NCBI GenBank assembly: GCA_017651565.1
Contig: JAGCCQ010000015.1
Location: 66,034-111,012 of the forward strand
DNA: 44,979 nt
From: Bacilli bacterium
GTDB lineage: Bacteria; Bacillota_I; Bacilli_A; RFN20; CAG-826
Direction: 5' to 3'
Both the position numbers and the translations under genes were made by a program. This document shows, in pieces, positions 1 through 44,979 of this stretch (position 1 is the first letter of the stretch; each line of letters opens with the position of its first letter). Below the pieces are notes generated by a model, which had not been told where the DNA came from, did no database searches, and was given only the letters and a program-made list of their open reading frames with translations.

Positions 1-263
1 GCGTATCTTTTCCATTTTGCTAAAGATTGAACAATTTCTAATTTTTTATTATTAATAAGATTAAAGGAAACTGCTTTTTCTTTACCTGATAAGTTATCAT
101 TTAAACCAGTTTCAGGTTCAACAAATAAAGGAGCACTAACTCTAGATAATCCTAAATTTTTAGCTAAACTTATTTCAAAATTATTCTTAATAAACTTAAT
201 AGCTTTTTGTGTTTCAACTACATCCAAAGATGAAACATAATTCTTTACAAAAATGTTACTCAT
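1..263 (-). CDS. asnA: Asparagine synthetase A (aspartate-ammonia ligase), N-terminal part
   Basis: This reading frame runs off the left edge; only the first 87 or so residues are present. The enzyme makes asparagine from aspartate, ammonia and ATP in the cytoplasm and resembles class II aminoacyl-tRNA synthetases. The translated start ([20 protein letters not shown]), a [12 protein letters not shown] block and the [11 protein letters not shown] block match the conserved AsnA N-terminus (E. coli has DNLSGAEKAV and SLAKWKR). An AGAGG ribosome site lies about nine bases before the ATG, inside the last codons of the upstream membrane protein gene, and only one base separates the two genes, so they are probably co-transcribed and translationally coupled. 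Identification is by motif recall; the catalytic C-terminal part is not visible. Confidence 0.9.
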
Positions 264-264
264 G

Positions 265-882
265 TTATTTCGCCTCTTTAATAATCATTTCATTATTTTG
301 GTTTTCTTGCATTATTTTTTCATTTGAATTTTTATTCTTATGAACAAGTATGTAAATTAAACCAATAATTGAACCAAGCAATGTAGTTGATGCAGCAATT
401 AATGAGAATATAGTAAGCGCACCTGTAGAACTAATTAAAACCGCAAAATAAATAACATAGACCGTTTGACAAAATATAGCGCCTGATTTTGCAATTCGTT
501 GATCATAAAAATACAAAGTCATACAAGATACCGCAGTCCCAACAACAGGCATAACCGACATAAAGCCAGTATAAGTTAAGAATAATGAACATAAGTTGAT
601 AGTAGCGAAAGCGATTGGCCAAGCAATATGGTTAAGAGTTTTGTATTTTTCTCTAAGGCCAAAAACTATATCTCTAAATATCCCAATAGTACAAGTTCCA
701 ACACTTACCAAAATTAAAGGATTGTAACTTATGTAATAGATAAAAATTCCGTTGAGAGCAGTCATTACATCATTAATAAGCTTAAAAATCATCGTTCTAT
801 TTCTTTGAGGGAAGATAAATATAAATAGTCCGTTAATTACAATTAATGCTCCAGTAATGTACGCTAAAATCTCAAATATCAT
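265..882 (-). CDS. YgjV-like multi-pass inner membrane protein
   Basis: A hydrophobic protein of about 205 residues with six or so predicted membrane spans and a charged C-terminal tail rich in Lys, Asn and Glu. Its layout resembles the Imp-YgjV family of small inner membrane proteins, whose function is unknown. I place the start at the ATG at 880-882, because the sequence from [11 protein letters not shown] aligns with where YgjV proteins begin. A TTG at 916-918 would add 12 residues; neither start has a convincing ribosome site, so this is uncertain. The stop is one base before asnA, so it is the first gene of a two-gene unit read away from the YnbB-like gene. A link to amino acid or ammonia metabolism would be guesswork from position alone. 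Confidence 0.62.
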
Positions 883-923
883 GTTAAAGATTTTAGGCCA
901 AACATAAATTCCTTTCAATAATT

Positions 924-940
924 TTTACTAATATAGTAAA
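924..940. promoter_or_regulatory. 17-bp dyad between divergent genes, candidate operator
   Basis: The sequence TTTACTAATATAGTAAA has two perfect 7-bp arms around a 3-bp centre. It fills much of the short gap between the ygjV-asnA unit and the PLP-lyase gene. Its left arm includes TTTACT, a usable -35 for the rightward gene. Such a site could let one repressor control both directions. The regulator is unknown and is not encoded next to it. Confidence 0.45.
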
Positions 941-952
941 TTATGCTATTGT
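924..952 (+). promoter_or_regulatory. Candidate promoter of the YnbB-like gene
   Basis: TTTACT (924-929) and TATTGT (947-952) are separated by 17 bases, and TG at 944-945 gives an extended -10. Transcription would start about 10 bases before the ATG at 970. The only ribosome-site candidate is a weak GGGA. Confidence 0.4.
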
Positions 953-969
953 ATTAAGCGGGAACTAAT

Positions 970-2220
970 ATGGTTTTAGAACAAATTGATAAAAATATAC
1001 TCTCTTTAGCGGAACAGTCAGATAAAGATTTAGAAAATGTTTATAAAGAAATAGATAGAGTCTGCATGGTTAATTCAAACCGTATTCTTTCCGCATTCAT
1101 CGAAAATAAAGTTTCATATACAGATTTTGCAGATATCAATGGTTATGGTAACTACGATACTGGTAGAGACAAATTAGAAGCAATATTCGCAACAGTATTA
1201 GGAACAGAAGATTCTATCGTTCGTCCTCAAATTATGAGTGGAACAAACGCAATTTATATTGCGTTTACTGCACTACTTAAGCCAGGAGATACATTAATTT
1301 CTATTACAGGACAACCATATGATTCACTTCAAGAAATGATTGGATTATCTGGAGATTCAACTCAATCTTTAAAATGTTCTGAAATAAAATATGAACAAAT
1401 TGATTTATTAAACAATGACTTCAACTACGATGATATTAAATGTAGGTTAAGTAAAAAAGATGTTAAGTTAGTGGAGATACAACGTTCAAGAGGATATTCT
1501 TCTAGAGATTCATTAACTATAGAAAAGATTGAAAAAGTAATTAAAGAAATTAGAAGCGTAAATAAAGATGTCGTCATCATGGTTGATAACTGTTATGGCG
1601 AACTCGTTGAAGATAAAGAACCAGGCCATGTTGGCGCTGATATTGTTGTAGGTTCTTTAATGAAAAACTTAGGTGGAGGCGTTGCTTCTACTGGCGGTTA
1701 TATTGCAGGAAATAAAGACTTAATTAAAATGGTCGCAGATAGATTAACGGCTCCTGGAATTGGCAAAGACCAAGGCGCTAATTTTAACTTAAATAATTCA
1801 TTCTTTAAAGGCGTTTTCTTAGCTCCAAATGCTGTCAAAAACGCACTCAAAACTGCAATATTTGCTGCTTATATGTTAGAAAAATTAGGCTTTGATGAAG
1901 TCTCTCCAAAATATAATGAAAAGAGAACAGATATCATTCAAACAGTTGGATTAAAGAATAAAGAAAACCTCGTTAAATTTGCGCAAGGAATCCAAGAATC
2001 CTCACCTGTAGATTCATTTGTTAGAGTTATGCCAGCACCAATGCCAGGCTATCCGTTTGATGAAGTTATGGCAGCTGGAGCATTCACTCAAGGATCTACT
2101 ATTGAACTAAGTGCAGACGCACCTGTTGTTGAACCATATACTTTGTATATGCAAGGTGGCTTAACTCAAGAATATGGTAAGTTAGGCATTATGCTTGCTT
2201 TATCTAAAATTAACAAATAA
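970..2220 (+). CDS. Methionine gamma-lyase family PLP enzyme (YnbB/aluminum-resistance family)
   Basis: A 416-residue fold-type I PLP-dependent enzyme of the family often annotated as aluminum resistance protein or Met_gamma_lyase (Bacillus YnbB). Visible landmarks are GYGNYDTGRDKLE (59-71), the cofactor-phosphate region MSGTNAIYIAF (89-99), the PLP-ring Asp in MVDNCYGE (D206), and the Schiff-base Lys in GSLMKNLGGG (K232). The C-terminal PAPMPGYPFDEVMAA segment is also typical of the family. The probable reaction is cleavage of a sulfur amino acid, but the physiological substrate is not settled and cannot be read from sequence. It is the only plus-strand gene in the window, divergent from the asnA unit and convergent with the SDR gene. 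Confidence 0.85.
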   Translation: MVLEQIDKNILSLAEQSDKDLENVYKEIDRVCMVNSNRILSAFIENKVSYTDFADINGYGNYDTGRDKLEAIFATVLGTEDSIVRPQIMSGTNAIYIAFTALLKPGDTLISITGQPYDSLQEMIGLSGDSTQSLKCSEIKYEQIDLLNNDFNYDDIKCRLSKKDVKLVEIQRSRGYSSRDSLTIEKIEKVIKEIRSVNKDVVIMVDNCYGELVEDKEPGHVGADIVVGSLMKNLGGGVASTGGYIAGNKDLIKMVADRLTAPGIGKDQGANFNLNNSFFKGVFLAPNAVKNALKTAIFAAYMLEKLGFDEVSPKYNEKRTDIIQTVGLKNKENLVKFAQGIQESSPVDSFVRVMPAPMPGYPFDEVMAAGAFTQGSTIELSADAPVVEPYTLYMQGGLTQEYGKLGIMLALSKINK

Positions 2221-2256
2221 AAGAAAAGGTCAATTGGCTATGCACCGTATTGACCT
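2218..2256 (-). terminator. Rho-independent terminator of the SDR gene
   Basis: On the minus strand AGGTCAAT and ATTGACCT form an 8-bp stem with a 14-base loop, followed by TTTTCTTTT. The upstream arm lies inside the last codons of the SDR gene, so the hairpin includes its stop. It lies in the convergent gap with the YnbB-like gene. Confidence 0.65.
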
Positions 2257-2981
2257 CCATCAATTCTAATTACCGAGTTATTAATGTAACTTGCTTCATC
2301 ACTTACTAAGAATTTGACTAAGTGAGCAACCTCTTCAGGATTTCCATATCTCTGCAATAGGATTTTTTCTTGTTCACTCTTTAAGAATTCTTCATCGTAT
2401 CCTTCGAGTTCACTTTCTGTTCCAATAAATCCAGGAGCGATTGCATTTACATTTACATAAGGAGCAAACTGCATTGCTAAGTTATGAGTTAATGAGATAA
2501 GAGCGGCCTTACTAGCATCATATTCTAAGCACATTGGGTAATATGTATTGATGCCGTTTGTTGAAGCAATATTAATGACTCTTCCCCACTTCTTATCAAT
2601 CATTCCTTTGTACACTCTATGAGCAACGTTATAAGCACCAATTACATTAACATCTAAAGTCTTTTTGAAGTCTTCAGATTTCTTTTCATGCCACATACTT
2701 GAAATATCAATTGCGGCGTTATTAATTAATATATCAACAGTGCCTAATTCTTTTTCGATATATGACACCATTTCATCTACTTTATTCTCATCAGAAACAT
2801 CACATTGGTAGGTTAAAACATTAACAGGATATTCACCTATTAATTTTTCTGCCAATTCCTTGGCTTCTTTTTCGCTAGTTAAATAGTTAATAACGACATC
2901 ATAGCCGTTACTAGCAAGCTCTTTAACTATAGCTCTGCCAATTCCCTTAGCACCACCAGTTACTAATGCAATCTTTCTCAT
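2238..2981 (-). CDS. Short-chain dehydrogenase/reductase, FabG-like
   Basis: A classical 247-residue SDR oxidoreductase using NAD(P)H. The Rossmann glycine motif TGGAKGIGRAI is at about 8-18, NNAAI follows at about 87-91, the catalytic Ser sits in the NIAST segment, and Tyr/Lys form the YDASK motif. The C-terminal INNSVIRIDGGQYGA is typical of FabG-like proteins. It may act as 3-oxoacyl-ACP reductase or as a general alcohol/sugar reductase; there is no fatty-acid synthesis cluster nearby, so I leave the substrate open. It follows efp in the same direction, but a strong terminator lies between them. Its ATG is only five bases past that terminator's T-run, and no Shine-Dalgarno sequence is visible. 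Confidence 0.85.
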   Translation of the reverse strand: MRKIALVTGGAKGIGRAIVKELASNGYDVVINYLTSEKEAKELAEKLIGEYPVNVLTYQCDVSDENKVDEMVSYIEKELGTVDILINNAAIDISSMWHEKKSEDFKKTLDVNVIGAYNVAHRVYKGMIDKKWGRVINIASTNGINTYYPMCLEYDASKAALISLTHNLAMQFAPYVNVNAIAPGFIGTESELEGYDEEFLKSEQEKILLQRYGNPEEVAHLVKFLVSDEASYINNSVIRIDGGQYGA

Positions 2982-2986
2982 AGTAG

Positions 2987-3011
2987 AAAAAAGAGCTTTT
3001 ATTAAGCTCTT
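2987..3011 (-). terminator. Terminator directly after efp, abutting the SDR start
   Basis: On the minus strand AAGAGCTT and AAGCTCTT form an 8-bp stem with a 5-base loop, followed by six T residues. The efp stop codon overlaps the loop and stem, and the SDR ATG (2979-2981) follows the T-run after only five bases. Confidence 0.75.
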
Positions 3012-3559
3012 CCTGAATACTTTCCGTCAGCTGTAAAGACAACGATTTTTTCGCCTTCTTCAATGAATTGAGGAACACGAATTGTTAATCCAGTTTCAGT
3101 AACAGCATCTTTAGTTTGTGAAGATGGAGCACCTTTGATTGCTGGAGTTGTTTCAGCAATAGTTAATTCAACTTTTTCTGGGATTGCTACGTCTAAGACT
3201 TGGCCGTTCCAGAATACGATTTGAACTTCCATACCATCAACTAAGAAGTATTTCTTGAAGTCGATGTGTTCTTCGTCTAATTCATATTGGTCAAATGTTT
3301 CCATATCCATAAAGTAGTAAGTTGTATCTGCTTTATAAGAGAATTGAACATTCTTCTTTTGAATTTCAGCAGCATCGAATTTAGTTGATGCGTTGAAGTT
3401 TCTTTCTTGTGTCGAACCTGTTTTTAAGTTCTTCATTTTTGTTTTTAAGATAGCAGCACCTTTACCTGGTTTAACATGCATAAAGTCTAATACTACCCAT
3501 GGATCGCCATCGATTAATAATGTTAATCCAGTTTTGAAATCGCCTGCTTCAATTGCCAT
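3002..3559 (-). CDS. efp: Elongation factor P
   Basis: A 185-residue elongation factor P, which binds ribosomes stalled on polyproline and promotes peptide-bond formation. The N-terminal KOW-like domain carries the conserved loop MHVKPGKGAA with the Lys that is modified in many species. The central OB domain holds YYFMDMETFDQYELDEE, and the C-terminal domain includes the typical GAPSSQTKDAVTETGL stretch. An AGAGGT ribosome site precedes the ATG. Its presence fits this window well, because several neighbouring lipoproteins have long proline-rich stalks that would need EF-P; that link is inference. It has its own promoter and terminator and so is probably monocistronic. Confidence 0.97.
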   Translation of the reverse strand: MAIEAGDFKTGLTLLIDGDPWVVLDFMHVKPGKGAAILKTKMKNLKTGSTQERNFNASTKFDAAEIQKKNVQFSYKADTTYYFMDMETFDQYELDEEHIDFKKYFLVDGMEVQIVFWNGQVLDVAIPEKVELTIAETTPAIKGAPSSQTKDAVTETGLTIRVPQFIEEGEKIVVFTADGKYSGRA

Positions 3560-3596
3560 AATAATTTACCTCTTAAATAATATTTAATCCTTTTGT

Positions 3597-3624
3597 ATTT
3601 TATAAGAAAATACGGATTAGTCAA
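3597..3624 (-). promoter_or_regulatory. efp: Promoter of efp
   Basis: On the minus strand TTGACT (3619-3624) and TAAAAT (3597-3602) are spaced by 16 bases. The predicted start leaves a leader of about 30 bases that contains AGAGGT before the efp ATG. Confidence 0.6.
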
Positions 3625-3634
3625 CCAATATATG

Positions 3635-3657
3635 AAAAAATGGGCTTATTTAGCCCA
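3635..3657 (-). terminator. Terminator of the DMT transporter gene
   Basis: On the minus strand TGGGCT and AGCCCA form a 6-bp stem with a 5-base loop, followed by TTTTTT. It ends before the efp promoter. Confidence 0.7.
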
Positions 3658-3672
3658 ATTTTTGTCATTTTT

Positions 3673-4671
3673 TTATCCAACAAACGATAACATTATAATT
3701 CCCGCAAAGATTATTGCGATGAATATATATTGTAACCAAGTCAGTTTTTCTTTTAAGAAAATTCTAGAAAGAATAAATGACACAATAACTGTTCCTGCAC
3801 CTAAAATAACCGCAGCAATACCTGTGCCTTCTGATAGAGCAAATAAATAAGTTGCTTGACCAATTGTTTCAAAAATTGCAGCTAAGATTTTCCACTTTTG
3901 ATTCAAAATCTTTTGCCAAATATTTTCTTTAACAACCACCGCTTGTTCATTTGCGTCTACTTCAATATTTTTTTCACCTTTATTCTTTGTAGAGAATAAC
4001 TTTTCTCCTTTAGCTTTTAAGAAGATTAAAATTCCTATTGAAATAAAGAAGAATGTGAATTCATAAGCACAGTTTGCAGTGTGTTCTAAGTTTTCTTCGG
4101 TAACACCAATGAGTAAAGTTGTCTCAACACTATCTGTATAGAAGATATCTAAGAATGTACCTACTGCATCTAAAAGCATGTAACAAAATGGCATTGCAAT
4201 AGCCCAAATAGCTAAAGTTTTGCCAAAGTTTTTATGACGTTCTTCTTTTCCTTTTTTATCAAAGAATCCAACACAAAGAATGCCAACAGCTACAACAGCA
4301 ATTGCTGCCCAACCTAAAGGTTCTAATTCTTCATGTAAGAAAATAGCGCATAAAATTGGAACAATTGCTCCAGATGTATTTTCGATTGGATCAGAAATGG
4401 ATTCTTGTATAAATCTGACACCAAAATAAGAACAAGTCATTGATACAATATAGCAAAGAGCTACAGGTAAATATCTAACTAAGTTAATTGGGAAGCTTGC
4501 TAAATCAACTCCTTGAGTAAAAAGGATGACTGTTGCGTAAATTCCCATAAAAATTCCAACAAAAACAGTAGTTTTTAGATGAGAATATTTTTCCTTTTCT
4601 AAACTACCTTTTTTATAGAATATTTCTGCAATACCCCATGCTAATGTTGAAACGATCAGAAAAAACCACAT
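3673..4671 (-). CDS. EamA-family (DMT) small-molecule transporter
   Basis: A 332-residue integral membrane protein with about ten hydrophobic spans in two repeated halves, as in drug/metabolite transporters. Recognisable pieces are the N-terminal LAWGIAEIFYKKGS, the end of the first repeat (IVPILCAIFLHEELEPLGWAA), and the matching end of the second repeat (ILSRIFLKEKLTWLQYIF). An unusual hydrophilic segment of about 45 residues, rich in Lys and Glu, sits between the halves (about 220-262). Substrate and direction cannot be told from sequence. The ATG is preceded by AGGATATACCC, giving a plausible ribosome site, and the gene has its own terminator. Confidence 0.78.
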   Translation of the reverse strand: MWFFLIVSTLAWGIAEIFYKKGSLEKEKYSHLKTTVFVGIFMGIYATVILFTQGVDLASFPINLVRYLPVALCYIVSMTCSYFGVRFIQESISDPIENTSGAIVPILCAIFLHEELEPLGWAAIAVVAVGILCVGFFDKKGKEERHKNFGKTLAIWAIAMPFCYMLLDAVGTFLDIFYTDSVETTLLIGVTEENLEHTANCAYEFTFFFISIGILIFLKAKGEKLFSTKNKGEKNIEVDANEQAVVVKENIWQKILNQKWKILAAIFETIGQATYLFALSEGTGIAAVILGAGTVIVSFILSRIFLKEKLTWLQYIFIAIIFAGIIMLSFVG

Positions 4672-4716
4672 GGGTATATCCTAAAGATTTTCTAAAAATA
4701 TTGCACGAACTTTTTT

Positions 4717-4740
4717 AAAAAACTGCCGAAGCAGTCTTTT
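4717..4740 (-). terminator. UUCG-loop terminator of the small lipoprotein gene
   Basis: On the minus strand ACTGC-TTCG-GCAGT is flanked by A and T tracts, giving a hairpin with a stable UUCG tetraloop followed by T residues. Confidence 0.75.
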
Positions 4741-4746
4741 TAGTAA

Positions 4747-5133
4747 CTATTGTTTATCAGCCCAAGAGAATTTAAATGAACCGCTATGTTCTTTTCCTTC
4801 AACATGCATGGAACATTTTCCACTAGGAACAGTAACGGTGAATGAAAAATCTTCTGTAAGATTACCAGCGTAATATTCTTCGCTAGTATCAGCATTTAAA
4901 ACTTTCAAAACTAATGTTCCACTTTTTGTTGTGGTACTTACCGAAACAACAGTTTCATTTTTAAAGTCTCTTTTGTAAGTACATTCACCATCAAATTTCT
5001 CATATTCTTTGAAGACTGAGTTAGCTGTATTTACAGATATACATGAAAAAAATAATCCGCTTTCGCTATCTGAACAGCCACACATTGCGAACAATAATGG
5101 TAATGTTAATAATTTTAATTTTGCCGCTTTCAT
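4747..5133 (-). CDS. Small secreted lipoprotein, function unknown
   Basis: A 128-residue protein with a basic N-terminus, a hydrophobic stretch (about 7-17) and a lipobox-like MCGC, with C20 the likely lipidated residue (C18 is possible but fits worse). The remainder is hydrophilic with alternating beta-prone segments (VVSVSTTTKSGTLVLKVL, FSFTVTVPSGKCSMHVEG) that suggest a small beta-sandwich exposed at the cell surface. I recognise no family. It has an AGAGGT ribosome site, a near-consensus promoter and a terminator of its own, so it looks monocistronic and well expressed. Confidence 0.7.
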   Translation of the reverse strand: MKAAKLKLLTLPLLFAMCGCSDSESGLFFSCISVNTANSVFKEYEKFDGECTYKRDFKNETVVSVSTTTKSGTLVLKVLNADTSEEYYAGNLTEDFSFTVTVPSGKCSMHVEGKEHSGSFKFSWADKQ

Positions 5134-5140
5134 AAAAAAT

Positions 5141-5188
5141 ACCTCTATAATCGTAAATCATTATAGTTGTAGAGGTTTTAGATGTAAA
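5141..5188 (-). promoter_or_regulatory. Promoter and overlapping dyad of the small lipoprotein gene
   Basis: On the minus strand TTTACA (5183-5188) and TATAAT (5160-5165) are spaced by exactly 17 bases. The -10 is one arm of an inverted repeat (TATAAT at 5146-5151, ATTATA at 5160-5165), nested in a wider pair ACCTCTA (5141-5147) and TAGAGGT (5170-5176). The dyad could be an operator; the promoter call is stronger than the operator call. Confidence 0.65.
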
Positions 5189-5209
5189 CAAAAATCTGTA
5201 TTAACTGTA

Positions 5210-5998
5210 TTAAATCTCTGGTGTATTATTTTCCATCATTCTCTTTACTGCTTGGTAACAAGCATCGTTTAATTCTCTGATTGCATTTGCTCTAGTAAGA
5301 GTTTGATTAGGATAAATAGGTCTGCCTACTTCAATGGTTATGCATGGAGCACCATGTCTCTTCCATAGTTTAAAGATTCCCTTAGGTGGTCTATAAGAAA
5401 TAGCTAATGGAAAAACTGGTTTATTACATTTAACTGCGTAATAGAATGCACCAGGCATAAATGGACGTACATCTTGATAGAAATAGAACATACTTCCTTC
5501 TGGATAGAAATGCACCATCTTTTTCTCTCTAAGCGCTTTTTCTATATCATCATTGAACTTATGCATAGCTTCAATGTTATTTGTATCTGGAATTGGAATT
5601 GATCCGACAGCTCTCATCATCTTTCCCAAATTAGAATTATGGTTATCTTTCCAAACTGTCATGTATCCTCTTTTTGGACCCATAGCAGCTCTAACACAAA
5701 TGTAATCCCATTCAAAAACGTGGTTGCAAACTGTAATGCAACCGTTGTCGAAAGCTTTTCTATATTGAATCAATCTAGATTTGCCTTTGATTTTTAAGCC
5801 ATATCGAAAATAGTTTGCTGGAAACACGATAAGAATCATAACAATTTGAACCAAGACTTGAAGTACTCTAAACCAAAATCCCTTATTGTAATAAGGAAAC
5901 TTTCCATCAAGAGCGACGTCTCTGACTTGTTTAGGGCTTATCATGTGTGCATGCAAATCTTCAGGATAATCGAAGTATAAGCCATGCTTGTATTTCAT
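5210..5998 (-). CDS. 1-acyl-sn-glycerol-3-phosphate acyltransferase-like protein (PlsC family)
   Basis: A 262-residue membrane-associated acyltransferase that probably acylates lysophosphatidate to phosphatidate in phospholipid synthesis. One hydrophobic segment (about 44-62) anchors it. The catalytic HX4D motif is NHVFEWD (H93, D98), with a longer hydrophobic variant of the usual NHxSxxD, and the substrate motif is FYPEGS (E167, G168). About 60 residues precede the anchor, a somewhat long N-terminus. It is the last gene of a four-gene operon, six bases after the glycosidase stop, with GGGGA as ribosome site. No terminator is seen after it. A general lysophospholipid or other acyltransferase role remains possible. 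Confidence 0.85.
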   Translation of the reverse strand: MKYKHGLYFDYPEDLHAHMISPKQVRDVALDGKFPYYNKGFWFRVLQVLVQIVMILIVFPANYFRYGLKIKGKSRLIQYRKAFDNGCITVCNHVFEWDYICVRAAMGPKRGYMTVWKDNHNSNLGKMMRAVGSIPIPDTNNIEAMHKFNDDIEKALREKKMVHFYPEGSMFYFYQDVRPFMPGAFYYAVKCNKPVFPLAISYRPPKGIFKLWKRHGAPCITIEVGRPIYPNQTLTRANAIRELNDACYQAVKRMMENNTPEI

Positions 5999-6004
5999 AA
6001 TATG

Positions 6005-7129
6005 CTAAAAAATCCCCTTTTCTTCAACAACATCATTGTCTTGTATTAATTGTATAACAATTCTGCCTCTTTTTTCTACGCAAATATTGAAATCGATATG
6101 TTTTTCATCGTGTTTTTCTTTGATAAGAGTTTTATGAAGTTCAAAAATTTTAACATTTTTGTCACTCCAATCAATAGGGTCTTTCGCAAATAAGTCCGGT
6201 TTTTTACCTATACCATATTCCTGTCCTGCATAAATAAACGGACAACCTTTTAGATAATAAGAAAGCTTAGTTAATCTAATTAATTCTTCTTCATCTTGTG
6301 TTAACGAAGCAATTCTTTCACAATCGTGATTTTCAATGCAGTTACATCTTAAATAACTCTTTGGCATGTACTGTAAATCACGATTGATATTGTCGATAAT
6401 TTCTCCTATTCCACCATCTCTATTTTTAAGATATCTTTCAAGAGGTCTATACCACGAATAGTTATAGCAGCAATCAAAGATTGGGAATAGTTCATTATCA
6501 GGTATAGGATGGATGCCACACGTTTTAACATATTTAGCAAAATCATCATCGATAGATTCAGCTAAGAAGATTATTTCATTTCCTAATCTTTCACGAGCTT
6601 TTTTGAATAAATTCAAATCTATCATTGAAGCTACATCAAATCTAAATCCATCAAAGCCGACATTTTTCCAATATTCTAAAACGCTAATTAAGTAATCTTG
6701 GGTGTCTTCTCTAGATGTATCTAAATCGATAATATCACTCCAATCACCTACTCTATTTCCTGGCTTTCCATTTTTCTTAAAATAAAATTCTGGATGCTCT
6801 TCAAATAAAACAGAATCTGGCGCGGTATGGTTAAAAACCATATCAACTATTATTTTCATTTTCAACTTATGAGTTTTCTTAACCAGACTCTTTAAATCTT
6901 TTAAGTTTCCTAAATCTTTAGAAATAGAAAAATAATCCATACTAGCATAAGGAGATCCGTATGTTCCCTTTCTATTTTTAACGCCAATCTCATTAATAGG
7001 CATAAGATAAATAATATCTACACCTAAATCTTTGATTCTAGGTAAATCATCTTCTATCTTTTTAAAAGTCCCCTCGACAGAGTAATTTCTTGCAAAAATT
7101 TGATAAATTACTTCGTTCCCCTTAAGCAT
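6005..7129 (-). CDS. GH13 alpha-amylase family glycosidase, cytoplasmic
   Basis: A 374-residue glycoside hydrolase with the four GH13 signatures in order: DMVFNH (96-101), GFRFDVAS with nucleophile D165, FLAES with acid/base E191, and ENHD with H268 and D269. There is no signal peptide, so it probably hydrolyses imported or stored alpha-glucans and maltodextrins inside the cell. It is short for the family: after ENHD only about 105 residues remain, so the usual C-terminal beta domain is reduced or missing. It lies three bases after msrA and six before plsC in a tight operon. Exact specificity (alpha-glucosidase, neopullulanase or similar) cannot be fixed. Confidence 0.88.
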   Translation of the reverse strand: MLKGNEVIYQIFARNYSVEGTFKKIEDDLPRIKDLGVDIIYLMPINEIGVKNRKGTYGSPYASMDYFSISKDLGNLKDLKSLVKKTHKLKMKIIVDMVFNHTAPDSVLFEEHPEFYFKKNGKPGNRVGDWSDIIDLDTSREDTQDYLISVLEYWKNVGFDGFRFDVASMIDLNLFKKARERLGNEIIFLAESIDDDFAKYVKTCGIHPIPDNELFPIFDCCYNYSWYRPLERYLKNRDGGIGEIIDNINRDLQYMPKSYLRCNCIENHDCERIASLTQDEEELIRLTKLSYYLKGCPFIYAGQEYGIGKKPDLFAKDPIDWSDKNVKIFELHKTLIKEKHDEKHIDFNICVEKRGRIVIQLIQDNDVVEEKGIF

Positions 7130-7132
7130 TAT

Positions 7133-7624
7133 TTATTTCTTCTTTCTCCCTGATTCAATTAATTCCTTTTCGAATTCTTCCGGATGTCTCATACAGAATT
7201 TTTGATGATGTGCCTCCGCTTCATAGAATTCTTTGTAAGGTTCAATAGCAATAGCAGCATCTTTTCCAGATTCTTCTATTTTCTCTTTTAAAAATTCTTC
7301 AAAAAGTTTCTTTTGTTCTTCATCTTCATAATAAAAAGCAAGTGTATATGAATGCCCTTTATCTATAAATTGACCTTCAAAATCATATGGGTCGACATTA
7401 TTAAAGAAAACTTCCAATATCTCTTTTGGAGATACTTTTGTTTCATCATATTCAATTTTAATAGTTTCTCTATGCCCTGTTGATTGGCTTTTTACCTGTT
7501 CATAAGTAGGATTTATTTCATCTCCACCACAATATCCAGAGACTACATCATTTACACCATCTAAATCCCAAAAGAACGCTGATATACACCAAAAACATCC
7601 GCCGGCTAAATAGAGAGTTTTCAT
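7133..7624 (-). CDS. msrA: Peptide methionine-(S)-S-oxide reductase MsrA
   Basis: A 163-residue MsrA that repairs the S-epimer of methionine sulfoxide in proteins. The diagnostic GGCFWC motif is at 8-13, with C10 the catalytic cysteine, followed by VSGYCGG and the family hallmarks STGHRETIKIEYD and EAEAHHQKF. It overlaps the stop of the upstream gene by four bases (ATGA), indicating translational coupling with the free methionine-R-sulfoxide reductase. Together they handle protein-bound S and free R forms. No MsrB is present in the window. Confidence 0.95.
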   Translation of the reverse strand: MKTLYLAGGCFWCISAFFWDLDGVNDVVSGYCGGDEINPTYEQVKSQSTGHRETIKIEYDETKVSPKEILEVFFNNVDPYDFEGQFIDKGHSYTLAFYYEDEEQKKLFEEFLKEKIEESGKDAAIAIEPYKEFYEAEAHHQKFCMRHPEEFEKELIESGRKKK

Positions 7625-8085
7625 ATTTTAAATTGCTCCTTAAAGAAACATGATGAAATTACTTCTACAATTTCTTCTAAACCATTTTTGTCTTCTTCTG
7701 TAAATCTGTTTAAAGAAGTGCTATCTAAATCTAAAACGCCCACTACCTTATTGTTAACAAAAATAGGAACTACAATTTCAGAATTCGAAGCACTATCACA
7801 AGCAATGTGTCCCGAGAACTCGTGTACATTTTTAACAAGTACTGTTTCTTTATTAACAAAAGCAGTTCCACAGGCACCTTTTCCAACCTCAATTTGAGTA
7901 CAAGCAGGTTTGCCCATGAATGGCCCTAATAAAAGTTTTCCATTAGAGTAAATGTAAAATCCAACCCAGCTAACATCTTCTAAAGAATTAAATAGTAAAG
8001 CTGAAATATTTGATAAATCACTAATTAAGTTATTTGTTGATTCAACCAACAAAGACGCTTGTTTCTTAATTATAGAGTAATTCAT
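7621..8085 (-). CDS. msrC: Free methionine-(R)-sulfoxide reductase (GAF-domain fRMsr)
   Basis: A 154-residue single GAF-domain enzyme that reduces free methionine-R-sulfoxide. The three family cysteines are present as PAC (C62), GAC (C72) and HIAC (C96), with the same 10 and 24 residue spacing as in the E. coli protein. The flanking GKGACGTAF, HIACD and VVGVLDLDS motifs are typical. It is the first gene of the operon with msrA, a GH13 enzyme and plsC. Its stop is TGA. Only about 12 leader bases fit after the best promoter, and no Shine-Dalgarno is visible. A perfect 18-bp palindrome sits just upstream. Confidence 0.92.
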   Translation of the reverse strand: MNYSIIKKQASLLVESTNNLISDLSNISALLFNSLEDVSWVGFYIYSNGKLLLGPFMGKPACTQIEVGKGACGTAFVNKETVLVKNVHEFSGHIACDSASNSEIVVPIFVNNKVVGVLDLDSTSLNRFTEEDKNGLEEIVEVISSCFFKEQFKI

Positions 8086-8095
8086 AGTTTATTAT

Positions 8096-8131
8096 CTATA
8101 TGTTAACATATAGCGAAAATAAAAGTGTCAA
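8096..8131 (-). promoter_or_regulatory. Promoter with perfect 18-bp palindrome ahead of the methionine sulfoxide repair operon
   Basis: CTATATGTTAACATATAG (8096-8113) is a perfect palindrome ending 11 bases before the fRMsr ATG. On the minus strand TTGACA (8126-8131) lies 15 bases before TATGTT (8105-8110), so the palindrome would cover the -10 and start site. This is the geometry of a repressor operator. The -10 assignment is weaker than the palindrome. The rest of the 8086-8228 gap is AT-rich with a further loose inverted repeat, TATCCTA (8175-8181) and TAGGATA (8212-8218). Confidence 0.55.
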
Positions 8132-8228
8132 AACGCACTAAATATTTTAAAAACTTGAATAAAGTATCGATTTTTATCCTATTTTAAGAACAATATGTTT
8201 TTGAACTAATGTAGGATAATTTTTACAT

Positions 8229-8265
8229 AAAAAAGAAGATGGTTCCTCCCCCAAGAAACCACCTT
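8229..8265 (-). terminator. Terminator of the TetR regulator gene
   Basis: On the minus strand AAGGTGGTT (8257-8265) pairs with AACCATCTT (8236-8244) as a 9-bp stem with one G-T pair and a 12-base loop, followed by CTTTTTT. Confidence 0.75.
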
Positions 8266-8289
8266 CACATTATGTGCTTAAATTGCCCC

Positions 8290-8889
8290 TTATTCCTTAT
8301 TTAACTTATACATCTTAATGAAATGATCGATGTAAGATGTCCCCCTATTGATAATCTCTTCCTCTTTATGAGGGAATCGATCTTTTTGATGAATTAAGGC
8401 CGCAATTGTAGCCGAATATTCGAGAGCAAGTATTTCATAATCATCTTGTTTTAAGAGCTTCTTTCCCATCATGCCTTTGAATATCTCTTTATAAATATCT
8501 AGTATATTTGTTAAGAAATATTGGTCGGAGAGAATAGCTGTCTTCTCATCCTTATATTGCTCTCTAACAAGCATCTTACGATACTTAATTAGATTAGGAT
8601 CATGCATTGAGTTACTCATCATTCGTAAAGTTAACTCTTTAAGTTCATCAGTTGAATTAGGAATTTCAGGCATTTCTTTGTAAGAACCAATGTTCTTTTC
8701 ATATTCAACTTCTACTTTACTAATTACCGAGTCCCAAAGTTGCTCCTTACTCTCATAGTGTCGATACATAGCTCCCTTAGAAACCCCCAAGGCATCAGAT
8801 AATTCGCGGATATTGGTTCCTTCGTATCCTTTGTTAGCAAACATATCTAACGCATTTTCTAAGATTTTTTCTCTAGTATCTTTTCCCAT
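8290..8889 (-). CDS. TetR/AcrR-family transcriptional regulator
   Basis: A roughly 199-residue repressor with an N-terminal TetR helix-turn-helix (TREKILENALDMFANKGYEG, then IRELSDALGVSKGAMYRHYESKEQLW) and a helical C-terminal ligand-binding domain of no obvious class. I start it at the ATG at 8887-8889, since TetR proteins begin just before TREKIL; the frame is open 63 bases further upstream, but that part would cross the promoter. Two copies of a GTAAAC-N4-GTTCAC motif flank that promoter, so autoregulation is very likely. It lies between the K+ uptake operon and the methionine sulfoxide repair operon, read in the same direction; neither shows the same operator, so its other targets are unknown. 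Confidence 0.9.
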   Translation of the reverse strand: MGKDTREKILENALDMFANKGYEGTNIRELSDALGVSKGAMYRHYESKEQLWDSVISKVEVEYEKNIGSYKEMPEIPNSTDELKELTLRMMSNSMHDPNLIKYRKMLVREQYKDEKTAILSDQYFLTNILDIYKEIFKGMMGKKLLKQDDYEILALEYSATIAALIHQKDRFPHKEEEIINRGTSYIDHFIKMYKLNKE

Positions 8890-8891
8890 TT

Positions 8892-8907
8892 GTGAACGCT
8901 CGTTTAC
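8892..8907. promoter_or_regulatory. Operator copy 1 for the TetR regulator
   Basis: On the minus strand this reads GTAAACGAGCGTTCAC, a near-perfect inverted repeat of 6-bp half-sites around 4 bases. It begins two bases upstream of the chosen ATG and lies just downstream of the -10, where bound protein would block initiation. Confidence 0.7.
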
Positions 8908-8908
8908 T

Positions 8909-8936
8909 ATTATATTACAGTCGGTCCCAGTGTCAA
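8909..8936 (-). promoter_or_regulatory. Promoter of the TetR regulator gene
   Basis: On the minus strand TTGACA (8931-8936) and TATAAT (8909-8914), both consensus hexamers, are spaced by 16 bases. The expected leader is only about 13 bases and has no Shine-Dalgarno. Confidence 0.8.
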
Positions 8937-8944
8937 TAAAAAAA

Positions 8945-8960
8945 GTAAACAATCGTTCAC
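8945..8960. promoter_or_regulatory. Operator copy 2 for the TetR regulator
   Basis: Reads GTAAACAATCGTTCAC on the plus strand, matching copy 1 in both half-sites. It lies just upstream of the -35 hexamer. Centre-to-centre distance to copy 1 is 53 bp, about five helical turns, so both would be on the same face of the DNA. Confidence 0.7.
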
Positions 8961-8969
8961 TTTTTTAAA

Positions 8970-8988
8970 ATATTAACAAAGTTAATAT
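8970..8988 (-). terminator. Weak AT-rich hairpin after trkH
   Basis: ATATTAAC and GTTAATAT form an 8-bp stem with a 3-base loop directly after the trkH stop, but only a short TTT follows on the minus strand. It may terminate the K+ uptake operon weakly or protect its 3' end. Confidence 0.4.
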
Positions 8989-8994
8989 AATTTC

Positions 8995-10482
8995 TTATAA
9001 AGTATCTTTACGAAAAATATCTCTCACTACTCTATACATAGCAAAGTATATAGCTAGGATTTCTAATCTACCTGCAAACATACCAGCAATCATAATCCAA
9101 AGAACTGCTGGATTATCTCTACAAGCAAAACTTAAACCATTTGTTAAGCCTGTGCCAGCTAATGCATTAGAGAATTCGAACAATGAATCGTTGTATGAGA
9201 ATGAAGAGAACAATGTTACAAAGAATCCGCCAAGTATCAAGATGAGACAATATAAAACAATATAGCCAAATGCCTCAAAAGACTCCGATGTAGTGATTTC
9301 TTTCTCTTCGCCGCATCTATTTATGAAATGAGGATAAACCATTCTAGAATGGCCTAATCTTTCTCTAGTGCTCCAATAGAACGATTTTCCAGCAACTGCG
9401 ACACGATATAACTTAACACCACCAGAAGTAGAACCCATACCACCACCAATGATATTAATAAATACAACTAAAAGCATTGTTGCTTCGCCAAGCAACGTTA
9501 GATCAGATATATTACTAAATCCAGTTGTTGTAATAGCGGAAACAAATGTAAATGTGGATGTTCTAAAGGAATCATAACTCCAACCCATGCTTCCTCTTAC
9601 TGCAGATGCAATAAAGAAAATTGGAATGAATGCAATTGCGAAACATGCAAATAATTTTAATTCAATATCCTTAATAGCTTTTTTGCCTTTACCAGTAAGA
9701 ATTAAGAAATGAGTAACAAAGTTAGTTGCACCCAAAATCATTAAGACAATAGAGATTATTTCAACTGCAGGGAAACATACACCTTCAACATTTAAACCCA
9801 ATAAACCATTTTCTTTAGATGAGAAACCACCTGTTGAAACAGCGCATATTGAATGTACTAAAGAATCAAAGAATGGTACGCCAGCAAAGCAATATGCCAT
9901 AGTACCGACAAAAATAATGCCTAAATAAATGCCAAGGATGACCATAGCAGACTTCTTTAAGTTAGGAAGTGGCTTATCGCTGTGTCCTTCAGCAATATAT
10001 AGTTTTAAACCATATCTATCTGAGATAGCAGTTGTAATAATTAAGACTAACCCAACACCACCAACTAAGTTACAGAACGCTCTATAGAATACATACAAAT
10101 GCGAACTAAAATCAGTGAATACAGTTAAACCAATTGTCGCAAATCCAGAAGTAGTTTCAAACATTGCTTGAGAAAAAGTCATATCTCCTCTAGCAAGGAA
10201 TGGAATAGCACAAATAAAGATAGCTAAAACCCAAATTAAGACCAATAAGACAGAGTCTTGATGCTTTCCTAGTTTAGCTCCTTTTACTCCTCTTACAAGC
10301 TGCATTAAGCCTATACCTATTGCAACAGTAACCATTCCTGGAATAAAGAAGTTAAGCCAGTAATGTGCTTCTTCAGGATAAAAGGCAAGTAAAATCAATG
10401 GAAATAAACAAGTACATCCAATGAAAATAAGGAAAATTCCTAAATATCCAAAAATTAATCTATAGCCGGAAACTTTTTTCAT
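8995..10482 (-). CDS. TrkH/KtrB-family potassium uptake channel subunit
   Basis: A 495-residue membrane protein of the Trk/Ktr/HKT superfamily that lets K+ into the cell under RCK control. The four pore-loop filter sequences are visible: TSGFATIG (111-118), VSTGGFSS (215-222), TTGFSN in the third repeat and AGTGLTNG in the fourth. The rest is alternating hydrophobic helices. It overlaps the stop of the upstream RCK gene by four bases (ATGA) and is the last of three genes (RCK_N gene, RCK gene, channel). TrkH or KtrB cannot be separated on sequence alone; the partner proteins look more TrkA-like. Confidence 0.92.
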   Translation of the reverse strand: MKKVSGYRLIFGYLGIFLIFIGCTCLFPLILLAFYPEEAHYWLNFFIPGMVTVAIGIGLMQLVRGVKGAKLGKHQDSVLLVLIWVLAIFICAIPFLARGDMTFSQAMFETTSGFATIGLTVFTDFSSHLYVFYRAFCNLVGGVGLVLIITTAISDRYGLKLYIAEGHSDKPLPNLKKSAMVILGIYLGIIFVGTMAYCFAGVPFFDSLVHSICAVSTGGFSSKENGLLGLNVEGVCFPAVEIISIVLMILGATNFVTHFLILTGKGKKAIKDIELKLFACFAIAFIPIFFIASAVRGSMGWSYDSFRTSTFTFVSAITTTGFSNISDLTLLGEATMLLVVFINIIGGGMGSTSGGVKLYRVAVAGKSFYWSTRERLGHSRMVYPHFINRCGEEKEITTSESFEAFGYIVLYCLILILGGFFVTLFSSFSYNDSLFEFSNALAGTGLTNGLSFACRDNPAVLWIMIAGMFAGRLEILAIYFAMYRVVRDIFRKDTL

Positions 10483-11147
10483 TCTTTTGCTTTTCTCGTA
10501 ATAAAGTTAATAATTGCTTGTTCATCTGCAGGAGATGATACGAAGAATAATTTATCTTTTGGTAAAATCATAGTTTGACCATTAGGGATGATGACTCTAG
10601 GTCTACGATAAATACAAGAAATTGTTCCTTCTTTAGGGAATTGAATCTCGAAAAGTCTTTTATTACAAATCTCAAAGTTTGCTTTAATACCAACTTCAGT
10701 TAAAACAATCTTGTTATCTTCAAAAGACATAGTCTTAACAAGAGTTTCTAAAGAAGTTTCAGATGTAATAGATGAAATTAATAACTGTGTAGAAGAAATA
10801 ACACTATCAACGCCTAAATCCTTAAAAATTTCAACGTTATTAGGATTTGTAACAATACAAATACATTTCTTAACACCAAATACTTTCTTAGCTAATAAAC
10901 ATGCGACATAATTGTCTTCATCTTTATCACTAACAGAAATGAAAATATCAAAATTTTCAATATGTGCAGCTTCTAAAACGTATTTTCTAGAAGCATCACC
11001 ATAGAAAACAGGGACTCTGTTATCTTTAGAAATTTGTTCAGCATCAGCCCTGTCATTATTAATAATAACAAGTTCGTTACTGCTTTCTTTAAATTTTCTA
11101 ATAATATATTCAGCAGCGTTTGTACCACCAGCAACAACAATCTTCAT
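10479..11147 (-). CDS. TrkA-type RCK regulatory subunit with RCK_N and RCK_C domains
   Basis: A 222-residue cytosolic regulator of the K+ channel. Residues 1-120 or so form a Rossmann-like RCK_N domain (MKIVVAGGTNAAEYIIRKF, with YGDASRKYVLEAA at about 59-71) and the rest an RCK_C domain ending in KDKLFFVSSPADEQAI. The nucleotide-binding loop is degenerate (GGTNAA in place of GxGxxG) and the acidic residue that normally follows strand 2 sits in IINND. It overlaps the preceding RCK gene by one base (TAATG) and the channel gene by four. It probably pairs with the shorter RCK protein to complete the gating ring. Confidence 0.88.
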   Translation of the reverse strand: MKIVVAGGTNAAEYIIRKFKESSNELVIINNDRADAEQISKDNRVPVFYGDASRKYVLEAAHIENFDIFISVSDKDEDNYVACLLAKKVFGVKKCICIVTNPNNVEIFKDLGVDSVISSTQLLISSITSETSLETLVKTMSFEDNKIVLTEVGIKANFEICNKRLFEIQFPKEGTISCIYRRPRVIIPNGQTMILPKDKLFFVSSPADEQAIINFITRKAKE

Positions 11148-11572
11148 TATTTGTTACCTCCTAAACGCTCAAATTCGTCATATGATAATTCAAATGGGAA
11201 AATAGCTTTAATTTTTAAACCTTTTAACAATGTTTCAGATTCAGGTTCATCTAAACGAACATAAATATCTTGAACATCAAAAATCTTTCTAGCTATGTGT
11301 GCAATTAAAATATTAGCGTTATCGCTACCTGTAGTAATAATTATTTGACTTGCGGTTTCAATACCAGCTTTCCTTAAAACAGAAATGTCAGTACAGTCAC
11401 CGAGAAATGTATAACCTTGAAAGTTTTCACTCAATTTATCAAAGCTACTTGATTCATTATCAATAACCATTACGTTTTTTCCTTTTAAGGAATATTGACT
11501 AGCAATTGATGCGCCAAATCTACCGCATCCTACGACTAATATCTTATTTTTTAAAAGTGCACTACGATCCAT
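11147..11572 (-). CDS. Stand-alone RCK_N (TrkA-N) domain protein
   Basis: A 141-residue protein that is only an RCK_N domain. It has an intact dinucleotide loop GCGRFG near the N-terminus, VMVIDNES with the ribose-binding acid, and FLGDCTDISVLRKAG. No RCK_C domain follows; the protein ends in FPFELSYDEFERLGGNK. In E. coli TrkA, two complete RCK units are fused in one chain; here the first half is a separate, shortened gene. The intact nucleotide site here and the degenerate one in the next gene suggest a division of labour. It is the first gene of the K+ uptake operon, with an AGAGGA ribosome site. Confidence 0.85.
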   Translation of the reverse strand: MDRSALLKNKILVVGCGRFGASIASQYSLKGKNVMVIDNESSSFDKLSENFQGYTFLGDCTDISVLRKAGIETASQIIITTGSDNANILIAHIARKIFDVQDIYVRLDEPESETLLKGLKIKAIFPFELSYDEFERLGGNK

Positions 11573-11593
11573 AAGATTCCTCTATGTCAAATT

Positions 11594-11622
11594 ATTATAA
11601 CTACAAATTATATTTTTGTTAA
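11594..11622 (-). promoter_or_regulatory. Promoter of the K+ uptake operon
   Basis: On the minus strand TTAACA (11617-11622) and TATAAT (11594-11599) are spaced by 17 bases. The start site would be about 15 bases before the first ATG, with AGAGGA in the leader. Confidence 0.65.
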
Positions 11623-11650
11623 ATAATTTAAATACGTACAATAAATGATA

Positions 11651-11680
11651 AAAGAAAAAGGCTACTCTCACGAGTAACCT
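11651..11680 (-). terminator. Terminator of the opp operon
   Basis: On the minus strand AGGTTACTC (11672-11680) pairs with GAGTAGCCT (11659-11667) around the loop GTGA, with one G-T pair, followed by TTTTTC. The stem begins inside the oppF stop codon. Confidence 0.78.
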
Positions 11681-13202
11681 ATTTAGCAGCCTTTGCATCA
11701 AGTTCTTTGATTTCTTGACGATATTTTTCCATTTCTTCACTATTAGCTAAGATGAAGTGACCTGGAACAACTTCTTGGAAAGTTGGTTTTTCTTTTGAAT
11801 AGTCATGGGATGCCATTGGATTATAAACAATTCTTTGACGTGACTTTTCAGAAAGCGGATCAGGTTTTGGAATAGCGCTCAGTAAAGCTTTTGTATATGG
11901 ATGGAGAGGATGTTTGAATAATTCCTCACTAGTTGTAAGTTCCACCATTTCACCAAAATACATAACTGCGATTCTGTCACAGAAATACTTAACAACTGAT
12001 AAGTCGTGAGCGATGAACATAATTGTTAATCCCATCTCTTCTTTAAGTTCGTTAAGTAGGTTAATAATTTGAGCTCTAATTGAAACATCCAAAGCAGAAA
12101 TCGGTTCGTCACAAATTAAGAAACTTGGATTCATAACAAGTGCACGAGCAATACCGATTCTTTGTCTTTGACCACCACTGAATTCGTGTGGATAACGAGA
12201 TGCGAATTCAGGAATTAATCCGACCTTTTTCAAGACTTCTGCAACTTTTTTACTGTTTGCAAACTTATTGTGCATTCCTTGAATTTCAAGACCTTCTTCA
12301 ATAATATCTTGAACAGTCATTCTTGGATCAAGAGAATCGACAGGATCTTGGAAAATCATTTGCATTTTGCTCATGAGTTTCTTACTGACATGTCTATTAT
12401 CGAAATCAATTTGTCGGATTTCTTCTCTTTGTTGCATTGTAACTTCAGCAATATGTTGTCTGATTTCATTAATCTCTTTAGTGTATTTTTCAGTGATAGA
12501 AATTTTGCTACGCTCGATTTTTTCACTATCGAGATTCTTACTATCAGCAACTGCTTCGGCAGTCATTTGCTTAATAGACTTTTTAATATTAGCTAATTTA
12601 ACTAGAAGTTCGTTTTCTTTAACTTTAAAAGCGTGTTTTGCTTCTTGCGATTTTGTTGTTGCTTCTTCAATATCATCAATGCCTCTAACATCAAACAAAG
12701 TTTGTTTAAAGTTAAGTCTTAAATCGCCTAATTCATCAGTTAATTGATTCTTAGTTTCATTTAACTCACGAATTTTAGAAGCATATTTTGGACTAATAGA
12801 AGAGTAGAAAATTTCACTCTTCATAGTCTCTTGTAATTCTTTAATTTTTCTAACGCCTCTAACAGTAGTCCATTTAATTTCTTTTAAGTTCCAACGTTTT
12901 CCAGCAGCAATACGGTAACCTTCGAAATAAACAGAGCCAGAAGTAATGTTATAAAGTCTTAAAATTGATCTACCTGTTGTAGTTTTACCACATCCAGATT
13001 CACCAACAAGACCAAAACATTCACCTTTTTTGATATCGAAAGAGATATCATGAACAGCTTTTGTTTTAAAACTTGAAGCGCCATGACCAAACTTAAAGAA
13101 TTGCTTTAAGTGTCTAACAGAAAGTTCAATGTTATTATCTACAAGTTCTTGTCTATATGAAACTTTGCGAGTAACAACAATTGGTTGTTTCTTATCTTCC
13201 AT
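11679..13202 (-). CDS. oppF: Oligopeptide ABC transporter ATP-binding protein OppF with helical insertion
   Basis: A 507-residue ATPase energising peptide import. Walker A is GESGCGKTT (67-75), the Q-loop is QMIFQDP (281-287), the signature is FSGGQRQR (341-348) and Walker B is FLICDEP (361-367). Between Walker A and the Q-loop lies an extra segment of about 170 residues (105-272), rich in Lys, Glu and Ala-type heptads and probably helical coiled coil. OppF proteins usually have about 310-330 residues. The C-terminal region, where Opp/Dpp ATPases often carry a Cys cluster, has no cysteine. A strong AAAGGAGG site precedes the ATG, which overlaps the oppD stop by one base. Last gene of the operon. 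Confidence 0.92.
   Translation of the reverse strand: MEDKKQPIVVTRKVSYRQELVDNNIELSVRHLKQFFKFGHGASSFKTKAVHDISFDIKKGECFGLVGESGCGKTTTGRSILRLYNITSGSVYFEGYRIAAGKRWNLKEIKWTTVRGVRKIKELQETMKSEIFYSSISPKYASKIRELNETKNQLTDELGDLRLNFKQTLFDVRGIDDIEEATTKSQEAKHAFKVKENELLVKLANIKKSIKQMTAEAVADSKNLDSEKIERSKISITEKYTKEINEIRQHIAEVTMQQREEIRQIDFDNRHVSKKLMSKMQMIFQDPVDSLDPRMTVQDIIEEGLEIQGMHNKFANSKKVAEVLKKVGLIPEFASRYPHEFSGGQRQRIGIARALVMNPSFLICDEPISALDVSIRAQIINLLNELKEEMGLTIMFIAHDLSVVKYFCDRIAVMYFGEMVELTTSEELFKHPLHPYTKALLSAIPKPDPLSEKSRQRIVYNPMASHDYSKEKPTFQEVVPGHFILANSEEMEKYRQEIKELDAKAAK
12387..12890 (-). other. Insertion segment of OppF (about 170 residues, before the Q-loop)
   Basis: Encodes residues of about 105-272, absent from ordinary OppF proteins. 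It is highly charged with repeated hydrophobic spacing (for example the run from KIRELNETKNQLTDELGDL) and ends immediately before the strand that leads to the Q-loop. Boundaries are estimated by eye from the conserved ABC motifs. Confidence 0.75.
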
Positions 13203-15424
13203 TATTGAATGCCTCCTTTCTTGTGTGCTTTTAAGGAGTTTTCAATACGTTGTTTAACAATCTTAGGCATTTCTACCTTAGGTGCTCTTGGGTCTAATAA
13301 CCAAGTAGCAGCATAATGAGTATCACTAACCTTAAAATAAGGTGGTTCTTTCTTAAAATCGATTTCCATTGCATATTTACTTCTCAAAGCAAATGCATCA
13401 CCAACAGGTGGGTAAATCATATTTGGTGGAGTACCTGGAATAGCATCGAGTTTTTCATTACTGTTAACATCTGGAATAGATGATAATAAGGCCCATGTGT
13501 AAGGGTGTTTTGGATCATAGAAGATTTCTTCTTCTGTACCATATTCAACAATCTTACCAGCATACATAACCGCGACTCTATCGGCCATGTTAGCAACAAC
13601 ACCTAAATCGTGTGTGATAAAGATACATGATAAGTTACGTTCTTTCTTTAACTTATTAATAAGTTCAAGAATTTGAGCTTGGATAGTAACGTCTAATGCA
13701 GTTGTTGGTTCGTCACAGATTAAAATATCTGGATTCGCAGTTAATGCAATAGCAATAACGATACGTTGTCTCATACCACCTGAAAATTCAAATGGATATT
13801 GTTTGAAACGTTTTTCAGGATCCTTGATACCAACTTCAGCCATAACCTCTAAAGCTTTAGCTTTTGCTTCTGCTCTTGTGATTCTAATTGAAGAAATATA
13901 TTCATCTCTAGCAAGAGCAATATCTGCAATTTCTTTTCTATTAAGAGCAATGATTTTAGTCTGAATAGGAGCGATTTTTTCGAAATGGTCCTTTTTAACT
14001 TTTTCAAGAGCTGATTTTGAGTTAGATGAATTCTTTGCAGCGTTGTATGCTTCAAGATAATCTTTCTTAGCTTTTTCTAACTCAATATAATATTTTTCTC
14101 TTGTAATTGCTGCATCGCCTTTAATGCCAACAACTTTCTTTACATATTTTTCTCTTAATTCAGCCTTATATTTTGCAACCTTTTCTTTAGCAATCACTGA
14201 ATCAGCTTCGAATTTTTGTTTAGCAGCAGCAATTTTAGGTTTATATTCAGCGATTAATGCTGATTTAGTTTCATTATATTCCTTCTTTGCTTGTGCAATT
14301 AAAGAGTCATATTTTTCAGTAATTTTAGCTACGTTTTCTTTTGATTTTAAAGCTAATTCAGATTTTTCTTTTTTAATTTCTAATTTTTCCTTACCAAAAA
14401 CAAGATTTAATTCTCTAACTTTTACATCAGTAGCTGCTTTAACCTTTGAGATTTCGTATTCAAGTTTATATTTTTCTGCTTCTCTTGGTAAATATTTTTC
14501 TAATAAAGAGATTTTAGTATCAATGAATTTAGCTTTAACATCATTAACATCCGTACAATATTTTTCTTGTAAGTCTGCTAATTCTACTTTAATTCTAGGC
14601 TTACTTTCGTCATCTGCATCTTTTAATTCAGTGGTTTTTTCAGCCTTTCTCTTTAAATAAACAGCCTTTATATCGTTGATTTGTTCTTTTTTCTTAAAAT
14701 CGGCTTCGCTTAATAAAGTTTTAAAGTTAGCAATATCTTCGGTTTTAGTCTCAGTAGGCAAAGATGCAATACGTCTATCGAATTCTTCTTTTAATTCAGC
14801 AATAGCGTAATGTTCTTGGCTTTTCAATTCGAAAATAGCAGCACCACAATTTTGTTTTGCTGTGTAAATTCTTCCACCAACTTCATTAGAAACTTCATTC
14901 TTTGCTAAAGCAATGTGTTTCTTCTTTTCTGATTTTAAGAATTTAATATTTTCTGTACCTTTTGCTAATCCTGTTTTTAATTCAGTTTGAGTGTTTCTAT
15001 AAGCAGTAAGAGAATCAGCGACTAATTCGTCATACATTCTCTTAGTTCTAGAAGCGTTAATTAACATACCTTCTGTAATTTGTTTACCAATTCTGACGAT
15101 TGGGTTTAAAGAAGATAATGGGTCTTGGAAGATCATACCAATTTTGTGACCACGAATTCTATGGAATTCATCTTCGCTAATCTTGGTTAAATCTTCACCT
15201 TCATACATGATAGACCCTTGAACAACACGTCCATTTTTAGACAAGATGCCCATGATAGCTTTATTTGTAACTGATTTGCCTGAACCAGATTCACCAACGA
15301 TACATAATGTTTCACCTTTATATAAATCAAATGAAACACCACGAACTGCTTGGACATAGCCATGGTCAGTGGAGAAGTTAACTTTTAAGTCTTTAACACT
15401 TAAAACAATTTGTTTGTTTTCCAT
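13202..15424 (-). CDS. oppD: Oligopeptide ABC transporter ATP-binding protein OppD with very long helical insertion
   Basis: A 740-residue ATPase, about twice the family's usual 330-350. Walker A GESGSGKS (44-51) and the Q-loop GMIFQDP (96-102) are normal. Residues about 124-515 are an inserted, highly charged Lys/Glu/Ala segment predicted to be mostly coiled coil. The domain then resumes with AEAKAKALEVM (about 518), signature FSGGMRQR (547-554) and Walker B ILICDEP (567-573). The insert therefore lies in the helical subdomain between Q-loop and signature, a different place from the OppF insert. The C-terminal tail retains the family framework (YPPVGDAFALRSKYAM) but lacks every cysteine of the usual [4Fe-4S]-type motif. 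It partners OppF and is spaced one base from oppC. Confidence 0.93.
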   Translation of the reverse strand: MENKQIVLSVKDLKVNFSTDHGYVQAVRGVSFDLYKGETLCIVGESGSGKSVTNKAIMGILSKNGRVVQGSIMYEGEDLTKISEDEFHRIRGHKIGMIFQDPLSSLNPIVRIGKQITEGMLINASRTKRMYDELVADSLTAYRNTQTELKTGLAKGTENIKFLKSEKKKHIALAKNEVSNEVGGRIYTAKQNCGAAIFELKSQEHYAIAELKEEFDRRIASLPTETKTEDIANFKTLLSEADFKKKEQINDIKAVYLKRKAEKTTELKDADDESKPRIKVELADLQEKYCTDVNDVKAKFIDTKISLLEKYLPREAEKYKLEYEISKVKAATDVKVRELNLVFGKEKLEIKKEKSELALKSKENVAKITEKYDSLIAQAKKEYNETKSALIAEYKPKIAAAKQKFEADSVIAKEKVAKYKAELREKYVKKVVGIKGDAAITREKYYIELEKAKKDYLEAYNAAKNSSNSKSALEKVKKDHFEKIAPIQTKIIALNRKEIADIALARDEYISSIRITRAEAKAKALEVMAEVGIKDPEKRFKQYPFEFSGGMRQRIVIAIALTANPDILICDEPTTALDVTIQAQILELINKLKKERNLSCIFITHDLGVVANMADRVAVMYAGKIVEYGTEEEIFYDPKHPYTWALLSSIPDVNSNEKLDAIPGTPPNMIYPPVGDAFALRSKYAMEIDFKKEPPYFKVSDTHYAATWLLDPRAPKVEMPKIVKQRIENSLKAHKKGGIQ
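13880..15055 (-). other. Insertion segment of OppD (about 390 residues, after the Q-loop)
   Basis: Encodes residues of about 124-515, dominated by Lys, Glu, Ala and Leu with repeated EKYDSLIAQAKKEYNET-like helices and few Gly or Pro. It projects from the helical subdomain between the Q-loop and the signature motif. Boundaries are estimated by eye. Confidence 0.78.
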
Positions 15425-15425
15425 A

Positions 15426-17513
15426 TTATTGTTCTTCTCCTTTCAATGATGGGTTGACAGCATCACGTAATCCATTACCGAATAAGTTAAATGAAATCAT
15501 CAGTAATGCGATAACGACTGCTGGGAATATTAATAAGTAAGGGTGAATAGTTAATTGAGTTTGGTTATCTGAAAGAATAACACCTAATGATGACATACCT
15601 TTCAAACCTAAACCTAAATAGGAAATTGTAGCTTCAGAGAAGATAACACTAGGAATCATTAAAACAGATGATGTAATGATTGTACCCATAGCGTTAGGCA
15701 AGATGTGCTTTGCAATAAGTCTAGCGTCACTTGCACCTAAACTTCTAGATGCTAAAACATATTCTCTTCCTCTAAATCTATAGAATTGAGTTCTAGTTCT
15801 TGCAGCAGTTGAAATCCATCCGGTCAAACATATTGCAAGACCGAAAGTAAAGAAATTCTGGCCCAAATGCAAGATGGTTAACGTCATGACAACAATCCAT
15901 GGAAGACCAGATAAAACATCTGTAATTCTTTCCATAACTAAGTCGACAGTTCCACCAAAATAGCCTGAAATAGAACCGTAAATTAAACCGATAATGAAAC
16001 AAACAGCGAATGAAATAATACCAAGTAACAATGAAGTTCTTAAACCTTCGAAGACATATTTAAACATGTCGCGTCCGCCTTTATCAGTACCCATAAGGTA
16101 TCTTGGCATTGAATCAAATTCAAAATATCTATAGTAAATTACTTTTCCGTAGATTTTGATTTCCGCTTCATCATTAATTGTGATTTTAGTAATTTCGGTT
16201 ACTGGACATTTTTCCGATTTTCTTTCAAATTTGAAATCAGAAACGTAGAATTTACCATCATCATCAACTTCAAAGTTATATGAGAAAGTACACCATTTAT
16301 TTCTTTGATATGTTTTCATATGGCTTTCAGTTACAGGATATTTTTCTTGGTTAATTTCCATTTCACCGAATGTAGCTTCATATGAGTCGTAAACGAAGTC
16401 GCAATAAATAACTTGAGCCATATGCAATTTTTTATTACCTGTACAGCTCCAGTATTTTGTATTAACTGTTAAGTCTTTATTTTGTGTTTGACGGAACATT
16501 AACTCGTTAGCGTCATCAAAGTTAGATCCTTCAATCAAGTCTTTTAATGCATTTTCTGTTTCAAATTCGAGCGTTTTAATTAAAACACACTTATTGTGTT
16601 TTTCATCATCGCCTTTCTCAAGTTCTAATGAGAAATAAGCGTTTTTGAATACAGAAATGTTATTTGTAGTGACATATTCATCAGCTTTAATAATTTCAGT
16701 TAAGTTTAAAGAACTAATATCAAATTTTGAGTTCTTTGCTAAAAGTTCAACAGATTTTTTCTCTGCTTCTCCATCAACTTCAACGTAATAATTAAATACA
16801 AATGATACTTCACCTTGTACATAGTTTTCAGGGAAGAAAGCTTTTTCACCATCAGCTGCTTTGAGTTTATCTAAATCATAAACATCAAAAGCTTTTAAAT
16901 AAATATCACCGCTATCAATGTCTAATTCTTTATAAGTGGTTGTAAACATTTCAACTTTAGTTTCATTAGCTTCACCACTAATACCAAATTGTACATATCC
17001 ACCATGTGCATATTCATTTCTATCTGATGTATAAACAGTTTCTGTAAATTCTTTCTTACTTACAGCTTGTTTGACAAAATCATCAGGTGAAGGCCACCAG
17101 AATTCTTGCTTTTCTTCTTCTGTTGTTGCATTTGGATGTCCGCCTACATCAACAGCGATTTTAGTCCATTTTTTAGTGCCATCCCAGAATCCTGTTCCAG
17201 CATCAAATAATTTTGGTTCAAGGAATGTTCTATAAGCGTACTCTTTAGAGTTATCATTATTCTTTCCACCAGTAAAAATAGGAACGAAAACAGATAACAA
17301 AAGAATTGTTCCTAAGATACCTGCTGCTACAACAGATGATTTGTTCTTAGAGAATCTCTTTAATGAATCTCTAAAGAATGTTGTAGGTCTAGTTTGGAAT
17401 TTTTGTTCATGAACTCTTTCACTATTATCAACAAGTTTGAAATCTTTTTCTGTAATAGTCTCTTCTTGTGCTTCAACAGGGAGAGTTTTAAATTCGAAAT
17501 CTTTGTTTTCCAT
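15426..17513 (-). CDS. oppC: Oligopeptide ABC transporter permease OppC with large extracytoplasmic domain
   Basis: A 695-residue permease; the usual length is about 300. A cytoplasmic N-terminus leads to the first membrane helix (about 60-80). Then comes an insert of about 380 hydrophilic residues (about 84-465) that by topology is outside the membrane. The standard permease resumes at YLMGTDKGGRDMFKYVFEG (about 472-490) and continues through five helices. The EAA loop is EYVLASRSLGASDARLIAKH (584-603 by my count), which contacts an ATPase. The insert is rich in beta-prone Glu/Lys/Tyr sequence and matches no domain I know; it could dock OppA or the accessory lipoproteins. It is translationally linked to oppB by a one-base overlap. 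Confidence 0.92.
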   Translation of the reverse strand: MENKDFEFKTLPVEAQEETITEKDFKLVDNSERVHEQKFQTRPTTFFRDSLKRFSKNKSSVVAAGILGTILLLSVFVPIFTGGKNNDNSKEYAYRTFLEPKLFDAGTGFWDGTKKWTKIAVDVGGHPNATTEEEKQEFWWPSPDDFVKQAVSKKEFTETVYTSDRNEYAHGGYVQFGISGEANETKVEMFTTTYKELDIDSGDIYLKAFDVYDLDKLKAADGEKAFFPENYVQGEVSFVFNYYVEVDGEAEKKSVELLAKNSKFDISSLNLTEIIKADEYVTTNNISVFKNAYFSLELEKGDDEKHNKCVLIKTLEFETENALKDLIEGSNFDDANELMFRQTQNKDLTVNTKYWSCTGNKKLHMAQVIYCDFVYDSYEATFGEMEINQEKYPVTESHMKTYQRNKWCTFSYNFEVDDDGKFYVSDFKFERKSEKCPVTEITKITINDEAEIKIYGKVIYYRYFEFDSMPRYLMGTDKGGRDMFKYVFEGLRTSLLLGIISFAVCFIIGLIYGSISGYFGGTVDLVMERITDVLSGLPWIVVMTLTILHLGQNFFTFGLAICLTGWISTAARTRTQFYRFRGREYVLASRSLGASDARLIAKHILPNAMGTIITSSVLMIPSVIFSEATISYLGLGLKGMSSLGVILSDNQTQLTIHPYLLIFPAVVIALLMISFNLFGNGLRDAVNPSLKGEEQ
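16119..17264 (-). other. Extracytoplasmic insertion of OppC (about 380 residues)
   Basis: Encodes residues of about 84-465 between the first membrane helix and the GTDKGGRD segment where OppC proteins normally continue directly. It is hydrophilic, mixed charge, with many aromatic residues and no membrane span, so it should form a folded domain on the outer face. Boundaries are estimated. Confidence 0.78.
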
Positions 17514-18550
17514 TATTTCTTTTCCCCCATTCTGATACGTGGATCAATAAAGCCATAAGATAAGTCAGTAACAATTCCAGCTAAAAGTGAAATTGTTGTG
17601 AAAATAGCCATATCAACAAATAAGACGTTATAGTCTTTATTGTTTAAAGCGTAGATATATAAGTCACCAATACCATTGATGTTATATAAGTTCTCCAAAA
17701 TCATAGAACCGGAGAAAACACCAATAAATTCTGCTAAAACTGAAGGTAAAATTGGAACGAAAGCATTTCTTAATGCGTGGCGAGTAATTGCTTGACGACG
17801 TGTCAAACCTTTAGTTCTTGCTAAGATTAAGTATTCACTAGACATAACTTCGCAAAGTTCTGCTCTAACTGATCTACAATAGCCACAAATAGAACCAAAT
17901 GATAATGACAAAACAGGGATGATGTAGCCTAAGAATTTTTGGCTAGTAGCAGCATCACTTGAAGGCCATCTAAGTGGTAAATTGCCCTTAAATGCAAAGA
18001 AATAAATCATGAATGAAATAATAACGAATGACGGGATTGAAATAAAAATCATAACTAAAGTTGAGATTGTGTGATCAATCCAAGTATTTTTATTTAAACC
18101 CGCAACAATACCTAATAAAATTCCTAAAGGAACTGAAATAAGAACTGAAATAATGTTAATGGAAACAGATACTGGTAATCTTTCCATAATAATTGTAGTT
18201 GTAGAATAATTTGGTTTAATAACTGTAGATGTACCCCAGTCCCAAGCAGTTACAATTCTTTTTAACCATGCGAAATATTGATCCAAAATTGGAGTTTGGT
18301 AGAAATAATGGTCAACATTATCAAGGTCAGTAATTTTTTCTAATAAAGTACCGTATTGTGGAGATTCCACCATACAGTCAATAACGTAGCCTTTTTCTAC
18401 TTGATCAAAATAGAAAGCTAATCTTGTATTTTCCTGTGGAGCAAAGATTTTTCCACCAGGTAATGATTTAACCAAGAAGAAAGTAAGCGTAATGATAATA
18501 AACGCTGTGATAAAGGCTAGCAAGATTCTTTTAAGCGAGTATTTTAGCAT
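17513..18550 (-). CDS. oppB: Oligopeptide ABC transporter permease OppB
   Basis: A 345-residue permease with six predicted helices. The N-terminal MLKYSLKRILLAFITAFIII helix and the long outer loop up to RIVTAWDWGTS are typical of OppB; that loop is about 30-40 residues longer than usual. The EAA loop is EYLILARTKGLTRRQAITRH with ALRNA after it. The C-terminus SYGFIDPRIRMGEKK is canonical. It follows the upstream lipoprotein by 18 bases with a very strong AAGGGGG ribosome site, and its stop overlaps the oppC start. It forms the pore with OppC. Confidence 0.94.
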   Translation of the reverse strand: MLKYSLKRILLAFITAFIIITLTFFLVKSLPGGKIFAPQENTRLAFYFDQVEKGYVIDCMVESPQYGTLLEKITDLDNVDHYFYQTPILDQYFAWLKRIVTAWDWGTSTVIKPNYSTTTIIMERLPVSVSINIISVLISVPLGILLGIVAGLNKNTWIDHTISTLVMIFISIPSFVIISFMIYFFAFKGNLPLRWPSSDAATSQKFLGYIIPVLSLSFGSICGYCRSVRAELCEVMSSEYLILARTKGLTRRQAITRHALRNAFVPILPSVLAEFIGVFSGSMILENLYNINGIGDLYIYALNNKDYNVLFVDMAIFTTISLLAGIVTDLSYGFIDPRIRMGEKK

Positions 18551-18568
18551 TTTAATCCCCCTTTCTGC

Positions 18569-20371
18569 CTAGTTTTTATTAATTTCGATTGTAAATTCAA
18601 CTGCAAATTTGCCGTTACCTGCAAAGTATGAAGCAATGGTAACTACGAAGTTATCATTTGAGTATTTTGCACTGCTAACAGGTCTATTTTGAATTGTAAG
18701 TTCTTTTACTGGTTCAACACATGTATAACCTGCTAAAGCAGTACTAACGAATTTTTCTAAAGCTTCTTCTTTAGATTCAACTTCGTTTTCACCTTTAGTT
18801 GGGTGTGCTTCTGTTTGTCTGAATTGATTGAATTTAATTTCACCATCAGCTGCGCCACCACTATAAACGTTGTAATTACTCTTTGTATAATTGCCATCAC
18901 CTAAGTACATGTCGTAGATTCTAAATAATTCTTCTTCAGCTGGTGAACGTAATGTTGGAGCTTGGAAACGATAATAAACCATGAAGATTCCTGTCGTTAC
19001 AGGATCGCCATTAGATACTGTGTAAGAAATACCATTTTCGATATAGTCAGTAACTTCAATAATTAAGTCACCGACATATTTTTTATCTTCGATTGTATAG
19101 ATATTTACGCCAACTTCTTTTCTACCATATTTATCAACTCTAGTAGTCTTAACAAATGAATCTTTTGCGTTTAATTCTCCGATAAAAGTATTGTATTCGT
19201 CTTTGGAACATGGGATTTCAAGTTCGAAGCATAAATCGTCTTCACCATGTAACCAAGGATACAAAGAACCGTAATTAGCTAATGATAAGCAGTCTGGTTC
19301 GATGTTTGGCATCAAGAAGTAATCAACTGCTAATGGAGCTTCAGTTTCAAGAACACCATTTGCATGAACGCCGTTCTCAGTTTCATAACCGAATAAGAAC
19401 ATTTTAATGTAGTCATACACTTTGCCAATCATTAAGTCATCAAGCGTGAATCTTTCATTAACTTCCTGACCTAATGCCGTTTCAAATGTGAGACTATTTG
19501 CAATATATCTAACAATTAAGTCATTATTATTGTTTAATCCAATAACTAATGTATCTTCAACTCCAGCGTAATATAAGTTAGTAACACCACCATATGAATC
19601 CATGTAAGGGTATGAAGCGCAATATTTGTAACAAATTAAGTTTTTCATTCCTTGACCATATAATTCTTTGTAATCTGAAGGAATGCTACCTTGTTCATAG
19701 AACTTATAGGTTACTTTAGCCGCCTCACCATCTTGGGCGATTGTTTTTGTTACTTGATATTCATCTAACAAAGTTAAATATTCATTTAGTTTCTCTTTTG
19801 AAGCATCTTTTAATTCAATCCAGTAATCAGTAACTTCACCAGCATCACTAACTTCTTGTTTGATTTCCATACCTTTCATCTTTGGATAGTAGGTTCCAGA
19901 TAATGAGCTAAGAGAAGTAGCATTGAAGAACAATTTTTCATCTCTAGACCAATCAATGATTTCAATTTCATATGTTACATAGGAATTGATTCCTAATTCA
20001 CTATTAATATAATAAGCTTTGATTTTTTGTGTACCAGGTGTCTTCATTGAAGAAGGTTTAGAAGTGGTAACATTTTCTGTAATAAAAGAAGTACCATCAC
20101 TAAAATTAACGTTTAAAACAATTCCGTTATTGGAAAATTCTTCACCACAATAAAAAACAGTTTTTGGATATTCTTTAATTGTTAAATTTACAAACTTTAC
20201 AGGAACTGGCTCTGGCTCTGGCTCAGGTTGTGGTTCAGGCTCTGGTTCTGGAGTTGGCTCTGGAGTTGGAGTTGGCTCTGGAGTAGGGTCTGGAATTTCG
20301 CCACCATCTTTACATCCACCGAGGAGTGAGAGTGCTAATCCTGCTAATAATATTGCTCTAAACTTTTTCAT
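18569..20371 (-). CDS. Surface lipoprotein with proline-rich stalk and Ig-like domain, first gene of the oppBCDF unit
   Basis: About 600 residues. The signal peptide MKKFRAILLAGLALSLLGGC ends at lipidated C20; the ATG at 20371 is chosen because AGGTG lies seven bases upstream, whereas a GTG nine bases earlier overlaps that site. A Pro-Glu-Pro stalk (27-58) is followed by a bacterial Ig-like domain (about 60-140, with KEYPKTVFYCGEEF and GIVLNVNFSDGTSF). The remaining 460 residues are a mixed alpha/beta region I do not recognise. It opens the operon with oppB, oppC, oppD and oppF and is probably an accessory peptide-binding or docking protein for the importer. That role rests on gene order, not on homology. 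Confidence 0.8.
   Translation of the reverse strand: MKKFRAILLAGLALSLLGGCKDGGEIPDPTPEPTPTPEPTPEPEPEPQPEPEPEPVPVKFVNLTIKEYPKTVFYCGEEFSNNGIVLNVNFSDGTSFITENVTTSKPSSMKTPGTQKIKAYYINSELGINSYVTYEIEIIDWSRDEKLFFNATSLSSLSGTYYPKMKGMEIKQEVSDAGEVTDYWIELKDASKEKLNEYLTLLDEYQVTKTIAQDGEAAKVTYKFYEQGSIPSDYKELYGQGMKNLICYKYCASYPYMDSYGGVTNLYYAGVEDTLVIGLNNNNDLIVRYIANSLTFETALGQEVNERFTLDDLMIGKVYDYIKMFLFGYETENGVHANGVLETEAPLAVDYFLMPNIEPDCLSLANYGSLYPWLHGEDDLCFELEIPCSKDEYNTFIGELNAKDSFVKTTRVDKYGRKEVGVNIYTIEDKKYVGDLIIEVTDYIENGISYTVSNGDPVTTGIFMVYYRFQAPTLRSPAEEELFRIYDMYLGDGNYTKSNYNVYSGGAADGEIKFNQFRQTEAHPTKGENEVESKEEALEKFVSTALAGYTCVEPVKELTIQNRPVSSAKYSNDNFVVTIASYFAGNGKFAVEFTIEINKN
20198..20293 (-). repeat. Proline-rich stalk repeat (Pro-Glu/Thr) in lipoprotein gene
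   Basis: A simple repeat of six-base units (variants of GGCTCT and GGTTCA on the plus strand) encoding Glu-Pro and Thr-Pro dipeptides. Copy-number change would lengthen or shorten the stalk by whole residues without shifting frame. Confidence 0.8.
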
Positions 20372-20397
20372 TTTAATCACCTATAAACGCGTGCATT

Positions 20398-20426
20398 ATT
20401 ATACTAGATTAATATATATTAATCAA
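20398..20426 (-). promoter_or_regulatory. Promoter and perfect palindrome ahead of the oppBCDF unit
   Basis: On the minus strand TTGATT (20421-20426) and TATAAT (20398-20403) are 17 bases apart. A perfect 18-bp palindrome GATTAATATATATTAATC (20407-20424) fills the spacer and overlaps the -35, where a bound repressor would exclude RNA polymerase. An AT-only sequence of this kind could also be coincidental. Confidence 0.6.
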
Positions 20427-20445
20427 TGTAAATGATTTTTGAGCA

Positions 20446-20471
20446 AAAAAGAAAAATGCGCCGAAGCGCAT
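20446..20471 (-). terminator. UUCG-loop terminator separating the protease-oppA unit from the oppBCDF unit
   Basis: On the minus strand ATGCGC-TTCG-GCGCAT is followed by TTTTTCTTTTTT. It is a strong intrinsic terminator between the two halves of the peptide-import block. Confidence 0.88.
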
Positions 20472-20495
20472 CTCTCTTTTAACATTATTTAACGA

Positions 20496-21824
20496 TTATA
20501 AATCGAATGCTGAATCAACTTTTTGGTAATTATCTTTGTTTGGATAAACAAGGTCAACATTGGTTCTATATGTGTAATCAATTGTGTACTTGTTAACATA
20601 ATTATCACCATTAAGAGTGTAAGTCATTGTTTGTTCAAAGTGTTCAGCAGAAAGCATATTGTTTTCAAATAAGTATCTAATGTAGAACTCAATTCTAAAT
20701 TGTGTTCCTATTGGAATTCCATGACCTGATTCATCTGCTGCATCAGCAATATCGTTTCCCGCTTCATTGAGGTCAAACGTTAATTGTCCTGGCACATCTT
20801 CAAAGTATGCATAGTGACGATTATGAGTAGTAGTTGTTAAATATTCAGCAACCTTGTTAGCGTAAATATCTTCTTCAACACCAGTTAAAATCTTTGCACC
20901 ACTAACAAAGAATTGATCACAAACTGACTTTAATGCTTCAATTTTGCCTTGGCCCATAAAGTTAGATTGGTTAACGCTCATATAGTTTTTGACCTTACCT
21001 GAACTCTTAAATAAGAATGTTTCATATTGGTCAGTTGTGTAGAACGTATAATGGGTTTTGCTTGGAACAGCCGAACCATCTTGAACTCTAAATTCTTGAG
21101 TATCCATGCTCAAATCTAGATAAGCATTTTTTCTTGAAGAAGTAAGACTTTCAAGATAATAAGTTCTTGAATCAAGTACACCATTTTTAGTAATTGTGTT
21201 ATCAAAAGTTTCAAAGCAGTAATAAGATTCAGGAACGGCAAAGCCTTCACTAGCTTGAGCAGCCATAATTTCCTCTAATCTATCTTTGCAAAATTGGAGT
21301 TTTTGATCCTTTAAGTTGCTAACAACAACACGTGTAGAAGCTTTTACTGATCCATCACCATTAGCAACAGTAACTGTTGTAATACCTTGGCTTACTGCAG
21401 TAATTTTTCCGTTTTCATCTACTGTGGCAATTTCTGGATTTTCACTTGTCCAAGTGATATCTCTTTTGCCTGGTCTTTTTGGATAAACAGTAGCCTTAAT
21501 AGTAACATCTTCATTAAAAGCAGTATTATCTTTTTTATCGCTGTAATATAACGAAACACATTGTTTATCTAAAGTAATACCTGTGACTTTATCTTCGATT
21601 GTTGCAGGAATTTGGAAATCTGCAGGAACACTTTTAACAACAGTTTTATCTTCATAAACTGTTTCTGTAGGTGTTTCTGTCGGAGAAACATCCGTATTAG
21701 TTTTTCCAGGTTCCTGTTGTTGTGGATTTTCAGGTTTTGGTTCTTCTTCGTTTCCCTTACAACCAGCTAAAACCATTGATGAAATTGCTAATCCTAAGAT
21801 TGATAATTTAGCTTTCTTTTTCAT
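20496..21824 (-). CDS. Lipoprotein with Big_2-type Ig domain, downstream of oppA
   Basis: A 442-residue lipoprotein; the signal peptide ends at VLAGC with C22 lipidated. After a Pro/Thr/Glu-rich linker (about 23-62) comes a BIG2-type domain (about 80-165) with its hallmark DITWTSENPEIATVDENGK and the continuation ITAVSQGITTVTV. The C-terminal 270 residues are of unknown fold. It is the last gene of the protease-oppA unit, 27 bases after oppA, with an AAAGGAG ribosome site and a terminator downstream. Position suggests an accessory role in peptide capture; no enzyme motif is seen. Confidence 0.78.
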   Translation of the reverse strand: MKKKAKLSILGLAISSMVLAGCKGNEEEPKPENPQQQEPGKTNTDVSPTETPTETVYEDKTVVKSVPADFQIPATIEDKVTGITLDKQCVSLYYSDKKDNTAFNEDVTIKATVYPKRPGKRDITWTSENPEIATVDENGKITAVSQGITTVTVANGDGSVKASTRVVVSNLKDQKLQFCKDRLEEIMAAQASEGFAVPESYYCFETFDNTITKNGVLDSRTYYLESLTSSRKNAYLDLSMDTQEFRVQDGSAVPSKTHYTFYTTDQYETFLFKSSGKVKNYMSVNQSNFMGQGKIEALKSVCDQFFVSGAKILTGVEEDIYANKVAEYLTTTTHNRHYAYFEDVPGQLTFDLNEAGNDIADAADESGHGIPIGTQFRIEFYIRYLFENNMLSAEHFEQTMTYTLNGDNYVNKYTIDYTYRTNVDLVYPNKDNYQKVDSAFDL

Positions 21825-21851
21825 AGGTTTTTCTCCTTTCTAATGAAAATA

Positions 21852-24800
21852 TTAATATTTTTGTTGATCTTGAGTCATTGCAACACTAATTGTGTTAGCG
21901 ACAGGTGTTCCACCTTTAATTGATAAAGTATAAGTTAATTCAAAGTTCCAGAATGAACCTTGGCTAGAACCAGTGTAGTAAGATCTACTGAATGGGTGTT
22001 CAATATAACCTTCTTTATCTGGATCAGTCTTCTTTTGAGCTGTTTTGATTTCTTCATCAATAGTTGCTGCTAAATCTGCAGGAACAGTAACAGTAACAGC
22101 TTTCTTGTCTTTATCATAGTTGAATGAAACATCATGAGTTTCACCGTTGACAACAAATAATGCAACTTTAGAAACATTTAATTCGATATCATCGACGTTA
22201 ACAAATTCAGTTGGGATTTCAACTTTGAAACCTTCATATAATTTATCTGTAACATCACCACTTAATGTTGTTGGGTTATCTAAGTAACAATTCTTGATTG
22301 AGTTAACAACTTTACCATCTTCAACGATTCCGCCGTGATCAGCAACTGTCCATAAAGCATCAAATGAGAATTTGTGGCCATCATAGACGATTGGGTTCTT
22401 TTCATCAACGAGAGAAGTATCAACACCCCAGTTAAGAGTAAATCCTGAAGAATTATCGCTCTTTAATACTTCTAGGAAGTTTAATGGGTTATAAGTGTTA
22501 CCAGAAATAGCACCGAATGCTAAGTCAAATTGGCCCGTCATCATGACGTCGTTATAAACTGCTTGCCAGTCACTTGATGGGTTTGGTTGTTCAACTTCTA
22601 ATTTAACTTTACCGCTAGAAACTGATTCATCATTGAATGCACTTTCGAAGTATTCTTTAATCTTAGTACCATATTCGTTGATATCGTTTTGGTACATCCA
22701 GTTAATTCTAATTGTAATAATAGTTGGTTTGCTCTTAGTACCATCTTTAATAGCGCCTTTACGTTTTAATTCAGTATATGCTGCTGTGAAGTACTTAATA
22801 GCTTTATCTCTGTTATAACCATAGTCATCATTACCTTCAGCATCAACATTGTGCATTGCTGCAACAGCTTTTTTGTGTTGTTCTGTTGAGTTGTAAGCAA
22901 CACCATTTTCAGGGTCACTTAAGTATGCGTTTGAGAAGTAATCGATTGATGGTTGAGCACCTTGAATATCAGCAAATTCTTTACGGTTAATTGACCAATA
23001 TAAACCATTTAAGAAGTTATCATTACTCATCCATGGCTTACAGACGTATTTGCTTGCATCATCAGTAACACAGATTTTACCATTGCTACCGAATAAATAA
23101 TCCCATCTTTCTTGTGTACAAGAGTTGACGTTTAACTTGAATGTTGAGTCACCTTTAGTAATTAATGTTCTAGTTCTCTTGCCAGCAGTTGTTGTTTTAG
23201 AAGCGCTCTTTTCTTCGCCAATATGTAAAGCAGGAACACCACATGAATCTAATAAATCAGAATAGAATGCTTCATATAAAGCATCAGGGTTTTCTTGAGC
23301 GTTCTTATATGTAGTAATTTTAATACCTGGAATTCTATATCTTAATGGGTATGTTTGTCTTTCAAACCAAGTATCATTTTGCTTAAAAGCAATAAATTCA
23401 TCATTCCATTCTTCAAGGTAGTAAGCACCTAAAGATAATGTTGTATCGTTTGGTGATAATTTAACTTTATTTCCACCACCAATATCAAAATTTTCTTTAC
23501 CTTCACCATAAACTTTAGCACCGTTTTTAACCTGACCATTGCCAAGCATTTGAACAAATGCTTGAGGAAGAGGTGAATATAAGTTGCTTGAAAGTGTGTG
23601 CATTGCTGTGAAATCATCAATTTCATTGATTAATTCAATTTCGATGAATGAACCATTTGCATCTGAGCCATAAGAGAAACCTAATTCCCCAGAATCCTTC
23701 ATATCATTCCAAGTTTTATCGACTGTTGCTTGATCGATATCTGAGTTCTTCGTTCTATTGAAATAGCTTGAAGCGCCTTTGATACCATAAGTCTTATCAT
23801 TAGACATTTCACGGCCTCTAGTAAGAGAGTTAGCGCCAGTTAAAAGCATTTTAAGAGAGAATTCATAGTCTTCAATTTGAACTTCTCTATTGTCCCAATC
23901 TGCTTTAAATCTACCATTTGTACGATATTTGACTCCGTCAGCGCCAGTTTTAACATAAATTCTCCATCTCTTGTATAAATTAAGAGGGTTTGCTGCGCCT
24001 TCATAAACTGGAATAGGTCTTGTGAAAGTTTTTCCATTAACTTTGTCTTTAGCTAAAACTGGGTACCAATCGTAACCATTTTTAGTTGCGTTCATTTTAG
24101 TTCCCCAGTAAGGAGAAGTAACGTATCCAGCAAGTCCCGAAACTTGAGAGCCTGTATCATCAGCAGCATTAATTTTTCCTGGGTTAGAGGATTGAGAGCT
24201 GTGATAATAACGTTTGTATGCCTCAGTTGCGCCTGGTAAATCATCTGTAATATTACCTTCAGAAAGAATACCAAAACCATAACCAGTAATGTATTCTTCT
24301 GTAGGAATTTCTAATCTTGATGAATATTTAGCATAGCCACCATTTTCAAAAAGTGTAATACCAGTTAAATGTGATTCGACAGCATATTTTTCTAATTTTC
24401 CAAGAATGTCTGTACGTGTTTTAATTGCTTCTTCACCTGAGCTAGAAGCATAGTTGAAACCACCATTTGCATTTGTTGCAGGTGCATTAATTGTGATATT
24501 TAAAACTTTTTTAGTATCACCATAGTTAACAAGGAAAGTAACTTTGCCAACATCAACACAAGTAAATTCACGAGTTAAACCTTCTTGTGCGCCTAATGAA
24601 ACAAGTGGCGAATCATTGTTAACTTTGAATTCAAACTTGCTATTATCAGCGTTACCTTTTGTAACTGTGACAACAATTTTATCTTTATCACCTTTTTCGA
24701 ATGTTGTTTTGCCAGACTCAGTTTGAATCAAATATTCAACCTTTTCTACATCATCTTTTGGATTATTAGGATCGTCACTACCTAGATCATCAGAATCATT

Positions 24801-24899
24801 AGGGTCAACGACAGGTGTATCACCAGGATCTGAACAAGCTGTAAAACAACCAAGAACAAGGGTTGTAAATATTAATTTACATGCTAATTTCTTTTTCAT
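21852..24899 (-). CDS. oppA: Oligopeptide-binding lipoprotein OppA, enlarged
   Basis: A 1015-residue solute-binding lipoprotein of the SBP_bac_5 type, nearly twice the common 540-600. Signal peptide to CFTAC with C22 lipidated, an acidic Asp/Asn/Pro linker, then an Ig-like segment (about 52-138). The binding protein follows: PLNLYKRWRIYVKTGADGVK, the region with EDYEFSLKMLLTGANSLTRG, the PLRYRIPGIKITTYKNAQEN block, WSINRKEFADIQGAQPSIDY and KAIKYFTAAYTELKRKGAI are family landmarks. An extra beta-rich C-terminal part (about 880-1015) is unusual. Its start overlaps the stop of the subtilisin gene (TAATG), so protease and peptide receptor are coupled. Confidence 0.9.
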   Translation of the reverse strand: MKKKLACKLIFTTLVLGCFTACSDPGDTPVVDPNDSDDLGSDDPNNPKDDVEKVEYLIQTESGKTTFEKGDKDKIVVTVTKGNADNSKFEFKVNNDSPLVSLGAQEGLTREFTCVDVGKVTFLVNYGDTKKVLNITINAPATNANGGFNYASSSGEEAIKTRTDILGKLEKYAVESHLTGITLFENGGYAKYSSRLEIPTEEYITGYGFGILSEGNITDDLPGATEAYKRYYHSSQSSNPGKINAADDTGSQVSGLAGYVTSPYWGTKMNATKNGYDWYPVLAKDKVNGKTFTRPIPVYEGAANPLNLYKRWRIYVKTGADGVKYRTNGRFKADWDNREVQIEDYEFSLKMLLTGANSLTRGREMSNDKTYGIKGASSYFNRTKNSDIDQATVDKTWNDMKDSGELGFSYGSDANGSFIEIELINEIDDFTAMHTLSSNLYSPLPQAFVQMLGNGQVKNGAKVYGEGKENFDIGGGNKVKLSPNDTTLSLGAYYLEEWNDEFIAFKQNDTWFERQTYPLRYRIPGIKITTYKNAQENPDALYEAFYSDLLDSCGVPALHIGEEKSASKTTTAGKRTRTLITKGDSTFKLNVNSCTQERWDYLFGSNGKICVTDDASKYVCKPWMSNDNFLNGLYWSINRKEFADIQGAQPSIDYFSNAYLSDPENGVAYNSTEQHKKAVAAMHNVDAEGNDDYGYNRDKAIKYFTAAYTELKRKGAIKDGTKSKPTIITIRINWMYQNDINEYGTKIKEYFESAFNDESVSSGKVKLEVEQPNPSSDWQAVYNDVMMTGQFDLAFGAISGNTYNPLNFLEVLKSDNSSGFTLNWGVDTSLVDEKNPIVYDGHKFSFDALWTVADHGGIVEDGKVVNSIKNCYLDNPTTLSGDVTDKLYEGFKVEIPTEFVNVDDIELNVSKVALFVVNGETHDVSFNYDKDKKAVTVTVPADLAATIDEEIKTAQKKTDPDKEGYIEHPFSRSYYTGSSQGSFWNFELTYTLSIKGGTPVANTISVAMTQDQQKY

Positions 24900-27800
24900 T
24901 ATTTATTTCCTCCGAGAGCTTTTCTTTTTTTAAGAAGTAAAGCAACGCCAAATGCAGAAATAGTTAAAATTAATGCACTTGAAGATGCGATGTTGCCACA
25001 GCAGCCTTTTTCTTCAGTTACTGTTTTGTTATCATCTGGTTTTTGTTCTGTTTCTTCAGGCTTATCTTCTGGTTGTTCAATTGGTTTTTCAACTGGAACT
25101 TTTTCAGTTGTTTCAACTAATTTATAGTTGCCTTTATATGAAACGCCTTCTAATTCGATTGGTGTCTCAGTGCCATCGAAATCAATATCGACCCATTCTA
25201 AAGAATTAGATTCTTCGATATATTTGAAATCGTATGAAACAAGAAGATTTCCACCTTGGACAATTTCATATTGTTCAAAGTTATCAGGATTGAAGTGAAT
25301 AATCATACGGTTAACACCATAAGCACCATCAGTGAGTTCAAGATACAATCTTGGACGTGCTGTTGCGTTTGGATCGTTAACATCAGCAACATCATTCATA
25401 GAAGCAAGAACATCTTCTTTACTTAAATCTAAATAATATTGTTTATTTGTCTCATCATAATAAACATCTTCATAGCCATAGCCAACAACAGCTGAAGCTA
25501 CTTTATAATCATCGATGTTAATACGAACTCTTGTTTGTCCATCTTTTTCATAAGTAGAAATAGAAGAAACAGTTGGAGGAGTAGCATCAACAACAAATTT
25601 ATAAGACGACGACACCCATGAGCCATCATATGAGAGTTGATAGTTGAATTCGATTGTATATTCATCATCAGCAAATGGTTCATTTGTTTCAATATTATAT
25701 AAAGGAATAATAGCGTATGCTCTATGAGCAACGGAGCCAGAACCTAAAAGGCCAGAATCTACGTGTGATTTATAAAGTGTCCATTTGCCATCAGTATCAC
25801 CGTAAAGTGAATCTTCTAAAGCAGATGCATAAACAATTTCACCAGCACTATTCTTGATTTGGAAATTATTATTTGCAACAGAACGCATAATAAATTGTTG
25901 TATAATCATTGTGTTAGTTGCTTTTGGAGAACCAACATAGATGCAATCTTTTGCAGAATCATAATAAGTTTCATCGCTTGGATCTTTACCAACTGAGCGG
26001 AAACCAGTTAATTTATCAAATGAAGTTTCAGAGTGGAATACTTTTGAAGTATCGATATCTGTAAGTTCATCAGCATAACCAGCAACCCATAAAGAGCCAA
26101 AATCAGCATTATTCTTACCTAAAAGGGATTTAGTTAAGTCATTAACTAAGTCTGATGGGTATGAAACGCCTTCAACTTTTTCAAATTCAAATGGTTCGAA
26201 TACTCTAGCATCTCTTAATGTTTGACCATCTTTCTTAACTGCTAATGAGTAGAAACCTAAGAATGGGATTGATAAATTTGGATCAGCGTTATCGTTAGCA
26301 ATTAATTCAACGAAGCCTTCGATAGCACAGCCATATTCAAAAGCTTCAGCGATTTTTGTTCTTTCTTCTTCTGGAATTGACCATTCATTAATATCAATTT
26401 TAGTTGCAACATTACCACCAGGAATTGTAACTGTTTGACCAGTTAAACCTTGATAGATAACGACATCGCTAATTGATTGATATGTGAAGTTTGGAAGAGG
26501 TTGCCAATCGAATCCTGATGCAGCAGCATTGTAATAGTAGCCTGGAGCAATGATCTTTTTATTTGTATCATTTTCACAGTCTGCTTGTGTTTCATAGTAT
26601 TCGATTTGCTTTGTTAATTTGACACAGTCAAATTGAGAAGCTTTACCTTGTGAAGTATTTCTAGTTGCGACATAACCTTGTCCAACAACATATTGCTTTT
26701 TCCAATAAGTGAAACCACCAAGTTTAGAAATATCATCAACTTCACCAGTGTAGTTATATTTATCTTGAATAACCTTGTTATTTTCTTCTAATGCTGGTCT
26801 CATTACTGTTAATTTAACGTTGAATGATTTATCAGCACTGGCTTCATTATAAGCATTGAATGACATCTTTAACTTACCGTTAGCGATATCATTATTGTTT
26901 CTAAGTTGAATTTTTGATTTACCGATTTCATTACCTTCAGTATCTAAACCGTTGAGGTAAACTTTAGTATTGAGAGCATCTGTTAAATCAATTAAACCAG
27001 CACCTTGAATACGTGGAGAAGTTGGAGAAATTTTACCATCTTCTGGATTTGCCTTAGCATCATTCATAGGATTTGCTGTAGACATAAGTCTCATATCAAC
27101 TGTCTTACGATATGCATAGTAATTTTCAAGATCTGCATTTGTGAGATCGTAATTGTCATCAAAGATGACTTTTGCTCTTTCACCTAATACTAATGATTGT
27201 GCACCAGCATAGTTTGGAGCAGCCATTGATGTACCAGATAAGTATTCATATGTAGAAACTGAAGTATATTGCTTTTGTTCTTTCTTTTGAGGTGGAATAG
27301 CACCTTTAATAGAATCACCAGGAGAAGCAACATCTGGTTTAATATCGTAACTGAATCTAGCACCATCACTACTGAATGTAGAAATTGTCTTTGCATTTGT
27401 ATTAATAGAAGCTTGTTTAGAAATGAATTCGAATGTACCTTCACCTTGAGCTTCAAGTAATACCTTGTCTTTATAAAGGACTAAAGCAGCAGGGATTGAT
27501 GGGTCGAATCCATCACCGAAACTACATCTGAAGTTAAATTCATTTGATGTAGGGTCGTTGTTAATAATCATTAAACCAATAGCTTTTTTGGAAAGAGCAA
27601 CATTGTATTTATCAATGAAGGGTGTAGAACCACGGTTAACTACTGCGATTTTTCCTTCAACTTCTTTGCCATTATAATCTGAAGCTGTACCAAAGTTTGG
27701 AATATAAACCCATTGAGCTTTGCCGTCAGCATCAGCAACGTCCTTTAAGTACATTTGCTTATCTTCTGGATATTCATCATCATAACCTTCTCTGTTGACG

Positions 27801-29155
27801 ATTTGATCTTGATAAGCAATGTTTGTAACGTTATTTTCGCTATCAGTGAATTTTACTGCGTTTTCGAAATAAATTGAGTTAGGCTGAGCACTTGCAACGA
27901 TAGTAGCATCACTATTGTTTGCATAAGAGCCTAAGATACCTGTTTCTACTGTATCTGTTGTCCAAGCACCATAACCACCAGTGAATGAGTATGAAGCTTT
28001 ACCAGCGTTACCTGCAGAAATAGATGTCATAATTCCAGAGTCTTTTGCAAGTCTAGAAAGAGTTCTCATAACAAGTGAATCTTGATCAAAGTCGTCCAAG
28101 TCACTACCTAATGACATGTTAATTCCATCAACGCCTAATGTAATGCAGTCTTCAAGAGCGTTAAGGATAACACTATCACGTCCACCTGAACTATTGCTGT
28201 ATCCTAATGCTTTAGCTGTATCATCAGCAACAAATTCAGTGAAGACCTTCATACAAGCAAATTGACACTTAGGAGCTAAGCCTTTGTATTCATTTGCGTT
28301 ACCACCTGCTAAAGATGCAACGTGAGTACCGTGGTATGAAATGTTTGAAATAACATCACAGTCTGGGACTCCATCTCCACCAATTGTTGGAGCAGTTCCA
28401 CCGTAATCATAGTAGAATGGGACTTTGGTATTGAAATATAAAGAACCTTCGTAGCCTTTTCCTTTGGAAGAATCATATCCTGCTTTTGCGTGTAAATTGG
28501 AATTTTTGAGTTTATTCTTTACGAATGTGTAATCAAATCTTTCAATTGTACCGGAAGGAAGTGGTTTGAATGTAGCATGACTCCATGCTGGGTCACTACC
28601 AACTTTGCCTTTGAGGTAGAATTCATTGTCAAGAATTGCGATAACGGTACCTTCACCTTCGGAAGAGTTAGCTGGCTTACGTAATGTAGTAGCTGTGATA
28701 TTTTCTTCTTCAGTTCCAGTATCTTGTTGTTCTTTAGGTGTAATTTCTTCAGTAGCAGCAAGAACTCCAGCTGTTGAATATGTGACTGTTTCATTACTCT
28801 TTGAGAAACGAACTTTATCAACATTAACAAGACCTACACCATCAAGTTTTCTAATCTCATCAACTTTATTAGAACTGACATCAATAAGGATTGCGTTATT
28901 TAATACACTGTATCTATCGATTAATTCAACGTTTTTAGTGACATTCTTTCTGATTGAATTCAAAACATTATTTTGTGAAAGAGTGATTTCATCTTCAGAT
29001 AATCCGTTGAGTCCTTTTTTGACTTCAACAATAACTCTTACACGTTCTGAATCATCAGCGCTGTTAACACTAACCCCCTCAGTATCAGATGATGTGATAG
29101 CTGCGCCAGACAATGCAAGTACAGCCATTAAACCTGTAAATAAGTATTTTTTCAT
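24899..29155 (-). CDS. Giant cell-envelope subtilisin-like serine protease (S8) with PA domain
   Basis: About 1418 residues from the ATG at 29155, which follows AAAGGAG; the open frame continues 26 codons upstream but lacks a signal there. Order: signal peptide (1-20), an inhibitor-I9-like propeptide (about 38-118), and a catalytic domain with D176 (VIAILD), H275 (HGTHVA), oxyanion N383 (SAGNAG) and S643 (GTSMAAP). A PA domain (about 490-580, with GKIAVVNRGS) sits inside the catalytic domain, as in C5a-peptidase/lactocepin proteases. Long Fn3-like beta domains follow, then a Pro/Glu linker and a tail GCCGN, hydrophobic helix (1394-1408) and KKRK. No LPXTG is present. It should cut extracellular proteins and feed the adjoining OppA. 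Confidence 0.93.
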   Translation of the reverse strand: MKKYLFTGLMAVLALSGAAITSSDTEGVSVNSADDSERVRVIVEVKKGLNGLSEDEITLSQNNVLNSIRKNVTKNVELIDRYSVLNNAILIDVSSNKVDEIRKLDGVGLVNVDKVRFSKSNETVTYSTAGVLAATEEITPKEQQDTGTEEENITATTLRKPANSSEGEGTVIAILDNEFYLKGKVGSDPAWSHATFKPLPSGTIERFDYTFVKNKLKNSNLHAKAGYDSSKGKGYEGSLYFNTKVPFYYDYGGTAPTIGGDGVPDCDVISNISYHGTHVASLAGGNANEYKGLAPKCQFACMKVFTEFVADDTAKALGYSNSSGGRDSVILNALEDCITLGVDGINMSLGSDLDDFDQDSLVMRTLSRLAKDSGIMTSISAGNAGKASYSFTGGYGAWTTDTVETGILGSYANNSDATIVASAQPNSIYFENAVKFTDSENNVTNIAYQDQIVNREGYDDEYPEDKQMYLKDVADADGKAQWVYIPNFGTASDYNGKEVEGKIAVVNRGSTPFIDKYNVALSKKAIGLMIINNDPTSNEFNFRCSFGDGFDPSIPAALVLYKDKVLLEAQGEGTFEFISKQASINTNAKTISTFSSDGARFSYDIKPDVASPGDSIKGAIPPQKKEQKQYTSVSTYEYLSGTSMAAPNYAGAQSLVLGERAKVIFDDNYDLTNADLENYYAYRKTVDMRLMSTANPMNDAKANPEDGKISPTSPRIQGAGLIDLTDALNTKVYLNGLDTEGNEIGKSKIQLRNNNDIANGKLKMSFNAYNEASADKSFNVKLTVMRPALEENNKVIQDKYNYTGEVDDISKLGGFTYWKKQYVVGQGYVATRNTSQGKASQFDCVKLTKQIEYYETQADCENDTNKKIIAPGYYYNAAASGFDWQPLPNFTYQSISDVVIYQGLTGQTVTIPGGNVATKIDINEWSIPEEERTKIAEAFEYGCAIEGFVELIANDNADPNLSIPFLGFYSLAVKKDGQTLRDARVFEPFEFEKVEGVSYPSDLVNDLTKSLLGKNNADFGSLWVAGYADELTDIDTSKVFHSETSFDKLTGFRSVGKDPSDETYYDSAKDCIYVGSPKATNTMIIQQFIMRSVANNNFQIKNSAGEIVYASALEDSLYGDTDGKWTLYKSHVDSGLLGSGSVAHRAYAIIPLYNIETNEPFADDEYTIEFNYQLSYDGSWVSSSYKFVVDATPPTVSSISTYEKDGQTRVRINIDDYKVASAVVGYGYEDVYYDETNKQYYLDLSKEDVLASMNDVADVNDPNATARPRLYLELTDGAYGVNRMIIHFNPDNFEQYEIVQGGNLLVSYDFKYIEESNSLEWVDIDFDGTETPIELEGVSYKGNYKLVETTEKVPVEKPIEQPEDKPEETEQKPDDNKTVTEEKGCCGNIASSSALILTISAFGVALLLKKRKALGGNK
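24902..25006 (-). other. Cys-containing C-terminal anchor signal of the subtilisin
   Basis: Encodes the last 35 residues: a GCCG motif (C1385, C1386), a short Ser-rich bridge, a hydrophobic helix and a KKRK cluster. This three-part layout is like C-terminal sorting signals, with cysteines where LPXTG would be. Whether it is processed or stays as a plain membrane anchor is not known. Confidence 0.55.
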
Positions 29156-29168
29156 CTTTTCTCCTTTC

Positions 29169-29185
29169 TTCTTATTACATAAGAA
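29169..29185 (-). promoter_or_regulatory. Hairpin or dyad abutting the ribosome site of the subtilisin gene
   Basis: TTCTTATTACATAAGAA has perfect 7-bp arms around 3 bases. On the mRNA the 3' arm almost touches the AAAGGAG ribosome site, so it could be an operator or an RNA hairpin affecting translation. A promoter candidate (TTGCTT-17-TATTAT on the minus strand) lies upstream, overlapping the preceding terminator's T-run. Confidence 0.4.
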
Positions 29186-29214
29186 AAAATATATTGCGTA
29201 TATAATATAGATTA

Positions 29215-29268
29215 TTGACAAAAAAAGCAACAAAAACGTTTGGAAATTTTAGACGTGTTTTTGTTGCT
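29215..29268 (-). terminator. Terminator of the first M6 metalloprotease gene
   Basis: On the minus strand AGCAACAAAAAC at the 5' arm (29257-29268 plus a small bulge) pairs with GTTTTTGTTGCT (29226-29237), forming a 12-13 bp stem around a loop of about 15 bases, followed by TTTTTTT. Confidence 0.8.
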
Positions 29269-29279
29269 GAAATTGTGTT

Positions 29280-30920
29280 TTAGATAGTTCTAAGCAATGT
29301 GATGGTTGCTTTTTCTCCCTCGATTTTGACTTTGAAGTTCCAACCAAGGACTTTATTTGTGTTTAATCTTGCTTTGTTTACAAACTGTTTAGAGAATGTG
29401 GACATTGAAAACGAAGAGCCATCTTTGAATAAAGAAAAGTTATCAAAATAGTTTTTTGTTTTGTATGTTTCAGTTTCTTCGCAACGGATTAATTGAAGGA
29501 TGTTATAGTTCGCGTATGATTGCCCTAAAACGCTGATATAGTCTCTACCTTTACCACTAGTTTCATAATACGTATTCGACATTGCGTGGCAAATTCCATT
29601 TTTCGCTTTTGGATCAACTGTGATTTTACCAGCATCTCTCATATATGGATCGCTTAGTAATCTAGCATCAACATGCCATAGTCTAATTCCGCTTTCACTA
29701 GGTCCAACAGGACGTACCTTTCCTCTGACACCTTTGAAATATTGATTTTCGTAGTCAAATTGGTTCAATCCATCTGGAGTATAGAACTCAAGGAGAATAT
29801 ATTCGTCAAATGGAGAATTTATATCGTTCCATTGATTTGATAACAAAATGCAGTCTCTACTTGATTGGAAAGAATTTAACTCAATAGTACATGATTCTTT
29901 AGGAATGTATGGGTCAGCCCAACCTAACGCTAAAGTTGAAAATGCGTCATGAGATGCAACGTTATAATCTTGCATTGAAAATCCACCAGATGGTGAATAT
30001 TGGTATGAATAATCATAATAATCTTGTAAGCCAAACATGTGTCCCATTTCGTGAATAAACACATGCGTATCTAACAAAAGTTTATCGTTAGAGCCATCAC
30101 CACTAGCATAATTATTTCCAAGTTTTGCATGTGCAGTTGACTTAGAATACATAAAGTCATAACTTGCCCAGAAAAAATTGCAAACATCAGGATTTTCTAC
30201 ATCTCTTTTTGCACTTGTATTCCAGCTTGTATAAGCCCATAAATTATTGTTTCTTGACTCAGTGTTATCTGTGTCTGGAGCACCATAAATCAAAACAATA
30301 CCATCTAAAAAGCCATTTTGATCGAGGTCATAATCAGTTCTTTTTTCATCAGTGTTTTTTGCAAAATAATCATCAACAACATAATTGATTAATTCGATTG
30401 TTTTGTTGATTTCAAATGCATATTCTACGTATGTATTAGGCACATCAACCCAATCAAGAACCTTGCAATCTAAGTTACATTTATTCATCGAAAGAGTTGA
30501 ATAATATGATGTGACAGATTCAAAACCACAGTCATCTTTTGTACCAGAAAAACATTTTTCTATGTCACTTTTAACCACATCTTTTTTATCAACAGGAATA
30601 AAACTACTTGAGTCATTAAAATAGACAGGAAAAACTAAAATTTTTGGTGCACCAGCATTAGGAATAGCACTATAGGTTCTGTAGAAATTATCCATATAAT
30701 CAGAATATGTATAATTCATTTTAGTTTTTTCTAATTTCTTTTCTCCGTCACTAATATCAGGATTTGGTTCAGGCTCTGGATCTGGTTCTGGATCAGGAGT
30801 TGGTGCTGGAGTTGGCGTAGGAGTTGGAGGATTAATATGTTGTTCTTGATTATCACAACTGCAGCCAGCAACAGATAAAGCAGCTAATATGATAGAAATA
30901 AAAAACTTCGATTTTTTCAT
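29280..30920 (-). CDS. M6-family metalloprotease-domain lipoprotein (first copy)
   Basis: A 546-residue secreted zinc protease related to immune inhibitor A-type M6 peptidases. Signal peptide to SVAGC with C20 lipidated, a Pro-rich stalk (about 31-54), then the catalytic part. The zinc site is HEMGHMFGLQD (H290, E291, H294, D300). A Ca-binding-like YDLDQNGFLDGIVLIYG precedes it, and DAFSTLALGWADPYIP and GIRLWHVDARLLSD follow, all shared with the second copy at 42.6-44.6 kb. It lies between two terminators and so is monocistronic. There is no Shine-Dalgarno; an extended -10 stands six bases before the ATG, suggesting a leaderless mRNA. It probably digests host or dietary protein at the cell surface. 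Confidence 0.9.
   Translation of the reverse strand: MKKSKFFISIILAALSVAGCSCDNQEQHINPPTPTPTPAPTPDPEPDPEPEPNPDISDGEKKLEKTKMNYTYSDYMDNFYRTYSAIPNAGAPKILVFPVYFNDSSSFIPVDKKDVVKSDIEKCFSGTKDDCGFESVTSYYSTLSMNKCNLDCKVLDWVDVPNTYVEYAFEINKTIELINYVVDDYFAKNTDEKRTDYDLDQNGFLDGIVLIYGAPDTDNTESRNNNLWAYTSWNTSAKRDVENPDVCNFFWASYDFMYSKSTAHAKLGNNYASGDGSNDKLLLDTHVFIHEMGHMFGLQDYYDYSYQYSPSGGFSMQDYNVASHDAFSTLALGWADPYIPKESCTIELNSFQSSRDCILLSNQWNDINSPFDEYILLEFYTPDGLNQFDYENQYFKGVRGKVRPVGPSESGIRLWHVDARLLSDPYMRDAGKITVDPKAKNGICHAMSNTYYETSGKGRDYISVLGQSYANYNILQLIRCEETETYKTKNYFDNFSLFKDGSSFSMSTFSKQFVNKARLNTNKVLGWNFKVKIEGEKATITLLRTI
30759..30830 (-). repeat. Proline-rich stalk repeat in the first M6 protease gene
   Basis: Short repeats encoding Thr-Pro and then Asp/Glu-Pro dipeptides, similar in codons to the stalks at about 20.2 and 32.3 kb. 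It spaces the catalytic domain from the lipid anchor. Confidence 0.75.
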
Positions 30921-30926
30921 GGATTA

Positions 30927-30956
30927 ATCTTATCACAAAAAAAGAAGATTTAACAA
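30927..30956 (-). promoter_or_regulatory. Leaderless-type promoter of the first M6 protease gene
   Basis: On the minus strand TGATAAGAT gives an extended -10 (30927-30932) only six bases before the ATG, with TTGTTA (30951-30956) 18 bases upstream. The -35 lies in the loop and stem of the preceding terminator, so promoter and terminator overlap. Confidence 0.5.
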
Positions 30957-30963
30957 TCTTCTT
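30935..30963 (-). terminator. Terminator of the stalked-lipoprotein operon
   Basis: On the minus strand AAGAAGATT and AATCTTCTT form a 9-bp stem with a 4-base loop, followed by TTTTTT. It starts at the stop codon of the 30962 gene. Confidence 0.8.
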
Positions 30964-32491
30964 AATTTTGTTGGTTATTGTATTGTGAATATAACGTATC
31001 TAATGCAGGTCTATTCGCAGCACCGAATCCAAAGAATGGGATTAAGATATCATATGTTTCACCATCGCCAGGATAATATCCAATAGCGTGGAAACAAATA
31101 ACGCAATCTTCATCTTTTTCAGCTAAGCCAATTTCAATAGCGATAGTATTGAATTCGACGCCTTCAAAGCCTGTATCAAGGCCATTGTTAGAAACAAAGT
31201 TTCTAACTAATTTTTCATCAATAAAGTAGTATTTACTTGCTTCACCGTTAGTAAAGAACTGTTCAGAAATATCATAATCAGCATCTCTTACTTCGCCTTC
31301 TTTAACATATTCAAGATTGTCTAAAAGGTTAAGCTTAACAGATGGATAACGAACACATTCTTCGATTTCAGTTGTATCAGAGTTATATGCTCTACCACTT
31401 GCAAGAGTTGCAACCAATTGACCGTTTTCTGCTCTACCAACATTTACCAAATAAATGCCATATAAATCAAAATCATTATCAATTGTAGGATCTTCTTTGT
31501 ATTGGAATTCCATATACGCATTGCCTGTATTTGTATCAGAACCTGTTGCGAAATAATAATGTTCTGTGAAGAATGAATAACCAATCCAGTAACCTTCACC
31601 TTCATTAATCATGTAGTTTCTTTGAACATAATTGTCTTTATAGAGCAATCTTCTCATTTCACTTAAATCATGATTAGGCTCAAAAGGTTTACCTTCTGTT
31701 TCAGTATAAAGTTTTAAGTGCTCAGATTTTGTACAGCCAACATTTTTTAAGATGACATCGTATTCATCTTTAGTAGCATTATCAAATTTTAAGCTGAAAT
31801 AAACATTACCGTTATCGAATCTTGCTGTCATTTTGCCTAATTCAGCATAGTTATTGACGTTACCAATAACTGTTCTCATGAAAGCGAGTTTATATTCTTT
31901 GTTAGTAATTTCAATAGAATTGATATCCTTTGTGACATTTTTTTTAATGTATTGTGCGCATTGGCCATACATTGAGTGAACTAAACTGTTGTCCCAAAGA
32001 TTTGTATATTTTTCGCCTTTTCTATTTTTTAAGTATTCGCCTGCCATAAAATCATCAGCGAAACCAACGTGATAGATACCTTCACCATCATTATAAAGAA
32101 CGTCTAAATCGTCAAACATTTCACCATCATAACCGATATAGTTTTTAGAGAAGATTTTATTTGGAATATCTTCACGGAATGAACCATATTCGTGAATTAT
32201 TTCAAGAGTATAGTTCTTTGTTTGATATAAAGCGACAAAGCCATCATAAAGTGATTTAATTTTAACTTCTTTTACAAGACCAAAAAGAGGATCAATTGGC
32301 TCTGGTTCTGGTTCAGGCTCCGGTTCAGGCTCTGGATCAGGAGTTGGATCAGGAGTTGGCTCTGGATCAGGTTCTACAACCGGTGTTGGATCAGGAGTTG
32401 GTGTATCATCCTTACAACCTGATAAAGCACAAATAGAACCAGCTAAGCAGAGAAATAAAGGAAATATTTTATTAATCTTCATACTAAGCAT
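30962..32491 (-). CDS. Stalked surface lipoprotein, function unknown
   Basis: A 509-residue lipoprotein. Signal peptide to ALSGC (C26 from this start, C23 if translation begins at the ATG at 32480-32482). Neither start has a good ribosome site; the longer one overlaps the stop of the upstream gene, and coupling is likely. A long stalk of Pro-Asp/Glu/Thr (about 30-66) leads to a globular region of about 440 residues with many aromatic residues and beta-prone segments; I recognise no family. It is the last of three genes with the zinc-ribbon-repeat protein and the 35769 lipoprotein and shares the stalk design of the transporter-linked lipoprotein. Confidence 0.75.
   Translation of the reverse strand: MLSMKINKIFPLFLCLAGSICALSGCKDDTPTPDPTPVVEPDPEPTPDPTPDPEPEPEPEPEPEPIDPLFGLVKEVKIKSLYDGFVALYQTKNYTLEIIHEYGSFREDIPNKIFSKNYIGYDGEMFDDLDVLYNDGEGIYHVGFADDFMAGEYLKNRKGEKYTNLWDNSLVHSMYGQCAQYIKKNVTKDINSIEITNKEYKLAFMRTVIGNVNNYAELGKMTARFDNGNVYFSLKFDNATKDEYDVILKNVGCTKSEHLKLYTETEGKPFEPNHDLSEMRRLLYKDNYVQRNYMINEGEGYWIGYSFFTEHYYFATGSDTNTGNAYMEFQYKEDPTIDNDFDLYGIYLVNVGRAENGQLVATLASGRAYNSDTTEIEECVRYPSVKLNLLDNLEYVKEGEVRDADYDISEQFFTNGEASKYYFIDEKLVRNFVSNNGLDTGFEGVEFNTIAIEIGLAEKDEDCVICFHAIGYYPGDGETYDILIPFFGFGAANRPALDTLYSQYNNQQN
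32294..32404 (-). repeat. Proline-rich stalk repeat in lipoprotein gene
   Basis: Six-base units encoding Pro-Glu, Pro-Asp and Pro-Thr dipeptides over about 37 residues, including a (EP)n run. This is the longest such stalk in the window. Confidence 0.8.
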
Positions 32492-35400
32492 CTACTTTCT
32501 CAAATCCGGTTAATCCTTCAACTTCAACATAACCATCTCCGTCTTCAGTGACAACACCGAATAATACTTCATCATCTGTGTACAATGCAACACCTAAAAC
32601 GCCGCTTTGTTTTCTTTCCATAACAAGAGTATAAGAACGTGCTGTTGTTGGCATACCAGATTCGCCAATAACTACTGAAGTAATTGAAGCATTGATAGAG
32701 CCGTTATTTAACTCAGTATAACTGAAGTTAAATACATTAGTACAACGTAATGAACCATCTAAATCATATAAGTTTTCAGTGATTTTACCTGTACCACCAT
32801 TGAAGAATTCAACATAAGCATCTTCATATTTCTTATTTTGGTTAGGTTCAGCATAAGGAATTGTTGTTTTATATTTTGTTCCAGCTAATGGAGCTTGTGC
32901 AGGGCCAACAACAATATGCATTGTTTTTGGATCTCTTCCTGGAGTGTAGTAATCAGAAGCAAAGATTACGTCAATAGTAACTGAGTGTGTTAAAGCGTTT
33001 GCTGCATTTGTATTGAAGTCCAACTTCAATTCATGTCCAACGACCTTATCATAATCAAGATTACGCTTTGAATCGTGAACTTTACCAACACTATTTAAAA
33101 CATTGAAGTATTCACTAGTGTCAGTGTAGTAATTTTCACCAAATTCATCTTTTGCTTTAATTACTAAGTAATAAGAAATCGGACATCCAGTGTTAGCGCT
33201 AGAATCAATGTAGAATGTCATTGTTTTTCCTGCATAACCATAAATATAGTCAGCATTATCACACATATATGAGTCATATCCTACCGCAGTACAGTCTGCA
33301 TATAAGGAAGCAAATGTACCATTTGCGCGAACTGTAATATTAACATCTTTAGTTGGGCCAGCCATATTAACTAAGTGGTTGCCGAATGTTACTGTAGCAT
33401 CACCGACACCGACAGTTTTTGGTCCCCAAGGAGTATTGTCTGCAACACCCTTGTCTGAAGTATTGATATATCCATATTGCCATGCATCTAAAGCAGTTGC
33501 AGGTGTAAATGTAAATTCATCGACAACACTATTCTTCTTTCCACCACCTAAATATGGGATGATGTCAAGACTGTCGTCATAATTCATAACTGAAACATTA
33601 TTTTCTTTTGCGCCAGCAACAGAGTTATAGAATGACAATTTATCGATTGATGAAATGAAATAATCATCAGGGTTGAAACCATCTAAAACTGTATCTCTAT
33701 CGAATGTTTGGTTGTAATGATAATTAGCAGTAATTTTTGTTGTGATACCTTTTACATTTGCCTTTGGAGCGTGAATAGCGAAATCCCAATCACTCTTTGT
33801 GTAGTATTTTTCAACATAATCTAAGCTATATAAGTCACCATTTGATTTGAAAATCATTTCAACAGAATATATAAATGCAAATTGTTGTGTGACATCAGAA
33901 GTAGAACCACTTTCTTCGTGGTTATATTCTAATTGAGAATTAATATCAACTTGGAAACCACCAGATAAAGGTGTACTAACGATTGAAACGCTTGAACCTT
34001 CTGCGTTTGCAGCATTAATTGTTGCAGATCCACTGAAGTCACCACGTAAAGCTTGCCAAATTTCGTATTCTAAAGCAGCACTATAGTGAGCAGCTATATT
34101 GATATTTCTCTTAGCTTCTCTGCTAGTGATTTGATATCTGCTTGTTTCGTTGTACATATTGTCAGCAACGATATCTTGTCTTGCAGAGTATGGTAAATAT
34201 CTCTTACCATCATCATGGTTATCACCATATGGATCAACAGCCCAAATGCCATCATCTAATTCGTTATTGCCTTGATCTTTTGTGTATGTGTTAACAACAG
34301 AATAAATATTATTAACAACATCAATTTTCTTATAAACGTAGCTCTTAGCGTTACCGTTTAATTTATCAGTTGAAACTGCAAAGGATTCAGAATTAGAAAT
34401 CTTAGAATATTTATATTCTTCATTTGTAATTTTGTAATTTTGTTCAGTATCGTTACCATCAACATTCTTTGTGTATTCAATAGATGTTAAACCATCTGGG
34501 TGAACTGTTGTTTGAGATCTCATTCTACCATCAAACAACGAATATAAAGTTCTTTCGTTCATAGGAAGAACATCGACTGATTTTCTCTTAACATAGCAGC
34601 TATAATCAGGAGTATTGCTATCGTAATAGAATGTGTATGTGTATCCACCAGCAACTCTTAATTGATTGTTACCGCTTGATACAAAAGTAACAGCAGCGTT
34701 ACTTCTAGTTTCATCTAATTTTAATGATGATAAACGTTTTGCTTCACCATTATTATCTTTAACTAAATATGTGAAATCGTATGTAGTTTTGTCATCACAT
34801 GCGACATCAACAGTATAAACACCATCATTATCTGGGTCAGTTAATTTAGCGGAAATATCACCTGTAATAACAACATCTCCATCAATTGTAGCTCTAACAA
34901 AGATTGTTACATCAGATTGAGGCATTACGAAATTATAAACATTTTCGCTTTGTTTATTTAAAATAGTTTGTGAGCTTGTTGGGTCACCGTTCAAGTTAAT
35001 ACCTTCTGATAAAGTTAATCTCAATGTAACTTCAGTGTCTTTTTTTGCTTGAGTTTGACTTAATGTATAAGTAATACCTTCTGGTACACTAACTTTGATT
35101 TTGAATTCATGATTTTCATCAACTGGTCCAATTAGAGGTTCTTCATCTAACCATTGAGCATATAAAGTTACGTTATCAAGAACTCTGATTGAAGTATTAA
35201 CGTTATGGTATGAACCACTTCCGTCAGGTTCTTCGTTCCAGTTAACGAATTCTTTTCCTTCTGGAGCAGTGAAAGTATTTGCTTTAACAATAGCTCTTTC
35301 ACCTTTTGAATATTCAGTTAAGTCTACAACAGGTGTTCCTGTACCACCATTAGCATCGTAAGTGATTCTATATTTTTCTTCTGCAGGAAGCTTATCAACT

Positions 35401-35753
35401 TTTTCTGTTTTAGTTTGACCACACTTTGTACAAGTGAAAGTTTTGACACCATCAGTTGTTTGAGTTGGTTGTGTAGTTACTTCACCGTCGTTCCATGTGT
35501 GTTCACAAACGGATATAGTAGATTTTGGAACGATTTCAGTTTTAGTTGTTTTACACACTGTACAGGTGAAAGTTTTAATACCATCAGTTGTATCAGTTGG
35601 TTGTGTAGTAATTTTGCCTTCATCCCAAGAGTGATTTTCGCAAGGAGTTACTACTGGAGTAGGAGTAGTACCATTTTCGTTGTCTTTACAACCTACTAAA
35701 GCGCCTAAAATTAATGCTGCGCCAAGGATTGTTTTGATTGATTTAATTTTCAT
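32484..35753 (-). CDS. Large lipoprotein with two zinc-ribbon-like repeats and an InlB-type repeat
   Basis: A 1089-residue lipoprotein. Signal peptide to ALVGC (C22). Two tandem 36-residue repeats (38-73 and 83-117) each have Cys-x-x-His or Cys-x-His, Trp, TTQPT, TTDG and then TFTCT-x-C, giving a Cys/His pair and a CxxC that could hold zinc. An InlB B-repeat-like domain follows (about 125-203, with ITYDANGGTGTP and the closing TLYAQW). The other 880 residues are long beta-rich modules without a known match. It is the middle gene of a three-gene operon, 15 bases after the previous stop, with a GGAGG ribosome site. An adhesin or ligand-binding role is inference. Confidence 0.78.
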   Translation of the reverse strand: MKIKSIKTILGAALILGALVGCKDNENGTTPTPVVTPCENHSWDEGKITTQPTDTTDGIKTFTCTVCKTTKTEIVPKSTISVCEHTWNDGEVTTQPTQTTDGVKTFTCTKCGQTKTEKVDKLPAEEKYRITYDANGGTGTPVVDLTEYSKGERAIVKANTFTAPEGKEFVNWNEEPDGSGSYHNVNTSIRVLDNVTLYAQWLDEEPLIGPVDENHEFKIKVSVPEGITYTLSQTQAKKDTEVTLRLTLSEGINLNGDPTSSQTILNKQSENVYNFVMPQSDVTIFVRATIDGDVVITGDISAKLTDPDNDGVYTVDVACDDKTTYDFTYLVKDNNGEAKRLSSLKLDETRSNAAVTFVSSGNNQLRVAGGYTYTFYYDSNTPDYSCYVKRKSVDVLPMNERTLYSLFDGRMRSQTTVHPDGLTSIEYTKNVDGNDTEQNYKITNEEYKYSKISNSESFAVSTDKLNGNAKSYVYKKIDVVNNIYSVVNTYTKDQGNNELDDGIWAVDPYGDNHDDGKRYLPYSARQDIVADNMYNETSRYQITSREAKRNINIAAHYSAALEYEIWQALRGDFSGSATINAANAEGSSVSIVSTPLSGGFQVDINSQLEYNHEESGSTSDVTQQFAFIYSVEMIFKSNGDLYSLDYVEKYYTKSDWDFAIHAPKANVKGITTKITANYHYNQTFDRDTVLDGFNPDDYFISSIDKLSFYNSVAGAKENNVSVMNYDDSLDIIPYLGGGKKNSVVDEFTFTPATALDAWQYGYINTSDKGVADNTPWGPKTVGVGDATVTFGNHLVNMAGPTKDVNITVRANGTFASLYADCTAVGYDSYMCDNADYIYGYAGKTMTFYIDSSANTGCPISYYLVIKAKDEFGENYYTDTSEYFNVLNSVGKVHDSKRNLDYDKVVGHELKLDFNTNAANALTHSVTIDVIFASDYYTPGRDPKTMHIVVGPAQAPLAGTKYKTTIPYAEPNQNKKYEDAYVEFFNGGTGKITENLYDLDGSLRCTNVFNFSYTELNNGSINASITSVVIGESGMPTTARSYTLVMERKQSGVLGVALYTDDEVLFGVVTEDGDGYVEVEGLTGFEKVDA
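35403..35642 (-). repeat. Tandem direct repeat encoding two zinc-ribbon-like modules
   Basis: Two related units (35535-35642 and 35403-35507) share long stretches, such as the plus-strand string CCATCAGTTG and the GGTTGTGTAGT that follows. Similarity extends to the DNA level, suggesting a fairly recent duplication or homogenisation. Confidence 0.75.
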
Positions 35754-35768
35754 TTTTCTTTCCTCCGA

Positions 35769-36719
35769 CTATATAGAGTAAATATTCACAAACTCAGGAG
35801 TGAATATATCAACAATTCCATTTGTATAATACATATAAATTTTGTCTCCAGTTGTTGAAACATAGAGATCTGTATATGTTCTTGTTGTTGAACTATTTTC
35901 GTAGTCAACACTGATTTTAAATTTATAAGTATTGAAATCTGTACCATTTCCAATTTTTTCTTCAACACCATTTAAAAGTTTGAAATTTGCGAATGTTGTT
36001 TCAAAATCATCAGATCCAGTCAATGTACCTTGTAATGGATCATCGGAAAGGAATGAGATTTTGTAGCCATAATACATTCCGTAATAAACATCGTTTTCGA
36101 ATAATGTACTAGCAATCTTTTCCATTGGAATTCTGTTTCTTACGTGAACAACAAATTGAAGAACCAATTCATTCTCATCAGTATAACCTGAAATGATTGC
36201 ATCGCCAGGAGCAATGCCTTTAACAGTAAATGAATTTGAATTTTCATCATGAGCTACTTGAGCAATGCTTCTATCATCACTTCTAACAACGTATTTTCCA
36301 CTAAAAGTTTTATCGTGTGAGAATGAGCAAGTATAGATGTAATTTGGTTCAATACAAGATCCAATAAAGAAATCAGTTAATGAGCCGCCACTTTGGCCGC
36401 GGTTAACTTCCTTGCAAGTTTTTTCAACAATAGGATCAACATAGAAATCATCGTCTTCAACAATGATTTTATCGATTGGAACAACATCGTCATCAAGTGG
36501 TACCTTATCGATAGTATATTCTTCGACAGGTTTTTCTTCTGGCTTGTTGTCAGCTGGTTTATTGTCTTCTGGTTTATTATCTTCTGGTTTATTATCAACA
36601 GGAGTATTATCGACTGGTTGATTGTCGATTGGTGTTTCGCTGTTATTATTGTCACCACAACTTGTTACCATGAAGGCAGAGCCTATTAATGCAGCGAGAA
36701 TTTTTAACTTTTTACTCAT
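35769..36719 (-). CDS. Lipoprotein with PxDN-repeat stalk and Ig-like domain
   Basis: A 316-residue lipoprotein; signal peptide to MVTSC (C21). Residues 30-65 are four-residue repeats of the form Pro-Val/Glu-Asp-Asn followed by Lys, a stalk of another type from the Pro-Glu ones. Then comes a segment resembling a BIG2-like Ig domain (about 130-195: TFSGKYVVRSDDRSIAQV and the closing GDAIISGYTDENE), and a C-terminal beta-rich part with YGMYYGYKISFLSDD. No enzyme motif is seen. It is the first gene of the three-gene operon with the 32484 and 30962 genes, with an AAAGGAGG ribosome site. Confidence 0.75.
   Translation of the reverse strand: MSKKLKILAALIGSAFMVTSCGDNNNSETPIDNQPVDNTPVDNKPEDNKPEDNKPADNKPEEKPVEEYTIDKVPLDDDVVPIDKIIVEDDDFYVDPIVEKTCKEVNRGQSGGSLTDFFIGSCIEPNYIYTCSFSHDKTFSGKYVVRSDDRSIAQVAHDENSNSFTVKGIAPGDAIISGYTDENELVLQFVVHVRNRIPMEKIASTLFENDVYYGMYYGYKISFLSDDPLQGTLTGSDDFETTFANFKLLNGVEEKIGNGTDFNTYKFKISVDYENSSTTRTYTDLYVSTTGDKIYMYYTNGIVDIFTPEFVNIYSI
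36525..36632 (-). repeat. Twelve-base repeats encoding the PxDN stalk
   Basis: Repeated 12-base units (plus-strand TTATTGTCTTCTGG and close variants) encode Pro-x-Asp-Asn-type stalk residues. Unit gain or loss would preserve frame. Confidence 0.75.
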
Positions 36720-36753
36720 AGGCTTTCCTCCTTTAATTCTAAGAATTAGCCGC

Positions 36754-36787
36754 CTTATACTAATACAAACGGAATATGTTTGTCAAC
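36754..36787 (-). promoter_or_regulatory. Promoter region with ACAAAC dyad ahead of the three-gene lipoprotein operon
   Basis: On the minus strand TTGACA (36782-36787) is followed by TATAAG (36754-36759), a long spacing of about 22 bases; TATTAG after 15 bases is an alternative -10. An inverted repeat ACAAAC (36765-36770) and GTTTGT (36778-36783) with a 7-base centre lies between, a possible operator. The remainder of the 36720-36856 gap shows only a short AATTC-type hairpin (36735-36747). Confidence 0.4.
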
Positions 36788-36856
36788 AACTATGACAATT
36801 AGCAAGAGCCATTTCTGTTCAAAATTTACACTACTTTTAAAAAAACATGCAAATAG

Positions 36857-36883
36857 AAAAAGAGCAGTCAAAAGACCGCTCTT
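36857..36883 (-). terminator. Terminator of the collagen-like lipoprotein gene
   Basis: On the minus strand AAGAGCGGTC (36874-36883) pairs with GACTGCTCTT (36860-36869) around TTTT, a 10-bp stem with one G-T pair, followed by a short T-run. Confidence 0.8.
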
Positions 36884-36904
36884 AATTATTGTTTTTTGAT
36901 TAAA

Positions 36905-39900
36905 TTAACCGTGGAATACTACTTTGAGTGTAGTTGGTTGTGTAATATCTTTAACAGTTAATTTAACGTAAACTGTAGTACCTTCAGTAGCTAAAATACC
37001 ACCAGAACCAATTGAACCAGTATATAAGTAACTACTACCATAGATATTTGTTTGCGAAGCAGCTGCAGTTTCATCATCGTTCATATAACTATCTTGTCTA
37101 ACAAATTTGCTCTTAAATGCATTATTATCGTCAGTAATCATATAGAAATATGGAGAAGAGCCTGTACCACCAGATTTATTTGTTTCAGTGATTTCTACTT
37201 TAAACCAAATTTCAGTTTGACCCGGACAAATTGTGATAGTTGTTAAGTCACTAGCATTGTCATAATCACCGGCTTTACATGAAACCGCATCAGCTCTAGT
37301 TGTTCCAACAGCAGTACTTAAATCAAACCACTTAGCATATAAAGTAATGTCAGCACTCAATCCTACTGTATCATCATATGGAGTAGCAAATCCTTCATCA
37401 GTGAACCAACCCATAAATGCAAATCCATCTCTTGCAGGAACTACAGGAGTATATGTTGCGCCTTTAGTTGCTTCAACTACAGTTGGAGTACCAACACCAG
37501 TATTTAAAGTAACATTTACTTTTTCAGGAATTGCAAAGACAACATTATACAAATAGATTGTATTATCTAAATAATATGCAGAGTCTTTTTCGTATGATAA
37601 TTTAACAACTTTTCCAGCAGGAGCATAAATATGTTTATGTCCAGAACCTTCTGTACTGTTAGTTCCGCTGCCTTTAGTGTCATCAACCTTTACTCCATCT
37701 ACATAAATTATTAAGTAGTCATAGCTAGCTTCAGAAGAAGAAATGTAATCAAAGTCAAACCAGCAATCAACTTTAGCAGTAAATGAGATATATGATGCAG
37801 TTGTTGATTTATCGTTGTTCGCGCACATAGAATCGTGACCGTTTTTAACGCTACTTGTCCAAGGTAATGAAGTTGAAGCAAAATCGATGGATTGGATAAA
37901 GTTTCCATCTGGATCAGCAGAATCTAAATAATTAGCAGCATTATTTGTATATTTACCTGCCACCCATTTTGCATAGATTTCTGCATCTGCAGCAGCTGCA
38001 GCAGGGACATATGCAGTAGCAAAATCTTCATCAGTAAACCAACCTTTGAAGACAAAGCCGTCTTTAACGAGTTCTGGAGGATTCATCATATCACCAGCGT
38101 TAAATGCAATAACTTCTGGGGTTTCACCGTCTTCTAAGTTCTTGTGAACAGTTAATTTATAAGTTGCAACAACTTTTGCATAAACTTCAGCATTTGTAGT
38201 AACACTAGTAACAGGATTTCCACTGAAATCAGCAGCTGTAAACCAGCCTAAGAATGCTTGATTATCGTTAATGTTTGGAGTAGGTAATTCAAATGTAGTA
38301 CCAACACGTCTAGTTGTAACACTGTCTTCAGCGCCATTATGCATTGTAATTGTGAATTCTGGACGATCAACTGTGAAAGTACCATTTGATTTATCTAATG
38401 TATAAATTGCATCACCAGCAATAACATCTTCACCAAATACAAATTTGCTGTTTTCCTTTTTCCAAACAATAGTTGGATCGTTATAAACTGTGTCAGTTCC
38501 ACTACTATAGGAGTTTTGTTTATAAACCCAAACACCCTTAGTTTCATCCCAAGTCATTGTGCTTGAAGAAGAAGCTGAGTAAGAAGTTACAGTCTTTCTT
38601 GAAGAGTATTCAACAACTTTCAAATTATCACCAACTTTAGTGTATTCGCATGGCACACCATCAATTGATGCTGATTTACCATCACCATATACTTTTAAAT
38701 TTGATTCTCCACACATATAATTGCCGTAATCTGCATCAGCATATTTACCGTTTGCAATTGTAGCTAAGAGAGCACCTTCAGCTGAGACAATAACTAAATC
38801 TTTCTTGTAGTCACTTGCGCCAGTGCCAAATCCAACACCGATTTCAAAGTCTCCATCGAGTGATGCATATCTAACGTTTTTATAAATAACCCCATCAATT
38901 AAAGCATAGTTTGTTGTAACGCCATCTAAAGTAATAGAGAAAATTCTATTAACTTGTGAACCTTTAGCGCCTTGGAACGCTGTATTGAAGATATATTTAT
39001 TTGTTGAAGATGCTGGTGCAGCATTCTTAATCAAAATATAGATATCAGAGTCACTATCAATACCGTTAGCACCAATAATGAAGTCATCAAAGATATATAA
39101 TTTATCATTACTATTTGAAATAGAGAGAACGTTTTCAGTTTCTGGAGTAGCAACACCATCATAAACGCCTTCTAATTTTCCATTTGGTTTAATAGTTAAT
39201 TCTCTACCATTAGTATCACCGAAGTGAGCATTAAACATGTTGGTTCCACCGTATGTACCAGCATAAGCAGGTGCTGGATTCCATTTGCAGTAAACAACTG
39301 TATCTCTCTTAATCGGCTTTGTCATATCAAATTCAGTACCAGGAGTGCATCCAGGAGCTACGAATAAGCCGCTGAATAATTCAGTATCTGATTCTGGCAT
39401 AGCCATTTCTAAAGTATCACCATGTTTTACAGTATATACGACATCATCACCACCGTTGACATAGTCAACAACAGTAACTTTGTGCATTTTTGCCCATTTT
39501 GCATAGACATTAACACTACTTGTAAAGCTTGATGGAGCAGAAGTTGTAAATGCTTCATCGAGGTACCAGCCATCGAACGCATAACCATATCTTACTGGAG
39601 TTGGGAGATTAACATCAACGCCAGCATATGCAACTACTTGTTCATCACCTTCAAAATTATTCTTAACAACGTTAACAACAACAGCACCTGGAACTTTTTC
39701 TGGATCTAATCCTGAAATTGGAGCTTCAACAACGAAATTAGTAACAGTTGCTTGGTCTTCGCCTTTATCACCGCTACTATCTTTTCTATAACTTAAGCTA
39801 AAATTATTTCCACTAATAAAACTATCTAATGAAACAAATTCGATATCTCTTTCAACTGTAGTTTGACCACCGAGATTAGTTCCACCTAATGAGTTAGAAA

Positions 39901-40969
39901 TTCCGCTCATTGATGAGACAGAGAAATAGTCGTAACTTCCACCTTCACTAGAAACAGAAACATGTAAATTAAATTTCAATCCAGCAACATTAGGAGTAAA
40001 TGTAACTGTAGAAGTTGAGCTCTTAATACCCTTATTGCCTGATTTCCAAGTACCTGCTGTAGCATCATAAATCCAAGGATAATCAGCAGAATTTGAAACT
40101 GAATATACGCCTTCAAGACCATTTGGAGTAACAGGAGCTACAATTGAATCTGGTAAATTAGTAGCAATGCTTTCAACAGCACCACATTCTGAACAAGTTC
40201 TTTCAATAGCACCTGCTGTAGCATTATATGACCATAAACCAGTATGGCCTGCTTTAGGCATGTGATCTTCAAAATAGCCAGTCATCATGTCTCTCATGTA
40301 ATCTTGTTTTGTACCTGTATAGTGTGGGTGATCTTCTTTGAAAAGGTCAAAGATAGATTGACCATCTGCACCAGGGTTTCCATCATCACCCTTATCACCT
40401 TTGTCACCAGGATTACCGTTTTGACCTTGAGCTTTAATGCCTGTATCAACGCCGTTAATTACCCAAGTTTTATCAATAGAGATTTCGATTGTTGGAGTTG
40501 CACCTGGGTTACCTTGGTCACCCTTATCTCCCTTTGCTTTGACGCCGGAATCGACATTGTTAATGAACCAGTTACCATTTTCACCGATTTTAACTTCAGG
40601 AGTAAGACCATCATTACCATTATCGCCCTTATCACCTTTAGCGCCTTGAGCTTTAATGCCTGTGTCAGTAGTACCAATAAACCAGTTGCCGTTTTCACCG
40701 ATACGTGGGGTTACGCCATCAGCACCATTGTCACCATTATCGCCTTTGTCACCCTTATCACCTTTATCGCCCTTTTCACCTTTAACAGTTTTGAGCCATT
40801 CATCGTAGGAAAGTGGGGTTTCATCTTTGGCTTCTGCGTTAGCTTTATATGCGTTATAAACTGCAACGATATCTTGATCTTCATTTTCAAGAGGATCTTT
40901 TTGACATGCGGACATGCCAACAACCATTGCGGATGCTAACAAAGAAACCAATAACTTTGATTTTTTCAT
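36905..40969 (-). CDS. Very large lipoprotein with collagen-like stalk and InlB-type repeats
   Basis: A 1354-residue lipoprotein; signal peptide to GMSAC (C22). A short helical segment (about 32-62, AVYNAYKANAEAK) precedes four collagen-like Gly-X-Y blocks (about 64-85, 109-121, 147-157, 182-204) dominated by GDK triplets. Between them sit three related units of about 24 residues ending in NWFI or TWVI then TGIKAQ. Then come a CxxC-containing segment (C259, C262) and several InlB/Flg_new-type repeats, recognised by YAFDGWYLDEAF, QAFLGWFTAADF, FVFKGWFTDEDF and FAFMGWFTDEGF with closing YAKW. The layout suits a fibrous adhesin that reaches away from the cell. SD AAAGGAA; it seems monocistronic. 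Confidence 0.85.
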   Translation of the reverse strand: MKKSKLLVSLLASAMVVGMSACQKDPLENEDQDIVAVYNAYKANAEAKDETPLSYDEWLKTVKGEKGDKGDKGDKGDNGDNGADGVTPRIGENGNWFIGTTDTGIKAQGAKGDKGDNGNDGLTPEVKIGENGNWFINNVDSGVKAKGDKGDQGNPGATPTIEISIDKTWVINGVDTGIKAQGQNGNPGDKGDKGDDGNPGADGQSIFDLFKEDHPHYTGTKQDYMRDMMTGYFEDHMPKAGHTGLWSYNATAGAIERTCSECGAVESIATNLPDSIVAPVTPNGLEGVYSVSNSADYPWIYDATAGTWKSGNKGIKSSTSTVTFTPNVAGLKFNLHVSVSSEGGSYDYFSVSSMSGISNSLGGTNLGGQTTVERDIEFVSLDSFISGNNFSLSYRKDSSGDKGEDQATVTNFVVEAPISGLDPEKVPGAVVVNVVKNNFEGDEQVVAYAGVDVNLPTPVRYGYAFDGWYLDEAFTTSAPSSFTSSVNVYAKWAKMHKVTVVDYVNGGDDVVYTVKHGDTLEMAMPESDTELFSGLFVAPGCTPGTEFDMTKPIKRDTVVYCKWNPAPAYAGTYGGTNMFNAHFGDTNGRELTIKPNGKLEGVYDGVATPETENVLSISNSNDKLYIFDDFIIGANGIDSDSDIYILIKNAAPASSTNKYIFNTAFQGAKGSQVNRIFSITLDGVTTNYALIDGVIYKNVRYASLDGDFEIGVGFGTGASDYKKDLVIVSAEGALLATIANGKYADADYGNYMCGESNLKVYGDGKSASIDGVPCEYTKVGDNLKVVEYSSRKTVTSYSASSSSTMTWDETKGVWVYKQNSYSSGTDTVYNDPTIVWKKENSKFVFGEDVIAGDAIYTLDKSNGTFTVDRPEFTITMHNGAEDSVTTRRVGTTFELPTPNINDNQAFLGWFTAADFSGNPVTSVTTNAEVYAKVVATYKLTVHKNLEDGETPEVIAFNAGDMMNPPELVKDGFVFKGWFTDEDFATAYVPAAAAADAEIYAKWVAGKYTNNAANYLDSADPDGNFIQSIDFASTSLPWTSSVKNGHDSMCANNDKSTTASYISFTAKVDCWFDFDYISSSEASYDYLIIYVDGVKVDDTKGSGTNSTEGSGHKHIYAPAGKVVKLSYEKDSAYYLDNTIYLYNVVFAIPEKVNVTLNTGVGTPTVVEATKGATYTPVVPARDGFAFMGWFTDEGFATPYDDTVGLSADITLYAKWFDLSTAVGTTRADAVSCKAGDYDNASDLTTITICPGQTEIWFKVEITETNKSGGTGSSPYFYMITDDNNAFKSKFVRQDSYMNDDETAAASQTNIYGSSYLYTGSIGSGGILATEGTTVYVKLTVKDITQPTTLKVVFHG
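40358..40780 (-). repeat. Collagen-like and NWFI-unit repeat region
   Basis: Encodes Gly-X-Y triplets (plus-strand CCTTTATCACC-type units) alternating with 24-residue units. KGD triplets stabilise collagen-like triple helices through ion pairs in known bacterial examples. Runs of similar triplet codons make the DNA prone to length change. Confidence 0.85.
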
Positions 40970-41166
40970 AAAATCTTTTCCTTTCTAGCGTTTTACTTAT
41001 TAACGCCTTTGTTATTGTTTTGCCTAAATTAGGTTAAATACATATCTTTCTAGACGAATAGATATAATATTAAATAAATAATACGCTTCATGCATGATGA
41101 AAAAAAGTACTTTTTAGTTAACAAAAAAGTTTACTTAATAATAAATATTTATCTAATTTTACTAAA
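40970..41166. other. Intergenic region before the collagen-like lipoprotein gene
   Basis: A 197-base AT-rich gap. It contains CCTAA-A-TTAGG (41023-41033) and a perfect AAAAAGTACTTTTT palindrome (41102-41115). I could not fix a promoter for the collagen-like gene with confidence; TATTAT and TATATC stand in the middle without a good -35. No small gene is convincing. Confidence 0.4.
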
Positions 41167-41571
41167 TTACATAGTAATTAAAACGATTCTTAGAACAATC
41201 ATTATAATTATAAAAACTGCACCAGAAACTAATGCTGAAAGAAATAATCTAGGAGAAGCCTCTCTTTTAACTCTTTTATTTTCTTTATAGCCTGGGAAGT
41301 CATTATATTCATTAACTTTTTTACTAAACATGGCACTTCCTAACTGTTTAAAACCATATGAGAAAACATCAAAGAATCCTTCGCGTGAAACAAACATTAA
41401 TCCACCTAATCCAAGCAATACAATCATGGATAAAGTAGCGCCATCAACCAAATCTACAAAAACTTTTTCGTGAGTAAAATAGTAAATTAAAACTATTAAC
41501 CCTCCAATTGCCATAAAGATTAGAAATGATATTAAGTACGCTTTAAAGAATTTTTTAAAATTTGATTCCAT
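41167..41571 (-). CDS. DUF3899-like small membrane protein
   Basis: About 134 residues with an N-terminal pair of hydrophobic helices (about 9-31 and 46-62), a polar loop (GFFDVFSYGFKQLGSAMFSKK) and a C-terminal helix (about 110-130). The FFDVFSYGFKQ loop and overall layout match DUF3899 proteins of Bacillota, whose function is unknown. I use the ATG at 41569-41571; a TTG three codons earlier also keeps frame. TATAAT at 41580-41585 stands eight bases before the ATG with no Shine-Dalgarno, so a leaderless message is likely. Its neighbour upstream is the alpha/beta hydrolase, separated by about 50 AT-rich bases. Confidence 0.72.
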   Translation of the reverse strand: MESNFKKFFKAYLISFLIFMAIGGLIVLIYYFTHEKVFVDLVDGATLSMIVLLGLGGLMFVSREGFFDVFSYGFKQLGSAMFSKKVNEYNDFPGYKENKRVKREASPRLFLSALVSGAVFIIIMIVLRIVLITM

Positions 41572-41622
41572 AACTGACAATTATATTAATAAAGATATAG
41601 AAATATTCAAAACAATATTTAA

Positions 41623-42558
41623 TTATTTTGATATTTTGTCTAAAAAATTATCTAACTCTTTCGAGTATCTTTCATAGTCAATAAAATAACTCAAACCATG
41701 AGGAGAGCCTTCAAATTCACAGTAGTCAATATAAGGGAATTCTTCTTTTAATCCCCTACTATTAGTAACAGGCACTATATCATCAGCAGTCCCATGAATA
41801 AGTAGAATCGGCAGTTTATTGTTCTTTAGATAATCTTTTACTTCGCCTTTGTTAAGATTAAATCTAGCAAATAATAACGCAGACAAATGAATAAAAGGTG
41901 CTAATGGAGCGTACTTAAGTCCCATTTTATTAATTGTGAATTTAATTTCTTCTTTAACGGATTTATAAGGACAATCCGCAATAATAGCTTTTACGTTACT
42001 AGGTAAAGATAAGCCGCAATCCATAAGTACTGTTGCAGCGCCCATAGAAATACCATACAAATAAATATCTGGATTGTTGCTTCTTTTGTTTATATATTCA
42101 ATCCATCTAAGTACATCGTATTTTTCTTTAACACCAAAAGTTATGGTTCGACCACTACTTAAGTTATGTCCGTGATGGTCGATGACTAAAACATTATTCT
42201 TCCTTTTAATTACTTCTTGAACACCGCCAGAAAAATCTCTAATTCCGTTTCCTTTATAGCCATGCACTAAAATAGCGGTTGGGGCATCATCACTTGAGAA
42301 ATAATATCTAGCACACAACGTTTTATGTCTACTTACTTTTAAAGAAACTTGCTCAAAAGGAAGAGAAAGCGCTTTTCTAATGCATGAACGAGATTTATCT
42401 GCAAAAGGATCATACAGTTTCCCTTTTAAAGGTTCTAATGTTTCTGGTTTTCCTTTTCTATTGTTGTAGAAAATTCTTAGATATAAATAAAAGCACAGCC
42501 CTAAAACAATTAAAACTAAACTGCCTAGGACTATGATTAAAATGTAATACCACTCCAT
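41623..42558 (-). CDS. Membrane-anchored alpha/beta hydrolase
   Basis: A 311-residue alpha/beta-hydrolase fold protein with an N-terminal membrane helix (about 4-28). The oxyanion region is LVHGYKGNG (97-105), the nucleophile elbow GISMG (S171), the acid is in HGTADDIVP (D259) and the histidine in GSPHGL (H287), so the triad is intact. The layout is like Bacillus YqkD-type hydrolases; the substrate (an ester, lipid or peptide) is not known. It follows the second M6 protease by nine bases and is presumably co-transcribed; it may process a product of that protease, which is conjecture. The ribosome site is weak (AAAGATAA). Confidence 0.82.
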   Translation of the reverse strand: MEWYYILIIVLGSLVLIVLGLCFYLYLRIFYNNRKGKPETLEPLKGKLYDPFADKSRSCIRKALSLPFEQVSLKVSRHKTLCARYYFSSDDAPTAILVHGYKGNGIRDFSGGVQEVIKRKNNVLVIDHHGHNLSSGRTITFGVKEKYDVLRWIEYINKRSNNPDIYLYGISMGAATVLMDCGLSLPSNVKAIIADCPYKSVKEEIKFTINKMGLKYAPLAPFIHLSALLFARFNLNKGEVKDYLKNNKLPILLIHGTADDIVPVTNSRGLKEEFPYIDYCEFEGSPHGLSYFIDYERYSKELDNFLDKISK

Positions 42559-42567
42559 GAGTTATCT

Positions 42568-44643
42568 TTATGTTCTACTTACTGTAACGTCAGCAACGTA
42601 TTCGTTACCAGTTTTCATAATTAAATCAACTTTTATAGACCATCCCAAAGTTGAACCATTATCTAATTTTGTTTTGTTAGGGAATTGCTTTGAGAATGTA
42701 TTTTGATCAAATGTATCGCCAGATTGGAATAAATCATCTTTACGAACATATGATAAATTTTCAAATTTCATAGAAGCGTCATTTCTAATAAGAGTTAACT
42801 CAACAAAGTTTTTATAAAGATTATTAGTGATTGTTCCAAGAGAATTATCCGCGATTAAAGTAGCACCACTAGTCTTAGGATTAGTAGTCAATGAATCCTG
42901 TCTATAATTAACATTTCTGTTTGCTAATCTTGCGTCAACGTGCCAAATTCTAATTCCAGGATAAGCTAAGTCATCTAAAGAACCACCGGTTCCATGAATA
43001 GAAGGATGTTCTACTGCGTGGAATTTATTTAATCCAGTTGGAGTATATAAATCAATCAAGATATATTCATCGAATGGAGAATTTGGTGTATCTACATCAG
43101 GTTTAAGCATGATGATATCGTGACTATCAACTAAACCGCCAATTGTTATTGTTCCTTCAAATTCAGGAATATATGGATCTGCCCATCCAAATAACATTAA
43201 TGAATAAGGGTCATGAGTTAATAAACTTGCAGATTGCATATTTGCATCACCTGCATAGAATCTTTCACTCTCTGTGTATGAATAATAATCAGCGATACCA
43301 AACATATGTCCGGTTTCATGGATATATGTAAATGGATCAAATTGCATATATGACATTTTCATGCCTACAGCAGAACCGTAGGAATAGCTCTTTCCAGTTC
43401 TAGAAATAGCTCTTTCAGTTGTTGGATACATGAAGTCATAACTAGCCCACATATAGCCACAAGCGATTGGCTTTTCTGTATTTGCTAAAAATCCTGTTGA
43501 AGATGCAACACTTGCCCACATAGTTCTTCTTTTATCACCTAATTTTCCAGTGATATAGTCAGGGGAACCATAAATCAAAACTACCCCATCTAAATAGCCG
43601 TCACCATCTAAATCGTATGACTTTCTATCTTCGCTAGGATTATTGCTGAAAAACCATTCAACCGCGTTAGTTTTAATGTTATCTGTCGCAGTTGAATCAT
43701 TAACTGTTGTGGAAGTTTTATTATATTCGTACCAATCACTAACTGTGCCCGTTAAAGAAACCTTATTGAAAGACTCTTTCTCATAGTACGTTTTGACACT
43801 TTCATAACCAATTTGGCTCGAACTTCCAAAGAAGACAGTTTCTATATCGTTTTTAACATTTTCGTACTTTGTTATGTATTTATCAGAGTCTGTAAACTTA
43901 ACAGGAATAATCAACATTTTAGGTGTTCCTGATTTAGGCAGCATAGGTGCACCTGAGTTATGTTCTAAGTCTGTTAAAGTATAATCTAAAGGTGTCTTTT
44001 CAATTGTGTAACCAGCACCATCAAACATTTCAATTTCTTTTGTGGCTGATTTAGTAACGCCATCTAGAGTATAAGAAATTTTTACGTTATATTTTCCAGG
44101 AGTAGAAGTATCAACAGCACTTGTGTCGATTTCAGGTTCTACTACTTCTTTAAAACCATTTTGATAAACTGCATTTGCTTCACAAGAAAAATTAAATGTT
44201 TTTCCAGTGTAGTAAACTGAACGATAATTATTTACTTCTAACATAGTTAATTGTTTCTTTTCAACGTTAATCTCACATCTAAAATTGAGAACATCAGATT
44301 TTAGATAGACATATGTACTTCCTTCTTTAAGAGCTTTTGTATTACCGGCTTCATCAATAGAAAGAATACTAGAGTCTTCAACTGAATATTTAGCCCCTTC
44401 GATAAATAAAGTTGTGTTATCGAAAATCGTTTTTTCGCCTTCAAGAACTCTGTAATAGTAAAAAGTATATGTCTCCCCAATGACATAGTCTTTTTTATAT
44501 GTGCTTAATCTAATATTATATTGTTCTTCTTTATATTCATCTCCTAAAGGAGTGTTTTCTTTAATGAAGTTAAAAATAGAACAGCTAGACAAAGCACATC
44601 CTAATAATGGTAAGAAAGCTAAAAACAATTTTTTTCTCTTCAT
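42568..44643 (-). CDS. M6-family metalloprotease-domain lipoprotein (second copy)
   Basis: A 691-residue relative of the 29280 gene. Signal peptide to ALSSC (C21 lipidated). Two extra N-terminal beta/Ig-like domains (about 40-130 and 132-206) replace the Pro-rich stalk of the first copy. The catalytic part then shares YDLDGDGYLDGVVLIYG, HETGHMFGIAD (H442, E443, H446, D452), DPYSLMLFGWADPYIP and GIRIWHVDARL with that copy, so both are probably active zinc proteases. The ATG has no Shine-Dalgarno; TGGTAAAAT ends seven bases upstream (extended -10), again suggesting a leaderless message. It is followed by the alpha/beta hydrolase gene. Confidence 0.9.
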   Translation of the reverse strand: MKRKKLFLAFLPLLGCALSSCSIFNFIKENTPLGDEYKEEQYNIRLSTYKKDYVIGETYTFYYYRVLEGEKTIFDNTTLFIEGAKYSVEDSSILSIDEAGNTKALKEGSTYVYLKSDVLNFRCEINVEKKQLTMLEVNNYRSVYYTGKTFNFSCEANAVYQNGFKEVVEPEIDTSAVDTSTPGKYNVKISYTLDGVTKSATKEIEMFDGAGYTIEKTPLDYTLTDLEHNSGAPMLPKSGTPKMLIIPVKFTDSDKYITKYENVKNDIETVFFGSSSQIGYESVKTYYEKESFNKVSLTGTVSDWYEYNKTSTTVNDSTATDNIKTNAVEWFFSNNPSEDRKSYDLDGDGYLDGVVLIYGSPDYITGKLGDKRRTMWASVASSTGFLANTEKPIACGYMWASYDFMYPTTERAISRTGKSYSYGSAVGMKMSYMQFDPFTYIHETGHMFGIADYYSYTESERFYAGDANMQSASLLTHDPYSLMLFGWADPYIPEFEGTITIGGLVDSHDIIMLKPDVDTPNSPFDEYILIDLYTPTGLNKFHAVEHPSIHGTGGSLDDLAYPGIRIWHVDARLANRNVNYRQDSLTTNPKTSGATLIADNSLGTITNNLYKNFVELTLIRNDASMKFENLSYVRKDDLFQSGDTFDQNTFSKQFPNKTKLDNGSTLGWSIKVDLIMKTGNEYVADVTVSRT

Positions 44644-44650
44644 ATTTTAT

Positions 44651-44659
44651 ATTTTACCA
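44651..44659 (-). promoter_or_regulatory. Extended -10 of the second M6 protease gene
   Basis: TGGTAAAAT on the minus strand ends seven bases before the ATG. There is no clear -35. The geometry matches the promoter of the first M6 gene. Confidence 0.45.
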
Positions 44660-44696
44660 CACTATTTTTATATAAGAGTTAATTATTAATTAAATT

Positions 44697-44722
44697 AAAA
44701 AGTCTAGCATGTTAACTAGACT
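44697..44722 (-). terminator. Terminator of the thioesterase gene
   Basis: On the minus strand AGTCTAG and CTAGACT form a 7-bp stem with an 8-base loop, followed by TTTTTAATTT. Confidence 0.7.
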
Positions 44723-44742
44723 GTTTAATGGTTCTTAACTTT

Positions 44743-44979
44743 TTATTTTCCTTTTGCTAAATCTTTTAAAACATGGAATAAACCAGGGAATTTTTGTTCG
44801 CCAAGAATAACTGGTTTACCATCTATAGTTATGAAACAAGATTCAGTATCGCCTTCAAAAATAAGTACGCCATCTTTCTTCATTTCATAATGAGCAGTTA
44901 AAACAATGCTATTGAATGCTTTAACTGAAACTTCAATCTCGACTTCATCTCCAAATGTTGATGGTTTTTTAAATTTAAT
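44743..44979 (-). CDS. Hotdog-fold acyl-CoA thioesterase, C-terminal part
   Basis: The last 78 residues of a gene that enters from the right edge; the start is outside the window. The segment KKPSTFGDEVEIEVSVKAF then MKKDGVLIFEGDTESCFI and DGKPVILGEQKFP is the C-terminal half of YbgC/FadM-type 4HBT thioesterases, which hydrolyse acyl-CoA or acyl-ACP. The catalytic Asp near the N-terminus is not in view. It ends in LAKGK and a TAA, followed by a terminator. Confidence 0.8.
   Translation of the reverse strand: MKFKKPSTFGDEVEIEVSVKAFNSIVLTAHYEMKKDGVLIFEGDTESCFITIDGKPVILGEQKFPGLFHVLKDLAKGK

Follow-up and report, generated by a model that had tools for sequence, protein, structure and literature searches.

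A large folded insert in the first loop of an OppC permease of Bacilli, a candidate docking domain for OppA

Why does the OppC subunit of an oligopeptide importer hold 386 additional residues between its first two transmembrane helices (TM1 and TM2)? The question arises from an opp operon in a 44,979-nucleotide stretch of DNA from a Bacilli genome (GCA_017651565.1), hereafter called the window. A reading made from the sequence alone had placed an outer domain of 380 residues at 16119-17264, in the first loop of OppC, had recognized no domain in it, and had suggested that it could receive OppA or gate large peptides. The genes of the operon are as follows, each with the basis of its assignment.

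24899..29233, minus strand: subtilase (S8 with PA domain), directly upstream of oppA, with a one-base overlap with its start
21852..24899, minus strand: oppA-like lipoprotein, 1015 aa (similarity to relatives)
20496..21824, minus strand: Big_2 lipoprotein, 442 aa (Pfam; similar frames in 28 of 50 related loci)
18569..20380, minus strand: lipoprotein, member of the tightly packed gene run
17513..18550, minus strand: oppB, 345 aa, no comparable insert (Pfam, NCBIfam)
15426..17513, minus strand: oppC, permease with inserted ectodomain (single uninterrupted ORF, 695 aa)
13202..15424, minus strand: oppD, 740 aa, internal insert (Pfam, NCBIfam)
11679..13202, minus strand: oppF, 507 aa, internal insert (Pfam, NCBIfam)

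The minus-strand run from the subtilase through the OppA-like protein, the two lipoproteins and OppB to OppC, OppD, and OppF is tightly packed, and the oppC ATG shares one base with the oppB stop. The A, B, D, and F genes of an opp operon are thus all present, OppA by similarity to relatives only: the OppA-like lipoprotein of the window gave no Pfam match, and seven of the eight OppA relatives tested match SBP_bac_5. In 17 of the 50 related loci, OppA is preceded by subtilase-like pieces that the end of the locus truncates. The inserts of OppD and OppF are long and charged and lie within the ATPase domain; in four relatives (L035, L041, L045, and L050 in our locus numbering), one frame of 1126–1283 aa matches both ATPases. 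Beyond the operon, the window encodes lipoproteins at 29280-30920 and 42568-44643 that match M6-type peptidases weakly (one below and one just over the cut-off), an exported protein of 1089 aa with an InlB/Flg_new-type repeat (32484-35753), and a lipoprotein-like protein of 1354 aa whose N-terminal region contains collagen-like GXX repeats (GDKGDKGDNGD...; 36905-40969).

The permease core of OppC is intact on both sides of the insert, as the sequence-only reading had stated. In Pfam, OppC_N (PF12911) matches residues 45–83 (E 2.3e-07) and BPD_transp_1 (PF00528) residues 509–691 (E 5.1e-27), both over the cut-off, with no match over the cut-off between them. NCBIfam models of the OppC/DppC/NikC type align from residue 458–472 through the C terminus; the score against the Opp3C equivalog NF045475 is 276.4 bits, under its curated cut-off of 450. 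The AlphaFold model superimposes on Escherichia coli OppC (8z21_B) with a Z score of 26.9 and an rmsd of 3.2 over 276 of 278 residues (model range 43..688), which indicates a complete core on either side of the insert. Solved OppC and DppC structures (8z21, 8z1y, 8j5q, and 8wd9) share this core with Z scores of 23.5–26.9 over 13 rows, but their TM1–TM2 loop is short (the 8z21 chain aligned to the core is 278 residues long), whereas the window OppC has an extra 386 residues. The parts of OppC were assigned as follows.

17274..17342, minus strand: TM1, residues 58–80 (AlphaFold-model helix, hydropathy peak 61–79, OppC_N 45–83)
16107..17264, minus strand: ectodomain insert, residues 84–469, given as 84–465 in the sequence-only reading (Pfam gap, homology limits, relatives, AlphaFold)
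17175..17222, minus strand: base motif, residues 98–113, LEPKLFDAGTGFWDGT in the window (alignment)
17031..17264, minus strand: first part of the insert, base part a, residues 84–161 (profile matching, conservation)
16527..17030, minus strand: predicted beta-sandwich, presumably of jelly-roll type, residues 162–329 (predicted structure, profile matching)
16107..16526, minus strand: last part of the insert, base part b, residues 330–469 (profile matching, predicted structure, conservation)
15441..16106, minus strand: permease core TM2–TM6, residues 470–691 (Pfam, homology, superposition)

The limits first proposed, 16119-17264, correspond to OppC residues 84–465, exact to the residue. Because similarity to solved OppC and DppC picks up again at residues 469–472 (phmmer), the insert is better given as 84–469 (16107-17264). 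Base composition is alike in the insert and the core (GC 0.31 versus 0.35). The position of TM1, the next long helix at residues 483–519 in the AlphaFold model (hydropathy agrees), and the canonical topology of OppC together place the insert on the extracellular side, where the sequence-only reading had put it on the same topological grounds. That the insert folds as a domain, sits on a complete permease, and faces outward by OppC topology is well supported.

A single scan of genome contigs brought up 411 stretches, of which 401 were relatives. Eighty were kept; 30 of them match only from residue 424 onward, and the insert was measured in the remaining 50 loci, which come mostly from gut metagenome-assembled genomes labelled Bacilli, Bacillales, Erysipelotrichaceae, Acholeplasmataceae, and others. 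In 49 of the 50, there are 308–492 residues at the insert position (contig ends truncate L035 and also L039, which has the 308), and L051 has 140 there. Identity to the window is 48–90% in the core and 19–58% in the insert. The dN/dS ratio of the insert (0.22–0.39, versus 0.07–0.10 for the transmembrane core; Nei–Gojobori, five close pairs, with dS near saturation) points to purifying selection on the insert. Of 392 genomes sampled from the wider group, 35 match the insert profile; all matches listed from these 35 genomes fall within frames of at least 449 aa, and none of them is a free-standing copy of the insert. That the insert is an assembly or fusion artefact, which would have undone the earlier reading, has a virtually nil probability, since 49 of the 50 loci, all from other records, have the same architecture and further genomes give full-length matches. 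From alignment A1, the truncated L035 and L039, the short L051, and L052, a near copy of L015, were left out; alignment A3 also leaves out L011, L017, L027, and L030.

Eleven insert positions are identical in all 47 rows, and seven of them (K101, L102, G108, W110, D111, G112, and T113) lie at 101–113, directly after TM1. The others are G172, Y378, G383, and P437, only G172 being in the sandwich. Conservation is lower in the sandwich than in the first part of the insert, and the sandwich may therefore have a different job. Across the class, the best OppC frames listed range from 291 to 942 aa. In 85 OppCs, the loop was measured: it has 17–44 residues in six and 135–614 in 79, and in a core-only tree (a quick one, with SH-aLRT support only and one very long outgroup branch), a branch with an SH-aLRT value of 90 separates these 79, as one group, from the rest. 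Loops of 135–205 residues match the family profile near both ends only, with none matching across 201–360, and loops of 225–260 residues do not match across 221–300. Those of 315–500 residues match nearly throughout (0.73–1.00 of rows per stretch), and of the five loops above 500 residues, 40–60% match in the middle. Many short-loop relatives thus still match the start of the insert (base part a) and its end from about residue 400 (part b), with no match to the sandwich at 162–329. A loose motif after TM1, LPP[RK]..LE.LGIFDGT or LxPKLF.AGTGFWDGT, composed after inspection of the sequences, occurs in 75 of the 79 insert-bearing rows, versus 8.4 of 79 in shuffles; narrower patterns occur in 44 and 38 of 79, and GxG[FWY]WDGT in 50. 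The loose motif is already found in L134, whose loop has 44 residues.

The insert of the window is one rung in a ladder of loop sizes and not a one-off. The ends that adjoin TM1 and TM2 are best explained as the old TM1–TM2 loop of this OppC group, with the sandwich between them. Judging from the sequences, the motif-bearing loop may have lengthened at its ends and taken in the sandwich in between, and base parts a and b would together form one base domain. Five OppCs (L102, L103, L123, L130, and L131) have loops of 526–614 residues, longer than that of the window. The window's own genome also contains a second opp set (L107, contig C61) with an ordinary OppC of 318 aa, which has a 17-residue loop; in this set, the OppD-type frame has 629 aa and the OppF-type frame 867 aa.

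Neither Pfam, nor a PDB profile search, nor NCBIfam gave a credible identity for the insert by sequence. At an E value of 0.1 or better, eight Pfam families were matched, each in one of 43 insert members. A phmmer match of OppC 243–383 to a manganese-binding protein (6nsi_A, E 6.7e-05) did not recur with family profiles and is likely due to chance. The idea that the insert duplicates an operon lipoprotein or OppA was also rejected (hhalign probabilities of 0.1–0.2%). The AlphaFold2 model of the whole OppC (47 rows) has a mean pLDDT of 82.6 and a pTM of 0.69, with ten-residue mean pLDDT values of 83–96 across residues 91 to 470. Because the 50 best Foldseek rows for this model were mainly ABC permeases, with a few weak beta matches, the insert was folded alone (43 insert rows; pLDDT 92.5, pTM 0.84). 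The prediction, a check that had been proposed with the earlier reading, is a confident, almost all-beta domain, mostly of strands with a few short helices.

Foldseek with the insert alone found no match at an E value of 0.001; the best, at 0.0026, was a virus capsid with an rmsd of 20 Å. None of 988 chains reached a Z score of at least 8 with the insert model. The highest values were those of the InhA2 entries 4yu5 and 4yu6 (7.6 and 7.3), followed by 6.6 and lower. The fold matches fall on residues 79–246 of the insert model, that is, OppC 162–329, and are largely beta-sandwiches, which we take to be of the jelly-roll type. The model suggests that OppC 162–329 is a beta-sandwich of a common kind, with Z scores within the range of common arrangements. 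Residues 488–639 of the InhA2 zymogen (4yu5 and 4yu6) have a strand arrangement similar to this region, but with 6–8% identity, a Z score in the same common range, and no sequence evidence. The earlier statement that no domain could be recognized thus stands for the sequence, whereas residues 162–329 of the model resemble a common fold, and no credible Pfam or PDB sequence match makes the insert a known, unrelated secreted domain.

What might such a domain do? In partial Mantel tests on the same 23 taxa, with OppC-TMD plus OppB distances controlled, the divergence of the insert tracks that of OppA (r 0.58, p 0.0005) more than that of OppD (0.07, p 0.29) or OppF (0.09, p 0.23), bearing in mind that such tests overstate significance on trees. 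The value for OppA is 0.59 once OppD and OppF are also controlled, and that for OppD–OppF, taken as a known pair, is 0.45. In 12 taxa, insert–OppA is 0.58 with lipoprotein LP442 controlled, and insert–LP442 is 0.32 without control for OppA and 0.04 given OppA. The contrast is weaker in larger, unequal taxon sets, where insert–OppA is 0.43 (n 34), insert–OppF 0.30 (n 34, p 0.0005), insert–OppD 0.25 (n 37, p 0.006), and insert–LP442 0.48 (n 17). These distance tests dropped rows under set lengths (850 aa for OppA, for example) and rows whose TMD distance to another row was within 0.02. The lengths of OppA and the loop give raw Spearman coefficients of 0.57 (n 68) and 0.49 (n 64), although one OppA list was still growing slightly in its final round (81 to 82). 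When the insert-bearing group was analysed by independent contrasts, no significant correlation remained (r 0.13, p 0.12), and co-growth of OppA and the loop is therefore not counted as evidence. An OppA-like frame is present in the operon in 43 of the 50 loci.

Here, we propose that the insert is an ectodomain that docks or clamps OppA, a reading to which we give a probability of about one-half. The insert would dock and clamp the oversized OppA lipoprotein (about 1000 aa) over the channel mouth, widening the contact made by the short OppC loop in ordinary Opp systems, and peptides, some of them cut by the neighboring subtilase, would be passed on without loss. The complete core, the confident fold, the seven invariant residues just after TM1, the co-divergence with OppA, and the persistence of an OppA-like frame in most loci favor this reading. 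Published models of related importers are consistent with it: in the excerpted text of PMC11192437, an AlphaFold model sets the TM1–TM2 part of pneumococcal AmiD against lobe 2 of the binding proteins and suggests that AmiC residues 31–278 might clamp the binding protein, and in that of PMC12136057, the cleft of DppA receives a scoop of E. coli DppB that lies between TM1 and a short helix. The suggestion that the insert could receive OppA thus gains indirect support, from its co-divergence with OppA and from the AmiD-loop model (PMC11192437); direct contact with OppA and an effect on transport would follow from the proposed arrangement. Against it stand the correlations with OppD, OppF, and LP442 in the larger sets, the length relation that vanished once phylogeny was removed, and the lower conservation of the sandwich.

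The fold matches would suit another function, in which the sandwich binds a polysaccharide or other surface ligand and so anchors the transporter on feed particles, on mucus, or on the coat of the cell itself, OppA docking being unchanged. Many of the best 50 matches are carbohydrate-binding modules, GH11/GH12 enzymes, xanthanase, or sialidase domains, and the remaining rows include meprins, an InhA2 peptidase, and a virus capsid. However, every Z score is below 8 and every Foldseek E value above 0.001, no carbohydrate-binding module appears by name among the Pfam matches of the 43 insert members at E 0.1, and G172 is the only invariant residue in the sandwich; we consider this function quite unlikely. 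It is more doubtful still that the ectodomain itself binds peptides, or gates or unfolds long ones, beside or instead of OppA. Its expected position above the channel and a neighborhood rich in proteases would fit, but the OppA-like frame is retained in most loci and the insert profile has no similarity to OppA.

The cell-wall setting offers a further explanation, namely that wall loss freed outer permease loops to drift larger, for stability, for shielding, or for nothing specific. The window's own genome, 74% complete, yielded neither MraY nor MurG. With absence defined as no match at E 1e-20, MurG was missing from 37 of 47 genomes with an OppC frame of at least 540 aa, from 18 of 29 with 426–539 aa, and from 4 of 34 with less than 426 aa, frames running from stop to stop and kinship not being allowed for. 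This table covers the 110 of 161 genomes with an OppC match for which the best match was listed; the 51 outside it include families f10 and f11, mycoplasma-like in look, and f11 matches contain in-frame TGA. A first look at 37 chosen genomes, kept out of the count, went in the same direction. In the excerpted text of a published survey, most of the RFN20 genomes surveyed are without a complete peptidoglycan pathway (PMC7301438). Families f25 and f26, however, combine MurG with long inserts, so that MurG loss is not necessary. Nor is wall loss sufficient: the mycoplasma OppC model MMSYN1_0166 (NCBIfam) has only 307 positions, unlike the window OppC, so mycoplasma OppC has no comparable ectodomain, and mycoplasmas lack a cell wall. 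Purifying selection, the high-confidence fold, and the co-divergence with OppA also speak against mere drift, which we regard as unlikely. We offer a wider picture only tentatively, the odds being clearly against it: in uncultured gut Bacilli, which mostly have no MurG and so are probably wall-less, the opp operon may be a surface protein-eating machine composed of the subtilase, a giant OppA, and an OppC loop grown stepwise into a standing receptor for OppA, and perhaps also for long peptides, at the channel.

How does the OppC of the window compare with known systems? Its ATPases are closest to mycoplasma proteins, both below the cut-off: OppD to MMSYN1_0167 (242–733 on 81–557 of 561, through the insert; NCBIfam) and OppF to MMSYN1_0168 (best stretch 319–494, behind the OppF insert). 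No report of an OppC ectodomain was found among the literature matches listed. The P2 loop of MalF is also extracytoplasmic and meets the binding protein, but belongs to another subunit and lies between TM3 and TM4. AmiC, which we take to be an OppB-type subunit, carries its ectodomain on that subunit, whereas in the window the insert is on OppC and OppB has 345 aa. A search for AmiC-like long OppBs gave frames of at most 411 aa among the matches listed; to our knowledge, no Lactobacillales are in the genome group drawn. In one genome (G257, contig C44), an OppB-type frame of 486 aa, possibly a B subunit with an extended first loop, lies beside an OppC-type frame of 510 aa. The DppB scoop, in the excerpted text of PMC12136057, is likewise a part of the permease outside the cytoplasm that contacts the binding protein, on the other subunit. 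The nearest counterpart is ECD1/ECD2 of Streptococcus pneumoniae AmiC (residues 31–278), a large extracellular part in the first loop (excerpted text of PMC11192437), and the window OppC has such a large first-loop insert, outside by topology only. By this analogy, the insert most likely works like the AmiC ectodomain but on the C subunit; common descent is not claimed. The C subunit of Opp importers, like the B subunit, can evidently bear a large ectodomain, in host bacteria many of which seem to have lost the wall. The graded loops of 17 to 614 residues let the transition from permease loop to domain be followed, and the pairs of OppA and OppC ectodomain offer testable cases for how importers hold their binding proteins. 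In the wider picture of a protein-eating machine, the OppC insert would be a second solution of the AmiC kind, reached independently and carried by the opposite permease subunit.
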